Source of the DNA: Paracoccaceae bacterium
GTDB taxonomy: Bacteria > Pseudomonadota > Alphaproteobacteria > Rhodobacterales > Rhodobacteraceae
Length of the DNA stretch: 31,405 bases
Reading direction: 5' to 3'
Assembly (NCBI GenBank): GCA_016764835.1
Contig: JAESRD010000307.1
Coordinates: forward strand, 1-31,405
The notes beneath the pieces are model-generated. The model had not been told where the DNA came from, made no database searches, and saw only the letters and a program-made list of their open reading frames with translations. The position numbers were made by a program, and so were the translations under genes. Positions 1-31,405 of the stretch are shown piece after piece (the stretch's first letter is position 1; each line of letters opens with the position of its first letter).

Positions 1-590
1 AGGTTCTGCTCGACAAGCACAATAGCGAGGTTTGTTTCACTGCGAATAGTGTCGAGCCTGTCGAACACACGCCGCACCAAAAGTGGCGCAAGGCCGAGCG
101 ACGGCTCGTCGAGCAATAGCAGCTCAGGGTCGGCAACAAGGCCACGGCCAATCGCCAGCATCTGTTGCTCGCCACCGCTGAGACGCCATGCTGAGCGGTC
201 AACTTTTTCGGCTATTTCGGGAAACAGATCGAGCACCATTTCGATACGCTGTTTGCGGTCGGGCCCGCTTTTTTGGTAGCCACCAAGGATCAGGTTTTCA
301 CGTACTGTCATATTGCCGACAATTTCGCGGCCCTCTGGCACATAGACAATACCGCGCGCCACGCGGGTGCGGGTCGGTAGGGCGCTGAGGTTTTCACCTT
401 TGAATTCGACATTGCCGCGGGCGGGGATCAGCCCCGCAATCGCCTTCATGATTGAAGATTTGCCAGCGCCATTTGCCCCAAGCAGGGCGATGACCTCGCC
501 GGTTTTAACCGTGAAGTTAACATCACTGACAGCCGGTGAGCCTGCGCCATAGGCAACCGATAGGTTGGTTATTTTCAAAAGATCAGTCAT
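1..590 (-). CDS. livF: ABC transporter ATP-binding protein LivF, 3' end cut by window edge
   Basis: Cytoplasmic ATPase of a branched-chain-amino-acid-type (HAAT) importer, pairing with LivG to drive uptake through LivH/LivM. About 196 residues are visible of a family usually near 235-240; the C-terminus lies beyond base 1. Seen: Walker A GANGAGKSS at about residues 38-46, the signature LSGGEQQ, Walker B LLLLDEP, and the LVEQN start of the H-loop region just before the edge. The ATG at 588-590 lies 8 bases inside the end of livG, which fixes the start and points to translational coupling. It is the last visible gene of a minus-strand operon beginning at 6168. The substrate cannot be told from the ATPase; HAAT systems also carry amides, urea, aromatic acids and dicarboxylates. 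Confidence 0.95.
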   Translation of the reverse strand, partial: MTDLLKITNLSVAYGAGSPAVSDVNFTVKTGEVIALLGANGAGKSSIMKAIAGLIPARGNVEFKGENLSALPTRTRVARGIVYVPEGREIVGNMTVRENLILGGYQKSGPDRKQRIEMVLDLFPEIAEKVDRSAWRLSGGEQQMLAIGRGLVADPELLLLDEPSLGLAPLLVRRVFDRLDTIRSETNLAIVLVEQN

Positions 591-1362
591 CGTCGCTCCC
601 TAGGTAAATACGAACGACATTGGGGTTTTCCCGCACTTCTTTTGGTGTGCCATCGGCCACTAATTCACCAAAATTCAAAACATAGATGCGGTCGCAAATG
701 GACATGACGAGGTCCATGTCATGCTCGACGACAACCAAAACAAGATCGTTTGACGCAAGCTCTCGCAACACGGCCATTAGATCACTGGTTTCTGAATTGT
801 TGAGGCCTGCGGCGGGCTCATCGAGCAGGAGCACAGAAGGATTGCCAACGATCGCACGCGCAATCTCGACGAGCCGCTGCATGCCCGGCGGCAAAGCGTC
901 AGGCATCAGGTCACCCATCTCGGCCAAGCCAAGATCGGCCAGTGCCCGGTTGGCGTCTTGCGCCATGGCGGCCCATTCTCGCTGGCCGCGCGGCAAAGGC
1001 AGAAACGCATTGAGCCAGCCAGAATGATGGTTTCTGGCCACGCCGATCATCACATTCTCTCTGACGGTTAGGTCTGGGCAAAGGGCAACATGTTGAAAGC
1101 TGCGCACAATACCTTTGGCCGCGCGCATTGATGGCGGCAACCCGTTGAGCGAATTGCCCGCATAACCGATATTGCCCTTTTGCGGCGTGTATGCGCCAGT
1201 CAGGCAGTTAAACAGGCTGGTCTTGCCCGCGCCATTTGGCCCGATTAGCCCTGTGATTTCGCCAGCACGAAATTCAACATCAAGGTCTTTCAGTACTTTG
1301 ATACCGCCGAAGGAAAGAGAAATACCCTCGCCACGCAGCGTGTTTGTTTGCGGCTCGGTCAT
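583..1362 (-). CDS. livG: ABC transporter ATP-binding protein LivG
   Basis: Second ATPase of the HAAT importer, 259 residues, normal for LivG. Seen: Walker A GPNGAGKTS at about 41-49, Walker B SVLLLDEPAAGL, and the H-loop VVVEHDMDLV. The ABC signature is unusual: LPPGMQ where LivG proteins commonly have LxYGxQ. The open frame runs upstream to 1644, but the start is set at the ATG at 1362 because it forms a 4-base ATGA overlap with the livM stop and because the residues before it look like out-of-frame translation of livM. The 3' end overlaps livF by 8 bases. The family call is very secure; the substrate is unknown. Confidence 0.95.
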   Translation of the reverse strand: MTEPQTNTLRGEGISLSFGGIKVLKDLDVEFRAGEITGLIGPNGAGKTSLFNCLTGAYTPQKGNIGYAGNSLNGLPPSMRAAKGIVRSFQHVALCPDLTVRENVMIGVARNHHSGWLNAFLPLPRGQREWAAMAQDANRALADLGLAEMGDLMPDALPPGMQRLVEIARAIVGNPSVLLLDEPAAGLNNSETSDLMAVLRELASNDLVLVVVEHDMDLVMSICDRIYVLNFGELVADGTPKEVRENPNVVRIYLGSDDD

Positions 1363-2345
1363 CCGGCTTCCTTTCGCAATTTCATGGCCTTGCGGATACG
1401 TGGCAGGTGGTGGCCGATCAGGATCATACTCAAAAGAGCGATGCCGTAGAAAACCGGGATCCATGCGCCTGAGGCGGAGAGAAGATGCGGCACCAGCGTG
1501 ACGAAGGCACCGCCAAGCAGCACCCGCGGCAGCGACAGCCCGTAAAAGCCAACAACAGAGCCGACGAGCAGGAAGATTGCCTGTGAGAAGGTAAACCCGC
1601 CGGGCGAAACCGTAGAGCCGGAAAAGGCGAGCGTCGCGCCACAAAGCGCGCCAATGCCACCGCTGATGCCCATGATCGAGATGCGGGCCCAGACCCGTCT
1701 TGTGCCAAATGCATCAGCGGCTGCGGAGTGGGTTTTGGCCAAGAGGAGCAACATGCCTTGGCGTGACTTTCGTAGACGCGCCACCAGATAGGTCGCGACC
1801 ACCAGCATGAGGAGTGCAAAATAGTAGCGTTGCATCGACATCTCAAGAAACGAGACAATGGGCGTGGAGACGTAGAGCCCCTCATAGCCGCCGGTTATGC
1901 CGCCAAGGTTGTTGATTATCTCAGGCACAGCCAGGGCAAGGGCGAGTGTTGTCACCGCCAAGTAGATGCCCGAAAGGTTGCGCGAGGGCCAAGCGAAGAT
2001 AACGCCAAAGGCGACACCGAGCAGCAGGGCCAAGGGCAGGCTGGCAAAGAGCGATAGCCCGTATTTTGCATCAAGCACGCCGACGGAATAAGCGCCCAGT
2101 GCGGTGAAAAACGTATGGCCAATGGAAACTTCGCCACCGTAGCGGACCAGCAGGCTGACCGCGAGCACGCCGATACTATTGGCAAAACACAGCCCCATAG
2201 TGAAGGTCCATGACCCGCCGAGCATGGCCGGTAAGAAGGCCAGCGCGATGATCAGCGCCAAGGTCGGCAAACTGCCGCTGGTGAGCTGTTTCAACATGCT
2301 GGTCTCAGAGGCGTTTGCGGGACGCTGCCCAAAGGTATCAGACAC
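1359..2345 (-). CDS. livM: HAAT-type ABC transporter permease LivM
   Basis: Inner-membrane permease of 328 residues, forming the translocation channel with LivH. Seen: a string of hydrophobic segments from about residue 27 onward, and the LivM-typical stretches VRYGGEVSIGHTFFTALGAY and SGIYLAVTTLALALAVPEI. The polar first 20 residues are cytoplasmic; a second possible start is Met17. It overlaps livH by 8 bases at its 5' end and livG by 4 at its 3' end, so the four transport genes are translationally coupled. LivM proteins are often near 320-420 residues, so this is a compact member without an N-terminal extension. Confidence 0.93.
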   Translation of the reverse strand: MSDTFGQRPANASETSMLKQLTSGSLPTLALIIALAFLPAMLGGSWTFTMGLCFANSIGVLAVSLLVRYGGEVSIGHTFFTALGAYSVGVLDAKYGLSLFASLPLALLLGVAFGVIFAWPSRNLSGIYLAVTTLALALAVPEIINNLGGITGGYEGLYVSTPIVSFLEMSMQRYYFALLMLVVATYLVARLRKSRQGMLLLLAKTHSAAADAFGTRRVWARISIMGISGGIGALCGATLAFSGSTVSPGGFTFSQAIFLLVGSVVGFYGLSLPRVLLGGAFVTLVPHLLSASGAWIPVFYGIALLSMILIGHHLPRIRKAMKLRKEAG

Positions 2346-3240
2346 GGCTACCTCCTACTTTTTCAAGGATCCCATTGGGGAAGATGTTGAGGGCGACGAG
2401 GATAATGCCAAGCAAGAATGTGCTGCTATATTCAGGCGAGACATAGAAGGCGAAGAGGTTCATCAACACGCCAATGAGGACCCCGCCGACAAGGCTGCCG
2501 GGCAGGCTGGCAAACCCGCCAATGACCGCCGCAGCAAAAGCCTGCAACATGAAGGTTGAAACCGTGGTCACGCTGAGAAATGTGGTTGGCACGATCAGCA
2601 GCGCACCGATAACGCCTAGGATGGCGGCGGTGATCCAAGCGAAGTAATGCACGGAGCGCAGGTTTAGGCCGCATACTTCTGCCGCGAAGGGGTTTTCGGA
2701 GATCGCGCGAAAGGCGATGCCGAGTTTGGTAAAGTCGATCACGAAAAACAGCGCGCCGATGGTGATGACAGTCACCGCAAGCACGGTGAGGTCATAGCCG
2801 GTAACAAACAGCCCGAGGACAGAGACCGCAAAGCGCGGGATAGGCAGATCTAGACTGACGATATCAGGGCCAAAGATCAGCAGTGTGGCGCCTTGGGTGA
2901 TCAGGCCAAAACCGAGTGTGGCAATGGTTGAGGTCAGATCAGACTCGAACACTAAGGGCGAGATTATGGAATATATCAGAAAGGCGATTGCCACAGCGCA
3001 GAGCATGGCCAGCAACGTGGCTGCCCCCCATGAAAGGCTCATGAGCACACCGCTCGACAGGCCATAGACGAGAAAAGCGGTAAAGCCCGCAACGTTGCCA
3101 TGCGAAAAGTTCACGACCTTTGAGCATTTGAAAATCATCACCAGACCAAGCGCGCCGAGCGCATAGAGACAGCCGACAATCATGCCCGACCAGACCAGCG
3201 GGAACAGATCCCGGGCAAGTGTGTTTAAGAACGCGCTCAT
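2338..3240 (-). CDS. livH: HAAT-type ABC transporter permease LivH
   Basis: Inner-membrane permease of 300 residues, the usual LivH length. Seen: the N-terminal segment SGMIVGCLYALGALGLVMIF, the NFSHGN motif typical of LivH, and about eight hydrophobic helices. The ATG at 3240 overlaps the TGA of the upstream beta-hydroxyacid dehydrogenase as ATGA, and a purine-rich GAGGAGGAG ribosome-binding site lies inside the end of that gene. The permease genes therefore share a message with the two dehydrogenases and the binding protein, which suggests that import and first oxidation are co-regulated. Confidence 0.94.
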   Translation of the reverse strand: MSAFLNTLARDLFPLVWSGMIVGCLYALGALGLVMIFKCSKVVNFSHGNVAGFTAFLVYGLSSGVLMSLSWGAATLLAMLCAVAIAFLIYSIISPLVFESDLTSTIATLGFGLITQGATLLIFGPDIVSLDLPIPRFAVSVLGLFVTGYDLTVLAVTVITIGALFFVIDFTKLGIAFRAISENPFAAEVCGLNLRSVHYFAWITAAILGVIGALLIVPTTFLSVTTVSTFMLQAFAAAVIGGFASLPGSLVGGVLIGVLMNLFAFYVSPEYSSTFLLGIILVALNIFPNGILEKVGGSRV

Positions 3241-4136
3241 TGCTCCTCCTCCGGCATTGTGCCGTTTTCAACCAGTTGAATCACGCCCGGGAAATACCGC
3301 CCACCGAGGCCATTTTCGACCGCAGCCTGATAGTATTCTTTGATCTTGGCCGCAGCGGGCAGGGCGACGCCAGTTTCGGCGGCAAGATGAAAGACGTAGT
3401 CAATATCTTTAAGCACATATTCCGGCGGAAATGACTTATCTGGGAAATGGCGCGGGGCCATTGCTTTGCGCCCGTGATTGCGCAGCACAAAACTGTCACC
3501 AGAACCTTTTGAGACCGCATCAAGCAGGGTGTTTGCGTCAACGCCGGCTCTTTCACCAAGCACGATCATTTCCGCCAGCGCCACGGTGTTGGCAAAGACC
3601 AACATGTTATTGGCCAGCTTGAGCACCTGCCCGGCGCCGACCGCCCCGCCATGGGTCACGTCAGAGGCAATATAGTCGAACAGCGGGCGAATGCGGGCAT
3701 AAAGCGGGTCGGGCGCGCCGACCATAATGCTCAGCTTGCCCTGTTGCGCGGCTTCTCTGGTGCGGGCCACTGGCGCATCGGCAAATGCGATGTCGTTGGC
3801 GGCCAATATTGCTTGGGTTTCACGGGCTGAGGCGACGGTTGTTGTGGACAGATCAACCACCGCTGTGCCGGGCCGAGCTGCGCCGACGAGCATTTTGGCC
3901 ACGGCCTGCACTTGCGGCCCACCGGGTAATGACAAGCAGATGATATCAGCCTCACCCGCCAGCTGTTCAACTGTGGCGCAGGCTTCGGTCTTGGTGTCAG
4001 CGAGAGCGGCCAGAGCGTCTGACGACAGATCATGTACCAAAACGCGGCCGCCGTGTTTTTGGGCAATGTTGCGGCACATGGGGCCGCCCATAACGCCCAG
4101 TCCAATGAAGCCTATCGTTTCATAATTTTGCATCAT
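3237..4136 (-). CDS. NAD(P)-dependent beta-hydroxyacid dehydrogenase (3-hydroxyisobutyrate dehydrogenase family)
   Basis: Predicted cytoplasmic dehydrogenase of 299 residues that would oxidise a beta-hydroxy acid, or reduce the matching semialdehyde, with a nicotinamide cofactor. Seen: the Rossmann motif GLGVMG at about 12-17 and the helical domain motif with catalytic Lys173 in KLANNML, both standard for the 3-hydroxyisobutyrate dehydrogenase, tartronate semialdehyde reductase and related enzymes. Odd: the substrate loop that usually reads DAPVSGG is DAPVARTREAAQQGKL here (about 120-135), so the acid recognised may differ from the textbook ones. The first of two adjacent ATG codons is used; only one base separates it from the stop of the upstream SDR. 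It lies between the binding protein and the permeases of the importer operon, so its substrate is probably the imported compound or its first product. Confidence 0.88.
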   Translation of the reverse strand: MMQNYETIGFIGLGVMGGPMCRNIAQKHGGRVLVHDLSSDALAALADTKTEACATVEQLAGEADIICLSLPGGPQVQAVAKMLVGAARPGTAVVDLSTTTVASARETQAILAANDIAFADAPVARTREAAQQGKLSIMVGAPDPLYARIRPLFDYIASDVTHGGAVGAGQVLKLANNMLVFANTVALAEMIVLGERAGVDANTLLDAVSKGSGDSFVLRNHGRKAMAPRHFPDKSFPPEYVLKDIDYVFHLAAETGVALPAAAKIKEYYQAAVENGLGGRYFPGVIQLVENGTMPEEEQ

Positions 4137-4137
4137 A

Positions 4138-4887
4138 TCAGTCCATTAACATCCCGCCGTTCACGTCGAGAACGGTGCCGGTGATCCAATTTGATGCAGG
4201 CGAACAGAGAAACAAAATTGCCTGTGCAATATCTTCGGGTTGGCCAAAACGGCCAAGGGGCACATTGCCATGCGGGGTGGGGGCTGCGCGCTGGGTTACG
4301 GTTTCCCACATTGGGGTTTCAACCGGGCCTGGGGCGATCGTGCTAGCATAGATGCCTTTATCTGCACCGGCTTTGGCGACCCATTTCATCAGCCCATGCA
4401 CGGCTGACTTTGCGGCCACATAAGACGGGCCAGAAGCCACGCCGCCAATTTTTGCGGCGATTGAACCCACGGCGACAATCTTGCCCATGCGCTGTTCGGC
4501 CATGATAGGGAAAATTGCGCGCAAAGGGTTCACAACGCCCATCAGGTTTACATCGAGCATCGACTGCCATTCATCATCGGTCGAATCGACCAGATGTTTG
4601 TGAGAAATTGTGCCAGCGCAAAGCACAAGAATATCAATCCTGCCATGCTGCTTTTGAGTATCGGCAATGACCGATTTGGTATCCTTAGCCGAGGTTACAT
4701 CATAGCGTAGGTAGCTGACATTGGCGGCGTCGAACTCAGCGTGGTCTGCAAGGTCGGTGGCCACAACTGTTGCACCGGCCTCTGCCAGAGCCAATACTGT
4801 GGCTCGGCCAATGCCCCCGGATGCCCCGGTGACAAGGGCGACTTTACCGTCAAGCCGCGCAGGTCCGCTTACTGGAATGGATGGCAT
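4138..4887 (-). CDS. SDR family NAD(P)-dependent oxidoreductase
   Basis: Classical short-chain dehydrogenase of 249 residues, the usual length. Seen: TGASGGIG at 20-27, LCAG at 89-92 in the place of the common NNAG, Ser142, and Tyr156 with Lys160 in YVAAK, then a C-terminal end LDVNGGMLMD that is typical of the FabG-like group. Asp45 after the second beta strand (ATDLA) favours NAD over NADP. It is the first gene after the hairpin that follows the substrate-binding protein and runs straight into the beta-hydroxyacid dehydrogenase. Together the two could oxidise a polyol or hydroxy acid brought in by the transporter. The precise alcohol or ketone substrate cannot be read from the sequence. Confidence 0.9.
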   Translation of the reverse strand: MPSIPVSGPARLDGKVALVTGASGGIGRATVLALAEAGATVVATDLADHAEFDAANVSYLRYDVTSAKDTKSVIADTQKQHGRIDILVLCAGTISHKHLVDSTDDEWQSMLDVNLMGVVNPLRAIFPIMAEQRMGKIVAVGSIAAKIGGVASGPSYVAAKSAVHGLMKWVAKAGADKGIYASTIAPGPVETPMWETVTQRAAPTPHGNVPLGRFGQPEDIAQAILFLCSPASNWITGTVLDVNGGMLMD

Positions 4888-4917
4888 TCTAATTTTCCGA
4901 ACTAAATGTTGTAGAAA

Positions 4918-4947
4918 GCGCTCGCCAGCATTGCTGCCGGCGAGCGC
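4918..4947 (-). terminator. Hairpin after the binding-protein gene, likely attenuator or mRNA-stabilising stem
   Basis: The arms 4918-4930 and 4935-4947 pair over nine GC-rich bases (GCGCTCGCC with GGCGAGCGC), one A/C mismatch and three further pairs, closing on a four-base loop. It starts about 10 bases past the stop of the substrate-binding protein gene on the minus strand. Only TTTCTAC follows it, so the T-tract is weak and complete termination is doubtful. A partial terminator or an RNase barrier that keeps the binding protein more abundant than the permease is the usual role of such a stem in HAAT operons; that role is inferred here. Confidence 0.65.
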
Positions 4948-4956
4948 GGTGAAGGT

Positions 4957-6168
4957 TTATTCCGCTGCTGCTGTGTCAAACACGACCGCAGGGTAGGGCT
5001 GAAATTCCCGCACGAGGACAAAGTCGCCATCCTTGTACTGAATGATACCTTCTTGCCGCGTGCCGCGGTGGTCATCCGGCTCAAACGTAACGCCACGCGC
5101 GCCGCCAATTGCCGCATTTTCCATGGTATTCATCACAGTGATAAGGTTCTCACGGGTGATGTCCATGCCGCTATCGAGCAGCAGCTGGAAGCCATGATGG
5201 AACAATGCCGCATTGCTCCAGCCGTTCAGGCCAAGCACGCCAAGTGGGTCGCCGGGGAAGAACTCTTCGACGGCGGCACGGTACGCCACAACTTCGGGCT
5301 CATCGCTAGAAACTGGCAATAGCCAAGACGAAAAGTGGACGCCTTCAAGCAGATCACCGGCCAAGTTTAGCGTCGACGGGTCGGCGGTAAAGAACGGCGC
5401 AAACCATTCAACATCTAGTGCTTGCAGATCGGCGGCCCGCAGGGCACCGGCAAGGTTGGCATTGGAACCAAAGAGGATAACAGCCTCGGCTCCCGAATTG
5501 GCCACGCGGCGGATATGAGCGCTGAAGCTGGTTGTTGAAACATCAAACGGGATGGACTCAACAGCCTCCATGCCCAGATCTTCCATATAAAGATCAAAAC
5601 CGCGCTTGGCCGACCGTCCCAGCTCGTCATTCTCCCAAAGAAGAGCCACCTTGGTCAAATCAAGCCCGTTTACAGCATAGTCGAGGCTGGAAGCTGCCGA
5701 CCAGCCATAGTCAGGCAGCAGCGGAAATACTGAGGGCTCAACGAAGAACACGCTGGCGCCGCCAACCGGGCCGATGATGGGAATGCCAGCCTCATTGGCA
5801 TAGGGGATGACGGCAACATTGGTTGCAGTGCCAAGCGGGGCTGCAAGCGCAAAGATCTCGTCATCCTCAACCAATGAGCGGGCAACCGCGACGCTGCGCG
5901 CCGGATCATAGCCATCATCGCGGGTGATGAAGTTAAAGGTCCAGCCGTCTACTTCGCCTGTTTCGTTTAGGCGCATGAAATATGCTTCTGACGCGTGAGT
6001 CAGTGTTGCATAAAACGGTACCGGCCCGGTGATCGGGGTAAACGCCCCAATCGTGACAATCTTATTTTCCGTGTCTACGCCAACCTCGTCGGCCAACGCC
6101 GGCATGGCCGTAAAGGCACTAACCATTATGGCGCTTGCAGCCACTTTCTTCCAATTTCCGATAAGCAT
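4957..6168 (-). CDS. HAAT-type ABC transporter substrate-binding protein
   Basis: Periplasmic binding protein of 403 residues with a type I periplasmic-binding-protein fold (Leu/Ile/Val-binding family). Seen: a signal peptide at 1-26 with a basic start, a hydrophobic core and a cleavage site after Ala-Leu-Ala; a mature start reading IVTIGAFTPITGPVPFY, as in this family; and a GSNANLAGALRAADL helix. There is no lipobox cysteine, so the protein is probably soluble in the periplasm. The ATG at 6168 is preceded by a strong GGAGGAG site. It is the first gene of the leftward operon and is separated from the rest by a hairpin. The family covers amino acids, amides, urea, aromatic acids and other small anions; the ligand is not predictable by eye. 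Its neighbours suggest an organic acid. Confidence 0.92.
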   Translation of the reverse strand: MLIGNWKKVAASAIMVSAFTAMPALADEVGVDTENKIVTIGAFTPITGPVPFYATLTHASEAYFMRLNETGEVDGWTFNFITRDDGYDPARSVAVARSLVEDDEIFALAAPLGTATNVAVIPYANEAGIPIIGPVGGASVFFVEPSVFPLLPDYGWSAASSLDYAVNGLDLTKVALLWENDELGRSAKRGFDLYMEDLGMEAVESIPFDVSTTSFSAHIRRVANSGAEAVILFGSNANLAGALRAADLQALDVEWFAPFFTADPSTLNLAGDLLEGVHFSSWLLPVSSDEPEVVAYRAAVEEFFPGDPLGVLGLNGWSNAALFHHGFQLLLDSGMDITRENLITVMNTMENAAIGGARGVTFEPDDHRGTRQEGIIQYKDGDFVLVREFQPYPAVVFDTAAAE

Positions 6169-6232
6169 CGAAACTCCTCCCTGTGACAGTGTCGTTAATC
6201 GTTCGATCTTCTGATCGGCGTTCTAGCCGACA

Positions 6233-6247
6233 TGTGCATGATGCATT
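6233..6247. promoter_or_regulatory. Operator-like palindrome TGCATGATGCA, copy 1
   Basis: TGCAT and ATGCA arms around one central base at 6235-6245. The 13 bases at 6235-6247 recur exactly at 6348-6360. This copy covers the putative -10 of the liv promoter. Just beside it, ATTGTAGA (6245-6252) and TCTACATT (6269-6276) form a further imperfect inverted repeat, and the first resembles half of the GntR box found at three other places in this window. Confidence 0.6.
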
Positions 6248-6265
6248 GTAGAGCTGTAATGTCAA
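6238..6265 (-). promoter_or_regulatory. Probable sigma-70 promoter of the binding-protein/liv operon
   Basis: On the minus strand a perfect TTGACA (6260-6265 as TGTCAA on the plus strand) is followed after 16 bases by CATCAT (6238-6243), a 4-of-6 match to TATAAT. Transcription would start near 6231, leaving about 60 bases of leader before the ATG at 6168. The -10 element lies inside the TGCATGATGCA palindrome, so a protein bound there should block the promoter. The assignment rests on consensus matching only. Confidence 0.5.
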
Positions 6266-6345
6266 CAATCTACATTAAACAATAGCTCATAAACTGAGAA
6301 ATTGATGAATCAACATGGTGGCTTCTCTTAACATTGCCACCAAAG

Positions 6346-6365
6346 AATGCATGATGCATTATACT
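6346..6365 (+). promoter_or_regulatory. Operator-like palindrome copy 2 with adjoining -10 element
   Basis: AATGCAT, one base, ATGCATT (6346-6360) is a perfect 15-base palindrome. The right arm runs straight into TATACT (6360-6365), a 5-of-6 match to the -10 consensus for the rightward CoA-transferase gene. No good -35 was found at 16-18 bases, which would fit an activated promoter or one with a weak -35. The copy is 113 bases from copy 1, so the same protein may control both divergent units, perhaps by looping. The regulator is unidentified. Confidence 0.55.
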
Positions 6366-6435
6366 GTTGGCAAGGAAAATATTTGCAAACCGGGTCAAAC
6401 AAATGATCTCAACTCATGGTTAGGAGAAAAACTTA

Positions 6436-7656
6436 ATGGAAACTGGTATACTTAGCGGCAAGATGGTGGTCGAACTTGGCAGCATGATTGCGGCACCATA
6501 TGGGACGCATCTGCTCAATCAGCTTGGCGCTGAGGTCATCAAGATTGAACCCCCTGGCGGCGAAACCACGCGCAAACTGGTCAGAGGCGGCCCGAGCGGC
6601 AGCTATTTGGCATTTAACTATGGCAAGCGCAGTCTATGTCTTGATCTGTCGAACGAGGCAGGACGTTCGGTTTTTGGCAGGTTGATCAAGCAAGCTGATA
6701 TTGTTGTGCAGAACTTATCACCCAGTGCCGCGCGCAAGTTGGGGGTAACATTTGAGGACTGCAATGCACTCAACCCCAATATCATATATTGTCATATAAA
6801 AGGCTATGGCGCCGGCCCTCTGGCCGAAAAAGTAGCCTCAAATCCTATCGCCGAAGCCGCGACTGGCATAATGTATCATAATAGGCCAGAAGGCCGCCCA
6901 GCACGACTTGGCCCATCATATCACGACCAGTTTGCCGGGTGTTATGCGGCAATTGCCGTGCTTTCGGCGCTGATGTCAGACCGATCAAAAGCCAAGCGCA
7001 ACATTGATATCGGTCTCTATGAGACTGGCCTGCATATTGCCGCGCGCGATCTTTTGGGTGTTCAACTCAAAACGCAATTGCTTGGGCGTGCCGAGCAAGA
7101 GCCATCGGCTGAGTTTAGCATTCCGGGCTACGGGGCCTATGAGACTGGTGATGGCCGGTGGCTGTATTTGGTGATGTTAAACGATGAACATTGGCGTCGA
7201 TTCTGCCGGGCAACAGATATTGAAGCATCGGATGAATATGCGAATCTGCGGCAGAGGCGGCGCAACCGTGAGGCTGTAGAAGCAATCGTTTCAACCGCTG
7301 TGGCGGCACATACTTTTGATGCGCTGACGAAGCGGCTTGATGCGCAGGGGGTCGGCTTTACTGAAGTTTTGCCGCTCGACCGGGTATTGCAGAGCGCGCA
7401 AGCACAAGCGCCTGACAAGCTATCTGAATTTGCGTTTGGCGATTACGCGTTTGAAACGCCAAACCTCCCTTTGGGGCCGCTGCTTAGTGAGGCGGCTGAG
7501 ACCTTGCCGCCGCCATTATTGGGCGAACATACCAAAGAGCTTCTGGCTGAATTTGGCTATTCTGACAGCGATATTGAGATACTTGTGCAATCAGGCGCAG
7601 CAATTGCCTCTGATCATGATGCGCCACTTTGGGCGCCGCCGAGAAAGGCTGAATAG
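6436..7656 (+). CDS. Class III CoA-transferase (CaiB/BaiF/formyl-CoA transferase family)
   Basis: Predicted cytoplasmic enzyme of 406 residues moving CoA from a donor thioester such as succinyl-CoA to a carboxylic acid. Seen: the N-terminal family pattern GKMVVELGSMIAAPYGTHLL, GAEVIKIEPPGGE at about 31-43, and the likely catalytic aspartate Asp164 in GPSYHDQFAG, whose carboxylate forms the acyl-enzyme anhydride in formyl-CoA transferase. TTAGGAG lies nine bases before the ATG. It is the first rightward gene of the divergent region shared with the liv operon, and the lyase-prpF pair follows after 108 bases that contain a GntR box. Activation of the imported acid is a reasonable role. Racemase function is less likely because the His-Asp pair of alpha-methylacyl-CoA racemase is not evident. 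Confidence 0.9.
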   Translation: METGILSGKMVVELGSMIAAPYGTHLLNQLGAEVIKIEPPGGETTRKLVRGGPSGSYLAFNYGKRSLCLDLSNEAGRSVFGRLIKQADIVVQNLSPSAARKLGVTFEDCNALNPNIIYCHIKGYGAGPLAEKVASNPIAEAATGIMYHNRPEGRPARLGPSYHDQFAGCYAAIAVLSALMSDRSKAKRNIDIGLYETGLHIAARDLLGVQLKTQLLGRAEQEPSAEFSIPGYGAYETGDGRWLYLVMLNDEHWRRFCRATDIEASDEYANLRQRRRNREAVEAIVSTAVAAHTFDALTKRLDAQGVGFTEVLPLDRVLQSAQAQAPDKLSEFAFGDYAFETPNLPLGPLLSEAAETLPPPLLGEHTKELLAEFGYSDSDIEILVQSGAAIASDHDAPLWAPPRKAE

Positions 7657-7694
7657 CTGCGGCGGCCTTATTTATGCGCACCTATCGGTAATCG

Positions 7695-7714
7695 TAGATT
7701 GTAGACAGTTGACA
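7695..7714 (+). promoter_or_regulatory. GntR-type box upstream of the lyase-prpF pair, overlapping a -35 element
   Basis: TAGATTGTAGACAGTTGACA is repeated base for base at 11400-11419. The core ATTGTAGACAGT resembles ATTGTAGACAAT upstream of gntR (16119-16130) and fits the GT(N2)AC pattern of FadR-subgroup GntR operators. The TTGACA at 7709-7714 could be a -35, with TACACC (7733-7738) as a weak -10 after 18 bases, so repressor binding would cover the promoter. The assignment to the GntR encoded at 15376-16071 is an inference from the shared box. Confidence 0.65.
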
Positions 7715-7764
7715 AATTGGCATCGAATTTTGTACACCAAAGATCACCTAATGAGAGTACAGGC

Positions 7765-8694
7765 ATGCCGCATAAGCCACAAAGCGACGTTAAACGCAGC
7801 CACGATCCTGCCGAGCGCAGGCGCATTTTCAGGGCAATGGTAGAAGCGCGCTCTGCGGTTTTACTGCCGGGTGCGGCCAATGCGCTATCAGCGCGGATTA
7901 TTGAAGATCTGGGCTTTGGCGCTGTTTATCTGACCGGGGCAGGGCTGACCAATATGCATCTTGGTCAGCCCGATCTTGGGCTGGTGACTGCATCAGAACT
8001 TGTGGAAACAACGGCCCGCATATCGGATGTTTGCCAAATCCCACTGCTCGTGGACATGGATACAGGCTTTGGCAACGCGCTGAACGCTTACCAGACTATG
8101 CGCCGGTTAGAGCAAGTTGGCGCCGCCGCGATCCAGATCGAAGATCAGGTATTTCCCAAAAAATGCGGCCATTTTTCTGGCAAAGCGGTGGTGCCTATTG
8201 ACGAGATGCTGGGCAAGATCAAGGCCTGCCTCGATGCGCGCCAAGATGAGAACACCGTGATTGTTGCGCGCACAGATGCCCGCGCGATCGAGGGCATGCC
8301 AGCGGCATTGGAACGGGCGCAGCGGATGGCTGAGGTCGGCGCTGATATGGTGTTTGTCGAGGCTCCAAAATCGCTAGGCGAAGTGCAGCAAATTGGCGGG
8401 CTTGCAGCGCCGCAAATTATTAACCTTGTCGTTGGTGGGCAAACCCCAATGATTGAGCGCGATGTGTTGCATGCGGCTGGTTTCTCGTTTGTGTTGTTTG
8501 CCAATGCTGGGCTGCAAGCGGCGGTCTTGGCAATGCAAGAGGTTCTTGGGTCGCTGTATCAGACAGGTTCGCTGGCGGCAGTGACCGACCGAATGGCAAG
8601 TTTCTCAGAGCGACAAAGGCTTGTCGGTAAGCCAGAATTTGATGCGCTATCGGCCAAGTATGAAGGCAAATATTTCATAAATCCAAAGGCTTAG
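7765..8694 (+). CDS. Isocitrate lyase/PEP mutase superfamily carbon-carbon lyase
   Basis: 309-residue cytoplasmic enzyme of the superfamily that includes methylisocitrate lyase, 2,3-dimethylmalate lyase, oxaloacetate decarboxylase and PEP mutase. Seen: DMDTGFGN with metal-binding Asp97 and Asp99, QIEDQ at about 124-128, and the KKCGH motif at 132-136 whose cysteine acts as acid/base in the true lyases. KKCGH argues for C-C cleavage and against a mutase. The open frame extends to a TTG at 7717, but the ATG at 7765 has a GAGAG site seven bases upstream and the earlier codons overlap the promoter. Two bases separate its stop from the PrpF-type isomerase, so the pair is co-translated. A 2-alkylmalate or methylisocitrate-like substrate yielding pyruvate or a similar keto acid is likely but unproven. 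Confidence 0.88.
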   Translation: MPHKPQSDVKRSHDPAERRRIFRAMVEARSAVLLPGAANALSARIIEDLGFGAVYLTGAGLTNMHLGQPDLGLVTASELVETTARISDVCQIPLLVDMDTGFGNALNAYQTMRRLEQVGAAAIQIEDQVFPKKCGHFSGKAVVPIDEMLGKIKACLDARQDENTVIVARTDARAIEGMPAALERAQRMAEVGADMVFVEAPKSLGEVQQIGGLAAPQIINLVVGGQTPMIERDVLHAAGFSFVLFANAGLQAAVLAMQEVLGSLYQTGSLAAVTDRMASFSERQRLVGKPEFDALSAKYEGKYFINPKA

Positions 8695-8696
8695 AC

Positions 8697-9836
8697 ATGG
8701 CTTTGCTCAGTATTCCTGCGTTTTTCATGCGCGGCGGAACATCCAACGCGCTGGTTTTTGCGCAAGCCGACCTACCTGACAGCCGGGCTGATTGGGACGC
8801 AATCTTTTTGGCGGCTATGGGCTCGCCAGACGGGTTTGGGCGGCAGCTTGACGGTATGGGCGGCGGGGTTTCATCTTTGTCAAAGGTCTGCGTGCTCAGC
8901 CCGCCAAGCCGGGCGGACGCTGATGTTGACTTTACATTTGCCCAAATAGCGGTGGGCGAGGCGCGGGTAGATTATGCTGGCAATTGCGGCAATATGATTT
9001 CAGCCGTGGGCCCGGCGGCGCTTGAGTTGGGGCTGGTTACCGTGCCAAATGGCAGCGATGCGTCGATACGCATTCACAACACCAACACCGCCAAGATTAT
9101 CGTCAGCAGTTTTCCTGTATGCGACGGGAAGCTGAAGCCGCAGGGCGATTTGCACATTGACGGTGTGTCTGGCGGTGCGGCGCCGATTAAGCTCGACTTT
9201 TTGGAGCCGGGCGGGGCGCGGACTGGCGCTCTTTTGCCCACCGGATCGGCGATAGACATGCTTGACTTTGGTGGGTCACAAATACGCGCCAGCCTGATTG
9301 ACGCGGCTAATCCTTGTGTTTTTGTGGCGGCCTCAGATTTGGCTCTGGCCGCCACCGAGCATCCAGATGAGCTGGGTGCGCATGCAGTGTTTTTGCAGAA
9401 AATGGAGGCGATACGGCAGGCAGGCGCTGTTCGAATGGGGATGGCCAAAAGTTTGACCGCCGCGGCGCAGATGCCTAGCGTCCCTAAAGTTGCCATTGTC
9501 GGGCCACCAGCGCAGGCAAGCACCTTGTCGGGCAGCACCGTTGGCCGTGCCGATATGTCGTTGACCGTGCGCATGCTGTCGATGGAGCTGCCGCACCGCG
9601 CGGTGCCGGTCACGGGGGCAATCTGCTTGGCGCTGGCGGCGCGTGTGCCGGGGACAATCCCGCATCAGCTTTGCCGGAAGGGTACAGGCGCAATGGTCAT
9701 TGCCCACCCATCGGGCACGATCCTTGTTGATGCAGCGGTCGAGACCCGCGCCGGCCAGATACACGCGATTAGCGGTACTGTGTTCCGAACGGCGCGGATG
9801 CTGTTTTCGGGCCAGGTCCATTACCGACTGGCCTGA
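8697..9836 (+). CDS. PrpF-family double-bond isomerase/tautomerase
   Basis: 379 residues, typical of the PrpF family (2-methylaconitate cis-trans isomerase, 3-methylitaconate delta-isomerase, 4-oxalomesaconate tautomerase), which has a diaminopimelate-epimerase-like fold. Seen: MRGGTSNALVF at 11-21, QLDGMGGGVSSLSK at 50-63, and GNCGNMISAVGP at 95-106, where Lys63 and Cys97 are the residues expected to move the proton. The canonical MRGGTSKG reads MRGGTSNA here, a change at a conserved substrate-loop position. It begins two bases after the lyase stop. The pairing of an isomerase with an alkylmalate-type lyase matches the methylcitrate cycle variant (prpF) and the methylitaconate/dimethylmalate end of nicotinate fermentation. 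It ends convergently, about 10 bases from the FAD dehydrogenase gene. Confidence 0.88.
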   Translation: MALLSIPAFFMRGGTSNALVFAQADLPDSRADWDAIFLAAMGSPDGFGRQLDGMGGGVSSLSKVCVLSPPSRADADVDFTFAQIAVGEARVDYAGNCGNMISAVGPAALELGLVTVPNGSDASIRIHNTNTAKIIVSSFPVCDGKLKPQGDLHIDGVSGGAAPIKLDFLEPGGARTGALLPTGSAIDMLDFGGSQIRASLIDAANPCVFVAASDLALAATEHPDELGAHAVFLQKMEAIRQAGAVRMGMAKSLTAAAQMPSVPKVAIVGPPAQASTLSGSTVGRADMSLTVRMLSMELPHRAVPVTGAICLALAARVPGTIPHQLCRKGTGAMVIAHPSGTILVDAAVETRAGQIHAISGTVFRTARMLFSGQVHYRLA

Positions 9837-9846
9837 CGCAGGGCTG

Positions 9847-11337
9847 TTAGGCCGCCACGCCGCAGTATTTGGCGGCACTTTCGCCAGCGAGCTTGCCAAA
9901 GACCGAGCCAGACATCAGGCCGGTGCCGCCGGGGTAGTTTTCATAAAACAGCCCACCAACCAGCTCGCCCGCTGCATAGAGGCCGGGAATAGACTGGTCG
10001 GTCATGTCCTGCACTTCGCCATCGGTATTGATCTGCAATCCGCCGAAGGTGAATGTAATACCGGTGGTGCAAACATAGGCCTCATAGGGGGGTTGGTTGA
10101 TCGGCAATGCCCAATTTGATTTGGGCGGCTCAATCCCGTCTGTGCCAACCTTGTCCAGAATGGCCGGGTTATAATCGCTGCCGTCTTGGCAGGCGGCATT
10201 ATAGGCATCTATGGTCTCAACCAGCTTTTGCGGGTCGATCTCCAGCTGTTCGGCCAGCCCTTCAATCGTGTCTGACACAGCCTTGGTTACTTCGCGAATG
10301 CGGTATTCTTCACGCAGCCTGTGGATCGTCTGCTGATCAAAAATTTGAATAGCGGTCCGGTTTGGTTGGTCCATGATCTCGCGGCCGTATTTGGCGTAAG
10401 TCAGGTTGCGGTAATCCGCTCCTTCATCGACAAAGCGTTCGCAGTTGATGTTGACCATTATGCCCAGCGGATAGGAGTGTTTTTGGAAATTATCGAGCAC
10501 CCAGCGGTCACCATATGGCGGCGCCGAGATATCCCATTCGCAGGCGTGGCAGGATGACCAATTACCGAAAGGTTTGGCCCCGATATCAAGCGCCATGTTA
10601 ATGCCTTCGCCCATATTGTGACGGGTGCCGCGCACCCGGCAAAGGTCCCAGCCGGGGCCGAGGTAGCGCGCCCGCATTTCGGGGTTTGACTCGAAGCCAC
10701 CACAGGCAAGGATCACCGATTTGGCGGTAATCTCGCCGTAGCCTTCTTTGGTGCGGGTTTTTACGCCCGTCACCACCCGATCGGACGACTGGATCAGCCC
10801 AATAGCGGCTGTGCCATAGCGTATTTCGACGCCCATCTTCTCGGCCCGCATAATCTCGGCCTCGACAAGCCCGGCACCGCCGCCGACAGCCTCAATATTC
10901 ACGCCACCGTAAAAGTGATGCTTGCCATCGACCAAAAATGACTGACGGCCGAACATTGGCACAAAGCGGATAGAGTGGCTGCGCAGCCACGCCATTGTTG
11001 CCCGCGAATTATCGACAAGTAGGTTTGCCAGCTCTTCATCGCATTGATAACGCGTCACTTCTCGCATTTGGTCCATGAAAAATTCGCGGCTATGCGTGGG
11101 TAAAACGATCATCTCGCGCTCAGCGTTTGACAGGTCGGTCAAAATATCTTGCGACACATCTTCGAGACCCTCATGAGCGAACCTAAAGCCACCAGCAGTG
11201 AAATACGAGTTGCCGCCACGCTCATCTTCGGGCGCCCGCTCGAGCACCAAAACCTTAGCGCCGTTTTCGCTGGCTGATAGGGCAGCACAAAGAGCGGCAT
11301 TCCCTGCGCCGACTACAATGACATCAAATCCACTCAC
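9847..11337 (-). CDS. FAD-dependent dehydrogenase, tricarballylate dehydrogenase (TcuA)-like
   Basis: Flavoprotein of 496 residues in the fumarate reductase/succinate dehydrogenase superfamily. Seen: the FAD Rossmann motif DVIVVGAGNAALCAALSA near the N-terminus, then LERAPEDERGGNSYFTAGG, a layout characteristic of TcuA, which oxidises tricarballylate to cis-aconitate, and the C-terminal GLYAAGELVGGLFYENYPGG flavin motif. The longer frame opens at 11430, but a GTG at 11337 is preceded by TAGGAG with a seven-base gap and begins right before the Rossmann strand; the longer form would start inside the GntR box. It is divergent from the aldehyde dehydrogenase with the box at 11400-11419 between them. 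No TcuB-like electron acceptor lies nearby. Alternatives are 3-ketosteroid dehydrogenase-like or other succinate-type dehydrogenases. Confidence 0.85.
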   Translation of the reverse strand: MSGFDVIVVGAGNAALCAALSASENGAKVLVLERAPEDERGGNSYFTAGGFRFAHEGLEDVSQDILTDLSNAEREMIVLPTHSREFFMDQMREVTRYQCDEELANLLVDNSRATMAWLRSHSIRFVPMFGRQSFLVDGKHHFYGGVNIEAVGGGAGLVEAEIMRAEKMGVEIRYGTAAIGLIQSSDRVVTGVKTRTKEGYGEITAKSVILACGGFESNPEMRARYLGPGWDLCRVRGTRHNMGEGINMALDIGAKPFGNWSSCHACEWDISAPPYGDRWVLDNFQKHSYPLGIMVNINCERFVDEGADYRNLTYAKYGREIMDQPNRTAIQIFDQQTIHRLREEYRIREVTKAVSDTIEGLAEQLEIDPQKLVETIDAYNAACQDGSDYNPAILDKVGTDGIEPPKSNWALPINQPPYEAYVCTTGITFTFGGLQINTDGEVQDMTDQSIPGLYAAGELVGGLFYENYPGGTGLMSGSVFGKLAGESAAKYCGVAA

Positions 11338-11399
11338 GTTTTCACTCCTATAATTGTGCTGGATTGCGGATGTTTCCACCGCACCAGCTTGGCTTTTGT

Positions 11400-11419
11400 T
11401 AGATTGTAGACAGTTGACA
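11400..11419. promoter_or_regulatory. GntR-type box between the FAD dehydrogenase and aldehyde dehydrogenase genes
   Basis: TAGATTGTAGACAGTTGACA, identical over 20 bases to 7695-7714, although the flanks and neighbouring genes are unrelated. It sits 63 bases before the GTG of the leftward FAD gene and 71 before the GTG of the rightward aldehyde dehydrogenase gene, and it contains TTGACA in the rightward direction. A single box could control both divergent units. The match to the gntR-proximal box supports control by the window's own GntR. Confidence 0.65.
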
Positions 11420-11489
11420 GTCAAGATCAAAGGGTGCAGTTAGAGGAGGCAAAGCGGCCAAGCTGCCGTCTTTAGGCGAGGGGGATTTT

Positions 11490-12962
11490 GTGAAAAAATT
11501 TGGGCTTTTCATCGATGGGGGTTGGACGCAGCCTGGTCAGGGTGCAACATTCCAGTCCTTCAATCCCTATACTGGCAAGGCTTGGGCTGAACTGCGCGAA
11601 GCGAGCGAGGCCGAGGTTGGCTGCGCCGCCGAGGCCGCCGCACAGGCGCAGCCGGCTTGGGCGGCGACCAGCGGCGTTGATCGTGCGCAAATATTGAACC
11701 GAGCGGCGGATATATTGGCCGCCAATGCTGATAATATGTCGGTGGTCGAGTCGACTGACAATGGCAAAATCATCCGCGAAACCCGCTCGCAGATGCTCTA
11801 TGCTGCCCGGCTTTTTCGGTTTTTTGCAGGCTATGCTGACAAGCTTTACGGCACGACCATCCCGCTCGATCAGCCGTCAATATTAGATTACACGATCCGC
11901 GAGCCGCTTGGCGTTGTTGGCCTGATCACTGCTTGGAACTCGCCGATTACACTATTGTGCAACAAGCTGCCTGCCGCTTTGGCTGCGGGCAATACCGTGG
12001 TTATCAAACCCTCTGAACATGCCTCTGTCTCTACGCTGGAATTGTGCAAATTGCTGGACGAAGCGGGCATGCCCGCCGGTGTTGTCAACGTGGTTACGGG
12101 CGCTGGGGCGACAGGGGCTGCGATTGTCGCGCATGACAAAATTGCCAAAGTCAGCTTCACGGGCAGCGCTGATGTTGGCCGAAAAATTGCCGCCGCAGCT
12201 GGTAGCTTGCTTAAGCCCATGGCCTTAGAGCTTGGCGGCAAATCGCCAAATATCATTTTTGATGACGCCAATGTTGAGGCCGCAACCGTTGGCGCTTTGG
12301 CAGGTATCTTTGGCGCGACCGGGCAAACCTGTGTCGCGGGTTCGCGGCTTTTGGTGCAAAAGGGCCTGTACCACGAAATTGTCGACCGTTTGTCTAAGCG
12401 CGCGCGCATAATTCGGCTTGGCGACCCGCTTGATCCGGCATCAGAGATGGGCACGGTGGCCAACCAGACGCAATTTGACCGGATCATGGCGGCGATCGCC
12501 TTGGCCAAGCAAGATGGCGCGCAGTTAGTCGCAGGCGGTGGCCGGGCGCAGGGCGCGGGGCTGGGCAACGGATTATTTGTCGAGCCGACGATTTTTGCCG
12601 AGGCTCGCAATGACATGGAACTCGCCCGGTCGGAGATATTTGGCCCAGTTCTGGCAGTGATCCCGTTTGAGACCGAAGCCGAGGCGGTGGCAATAGCAAA
12701 TGACACCGAATTTGGGCTGGCATCGGGCATTTGGACCCAAGACATATCGCGCGCAATGCGGTTGGTGCCGCAGATGAAATCGGGCGTGGTCTGGGTCAAC
12801 ACCTACCGTATGGTTACGGCGCAAGCGCCCTTTGGCGGCGTTAAGCAAAGTGGCTATGGCCGCGAACGCGGTGAGCAGGGCATCTATGAATTTACCACGA
12901 CCAAGAATGTAATGATCGACTATTCGGGCGAAATTCGCGACCCGTTTGCAATAAAAATTTAG
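11490..12962 (+). CDS. NAD(P)-dependent aldehyde dehydrogenase
   Basis: Aldehyde dehydrogenase superfamily member of 490 residues that oxidises an aldehyde to the carboxylate. Seen: Asn150 in AWNSP, FTGSADVG at about 223-230, general base Glu247 in LELGGK, and nucleophile Cys281 in GQTCVAGSR, all in standard order and spacing. The start is a GTG at 11490 behind a GAGGGGGA site. It leads a three-gene run with the epimerase-like protein (24-base gap) and MmgE/PrpD. The sequence style resembles the broad betaine/hydroxymuconic/lactaldehyde group, so the substrate cannot be named. In context it probably removes an aldehyde formed from the branched acid or its side chain. Confidence 0.92.
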   Translation: MKKFGLFIDGGWTQPGQGATFQSFNPYTGKAWAELREASEAEVGCAAEAAAQAQPAWAATSGVDRAQILNRAADILAANADNMSVVESTDNGKIIRETRSQMLYAARLFRFFAGYADKLYGTTIPLDQPSILDYTIREPLGVVGLITAWNSPITLLCNKLPAALAAGNTVVIKPSEHASVSTLELCKLLDEAGMPAGVVNVVTGAGATGAAIVAHDKIAKVSFTGSADVGRKIAAAAGSLLKPMALELGGKSPNIIFDDANVEAATVGALAGIFGATGQTCVAGSRLLVQKGLYHEIVDRLSKRARIIRLGDPLDPASEMGTVANQTQFDRIMAAIALAKQDGAQLVAGGGRAQGAGLGNGLFVEPTIFAEARNDMELARSEIFGPVLAVIPFETEAEAVAIANDTEFGLASGIWTQDISRAMRLVPQMKSGVVWVNTYRMVTAQAPFGGVKQSGYGRERGEQGIYEFTTTKNVMIDYSGEIRDPFAIKI

Positions 12963-12986
12963 AGCGTAGGCGCTGAAAGGGACAAA

Positions 12987-13967
12987 ATGAAAATCGACGG
13001 CGGAAAATTCATGATCACCGGTGGCGTCAGCCTGATTGGCTCGCATGTGGCAGAGCATTTGCTCGCGGCGGGTGCGGCTGAAGTGGTCCTGTTCGACAAT
13101 TACTCGCTCGGCACCACGGATATGATTGGGCATATCCTTGATGACAGCCGGGTTAAGCTTGTGCGGGGCGATATTACCCGGATCAACGAGTTGTACGATA
13201 CGCTCGAGGGTGTTGACGGTATTTTTGCCATTGCCGGTTTCTTGACCCTGCCGTTCAGCCAAAACCCGGCATTGGGGATCACGGTCAACGCACTTGGCCA
13301 TGTAAATGTGCTCGAAGCGGCGCGGTATCGTGGTGTCAAAAAGGTCATTTTTTCATCATCAGTTGCCACATATGGCGACCCTGGCCCTGGTGTTATCGAC
13401 GAAACGATGCCGTTTAATTTTCATTCGATGACGCCGCCGGGCGTGCTTTATGGCAGCACCAAGATCATTGGCGAACAACTTGGCAGGCTTTATTCTGAGC
13501 GCTACGGCATACAATCTGTGTCCTTGCGTTATTCGACGGTTTACGGCGAAAGGCAGCATTATAGAGGCGTCAATGCGCTCTATATTATTGATACATATGA
13601 CAAATTGGTCAAGGGCGAGCGACCGTCTATGCCGGGCGATGGCAGCGAGGTGCATGACTATATCCATGTTGCCGATGTGGCGCGGGCCAACTTGATGGCC
13701 ATGCAAAGTGATGTAACCGGCGAAGCGGTGAATGTGGCTACCGGCACAGCGACAAACCTCAACCGCTTGTTTGAAATCGTTGCGGGGTTGGTTGGGTCTG
13801 ACCTCAAGCCGATCTACGGGGCAAGCAGCGAGGCGGTCAGGGTGACGACCTCCAGCGCGCTGGATTTTGACATTGGCAAAATCGACCGATTGATCGGCTG
13901 GAAGCCCGAAATATCCATCGAGGATGGGATCGGGCGGCTGGTGCGCTGGCTTGAAACACAAAGCTAA
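12987..13967 (+). CDS. NAD-dependent epimerase/dehydratase family protein (extended SDR)
   Basis: 326-residue extended short-chain dehydrogenase with the nucleotide-sugar epimerase fold. Seen: TGGVSLIGSH at 11-20 as the NAD motif, an acidic residue after the second strand (LFDN), FSSSVATYGDP around 122-132, and the active-site pair Tyr155 and Lys159 in YGSTK. Odd: the middle glycine of the usual TGxxGxxG is Ser here. A purine-rich AAAGGGA precedes the ATG. No sugar-nucleotide genes are near and it is flanked by an aldehyde dehydrogenase and MmgE/PrpD, so redox or epimerisation of a hydroxy acid or lactone intermediate is more likely than cell-wall sugar work. Its stop overlaps a possible earlier start of the next gene (TAATG). 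Confidence 0.85.
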   Translation: MKIDGGKFMITGGVSLIGSHVAEHLLAAGAAEVVLFDNYSLGTTDMIGHILDDSRVKLVRGDITRINELYDTLEGVDGIFAIAGFLTLPFSQNPALGITVNALGHVNVLEAARYRGVKKVIFSSSVATYGDPGPGVIDETMPFNFHSMTPPGVLYGSTKIIGEQLGRLYSERYGIQSVSLRYSTVYGERQHYRGVNALYIIDTYDKLVKGERPSMPGDGSEVHDYIHVADVARANLMAMQSDVTGEAVNVATGTATNLNRLFEIVAGLVGSDLKPIYGASSEAVRVTTSSALDFDIGKIDRLIGWKPEISIEDGIGRLVRWLETQS

Positions 13968-13990
13968 TGCGCGCGCAACAGGAGCACAAG

Positions 13991-15379
13991 ATGACAGAAA
14001 AAGTAGAAGGCGGGCCATCCGCAAGTCTGGCTCGCTTTGCCGCCAGTACAAGTTTTGCCACCATCCCGGCCGAGGTTCTTGAGCGGGCGCGTATTCACAT
14101 ACTCGACGGGATCGGGCTGGCTTTGGCGGCCACGGCATTTCCCTTTGCGCCGCCGACGCTGGCGGCAGTGGCCGAGTTGGCTGGTGGTGCGGGCGGCTGC
14201 TCAATTATTGGCAGCAATCTACGTGCGCCGCCGCGCGATGCGGCAATGGCCAATGGCATTTTGGTGCATGGGCTCGACTATGACGACACCCATTTGCGCG
14301 CCATTGTTCACCCAACGGCGGCCGTTTTGCCCGCTGTTTTGGCGGTGGCCGAAGACAAAGATCTATCTGGCGCTGCGGCGCTGACCGCCTTTTGCATCGG
14401 CATGGAAGCGGCTATCCGCATCGGGGCTGCGGTTAACGGCGGTTTCCATCATACTGGGTTTCACGCCACCGGCGTGGTGGCCCATTTCAGCTCTGCTTTG
14501 GCCGCTGGGCGGCTCATGGGGGCAAGCCAAGACAACCATGTAAACGCACTTGGCATTGCTGCGAGCACGGCGTCGGGGGTTCAGGTCTTTTTGGAAGAAG
14601 GTGCATGGACCAAGCGGCTGCATCCGGGCTGGGCGGCGGCGGGCGGCATTACTGCGGCGACATTGGCGCGCCACGGATTTGTCGGGCCAACGCGGGCCTT
14701 GGAGGGGCGGTTTGGTCTGTTTGAAACCCATCTGCATACCCATATTGCCGATGTTGAGATGGGGTATTTGAGCGCGGGCCTAGGCGATGAGTGGATGATG
14801 GCGGATACGGCGCTCAAGCCCTATCCGGTTTGTCACTTTATCCACGGTGCGGCAGATGCGGCGCTGGAACTGCGCAGTGAATGCGAAGGCTCTGCGATCG
14901 CAGCGGTTGAAATATTCTTGCCACCGGACACGCTTAAAATTGTGGCAGAGCCGATTGAGCATAAACGCAAGGCCAAGAATGAATATGAGGCCAAATTCAG
15001 CGCGCCGTTCGTCGTGGCCTCAACCTTGTTAAAGGGGCGGTTTGGTTTGGCTGACCTAACAGAGTCGGCGATCGCTGACCAAGCTGTTCAAGATCTTGCG
15101 GGCCGCTGCACCTGCTCCCCTGATCCAGACACCCGTTTTCCCGACTATTTCTCTGGTGGGGTTACGGTGACAATGGCTGATGGCAGGCAAATCTCACGCC
15201 ATGTCGCGGTTAATAGCGGCGCAGGCGAAAAGCTGATGACCTTGGATCAAACCACCGAAAAGTTTCTGCAAAATGCCTGCCTTGCTATCAGCGAGAGCAA
15301 GGCGATGCGGGTCCGAGATGCGGTGGTAAACCTCGCCAACAGGTTGGTTGGCGAGTTGATGGCGCTCTTGCGGCACTAG
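13991..15379 (+). CDS. MmgE/PrpD family protein (2-methylcitrate dehydratase/cis-aconitate decarboxylase fold)
   Basis: 462 residues, normal for a family that includes 2-methylcitrate dehydratase PrpD, cis-aconitate decarboxylase and iminodisuccinate epimerase. Seen: HGLDYDDTH at 93-101, HPTA at 107-110, HHTGFHATG at 153-161, WTKRLHPGWAAAGG at about 206-219 and LKPYPVCHFIHG at about 275-286. By spacing, Asp96, Thr100, His158, Lys208 and Lys276 correspond to the active-site residues Asp93, Thr97, His159, Lys207 and Lys272 of cis-aconitate decarboxylase. ATG 13991 is preferred over 13967 because AGGAG lies six bases before it. It could hydrate or dehydrate the unsaturated acid made by the PrpF-type isomerase, feeding the lyase; decarboxylation is also possible. 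It ends convergently, overlapping gntR by 4 bases. Confidence 0.88.
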   Translation: MTEKVEGGPSASLARFAASTSFATIPAEVLERARIHILDGIGLALAATAFPFAPPTLAAVAELAGGAGGCSIIGSNLRAPPRDAAMANGILVHGLDYDDTHLRAIVHPTAAVLPAVLAVAEDKDLSGAAALTAFCIGMEAAIRIGAAVNGGFHHTGFHATGVVAHFSSALAAGRLMGASQDNHVNALGIAASTASGVQVFLEEGAWTKRLHPGWAAAGGITAATLARHGFVGPTRALEGRFGLFETHLHTHIADVEMGYLSAGLGDEWMMADTALKPYPVCHFIHGAADAALELRSECEGSAIAAVEIFLPPDTLKIVAEPIEHKRKAKNEYEAKFSAPFVVASTLLKGRFGLADLTESAIADQAVQDLAGRCTCSPDPDTRFPDYFSGGVTVTMADGRQISRHVAVNSGAGEKLMTLDQTTEKFLQNACLAISESKAMRVRDAVVNLANRLVGELMALLRH

Positions 15380-16071
15380 GCTTCGGTGCCCGATGCGGCC
15401 AGCTCGGCCTGCCGGTCCATGGCCAGCTTGGCGTGAATACGGGCATTACAAATATGGGTCCGCATGGCCTTTTCGGCTTGGTCAGGGTCGCCGGTTGATA
15501 GGGCATCAAGAATTGCATGATGCTCTTTGAGCGCCTGCGCGGCCCGCCCGGACATCGTTGATGATTTATAGCGGTAAAGCCGCAGCAAGTCATACAAATC
15601 CCCCGAAATCACCGACACGAGGTAGTCGTTCCTTGATTCTTTGGCGATGCGGAAGTGAAAATCAAAGTCGCCGGATTGTTGGTAATAGCCTTCGCCCAAA
15701 ACCACTTCACTATGCGAGGCATGATCGGCCAAAAGGCTGCGCAGCTGGTCTACGCCTTCTGGCGAAATGCGCTCAGCGGCGAGACGGCAGGCCATGCCTT
15801 CTAATGCTTCGCGCACGGTCAATAACTCGTCCAGCCGCTGGGGGGTCAGTTCAACAACGCTGACGCCAATATTGGTTTTGCGCTCCAATAGACGCCTGCC
15901 TTCGAGTTGCCTAATAGCTTCTCGCAAGGGGCCCCGGCTAATGCCAAATTCGGTCGCAAGGGCTTGCTCTCTCAGCCATTCACCGGGCGCTAACTCGCCC
16001 CCAAAAATTGCGGCTTCAAGTCGCTCCGTCACGGCATCGACAAGAGATTTTGCCTCAATTTTCTTTGCCAT
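15376..16071 (-). CDS. GntR family transcriptional regulator, FadR/FCD subgroup
   Basis: 231-residue DNA-binding regulator. Seen: an N-terminal winged helix-turn-helix (about 12-70) with REQALATEFGISRGPLREAI, typical of GntR, and a helical C-terminal FCD domain with Asp135/His139, His184/185 and His206, the pattern of the metal and ligand site in FadR-like effector domains that often bind carboxylic acids. The frame opens at 16137, but the ATG at 16071 has CAGGAG seven bases upstream and the longer form would start just upstream of the putative operator and translate through it. The box at 16119-16130 suggests autoregulation, and identical boxes mark the lyase-prpF and FAD/aldehyde dehydrogenase promoters. 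It is therefore the likely local repressor, relieved by a pathway acid. Confidence 0.9.
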   Translation of the reverse strand: MAKKIEAKSLVDAVTERLEAAIFGGELAPGEWLREQALATEFGISRGPLREAIRQLEGRRLLERKTNIGVSVVELTPQRLDELLTVREALEGMACRLAAERISPEGVDQLRSLLADHASHSEVVLGEGYYQQSGDFDFHFRIAKESRNDYLVSVISGDLYDLLRLYRYKSSTMSGRAAQALKEHHAILDALSTGDPDQAEKAMRTHICNARIHAKLAMDRQAELAASGTEA

Positions 16072-16118
16072 GAGCTGGCTCCTGTTGGGCTGGCATCGGC
16101 CAGTTATTGACCGTGTTG

Positions 16119-16130
16119 ATTGTAGACAAT
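16119..16130. promoter_or_regulatory. GntR-type operator upstream of gntR
   Basis: ATTGTAGACAAT has ATTGT/ACAAT arms around a two-base centre, the symmetrical form of the box also seen at 7699-7709 and 11404-11414. It lies 48 bases upstream of the chosen gntR start. It fits the TTGT-N2-ACAA operators of FadR-subgroup GntR proteins, so negative autoregulation is the simplest reading. Confidence 0.7.
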
Positions 16131-16224
16131 AAATCAAGCTGCCGCGCGTATCAAGCCGAAGGACAATTGCGGAAAATTTTGTAGAGCGAACGCAAAGATT
16201 GGCGGAAATGGCCTCGTCCTATTG

Positions 16225-17226
16225 TTAGCCGAAAGTTGCGGCCCAAGTTGGTAATATGTCTGCAGAGTGAGGTTGGGCAGCGTAAACGCCTCGGGCTATG
16301 GCCCGCGAAAGGCAAACGGCGGCGACGGAACCAAGTTGAGACAGCTGCGCCGGGCTTTGTCGGTCTAGCGGTTTTTGCCCCGATGACAGGGCAAAAATGA
16401 GGTCGCCATCTTGGGGCGTGTGGGCGGGCACTATTGCCCGCGCTATCCCATCATGGGCGGCAATCGCCAACCTGTAGCACTCGGCCTTTGTTAGGTCTGC
16501 ATCTGTCGCCACGATTGCGATTGTCGTGTTGCCATCACCCGTGCCCAATAGGGTGGCCTTGGTCTGTGGCGCTAAGCCGTTATGGCCGCTTTGTTGGCTG
16601 GCGGGCCGACCGCCAAACTCATTGTTCTGCTCAAACGGCGCGGCCCAAAAACTTCCTTTGGCCGATGAAACAGCTGAGCCGACCGGATTGACAGCAACCA
16701 ACGCAGCCACTGTGAACTTACCCAAGGTCGCTGAAGCAGATCCTAATCCACCTTTAAAATCAGCTGTGAGCGCGCCATATCCGGCGCCGGCCGTACCAAG
16801 CGCGAATGTGTCGGAAGCGGCTTCAAAAGCCATTTTGCCTAAGACAGAATAAGGGTTTGCCTTCCAGTTTTTATCCCCGCCATTTAGCAGATCAAACAAG
16901 ATGGCACCGGGGACAATGGGCACTCTTACATTGCCCACTGGGTATCCACGGTTGTTCTGAGCCAATGCGTCGACGACCCCGGAGCATGCATCAAGGCCAA
17001 ATGCAGAGCCGCCCGACAAGACCAACGCATCTATTTTTTGAACAGTTTTATCAGGTGCGAGCAGTTCGGTGTCGCGGGTGCCAGGTGCGCCGCCCATAAT
17101 GTGAACTGACGCTGTCATTGGTGTGTCGCAAACAACAACAGTGACGCCAGAATTTAAATCTTGATCCGCTGCATTGCCAACGCGCAAGCCCGGAACATCC
17201 GTGATCAAATTGTTAGAGCAGTTCAT
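16225..17226 (-). CDS. P1 family peptidase (DmpA/NylC-like N-terminal nucleophile amidase)
   Basis: 333-residue member of the S58 family (L-aminopeptidase DmpA, beta-peptidyl aminopeptidases, 6-aminohexanoate-oligomer hydrolase NylC). These proteins cut themselves into two chains and use the new N-terminal Ser or Thr to hydrolyse an amide. Seen: LITDVPGLRVGNA at the N-terminus, VLSGGSAFGLDA around 69-80, ALVAVNPVGSAVS around 175-187, and GDGNTTIAIVATDADL around 230-245, where Asn233-Thr234 matches the Asn-Thr cleavage of NylC. The ATG at 17226 is preferred over an in-frame TTG at 17244; GGGAAAG precedes it. It stands alone, about 150 bases before gntR on the same strand, and may belong to the same regulatory neighbourhood. 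An amide-linked or lactam-like pathway substrate is possible. Substrate unknown. Confidence 0.85.
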   Translation of the reverse strand: MNCSNNLITDVPGLRVGNAADQDLNSGVTVVVCDTPMTASVHIMGGAPGTRDTELLAPDKTVQKIDALVLSGGSAFGLDACSGVVDALAQNNRGYPVGNVRVPIVPGAILFDLLNGGDKNWKANPYSVLGKMAFEAASDTFALGTAGAGYGALTADFKGGLGSASATLGKFTVAALVAVNPVGSAVSSAKGSFWAAPFEQNNEFGGRPASQQSGHNGLAPQTKATLLGTGDGNTTIAIVATDADLTKAECYRLAIAAHDGIARAIVPAHTPQDGDLIFALSSGQKPLDRQSPAQLSQLGSVAAVCLSRAIARGVYAAQPHSADILPTWAATFG

Positions 17227-17556
17227 GTTTTTTATCTTTCCCAAAAGCTCTTGTCATTGCTTTTCATCGGCGCTGTTTGCGGTGCTAATTTCCACATATG
17301 GCTTGATCCACAAGAACAATTATATGCCTAACGATTATGCTGGACGATGAACAATGTGTCCATAAATGTGAGCAAATGGTGGGGTCGGAAATGGCCAAAC
17401 CGACGAATTGCGTGCTCGATTTTGCATCAGCTCTGAAGGGGTCTATTTCAGCACATATTTTTGGTGATTATTGTGCTGATGTGGGCATTGTTTCTCATAT
17501 CCGACCCCACGCCAATCGTCGGGTTCATGGGGCTACTGCCGAATTGGATAGGGCGC
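17227..17556. repeat. 330-base gap with two nested inverted repeats
   Basis: No gene is supported here. An outer inverted repeat pairs GTGGGGTCGGA (17379-17389) with TCCGACCCCAC (17500-17510), 11 bases, perfect. Inside it TCAGCACA (17448-17455) pairs with TGTGCTGA (17472-17479). No T-tract follows either stem, so neither is a convincing intrinsic terminator for the SDR gene that ends at 17557. On the minus strand a TATAAT (17319-17324 as ATTATA) could serve the P1 peptidase gene, but no -35 was found. An 89-codon plus-strand frame (17337-17606) runs into the SDR gene and looks accidental. Confidence 0.5.
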
Positions 17557-18375
17557 TTACTGTTGCTTGGGTTCTCGTCCAGAATGCGTCCAGTTCGGCG
17601 AAATAGCGTCGCGTGGTGCGGTAAGCGCTTCTTCGGATAGGAACTTGGTCGACGACCAGCCACCGTCGACGGCGAGGATTTGCCCGTTTATCCAGCCTGA
17701 GGCTGGAGACGACAAGAACAAGATAGCTTGGGCAACATCTTCAACTCTGCCATGCCTTGGGCTGGGCGTCATATCATCATTCATCCGCCGAAAGCCCTGA
17801 TCATCCAAGCGGTGCATTGTCATCGGTGTGGGGATGACACCCGGCGCCACAGCATTGGAGCGAATACCGGCAGAGCCGTATTGACAGGCCATATGCAAAG
17901 TTAGCCCGTTGAGACCCGCCTTTGCCGCCGAATATGCGCCGCCGCGCAGCCCGCCAGTCAGCGCGTAGGTCGATGAGACATTTACGATCGTCGCCTCATC
18001 ACCAAAAGCAGTGAGGGCTTCGCGGGCCATACGGAACGGGGCACGCAGCATGACGTTGAGAAATATATCAAGTGTTTCATCATCGGTTGTGTGCACAGGC
18101 TGCGGGCTGCCGATGCCCGCATTATTGACCAAATGGTCTAACCGACCAAAGCGCTCAAGCGCAAAAGCAACGGCCCGTTGGGGTGCGTCATCCGCGGTGA
18201 TATCACATGAAATGGTGGCGATCGGGGCGGGTAGATCGGCACAAATTTTTGCGGCCTTAGCCAGCTTGGCCTTGTCTCGCGCCACACCAACCACCGCTAT
18301 GCCAGCGTTTAGAAAGGCTTGTGCCGTGGCCAGCCCAATGCCGCTGGAAACGCCTGTGATCAGGGCGACACGCAT
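17557..18375 (-). CDS. SDR family oxidoreductase
   Basis: 272-residue short-chain dehydrogenase. Seen: TGVSSGIG at 7-14, NNAG at 84-87, Ser134/135, Tyr148 and Lys152 in YSAAK, and LAVDGGWSS near the end. The last 30 or so residues extend beyond the usual end of the fold. The frame opens at 18525, but the ATG at 18375 shares one base with the stop of the acyl-CoA dehydrogenase small subunit (TGATG), has GAGAGGA upstream, and begins exactly at the Rossmann strand. It is the last gene of the leftward operon with the split acyl-CoA dehydrogenase. It may oxidise a hydroxyl formed on the acyl-CoA or on a ring of the substrate; a separate HSD10-like enzyme at 27211-27972 is the better candidate for the ordinary 3-hydroxyacyl-CoA step. 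Confidence 0.88.
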   Translation of the reverse strand: MRVALITGVSSGIGLATAQAFLNAGIAVVGVARDKAKLAKAAKICADLPAPIATISCDITADDAPQRAVAFALERFGRLDHLVNNAGIGSPQPVHTTDDETLDIFLNVMLRAPFRMAREALTAFGDEATIVNVSSTYALTGGLRGGAYSAAKAGLNGLTLHMACQYGSAGIRSNAVAPGVIPTPMTMHRLDDQGFRRMNDDMTPSPRHGRVEDVAQAILFLSSPASGWINGQILAVDGGWSSTKFLSEEALTAPRDAISPNWTHSGREPKQQ

Positions 18376-19358
18376 CAAGTATCCTCTCGGGTTGGTGCCA
18401 TTGGCGCCGGCAGTGCCAGAAAATCGGTTTGGCCGATGAGCTGGCGTAACACATGCGCTTGTTTGAGAAACAAATGCGCGTCGGCCTCGGCAGAAAAGCC
18501 AATACCACCATGGATTTGGATGCAAATACGCGCGTTTTCCAACGCAACATTGGGGGCAATGCGCGCCAGCGCGGCGGTTTGAAAAGCGGCGTCTTCGCTT
18601 TGCTTGCCCACGGCTATTGCCGCCATATCAAGTTGCGCTGACAGTTTCTCCACGCCGAGCGCCATATTCGCACAATGGTGCTTTATGGCCTGAAATGACC
18701 CGATTGGCCTGCCAAATTGCTCGCGGATTTTTGCATATTCCACCGCCAGATCACGCGCGCCCTCGGCCACACCGAGCAGCTGCGCCGAGACCAATATTTG
18801 CGCGGTTTGGGATGTCTGCGCTTTAGCAACATTGTTGCTTTTTGGGGCGGGCAAGGAGGCTATTGCAAAGATAGGCTGCCCCTGCGCCATCGCGGCTTTG
18901 CGGTCGCGGTTAACCTGTGAAATATCGATCAATTGCATCGTATCATGCTGACGAATGATGCCGAGCACCGCCGCGCCATTGCCAAGCAGCAAGATCCCAT
19001 TTTTTGTTTTGACCATTGCTGAAACACTGGTTTGGCCCTCAGTAATCTTGACGGCTTGTTCCAATTGTCCATTGTCCAACGCTATCCGCGCGGCGATAGG
19101 GGCGGCCAGCGCCGCGGGTGAGATCAGATGTCTGCCCAGCTGAACATGCAATAGTGCTTCATCCAACAGGGTGAAACCAGCGCCGCCATGCGCTTCAGGC
19201 AGGGCGAAAGCAAATGCGCCAAATGCGACCAAAGGCGCCAGCGATTCAGCGGTTGCAGGGCCGCGCAACCGGCTGAGTGGATAATGCTCGGCCAACATGG
19301 CGCGGCAAGCATCATGGATTTGGCGTTGGTCTTCGGTTTGGTTCAGATCAAAGCTCAA
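18375..19358 (-). CDS. Acyl-CoA dehydrogenase family protein, short subunit of a split pair
   Basis: 327 residues, shorter than the usual 380-400, with a weakly conserved middle region and a clear C-terminal half: YAKIREQFGRPIGSFQAIKH, then IQIHGGIGFSAEADAHLFLK. These are family motifs for FAD contact. It follows the long subunit with a TTGA overlap, its TTG start sharing bases with the TGA of that gene, and AAGGGAG lies upstream. Adjacent long/short acyl-CoA dehydrogenase genes are the hallmark of the alpha2beta2 enzymes known from actinobacterial steroid side-chain breakdown (ChsE1-ChsE2 and relatives), where the active site is built from both chains. It probably has no activity alone. Confidence 0.85.
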   Translation of the reverse strand: MSFDLNQTEDQRQIHDACRAMLAEHYPLSRLRGPATAESLAPLVAFGAFAFALPEAHGGAGFTLLDEALLHVQLGRHLISPAALAAPIAARIALDNGQLEQAVKITEGQTSVSAMVKTKNGILLLGNGAAVLGIIRQHDTMQLIDISQVNRDRKAAMAQGQPIFAIASLPAPKSNNVAKAQTSQTAQILVSAQLLGVAEGARDLAVEYAKIREQFGRPIGSFQAIKHHCANMALGVEKLSAQLDMAAIAVGKQSEDAAFQTAALARIAPNVALENARICIQIHGGIGFSAEADAHLFLKQAHVLRQLIGQTDFLALPAPMAPTREDT

Positions 19359-20494
19359 GCCCGCGGCTCCCTTGGCAGGCCGAGAATGCGCTCAGCAATG
19401 ATGTTGCGTTGAATTTCTGCTGTGCCACCGGCAATGGTCTCGCTGTAAGATTCGAGGTAATCATGCACCATCGGCCCATCGAGCAGCGCCTCTGCCCCTA
19501 AAGTGTCAATCGCAGTTCGGTGAATGCGCTGTGCCAGCTCTGCAAATGTCAGCCGTATAAGCGAGCCGTCAAACGGCGTGCCGCCGTCGCGCAGTACGGC
19601 GCGATAAGTCATAGCGCGCAGTGCCGCCGCCTCGGCCCGTAGGTCTGCCAACTGCTCAGATAGCGCTGTGCCGGGCTGTGCTTGAGCCGATGTGATCAGG
19701 TCTTCAACAGTGACAGACAGCTCCAGCTGAAGTGCGATAGCTGCGGTTTTGCGCTCAAACCCAAGCGTCGTCATGGCCACATTCCAGCCGTCATGCAGCG
19801 CGCCGACCACGTTTGACAGCGGAATGCGAACATCATCATAGAACACTTCGGCAAAGTGACTAACGCCGGCCATATTCTCGATTGGGCGCACTGTGATGCC
19901 GGGTAATGTCATATCGCAAATCACCCAAGACAGGCCGCGATGCCGTTTTGAGCCGGGTTCGGTGCGGATAAGCAGTTCCTGATAATCGGCCAGATCAGCG
20001 CATGTGCTCCAAATTTTCTGGCCGTTCACCACCAGCATATCATCCTCAACCTTGCCAGTGGTCTTGAGCGAGGCCAAATCTGAACCGGAACCGGGCTCAG
20101 AGAACCCTTGGCACCAGATTGATTTGCCAGACAAAATGCGCGGCAGATGAAATGATTTTTGTGTGTCACTACCGCAGGCAATGAGCGTTGGGCCGGCATG
20201 GTTCAGCCCGACAAACGTACAATCAAGCGCGGACGGCGCGCGGGCGCGGGTATATTCTTCATACCAAATGATCAGGCGTGCAGGGGATAGACCTTGACCG
20301 CCAAACTCTCGGGGCCATGCAACACCCGACCAGCCAGCTGCATGGCATTTTGCCAGCCATTGGGTTGCGGTTTTGCGCGCTGTTTGGCCGCCATGGCGGA
20401 TATTGTCACTCGAGGTTACGCCCAAATTGGCCCTCAGCCAGGCGCGGGCACGCAGTCGAAAGCTATTGTCATCAATCTCAATGTCCAAGTTCAT
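19355..20494 (-). CDS. Acyl-CoA dehydrogenase family protein, long subunit of a split pair
   Basis: 379 residues, full length. Seen: an N-terminal helical domain, WCQGFSEPGSGSDLASLKT from Trp127, the beta-domain VNGQKIWSTCADLADY, and C-terminal GGTAEIQRNIIAERILGLPRE. Odd: the residue at the position of the medium-chain enzyme's catalytic glutamate (IYEGT) is Gly356 here (IAGGT), so the base must be elsewhere, as in some relatives, or in the partner chain. It heads the leftward operon with the short subunit and an SDR, and is divergent from a second long/short pair across a 271-base control region. Substrate: an acyl-CoA, possibly branched or ring-bearing. Confidence 0.88.
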   Translation of the reverse strand: MNLDIEIDDNSFRLRARAWLRANLGVTSSDNIRHGGQTARKTATQWLAKCHAAGWSGVAWPREFGGQGLSPARLIIWYEEYTRARAPSALDCTFVGLNHAGPTLIACGSDTQKSFHLPRILSGKSIWCQGFSEPGSGSDLASLKTTGKVEDDMLVVNGQKIWSTCADLADYQELLIRTEPGSKRHRGLSWVICDMTLPGITVRPIENMAGVSHFAEVFYDDVRIPLSNVVGALHDGWNVAMTTLGFERKTAAIALQLELSVTVEDLITSAQAQPGTALSEQLADLRAEAAALRAMTYRAVLRDGGTPFDGSLIRLTFAELAQRIHRTAIDTLGAEALLDGPMVHDYLESYSETIAGGTAEIQRNIIAERILGLPREPRA

Positions 20495-20584
20495 CGCCTA
20501 TCAGCCTAGTTCTTCAGTGTTGGTCGACATTCATCCCTATCGACCGAAGAGTGTTTCGATGGAAATCTCAATCACAATTAGTCA

Positions 20585-20597
20585 CCCATAATATGGG
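20585..20597. promoter_or_regulatory. Palindromic operator CCCATAATATGGG
   Basis: CCCAT and ATGGG arms around AAT, followed by ACA. The 16 bases from 20585 match those from 20740 at 14 positions. On the minus strand the core holds TATTAT, a 5-of-6 -10 match that could serve the leftward acyl-CoA dehydrogenase operon about 90 bases away. No clean -35 was found. The IclR gene ending the rightward operon is the obvious candidate binder; this is a context-based guess. Confidence 0.6.
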
Positions 20598-20722
20598 ACA
20601 AGATAGAGCAACTCACAAGCTCCACAAACGCAGTCAAAAAGCACTCACCTTCCAATTAATATAAGAAATAACCCAAAACACTGCGGTTGACACTAGCGCC
20701 GAGACATGCGCTTTTCAACACG

Positions 20723-20738
20723 TTTCTTATGTAAGAAA
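20723..20738. promoter_or_regulatory. 16-base palindrome TTTCTTATGTAAGAAA
   Basis: Seven-base arms TTTCTTA/TAAGAAA around TG are perfectly complementary. It touches the second CCCA-N5-TGGG site, and the pair ends five bases before the ribosome-binding site of the rightward acyl-CoA dehydrogenase. A similar stretch, ATAAGAAATAACCCAA, occurs near 20660-20675, so the half-site may be repeated. Operator or short stem in the leader; function unknown. Confidence 0.5.
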
Positions 20739-20739
20739 T

Positions 20740-20752
20740 CCCAATATATGGG
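20740..20752. promoter_or_regulatory. Palindromic operator CCCAATATATGGG
   Basis: Second copy of the CCCA...TGGG element, 155 bases from the first, with the same trailing ACA. It lies directly before the GGAGGAAAG ribosome-binding site of the gene starting at 20766, a place where bound protein would block transcription into the rightward operon. Copies at both ends of the divergent region suggest joint control of both operons. Confidence 0.6.
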
Positions 20753-20765
20753 ACATGGAGGAAAG

Positions 20766-21917
20766 ATGGATTTTACATGGTCGCGCGAAGATACAGAGTT
20801 TCGCTCTCGTGTCCGTGGGGTTCTTAGCCGCGAATTGCCGACCAATTGGCCAACTTTAGCACGCCATGGCCCAGGCTCGCGTCAGCAAACAGAGTTTTGC
20901 CTCGAATTTTGCCCAAAGCTTGCTGAAGCGGGCTTGTTGGTGCCGCACTGGCCGCGCGAATGGGGCGGTGCTGAGCGCCCGGTTTGGGAGCATTTCATTC
21001 TGGGCGAAGAGATGTGGGCCGCCGGTGAGCCGCGCGGCGCGCAATATATGAATGTGAATTGGATCGGCCCGGTGCTGATGCAATTTGGTTCAGACGCACA
21101 GAAACAGCGCTACATACCACAAATGGCGGCAGGCAAAGCGATCTGGTGTCAGGGTTTCTCGGAGCCGAATGCCGGATCCGACCTTGCCAGTCTAAAAACC
21201 CGTGCCGACCGGGAGGGCGATGAATATGTCATCAATGGCCAGAAGATTTGGACGTCTTATGCCGGGATGGCAGACCAGTGTTTCTTGCTCGCGCGCGTTA
21301 GCGGCGCCGGCGAGGGCAAGTCGGCGATAGCTATTTTTATCGTGCCAATGACAACACCGGGCATTGAGGTACGCTCAATTCCGAGCCTCATCGGCCACGG
21401 CGATATCCATGAGGTATTCTTCACCGATGTGCACATTCCTGTTTCCGCCCGTCTTGGCGAGGTTGGGCAGGGGTGGAAGATTATCTCAGCGGCTTTGGCG
21501 AATGAGCGGGTCGGTATTCCACGCTACCAACTGGCCACAATTATTCTGGATGAAATGGTTGGGCTTTTGAAAACTCGTGGTCAATTCGGCGACCCGGTTA
21601 TTCGGCTGCGGGCCGCGCAAGCCGCCGCATCATGCGAGGCCGCGCGCATTTTAGTCTACCATGTGGTTGATGCTAAATCTCGCGGGCAGATACTCGGAGC
21701 CGACGCCAATGTTGCGCGGCTTGCGGTCATTGGCGCTGATCATGCGGTAAGCGATTTCGGTATGGATTTTCTGGCCGATTGTTATTCGGGAGCGGGGCAT
21801 GTTTCGTTTATGTCGCATCACGAGCGGGCGATCGTGACAGGCATTGCGGCGGGGGCGGCCGAAATTCAGCTCAATATCGTGGCACAGCGCTATCTCAACC
21901 TTCCAAGGGAGGCGTGA
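20766..21917 (+). CDS. Acyl-CoA dehydrogenase family protein, long subunit of second split pair
   Basis: 383 residues. Seen: HWPREWGGAERPVWEHFIL near 61-79, WCQGFSEPNAGSDLASLKT from Trp127, VINGQKIWTSYAGMADQ, and the C-terminal AGAAEIQLNIVAQRYLNLPRE. As in the leftward long subunit, the usual catalytic glutamate site is not acidic (Ala362 where IYEGT has Glu). The frame opens at 20706, but the ATG at 20766 follows GGAGG and starts the conserved FTWSREDTEFR region. Only 3 bases separate it from the short subunit. It shares the domain plan of the leftward pair, but the two differ at most positions, so they probably act on different acyl-CoAs or at successive rounds. Confidence 0.88.
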   Translation: MDFTWSREDTEFRSRVRGVLSRELPTNWPTLARHGPGSRQQTEFCLEFCPKLAEAGLLVPHWPREWGGAERPVWEHFILGEEMWAAGEPRGAQYMNVNWIGPVLMQFGSDAQKQRYIPQMAAGKAIWCQGFSEPNAGSDLASLKTRADREGDEYVINGQKIWTSYAGMADQCFLLARVSGAGEGKSAIAIFIVPMTTPGIEVRSIPSLIGHGDIHEVFFTDVHIPVSARLGEVGQGWKIISAALANERVGIPRYQLATIILDEMVGLLKTRGQFGDPVIRLRAAQAAASCEAARILVYHVVDAKSRGQILGADANVARLAVIGADHAVSDFGMDFLADCYSGAGHVSFMSHHERAIVTGIAAGAAEIQLNIVAQRYLNLPREA

Positions 21918-21920
21918 TAA

Positions 21921-22841
21921 ATGCGGCTTGCGTTTAACGAAGATCAAACAACGTTTTCAACATTTTTGGAGCAAATGCTGGCATCAGATGTCTGTGGCTT
22001 CCGGCCTGCACCAGAATGGGAACGCTTGGAATATGGCGATGCAATAGATGTGCAGCTTGCTGAAAACGGGTTTTTTGACGCCGCCGCCGAGGAGACGCTT
22101 GGGCCTGTTATGGCCGCGGAAATGATTTTCAAAATAGCTCAGCTGCCTGTGGCGGTGGAATGTGCCGCATCGGCACTGTTGCGCCCTAATTTCGCGTCTA
22201 AACTCCCTCGGCCGATCGCAGTGATCGAGGCTGAGCCTCATCATCCAATTCGCTTTTTGCCAATGGCGCGTTCGGTCATTTGGCTGTCGCAGTCTAAGGT
22301 AAGAACCGCGATCTTGAAAGACGGCGATGTGCAAAAGGCGGACACATTGTTTGCCTACCCTATGGGGGTGCTCAATATGGCCGCACTGACATGGGATGAC
22401 GTTGATACGGATGCGGCAAAAGCCTTAGATTTATGGCGCATCGGGGTCGCGGCCGAATTGGCAGGTGCCCTGAAAGGCGGGCTTAATTCTGTGCTGGAAC
22501 ATGTCAAAGAGCGCCACCAGTTTGGCCGCCCGCTTGGCAGCTTTCAGGCGGTTCAACACCGGCTTGCGCAAGGGGTGATTGAAATTGACAGTGCCCGCTG
22601 GTTGATCCTAAAAGCCGCCCAATCGCAAGACCCAGCCGATGCCGCGCTCGCATTGGCGCATACTCAAAATATGGCGACCCGCATTGGCTATGATTTGCAC
22701 CAATTTATGGGGGCAATGGGGTTGACGCTCGAACATCCGTTACACCGTTGGACCTATCGCGCCCGGCTATTGCGCTCTGCGCTGGGGGGTGCATCATCTG
22801 CCTTTGGGCACTATGCCGATGCGCGATGGGGGCCAGCATGA
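21921..22841 (+). CDS. Acyl-CoA dehydrogenase family protein, short subunit of second split pair
   Basis: 306 residues with a divergent N-terminal two thirds and a conserved C-terminal helical domain. Seen: LEHVKERHQFGRPLGSFQAV with the FAD-binding arginine region, and HQFMGAMGLTLEHPLHRWTY. The start ATG lies three bases after the long-subunit stop, with AGGGAGG in the end of that gene. It ends in an ATGA overlap with the crotonase gene. The same reasoning as for the first pair makes it the partner chain of a heteromeric dehydrogenase rather than an independent enzyme. Confidence 0.86.
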   Translation: MRLAFNEDQTTFSTFLEQMLASDVCGFRPAPEWERLEYGDAIDVQLAENGFFDAAAEETLGPVMAAEMIFKIAQLPVAVECAASALLRPNFASKLPRPIAVIEAEPHHPIRFLPMARSVIWLSQSKVRTAILKDGDVQKADTLFAYPMGVLNMAALTWDDVDTDAAKALDLWRIGVAAELAGALKGGLNSVLEHVKERHQFGRPLGSFQAVQHRLAQGVIEIDSARWLILKAAQSQDPADAALALAHTQNMATRIGYDLHQFMGAMGLTLEHPLHRWTYRARLLRSALGGASSAFGHYADARWGPA

Positions 22842-23632
22842 ACGACGTGCCAGATTTTGAAACCATATTGCTAAGCCGCCAAGACCGGCGGTTGACGATC
22901 ATGCTGAACCGGCCCGATGTATTGAATGCGTTCAACACCGTGATGCATGTCGAGTTCATTGAGGCGCTGGTGTTTGCGCAAAATGACCAAGGCTCTGACG
23001 TGATATTGCTGACCGGCGCGGGCCGGGCATTTTCAGCCGGTGGTGATCTGGATCAGATGGCGCATGTGATTGAAAACCCAGACTTGTTTGACAAGGAGGC
23101 TGAGAATGCCAAGCGGCTGATATTCACATTGCTTGATATTGAAAAGCCGATTATCGCGCGGATCAACGGCCATGCGGTTGGGCTTGGTGCAACGATTGCG
23201 CTGTTTTGCGATGTCATCTTTGCCGCTGAACGCGCTAAGATCGGCGACCCGCATGTTGCGATTGGCCTCGTTGCTGGCGATGGCGGCGCAATCATCTGGC
23301 CGCAGCTCATCGGCTTTGCCCGTGCCAAAGAATATTTGCTGACCGGCGCGCTGCTGAGCGCTGTGCAAGCGGCCGAAATTGGGCTGATAAATCATGCAGT
23401 CCCGTTCGAAGAGCTGGATGCGCGGGTTGATAGTTTTTGCGACAAGCTGCTGATGGGGGCGGTTGAGGCGATCCGCTGGACCAAAGCCACCGTAAACATT
23501 GAGCTTAAGCGCCTTGCCCATGCGATGATGGAGCCGGGAATGGCCTATGAAGCCCGCTCTGTGCGCACAACCGCGCACCGCAGACTTGTGACAGAGCTGC
23601 GCGCCAAAGTATCGGCCAAGAACAAGCCATGA
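22838..23632 (+). CDS. Enoyl-CoA hydratase/isomerase (crotonase) family protein with atypical active site
   Basis: 264-residue crotonase-fold protein. Seen: the oxyanion-hole region AFSAGGDL at 65-71, GHAVGLGATIALFCDV at 111-126, and PHVAIGLVAGDGG at 138-150. At the places of the two catalytic glutamates of mitochondrial enoyl-CoA hydratase (GCELA and QPEIL) it has Thr119 and His139, but it keeps an aspartate, Asp148, where dienoyl-CoA isomerase also has one. Ordinary hydration is therefore uncertain; isomerisation, C-C hydrolysis or another thioester reaction is possible. The longer frame from 22748 is rejected in favour of the ATG at 22838, which overlaps the preceding stop as ATGA. The 3' end overlaps the acyl-CoA ligase gene as ATGA. 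Confidence 0.87.
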   Translation: MNDVPDFETILLSRQDRRLTIMLNRPDVLNAFNTVMHVEFIEALVFAQNDQGSDVILLTGAGRAFSAGGDLDQMAHVIENPDLFDKEAENAKRLIFTLLDIEKPIIARINGHAVGLGATIALFCDVIFAAERAKIGDPHVAIGLVAGDGGAIIWPQLIGFARAKEYLLTGALLSAVQAAEIGLINHAVPFEELDARVDSFCDKLLMGAVEAIRWTKATVNIELKRLAHAMMEPGMAYEARSVRTTAHRRLVTELRAKVSAKNKP

Positions 23633-25236
23633 CCATGATTGATGCGCGCCTGGCTGAACTGGCGACAACCGCGCGCAGCCTGCGGCCCAAAGGCCGGGTA
23701 TTGGGCGCGATTGCGCTGGAACTAACCAAAATAGAGCCGCAGCGCATTGTAATGCGCGACGGGGAACGCAGCCTTACGCGGCGCTGCATGCTGGACCATG
23801 CGCTGCGTCTTGGTGGCGGTTTGCGTGCACGCGGCCTTGCGCGCGGCGCTGTCATTGCGTTTCAGCTGCCCAATTGGTGGGAGGCTTGTGTGATCAATCT
23901 CGCGGCCTCATTATTTGGCTTTCGCATTGTACCCATGCTCACCATTTACCGCCGGGCAGAGCTAAATGAGATTGTGACCGCCTGTGGCATTGAGGCAATT
24001 TTCGTGCCGCAAACCTACCGAAACACGGATTTTGTCGCGCTGGTTGAGAGCCTTACTGAACCTCCTCGGCATGTTCTTACGGTGCGCGGCGCAAATAATT
24101 CGGCCGATTGTTTTGAGCGCCTTATAGAGGCCGCCCCTGCCGCCCCTGATCTCGCAAATAGTGACGACGCCAAGCTCATAATCTTTACATCGGGCAGCAC
24201 GGGGCAGCCAAAGGGGGTCATTCACAGCCATGATACTATGGACGCGCTTATCAGCCAGACGGCTGCCTTCTGGGGCACGGGCCGCGACGATGTTCTTTAT
24301 GTCGCCTCGCCGATCGGCCATGTCGGCGGTGCTATCTATGCGTTTGAATTTCCGTGGATAACCGAATGCCAAATATTCCTCGAAGAAAGCTGGCAGCCCG
24401 CGCAGGCAGTCGCACGCATAGAGGCAGAGAATATCACATTTATGGCGGGCGCGACGCCGTTCCTTTCGGGCTTGCTCGACGCAGCACAACATGCCGGTCG
24501 TCGGTTGCCAAGCCTGCGCCGGTTTGTTTGTGGTGGCGCCAGTGTGCCGCCCGAATTGATTATCCGAGGCTTAGATGCCTTTCCCAATTGCGTGGTGTCA
24601 CGGGCCTTTGGTTCGTCAGAAGTGGCGCTTGTTTGCCCCGGCGTGCGCACACGCAGCGCGGCCGAAATTTATGCATCAACTGACGGCGAAGGCACGGCAG
24701 ATATCCGGGTGTTGGACGCCGATAATGTTGAAGTTCCAATTGGCACTGAGGGTGAAATTGCGGTGCGCGCGCCGCAGATGTTCCTCGGCTATTTGAACAA
24801 AGCGGATGAGACCGGTTGTTTTACGGATGACGGGTATTTTCTCATGGGCGACTTGGGGCGCATTGTGGACGGAAAATATGTCGTTGTAACCGGCCGGACC
24901 AAGGATACCATTATCCGCAAAGGTGAAAATATCAGCCCCTTGGAGATTGAGAATGCACTGATGCGCCACGGCGCCATTCGTCATTGTAGCGTGGTTGGGC
25001 GCCCGGACATGGCGCGCGGTGAGATGGTGGTCGCGTTTGTCGTGTTAGAAACGGATGCGTCATTTGATTTTGAAACCATGACCCGGCATTTTGAAAAGCT
25101 TGGGCTGGCGCGTCAGAAAACGCCGGAAGCGCTAGAAATCATTGATGACTTGCCAATGAACGCGGTAGGCAAAGTGCAAAAACCGAAGCTGCGCGAAATG
25201 GCTTTGCGGCTGGCATCTGACGCAGTGCGGCCCTGA
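23629..25236 (+). CDS. AMP-dependent acyl-CoA synthetase/ligase
   Basis: 535-residue adenylate-forming enzyme that converts a carboxylic acid, ATP and CoA to acyl-CoA, AMP and pyrophosphate. Seen: the P-loop FTSGSTGQPKG at 186-196, SRAFGSSEVAL in the A5 region, YFLMGDLGRI and GRTKDTIIRKGENISP in the hinge region, and the C-terminal NAVGKVQKPKLRE with the acyl-adenylate lysine Lys515. The pattern suits a medium-chain or cyclohexanecarboxylate/bile-acid-type ligase better than acetyl-CoA synthetase. It ends the main rightward operon and would feed the two split acyl-CoA dehydrogenases. The IclR gene follows after 80 bases. Confidence 0.92.
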   Translation: MTMIDARLAELATTARSLRPKGRVLGAIALELTKIEPQRIVMRDGERSLTRRCMLDHALRLGGGLRARGLARGAVIAFQLPNWWEACVINLAASLFGFRIVPMLTIYRRAELNEIVTACGIEAIFVPQTYRNTDFVALVESLTEPPRHVLTVRGANNSADCFERLIEAAPAAPDLANSDDAKLIIFTSGSTGQPKGVIHSHDTMDALISQTAAFWGTGRDDVLYVASPIGHVGGAIYAFEFPWITECQIFLEESWQPAQAVARIEAENITFMAGATPFLSGLLDAAQHAGRRLPSLRRFVCGGASVPPELIIRGLDAFPNCVVSRAFGSSEVALVCPGVRTRSAAEIYASTDGEGTADIRVLDADNVEVPIGTEGEIAVRAPQMFLGYLNKADETGCFTDDGYFLMGDLGRIVDGKYVVVTGRTKDTIIRKGENISPLEIENALMRHGAIRHCSVVGRPDMARGEMVVAFVVLETDASFDFETMTRHFEKLGLARQKTPEALEIIDDLPMNAVGKVQKPKLREMALRLASDAVRP

Positions 25237-25316
25237 GCGGTAAAAAATGGGAGGTTGCCCAGTGGGTTTGTTTCTGCGACCAGCGTTTTGACAAAGATTT
25301 GAGAGATGAGAGAATT

Positions 25317-26078
25317 GTGAGCCAAGAAGGCCCTCAGGCTATTCGGCGCGCGGCCGCGATACTTAAGCGTATCGCCCATGTTTCGGATGGAAAACCGGTA
25401 ACAATTCGCGATATTTCGGCGTCGCTCGACCTGCCGCGCTCAACCACGCACCGTATTCTGAAATGCCTTATTGAAACCCGGCTGGCCAGTTATGATGCAA
25501 AATCGCGCCGTTATGAAATTGGCATGTTGGGCTATGAGTTGGGCCTTGCGGTAACTGATCGCGCACTCAATATGGCACCCTATATTGCGGCGGTAGACAA
25601 GATCGCGCAACGGGCGAATGTAACAACCTATCTTATGCGGCGCTCCGGCGTTGAGGCTGTGTGCGTGCACAAAGCCGAGGGGCGGTCTGTTATTCGCGTC
25701 ATTCCTGTTGAGGTTGGACAGCGGCGGTTTTTGGGGGTTGGCGCCGGTGCCACGGCGCTGCTTGCGGGGTTAAGCGACGGGGCGGTTGAGCGGGTTCTCA
25801 AATCGATAGAACCCAATTTGCAACAGTTCAATGATCTGACGATTTTCAGTATCCGCGACGCGGTGGCTGCCGCTCATAAAACTGGATTTGCTGAAAGCCA
25901 AAGCCGTGTTTACAGCTCAATCTACGGGCTCGGCTACGCCATAGATGCACAAACAAAAGAACCAGACCTTGCTGTCTCGATCGCCGTCTATGCCCCCGAT
26001 GTTGATACGTCCAGAATTCGCGACTGGAAGACGATCATCAAAGAAGAGATCGATGCGGCGCAAATCTTGAGCAGCTAG
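25317..26078 (+). CDS. IclR family transcriptional regulator
   Basis: 253 residues with an N-terminal winged helix (TIRDISASLDLPRSTTHRIL at 29-48) and a C-terminal ligand-binding domain reading FLGVGAGATALLAGL and YGLGYAIDA, both usual in IclR proteins that sense aromatic or carboxylic metabolites. A GTG at 25317 behind GAGAG is chosen; a TTG at 25299 is also in frame. It is probably carried on the rightward operon or a short own transcript, and it ends convergently, overlapping the racemase gene by 4 bases. The paired CCCA...TGGG palindromes at 20585 and 20740 are the best candidate operators. Confidence 0.9.
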   Translation: MSQEGPQAIRRAAAILKRIAHVSDGKPVTIRDISASLDLPRSTTHRILKCLIETRLASYDAKSRRYEIGMLGYELGLAVTDRALNMAPYIAAVDKIAQRANVTTYLMRRSGVEAVCVHKAEGRSVIRVIPVEVGQRRFLGVGAGATALLAGLSDGAVERVLKSIEPNLQQFNDLTIFSIRDAVAAAHKTGFAESQSRVYSSIYGLGYAIDAQTKEPDLAVSIAVYAPDVDTSRIRDWKTIIKEEIDAAQILSS

Positions 26079-27214
26079 AGCGCGCCTGCCGCTTGTAACC
26101 GGGCTATTTTGTCGGTCTGCAATCCCCACTTTCGCAAAGCTGCCGCAGCGTCGCCGTCGGGCGGCGTTGGGGCCTGGGGTTTTGCGGCAGGCGTGGCACT
26201 AAAGCGCGGCGCGGGGGCGGGTTGCGGCACATCTCCCACGGTCACAAACATCTCGCGGGCCACATTGTGAGGGTGGCACTGTGCCTCATCCCAGTTGAGC
26301 ACAGGCGTGACGCAGGCATCCTCATTTTCAAACAACGCGGCCCAGTAGTCGCGCGGTTTGGTTGCAAATGCGGCGGCGACTTTGGCGCGCTGGTTTGGCC
26401 AATGTGAGGGATCATCTTGCGGCTCAAAATCGGCGGGGTTCAAACCCAGCCCGGCGAGGAGGGTCGCGAGGAATTGCGGCTCTATACTGCCGACGGCTAC
26501 AAAACCGCCATCGGCGCAGGCATAGGTGCCGTAGTAAAATGCGCCACCATCAAGGAAGTTGCCTTCGCGCGCAGCAGGCCAAACACCGCCCGCGCGAAAA
26601 CCGTGGGTCATTGCCGCCAATATTGACGTGCCATCGGTCATGGCTGCATCTATCACTTGGCCATGCCCTGTGCGGCGTGCGGACAGGATCGCTGCCAGCA
26701 TGCCAAAGGCCAGAACCATGCCGCCACCGCCAAAATCACCGAGTAAATTCAGCGGTGGGATTGGCCGCTCAGCTGGCCCTATCGCCGCCAAAACGCCGGT
26801 GAGAGCGATATAGTTGATGTCGTGCCCGGCGCTGCTGGCCAACGGGCCGTGCTGGCCCCATCCGGTCATGCGACCGTAAGCAAGGGCGGGGTTGCGGGCA
26901 AGGCAAATATCAGGCCCAACGCCGAGCCGTTCGGCCACACCGGGACGAAACCCTTCGATGAAGCCATCAGCGCCGGCCACAAGCTCAAGCAACGCCTCGC
27001 AGCCTTTGGGTGATTTGAGATCAAGCGCAATTGAGGGCCTGCTCCGGGCCAGAACATCGGCGGGCGTGTTCATAGTGGCGACACTTGCGCGGGCGGTTTT
27101 TGGATGAATGCGCAGCACATCTGCGCCGTGATCAGCCAGCATCATGGCGGCAAAAGGGGCAGGGCCCAGCCCGACAAGCTCGATGATTTTGACGCCCGCA
27201 AGTGCGCCGCTCAT
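26075..27214 (-). CDS. Alpha-methylacyl-CoA racemase (class III CoA-transferase fold)
   Basis: 379 residues. Interconverts 2R and 2S 2-methylacyl-CoA esters so that stereospecific acyl-CoA dehydrogenases can act. It has the CaiB fold, but its residues point to the racemase branch: His131 and Asp132 in AGHDINYIALTG, Asp160 in LNLLGDFGGGGM and Glu245 in VGSIEPQF match by spacing the His126, Asp127, Asp156 and Glu241 set described for the mycobacterial racemase. The N-terminal GLGPAPFAAMMLADHGADV is also racemase-like. The start forms an ATGA overlap with the HSD10-like gene, so it is the last gene of the thiolase operon. It is the clearest sign that this operon handles methyl-branched acyl chains. 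Confidence 0.88.
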   Translation of the reverse strand: MSGALAGVKIIELVGLGPAPFAAMMLADHGADVLRIHPKTARASVATMNTPADVLARSRPSIALDLKSPKGCEALLELVAGADGFIEGFRPGVAERLGVGPDICLARNPALAYGRMTGWGQHGPLASSAGHDINYIALTGVLAAIGPAERPIPPLNLLGDFGGGGMVLAFGMLAAILSARRTGHGQVIDAAMTDGTSILAAMTHGFRAGGVWPAAREGNFLDGGAFYYGTYACADGGFVAVGSIEPQFLATLLAGLGLNPADFEPQDDPSHWPNQRAKVAAAFATKPRDYWAALFENEDACVTPVLNWDEAQCHPHNVAREMFVTVGDVPQPAPAPRFSATPAAKPQAPTPPDGDAAAALRKWGLQTDKIARLQAAGAL

Positions 27215-27972
27215 CTTGGCGCCATGCGCAACGCCCCGTCGAGGCGGATCGCTTCGCCATTGAGCATTGGATTGCGAATTATGGCCATGACCAGATCGGC
27301 GTATTCACTGGGCCTGCCCAAGCGCGACGGAAACGGCACCGAGCCGCCCAAACTGTCTTGTGCGGCTTGGGGTAGGCCCGCAAGCATGGCTGTCTCGAAA
27401 ATACCGGGCGCTATGGCACATACCCGAATGCCCAAAGAGGCAAATTCGCGCGCGGCAGGCAGGGTAAGTCCGATAACACCCGCCTTTGACGCCGCATAGG
27501 CCGTTTGGCCAATCTGCCCGTCCCAAGCGGCAACAGAGGCGGTGTTTATCACCACGCCGCGCTCTTCGGTATCGAGCGGCTCAAGCAGGGCTGCCTGTTC
27601 GACAAACAGCCGCATCAGATTAAACGTACCGATCAGGTTCACCTCAACAGCGCGGCGAAAATCATCAAGCGGCATGGTGCCTTTGCGGCCAACAACCTTT
27701 TGCGCCGGTGCGATCCCGGCACAATTGATCAAGATCCGCGCAGGCCCGTGGGCGTCTTGCGCTGCTGCTACCGCTGCTTCGGCGGAGGCCGCGTCGGCCA
27801 CATCACAGGCAAAGGCGAGACCGCCAATTTCATTGGCCACGCTTTGTGCGGCCTCGAGGTTGAAATCAAGCAGGGCTACTTTTGCGCCGTGCTGTGCCAA
27901 TGCGCGGGCTGTGGCCGCGCCGAGACCCGAGCCAGCGCCAGTGATCAAGACGGCGTGAGATTTGATATCCAT
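27211..27972 (-). CDS. HSD10-like 3-hydroxyacyl-CoA / 2-methyl-3-hydroxybutyryl-CoA dehydrogenase (SDR)
   Basis: 253-residue SDR that closely follows the 17-beta-hydroxysteroid dehydrogenase type 10 pattern: TGAGSGLG at 11-18, Asp36 for NAD, GVVINTASVAAWDGQIGQTA around 139-158, Ser146, Tyr159 and Lys163 in YAASK, and the end GEAIRLDGALRMAP, which is distinctive of this branch. The human enzyme oxidises 2-methyl-3-hydroxybutyryl-CoA and also accepts hydroxysteroids. It sits between an acyl-CoA dehydrogenase and the racemase, so the third step of beta-oxidation on short branched acyl-CoA is its most likely job. AAGGAA lies upstream of the ATG; 14 bases separate it from the preceding gene. Confidence 0.9.
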   Translation of the reverse strand: MDIKSHAVLITGAGSGLGAATARALAQHGAKVALLDFNLEAAQSVANEIGGLAFACDVADAASAEAAVAAAQDAHGPARILINCAGIAPAQKVVGRKGTMPLDDFRRAVEVNLIGTFNLMRLFVEQAALLEPLDTEERGVVINTASVAAWDGQIGQTAYAASKAGVIGLTLPAAREFASLGIRVCAIAPGIFETAMLAGLPQAAQDSLGGSVPFPSRLGRPSEYADLVMAIIRNPMLNGEAIRLDGALRMAPR

Positions 27973-27986
27973 GGGCTATTTTTCCT

Positions 27987-29120
27987 TTAGGACGAGAGGG
28001 CGCGGGCGATGACCAAGCGCTGAATGTCGCTTGTTCCTTCGTAGATTTGGCACACACGGACATCGCGGTAAATGCGCTCGACCGGAAACTCTTGTGAGTA
28101 ACCGTAGCCGCCAAAAGTTTGGATCGCATCCGAGCAAACTTTTTCGGCCATCTCGGAGGCGAACAATTTGGCCATACAGGCTTCTTTGAGGGCCGGGCGG
28201 CCAGCATCGCGCATTGCGGCGGCGTGCAAGACCATGTGATGCGCGACCTCTACCTTGGTTGCCATATCAGCTAACCTAAAGCCAACCGCCTGATGTTGAA
28301 TGATTTTCTTGCCCATGCTGGTGCGGTCTTGCGCATAGGCGAGGGCTGCGTTCAGCGCGGCGCGGGCCATGCCCACTGATTGCGCGGCAATGCCGATCCG
28401 CCCGCCTTCGAGATTTGACAGGGCTATTCGGTAACCTTCGCCCTCGGCCCCGAGGAGGTTTTCTGCGGGAATTTCGACGTTATCAAGGGAGATTTGCGCC
28501 GTATCTGATAGGTGCTGGCCGAGCTTTTTTTCGAGTGCTGCGACACGGTAGCCTTTGGTATTTGTCGGCACGATAAACGCCGATATACCCTTTTTTCCTG
28601 CCTCAGGATCGGTGATGGCAAAGACAATGGCGATATCGGCGTTCTTGCCTGAGGTTATGAACTGTTTGGTGCCCGTTAGCGTCCAGCCTGCGCTGGATTT
28701 GGTGGCGCGGGTGGTCAGCGCCGCGGCGTCTGATCCCGCCTGAGGCTCGGTCAGGCAAAACGCGCCGAGCATGTCGCCTCGGGCCAAGGGCCGCAAGAAT
28801 TTGTCACGCTGTGCGTCGGTGCCGTAGCGCAGAATTGGCACACAGCCTACCGAGTTATGCACTGACATTATCGTTGACACGGCACCGTCACCGCCCGCGA
28901 TTTCTTCGATCGCCAAAGCATAGGCCACATGGTCAGACATGGCGCCGTCCCATTCTTCTGGCACCAGCATACCCATCAGGCCCAACGCGCCCATTTCGGC
29001 TATTTCGGCCTTTGGGAAAACGTGGGTCCGGTCCCATTCGGCGGCTTTTGGGGCGAGTTTTTCGGCCGCAAAGCGGCGCGCCATATCGCGCACCATCACC
29101 TGTTCATCGGTTAATATCAT
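27987..29120 (-). CDS. Acyl-CoA dehydrogenase, single-subunit type
   Basis: 377-residue flavoprotein of ordinary length. Seen: CLTEPQAGSDAAAL, the beta-domain TGTKQFITSGKNADI, YAQDRTSMGKKIIQHQAVGF, IQTFGGYGYSQEFPVERIYR, and QIYEGTSDIQRLVIARAL with the catalytic Glu361 in the usual place. Unlike the two split pairs, this is a complete stand-alone enzyme, closest in style to short-chain or short/branched-chain acyl-CoA dehydrogenases. GAGGA precedes the ATG. It lies 9 bases after the thiolase and 14 before the HSD10-like gene in the same leftward operon. Confidence 0.92.
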   Translation of the reverse strand: MILTDEQVMVRDMARRFAAEKLAPKAAEWDRTHVFPKAEIAEMGALGLMGMLVPEEWDGAMSDHVAYALAIEEIAGGDGAVSTIMSVHNSVGCVPILRYGTDAQRDKFLRPLARGDMLGAFCLTEPQAGSDAAALTTRATKSSAGWTLTGTKQFITSGKNADIAIVFAITDPEAGKKGISAFIVPTNTKGYRVAALEKKLGQHLSDTAQISLDNVEIPAENLLGAEGEGYRIALSNLEGGRIGIAAQSVGMARAALNAALAYAQDRTSMGKKIIQHQAVGFRLADMATKVEVAHHMVLHAAAMRDAGRPALKEACMAKLFASEMAEKVCSDAIQTFGGYGYSQEFPVERIYRDVRVCQIYEGTSDIQRLVIARALSS

Positions 29121-29129
29121 CGCAAATCC

Positions 29130-30293
29130 TCACATCAGCTCAAATGCCATTGCTGTCGCTTCGCCGCCGCCAATACAAAGCGAAGCGATGCCGCGCTTAA
29201 GTCCGCGATCTTGCAGTGCGGCCAGAAGCGTCACAATTATGCGTGCGCCCGAACAGCCGATCGGATGCCCCAGCGCACAGGCGCCGCCATTTACATTGAC
29301 TTTAGCATGGTCCAATTTGAGGTCCCGCATTGCCGCCATTGTCACCACAGCGAAGGCTTCATTGATCTCGTAAAGATCAACATCTTTATCGCTCCAGCCG
29401 GTCTTTTCCAGCAGCTTTCGAATGGCAAATACCGGTGCTGTTGTGAACAGATTTGGGGCTTGGGCGTGGCTTGTATGGCCGCAGATTGCCGCCAGCGGGG
29501 TCATGCCTTGTGCTTGCGCCTGACCAAATGTTGTGACCAACAGCGCCGCCCCACCATCCGATATTGACGACGAATTGGCCGCCGTAACTGTGCCGCCTTC
29601 CCGAAAAGCCGGGCGCAGTTTTGGAATTTTCTCTGGGCAGGCGCGGCTTGGTTGCTCATCCTGCGCCACATCTCCGACAGGCGTAATTTCTGCAGCGAAA
29701 CGGCCCGCGGCAATGGCCGCATTTGCGCGGGCTAGAGACGCGAGTGCAAACGCATCTTGTTCTTCGCGGCTGAACCCATAAGTATCAGCGCATTCCTCTG
29801 CAAACATGCCCATAGAGCGGCCCTTATCATAGGCATCTTCCAACCCATCAAGGAACATATGATCGAGAATTTGGCCATGCCCCGCCCGGTAGCCTGTACG
29901 GGCTTTCTCTAGCAAATACGGGGCGTTAGACATGCTTTCCATGCCCCCAGCGATCACCACTTTGGCACTGCCCGCAGCGATTACATCATGCGCGAGCATG
30001 ACCGCTTTCATCCCTGATCCGCAGACTTTGCTGATAGATGAGCACGGCACCGCGTCAGGCAAACCAGCGCCGAGCGCAGCTTGGCGGGCCGGGGCCTGGC
30101 CGAGACCCGCCGGGAGGACGCAGCCCATAATCACCTCATCGATCAGCGCAGCGCCAATGCCTGCGCGCGCCAGTGTGGCGGCGATGGCGGCACTGCCAAG
30201 TGCGGGCGCAGAGACGCCTGACAGGCAGCCCATAAAGCTGCCCATAGGGGTGCGCGCCGCGGCAGCGATGATGACTTGGGTCGGGTCTGTCAT
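29130..30293 (-). CDS. Acetyl-CoA C-acyltransferase (thiolase)
   Basis: 387 residues. Catalyses thiolytic cleavage of 3-ketoacyl-CoA or the reverse condensation. Seen: nucleophile Cys91 in SISKVCGSGMKAV, YEINEAFAVV, His343 in GGACALGHPIGCSGAR and Cys373 in CIGGGEATAMAFE, the complete thiolase set with normal spacing. It is the first gene of the leftward operon with acyl-CoA dehydrogenase, HSD10-like dehydrogenase and racemase, so degradation is the likely direction. GAGGAA lies upstream of the ATG. The control region shared with the divergent tetR gene holds a perfect 12-base palindrome. Confidence 0.94.
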   Translation of the reverse strand: MTDPTQVIIAAAARTPMGSFMGCLSGVSAPALGSAAIAATLARAGIGAALIDEVIMGCVLPAGLGQAPARQAALGAGLPDAVPCSSISKVCGSGMKAVMLAHDVIAAGSAKVVIAGGMESMSNAPYLLEKARTGYRAGHGQILDHMFLDGLEDAYDKGRSMGMFAEECADTYGFSREEQDAFALASLARANAAIAAGRFAAEITPVGDVAQDEQPSRACPEKIPKLRPAFREGGTVTAANSSSISDGGAALLVTTFGQAQAQGMTPLAAICGHTSHAQAPNLFTTAPVFAIRKLLEKTGWSDKDVDLYEINEAFAVVTMAAMRDLKLDHAKVNVNGGACALGHPIGCSGARIIVTLLAALQDRGLKRGIASLCIGGGEATAMAFELM

Positions 30294-30310
30294 GGAAGTT
30301 CCTCATGCGA

Positions 30311-30338
30311 TTGACTCAATGTTACTCATGAGTATAGT
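30311..30338 (+). promoter_or_regulatory. tetR promoter with embedded operator TACTCATGAGTA
   Basis: TTGACT (30311-30316) and TATAGT (30333-30338) are 16 bases apart, each one mismatch from consensus. A perfect 12-base palindrome TACTCATGAGTA (30323-30334) lies between and reaches into the -10. TTGACTCAA (30311-30319) is itself a nine-base palindrome and may be a second half-operator. Binding by the TetR protein would block its own gene and, at 30 bases from the thiolase start, probably that operon as well. Confidence 0.6.
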
Positions 30339-30371
30339 CTTTACGCAATAGATGATTTTCGGAGCCTTGCC

Positions 30372-31001
30372 TTGCCTCAACCTGTTCAGATTGTTTCGCC
30401 CTGGGGCAGCAAGGAAGACCGCGCCCGGGAGCGCAATGACAAGCGTGATGCCGTTATTACAGCCGCCGTTCGCCTGTTTAACCTCAATGGGTTTCATGCA
30501 ACATCTCTTGATGATGTTGCCAAAGTTTTGCGGGTCACCAAGCCGACGATTTATCACTATTATTCCAGCAAAGATGAGATTTTGTTTGAATGCGTGCGTC
30601 GCGGGCTCAATGGTATTCGTGATGCGGCCGCTGAGGCGGCGACACATGGCGGTGTCGGTCTGGAGCGATTGCAAATTTTGATCCATGCCTATGCATTGAT
30701 CAAAACCCGTGATTTCGGCATATGTGTTGGCCGCACATCTGACGATCAGCTGCGCCCCGAAAGCCGCGCCAAATTCCGCGCGATGAAGCGGGAAATCAAC
30801 GATATTTTGCAAGGTGTCGTTTCTGAAGGCATGGCCGATGGCTCTATCGCTAAAGGCGATGCGCGTCTGTACGCGTTTACCATAGCCGGGTCGTTGAACT
30901 GGATCACCCGGTGGTATGATCCAAGCGGATCAATGACCCCTGAAGACATAGCAGATGGCATGATGGCGATGCTCACTGATGGGCTTGTGCCGCGCGAATA
31001 G
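30372..31001 (+). CDS. TetR/AcrR family transcriptional regulator
   Basis: 209 residues. Seen: N-terminal helix-turn-helix TSLDDVAKVLRVTKPTIYHY (about 45-64), as in TetR, then a helical ligand-binding half with a GSLNWITRWYDPSGSMTPED stretch similar to fatty-acid-related regulators of the family. No ATG is in frame upstream; a TTG at 30372 follows GGAG with a seven-base gap and is taken as the start. Divergent from the thiolase operon, it most likely represses that operon until an acyl-CoA binds. The nitronate-monooxygenase-like gene starts 13 bases downstream and may share its transcript. Confidence 0.9.
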   Translation: MPQPVQIVSPWGSKEDRARERNDKRDAVITAAVRLFNLNGFHATSLDDVAKVLRVTKPTIYHYYSSKDEILFECVRRGLNGIRDAAAEAATHGGVGLERLQILIHAYALIKTRDFGICVGRTSDDQLRPESRAKFRAMKREINDILQGVVSEGMADGSIAKGDARLYAFTIAGSLNWITRWYDPSGSMTPEDIADGMMAMLTDGLVPRE

Positions 31002-31014
31002 GGTAGAAGAATAA

Positions 31015-31405
31015 ATGGCAATACCGAAGATATTCGAAGGCTTGAAAGTGCCAGCAATTGCGGCACCTATGTTTCTGGCATCGGGCCCCGACTTGGTGGT
31101 TGAAACATGCCGCGGCGGTGTGGTTGGAACATTTCCGGCGCTTAACCTGCGCAGCACAGAGGCTTTTTCTCAATGGTTGGACGCGATTGAGGGCCGGCTT
31201 GGGCCGGGTGATGCGCCATTTGGCGTCAATCTCATCGCCCACAAAACCAACCCGCGACTGCAGGCTGATTTGGAAGAAGTTGTGCGTCACAAAGTGCCGC
31301 TGGTTATTACCTCGCTGGGCGCTGTGCCTGATCTGGTCGACGCGGTCCATGCTTATGGCGGGCTGGTGTTTCATGATGTGATCAACCGCCGCCATGCTGA
31401 GAAAG
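31015..31405 (+). CDS. Nitronate monooxygenase / 2-nitropropane dioxygenase-like FMN protein, 5' part only
   Basis: 130 codons are visible; the gene runs off the right edge. Seen: VPAIAAPMFLASGPDLVVET and GGVVGTFPALNLRSTEAF, the opening of the TIM-barrel FMN enzymes of the NPD/nitronate monooxygenase family, then GVNLIAHKTN and VPLVITSLGAVPD. AGAAG lies a few bases before the ATG. Family members near beta-oxidation genes are often of unknown substrate and may act as enoyl reductases or oxidases, so a nitronate substrate should not be assumed. The C-terminal catalytic residues are not in view. Confidence 0.85.
   Translation, partial: MAIPKIFEGLKVPAIAAPMFLASGPDLVVETCRGGVVGTFPALNLRSTEAFSQWLDAIEGRLGPGDAPFGVNLIAHKTNPRLQADLEEVVRHKVPLVITSLGAVPDLVDAVHAYGGLVFHDVINRRHAEK

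Follow-up and report, generated by a model that had tools for sequence, protein, structure and literature searches.

Little is known of where branched dicarboxylates come from in nature and what becomes of them. Among the systems that have been described, a branch of the nicotinate fermentation of Eubacterium barkeri relies on Mii, DmdAB and Dml, the carnation petal death protein is a 2-alkylmalate lyase, and Ict, a member of the itaconate-methylsuccinate cluster of Pseudomonas and Cupriavidus (Ict, Ich, Ccl, Mcd, Msi), is a family I CoA transferase. The MmgE/PrpD family also holds isomerases and decarboxylases, and the excerpts consulted of a report on this family give H85, D88, H99, H150, K198 and K266 as conserved residues of the IDS epimerase (PMC12290011).

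We lean towards reading the window (the whole 31,405-nt stretch of DNA analysed here) as the junction of two separable sets of genes, both for the catabolism of branched dicarboxylic acids. In gene order, module A (window positions 1-7656, continued on contig C56) is followed by module B (7765-16071), with the following features:

583..3240, minus strand: livG, livM and livH, branched-chain-type ABC transporter (module A; ORF list)
3237..4136, minus strand: HIBADH-like beta-hydroxyacid dehydrogenase (module A; NCBIfam, below cut-off)
4138..4887, minus strand: classical SDR (module A; orthologues in relatives)
4957..6168, minus strand: livK periplasmic binding protein (module A; Peripla_BP_6)
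6436..7656, plus strand: class III (CaiB/BaiF) CoA transferase, divergent to livK (module A; CoA_transf_3)
7765..8694, plus strand: ICL/PEP-mutase superfamily lyase (module B; Pfam; KKCGH at 8158-8172)
8697..9836, plus strand: PrpF/Mii-type double-bond isomerase (module B; Pfam PrpF)
9847..about 11337, minus strand: TcuA-like FAD dehydrogenase (module B; FAD_binding_2, NF006130)
11490..12962, plus strand: aldehyde dehydrogenase, ALDH (module B; Aldedh)
12987..13967, plus strand: extended SDR, GalE/3-beta-HSD superfamily (module B; Pfam, NCBIfam)
13991..15379, plus strand: MmgE/PrpD family isomerase, hydratase or decarboxylase (module B; Pfam)
15376..16071, minus strand: GntR/FCD regulator (end of the module B set; Pfam)

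Pfam bears out the inventory that a sequence-only reading had given for 6436-16071, since all seven families (CoA_transf_3, PEP_mutase/ICL, PrpF, FAD_binding_2/TcuA-like, ALDH, extended SDR, MmgE/PrpD) are present. The genes of this segment are real because orthologues with 61-87% identity hold the same order in the loci L008, L009 and L010; the ALDH gene is present in the order of L009 and L010 and missing from L008, and the GntR/FCD regulator is 80-81% identical in all three.

Module A runs leftward from the divergent CoA transferase through livK, the SDR, the HIBADH-like gene and livHMG onto C56. The livF gene spans the start of the window (residues 22-218 at window positions 593-3, residues 233-264 at C56:3-98), and C56 further adds a lactonase-like protein, two more CoA transferases, an itaconyl-CoA-hydratase homologue, a citramalyl-CoA-lyase-like enzyme and, by tblastn, a GntR gene. 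The livH product is 87-90% identical in L008-L010 and the classical SDR 79-84% identical in L008-L010, L173 and L174; the HIBADH-like gene, which matched HIBADH and 2-hydroxy-3-oxopropionate reductase models, all below the NCBIfam cut-off, is kept in L008-L010, L168 and L173-L176. Judged by homology (L159:6133-6987 against 8khg; 226.8 bits, E 3e-66), module A appears to include an itaconyl-CoA hydratase. The Ccl-like gene (C56:7009-7785) encodes a protein 62% identical to one from L166 that scores 143 on RipC_Ccl (cut-off 375) and 158.3 bits against 8khl; L167 and L169 have no such gene next to module A. All CoA transferases of the module are class III, with the nearest NCBIfam models far below cut-off. 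The Liv-type ABC transporter would import the substrate, perhaps a lactone-related one, and module A would end in a CoA-dependent arm of the itaconate type formed by the class III CoA transferases, the Ich homologue and the citramalyl-CoA-lyase-like enzyme.

The separability of the two modules is seen on three plasmids that carry the whole of module A, with the CoA transferase divergent to livK (73, 72 and 62% identity). The lyase, PrpF, TcuA-like, ALDH and extended SDR proteins had no match in the 40-57 kb around module A on these plasmids, and the sole matches to module B queries, both on pPABY7, were a GntR protein (34% identity) and an MmgE/PrpD protein (32% identity) that has hydantoinase genes next to it. 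In L173 and L174, the sequence past the CoA transferase on the side expected for module B comprises only 274 and 272 bases. The sequence-only reading had placed the CoA transferase at 6436 in one pathway with the lyase group; gene order assigns it to the leftward operon, and a single pathway including it is rejected on the gene order of the three plasmids, on which the module B side is covered. For the CoA transferase, the possibility raised in that reading that the genes act in separate systems is borne out, though by gene order alone.

In an alternative reading, module B feeds module A: TcuA would yield an aconitate-type acid, PrpF would isomerise it, the MmgE/PrpD protein would decarboxylate it in the manner of cis-aconitate decarboxylase to an alkylitaconate, and the CoA transferases, hydratase and lyase of module A would finish the degradation, the module B lyase being a side branch. 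We regard this as unlikely, given that the genomes of L011 and L014 carry module B genes and no match to FAS1_DH (module A) at 1e-30, and that module A occurs without module B on the three plasmids (in the regions around module A, to which the search was confined).

The lyase is below the cut-offs of both PrpB equivalog models (TIGR02317, 261.6 vs 354.4; NF008455, 241.7 vs 353). At the positions of Thr212-Glu213-Phe214, Pro236 and Arg241 of PrpB from E. coli and Salmonella, it has Val, Val, Gly, Ala and Gln. Judged by its sequence, it is not a plain methylisocitrate lyase, because both NCBI cut-offs are missed and Val and Gly stand at PrpB Thr212 and Phe214; the objection that it might prove to be one, raised in the sequence-only reading, has these scores and residues against it. 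Its signature appears nearer to that of the petal death protein, with which it shares the KKCGHxxGKxVVP loop, FVEAP and GG replacing FG, although the latter is a plant protein and has Ile212/Ser236/Tyr241 in place of Val212/Ala236/Gln241. The enzyme may be a 2-alkyl- or 2,3-dialkylmalate lyase. It only partly matches the second-copy lyases that adjoin LeuC/LeuD, because these keep Pro236 and Arg241 of PrpB, both of which are missing in the window lyase. Roles for residues of the Ser315 type were not found in the excerpts consulted of PMC7609661.

The PrpF-type protein (Pfam PrpF, 371.7 bits) scores nearly alike against 2pvz (257.2 bits) and against Mii, 3g7k (255.8 bits), and is below cut-off for both 2-methylaconitate isomerase (TIGR02334, 287.9 vs 440.55) and 4-oxalomesaconate tautomerase (NF033377, 305.2 vs 440). 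The TcuA-like protein exceeds the cut-off of NF006130 (562.3 vs 369) and misses that of TIGR02485 (268.6 vs 372.55). The MmgE/PrpD protein is far below the PrpD equivalog cut-offs (NF006943, 52.2 vs 575; TIGR02330, 47.3 vs 458). It keeps the six IDS-epimerase residues as H93, D96, H107, H158, K208 and K276, invariant in 11 of 11 proteins and matched by motif and spacing rather than by alignment of the IDS sequence itself; the second-base tyrosine of the isomerases is replaced by His153/His154, likewise invariant in 11/11; the B. subtilis homologue 7bra served to place this column. Ranked by structure, decarboxylase and epimerase tie. A plain methylcitrate cycle is ruled out for the window lyase and MmgE/PrpD protein by these cut-offs and residues.

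The lyase, PrpF, TcuA-like and MmgE/PrpD genes, for which a neighbourhood search had been suggested, were found together in several layouts; the set turns up in more than one family and in several arrangements of its genes, in counts that ignore phylogeny, and its membership varies between loci. L116 and L117 keep the module B partners, and the L116 lyase passes TIGR02317 (428.7 vs 354.4) and carries T212/E213/F214/R241. A tricarboxylate substrate fits at L116 because its lyase passes this PrpB model. A methylcitrate-like route, leading from a methyltricarballylate-type acid via methylaconitate and methylisocitrate to pyruvate and succinate, would also draw on the TcuA-like protein passing NF006130 and on a PrpF protein that equals methylaconitate isomerase in bits. 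Against its operation in the window stand the lyase (261.6 on TIGR02317, and devoid of T212, F214, P236 and R241) and the score of the MmgE/PrpD protein on TIGR02330, so that we consider it quite improbable here.

Elsewhere, L153 has TcuA, SDR and PrpD with neither lyase nor PrpF nearby, and in two of five other SDR-bearing genomes (G229, G318) none of the module B set lies near the SDR gene. Related lyases adjoin LeuC/LeuD-DmdB-type hydratases (model-tested on L033 and L036); an aconitase-type hydratase, present in relatives, was not detected by Pfam among the genes scanned at 6436-17226. Neighbours in the wider lyase clade include amidohydrolase, polysaccharide-deacetylase, isochorismatase and amidase families, which suggested imide substrates. 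Alkylated cyclic imides (e.g. chlorophyll-derived maleimides) were rejected and serve as background only: the 17 PrpF-bearing loci count no isochorismatase (at least 60%), amidohydrolase (at least 50%) or FAD (at least 40%) match, against 37, 32 and 28 of 63.

The composition of the window's contig differs from that of other contigs of the bin, which suggests that it is an island, a plasmid or misbinned sequence; absences in the host bin (94.67% complete, with the window possibly not part of it) are therefore weak evidence, and the bin-wide checks for citrate synthase, MmgE/PrpD, PEP_mutase, TcuB and methylmalonyl-CoA mutase are weakened accordingly. The absence of citrate synthase that had been noted for the window holds among its listed ORFs on inspection by eye. 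PF00285 has three matches in the bin, one at C14 and two at C106; the latter pair, to which scanning was confined, is below the cut-off of the methylcitrate synthase model TIGR01800 (290.0 and 137.2 vs 421.3). Acyl-CoA dehydrogenases are encoded elsewhere in the window. The compositional difference and the variable membership of the set would also suit a mobile carbon-use island in which the module B genes serve different substrates; the recurrence of the same set in several gene orders and different families makes this an unlikely explanation.

At somewhat less than even confidence, we tentatively propose that module B provides Alphaproteobacteria with an undescribed aerobic route, independent of CoA, for substituted succinates such as methylsuccinate or longer 2,3-dialkylsuccinates, a counterpart of the CoA-dependent itaconate/methylsuccinate pathway. 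On the broader reading towards which we lean, module B, as a CoA-free arm for a 2- or 2,3-substituted succinate-type acid, would employ the MmgE/PrpD protein to set stereochemistry or to hydrate, the TcuA-like flavoenzyme to desaturate and the PrpF/Mii-type enzyme to shift the double bond; water would be added by MmgE/PrpD or a housekeeping hydratase, and cleavage of a 2-alkyl- or 2,3-dialkylmalate by the lyase would yield a carboxylic acid together with a 2-oxo acid, which is probably pyruvate. Of the route envisaged earlier (dehydrogenation, isomerisation, hydration, cleavage), part is supported, in that the four co-recurring proteins all belong to types acting on succinate-core dicarboxylates; module B encodes no hydratase whose function is certain, hydration by MmgE/PrpD is unproven given the isomerases and decarboxylases in that family (PMC12290011), and the ALDH and extended SDR, which presumably have roles in module B, are left without a step. 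If correct, such cleavage without CoA would assign functions to genes of the MmgE/PrpD, PrpF, TcuA-like and "methylisocitrate lyase" types, at present annotated only at family level, and would provide enzymes for handling methylsuccinate-type acids; the residue signature may distinguish 2-alkylmalate lyases from genuine methylisocitrate lyases.

The impression that the combination fits no textbook pathway is in keeping with full-text searches of one collection, in which no paper among the matches listed described lyase, PrpF, TcuA-like and MmgE/PrpD together; for AtuA/DUF4387, the 20 matches listed of 2,510 held nothing relevant. With the E. barkeri nicotinate branch, module B shares a PrpF-family isomerase adjoining an ICL-superfamily lyase, to which it adds the flavin dehydrogenase, ALDH and SDR. 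The 2-methylcitrate cycle (PrpBCD/AcnD/PrpF) has the same lyase, isomerase and MmgE/PrpD families, yet the PrpB, PrpF and PrpD equivalog cut-offs are all missed and no citrate synthase was seen in the window. Tricarballylate use (TcuABC) resembles the locus in a TcuA-like dehydrogenase over the NF006130 cut-off and differs in that this protein is below TIGR02485 and that no TcuB exceeds its cut-off in the bin, in which the window's place is uncertain (TIGR02484, best 37.2 bits vs 246.6). Compared with the itaconate-methylsuccinate cluster, as far as it is covered by the excerpts consulted, module A is similar in having an Ich homologue, a Ccl-like lyase and CoA transferases (PMC9875883, PMC12290011), and the module B MmgE/PrpD protein keeps the six family residues (PMC12290011). 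In contrast to that cluster, the CoA transferases of module A are class III, and module B employs PrpF, an ICL-type lyase and a TcuA-like flavoenzyme alongside an MmgE/PrpD protein in which the isomerase tyrosine is replaced by His.

The seven genes named in the sequence-only reading (CoA transferase, isocitrate-lyase-type lyase, PrpF, TcuA-like dehydrogenase, aldehyde dehydrogenase [ALDH], extended SDR and MmgE/PrpD) are present and real, and a GntR gene comes after them. Their order from livG to gntR is kept, with orthologues that are 61-90% identical, in Primorskyibacter flagellatus (locus L008, where the ALDH is missing), Arenibacterium halophilum (L009) and a Pararhizobium MAG (L010). The genome collection yielded 327 confirmed lyase relatives, and these three belong to the best 80 loci among them. 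PrpF (at least 45%) is present in 17 of these 80 lyase-centred loci. In counts that ignore relatedness and include loci cut by contig ends, the PrpF-bearing loci had nearby a TcuA-like gene (at least 40%) in 9/17 cases vs. 2/63 of the others, MmgE/PrpD (at least 50%) in 9/17 vs. 0/63, ALDH (at least 50%) in 7/17 vs. 0/63, SDR (at least 45%) in 6/17 vs. 2/63 and GntR (at least 55%) in 9/17 vs. 4/63. The recurrence of lyase-prpF with TcuA-like and MmgE/PrpD genes, for which a neighbourhood search had been proposed, was thereby borne out. The genes at positions 7765-16071 (module B) are a recurrent gene set, of which we found no description in the literature searched.

Searches that start from the partners gave the following picture. 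Of 385 genomes sampled from the class, 28 matched PrpF at 1e-90, one of them being the window's own; around the 27 other matches, within a reach of about 8 kb (shorter at contig ends), we found TcuA-like (at least 36%; 14/27), lyase-family (at least 33%; 10/27) and MmgE/PrpD genes (at least 28%; 8/27). The SDR was matched at 1e-60 in five other genomes of the 385. Two of them (G339, G431) carry the full set with a different lyase type, one (G202) carries TcuA-SDR-PrpD, with lyase and PrpF not found nearby, and none of the set was found nearby in the remaining two (G229, G318). Loci L015-L020 and plasmid pPAN3 of Paracoccus pantotrophus show an alternative layout to which AtuA and DUF4387 proteins are added; an AtuA-family protein paired with a small DUF4387 or AtuA_ferredoxin protein recurs near these gene sets (L015-L020, L143, L166, L173). 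Positions 16225-30293 of the window hold a peptidase S58 gene, another CoA transferase and ORFs that by eye are acyl-CoA dehydrogenase-, acyl-CoA ligase- and thiolase-like, a beta-oxidation-like set.

The class III CoA transferase at 6436 had been grouped with the lyase genes. The livF gene on its side of the window is split: residues 22-218 are encoded at the window start, and C56, a contig of the same bin, opens with residues 233-264. On C56 we found:

Genes on contig C56
metallo-beta-lactamase-fold protein, beyond livF (L009 orthologue closest to AHL lactonases, below cut-off)
GntR gene (82% to L166)
isochorismatase-family hydrolase
FAS1_DH-domain protein
two class III CoA transferases
itaconyl-CoA hydratase homologue (sole two PDB matches 8khg and 8huc, E 3e-66)
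gene 62% identical to a citramalyl-CoA-lyase-like (Ccl-like) protein

Arenibacterium (L166) and Roseovarius pacificus (L168) share this order. Pararhizobium (L167) and Primorskyibacter (L169, on the same contig as L008 and some 60-80 kb away from it) do so too, except that the Ccl-like gene is missing from the stretches compared. Together with window positions 1-7656, these genes form module A, probably an itaconate-type pathway in a variant form. Three plasmids carry module A in full, each with livK and the CoA transferase in divergent orientation: Salipiger abyssi pPABY7, a Qingshengfaniella plasmid and Agrobacterium larrymoorei pTiAF3.44. Lyase, PrpF, TcuA-like, ALDH and extended SDR had no match there at 1e-10 over half the query (whole pPABY7, 56.5 kb; 55 kb of the Qingshengfaniella plasmid; 39.8 kb of pTiAF3.44); pPABY7 gave matches of 32% to MmgE/PrpD and 34% to GntR. 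By gene order, the CoA transferase therefore belongs to module A. The FAS1_DH protein was unmatched at 1e-30 in two of six genomes tested (those of L011 and L014, which carry the right-hand genes) and matched in the other four. Plasmid-borne copies of module A, one on a Ti plasmid, are accompanied by a gene whose annotation reads N-acyl homoserine lactonase family (L173, L174, L176, L185-L188), and the substrate of module A may be a lactone. Past module A, C56 carries an integrase-core rve_3 transposase-like gene (L159, 12698-13336), which fits mobility, and contig C68 of the same bin holds a second group of metallo-beta-lactamase-fold, MmgE/PrpD and SDR genes (L160, 147-3801).

The window lyase (7765-8694) missed both PrpB equivalog cut-offs (261.6 vs. 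354.4; 241.7 vs. 353). The sequence-only reading holds in part: its observation stands, the lyase is not PrpB by cut-offs, and the CoA transferase drops out of its pathway. At E. coli PrpB positions 212/214/236/241, PrpB has T/F/P/R and the window lyase V/G/A/Q. V212 and G214 are present in 16/16 PrpF-linked lyases, 64/64 other close homologues and 9/9 second lyase copies, a grouping that leaves aside the likewise aligned L022, L128, L131-L134 and the second copies of L060, L078 and L085; the carnation petal death protein has I212 and G214. Position 212 is presumably that of the isocitrate lyase serine that holds the succinate side carboxylate, and since the PrpB-type residue is lost there, an alkyl instead of a carboxymethyl group would fit. 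We looked for a role of this position in PMC7609661 and found none.

A tree of 108 lyases places the window lyase with L008-L010 (100/96), with L008-L014 (100/98) and inside a 20-row set (99/94), 19 of which are PrpF-linked. The PrpF-linked lyases of L128 and L132 were placed elsewhere, and the petal death protein and the two PrpB rows have long branches and an unsure placement. The window PrpF scored almost equally against methylaconitate isomerase (257.2 bits) and 3-methylitaconate isomerase (255.8 bits) and stayed below the cut-offs of the PrpF and oxalomesaconate tautomerase models. The TcuA-like protein (9847-11337) passed NF006130 and failed TIGR02485, both named TcuA by NCBI, so that automatic TcuA names may span several functions.

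Loci L116 and L117 hold the module B partners beside a different, PrpB-like lyase with T212, E213, F214 and R241; that of L116 passes TIGR02317 (428.7 vs. 354.4) and fails NF008455 (326 vs. 353). This counts against a uniform substrate for the set. Genes for an AMP-ligase (acyl-CoA ligase), MaoC, an acyl-CoA dehydrogenase and a thiolase-domain protein are neighbours of this group and suggest that the released acid is activated and then beta-oxidised there.

For module B, we propose that the TcuA-like protein would oxidise a substituted succinate, isomerised where needed by MmgE/PrpD, to a substituted maleate or fumarate, which PrpF would convert to its isomer. Either MmgE/PrpD or a housekeeping hydratase such as class I fumarase, which a figure legend of PMC12290011 lists as mesaconate hydratase, could carry out the hydration to a 2-alkyl- or 2,3-dialkylmalate. 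The lyase would then yield a 2-oxo acid and a carboxylic acid, and ALDH and extended SDR might form the diacid starting from a lactol, an alcohol, an aldehyde or a similar more reduced compound.

By tetranucleotide profile (one stretch of at most 19 kb per contig), the window goes with C56, C68 and C32 of its bin (r 0.45-0.72, GC 0.54-0.56), and C14, C106, C96, C12, C115, C40 and C45 stand apart (r 0.20-0.44 to the window halves, GC 0.50-0.54); its left half correlates at 0.37-0.59 with seven orthologous loci. The bin measures 3.7 Mb with 4.6% contamination, the 17 congeners searched 2.1-3.2 Mb, and PrpF at 1e-80 was matched in one of 137 family genomes, the window's own. Because of composition, bin size and contamination, and this distribution, the contig may represent an island or a plasmid, or may have been misbinned. 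In the bin we found methylmalonyl-CoA mutase, no second PEP_mutase-type lyase besides isocitrate lyase, and neither PrpD nor TcuB over cut-off; these absences therefore say little about the true host.

The nine second lyase copies retain P236 and R241, unlike the window lyase. For eight of them the locus also encodes a LeuC-family large subunit, joined in six cases by a LeuD/DmdB-family small subunit (assignment model-tested on L033 and L036).

LeuC/LeuD-DmdB-type subunits adjoining a second lyase copy
L025, 16912-19554
L033, 16911-19553
L035, 8532-11188
L036, 16985-19601
L045, 16767-19468

These five clusters also hold hydantoinase, racemase-like and nitrilase/amidase-type genes. They may encode an aerobic route of the dimethylmalate type that starts from substituted imides or hydantoins. 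Nicotinate fermentation pairs dimethylmaleate hydratase with dimethylmalate lyase, a hydratase-lyase pair that the second lyase copies beside LeuC/LeuD-DmdB subunits resemble.
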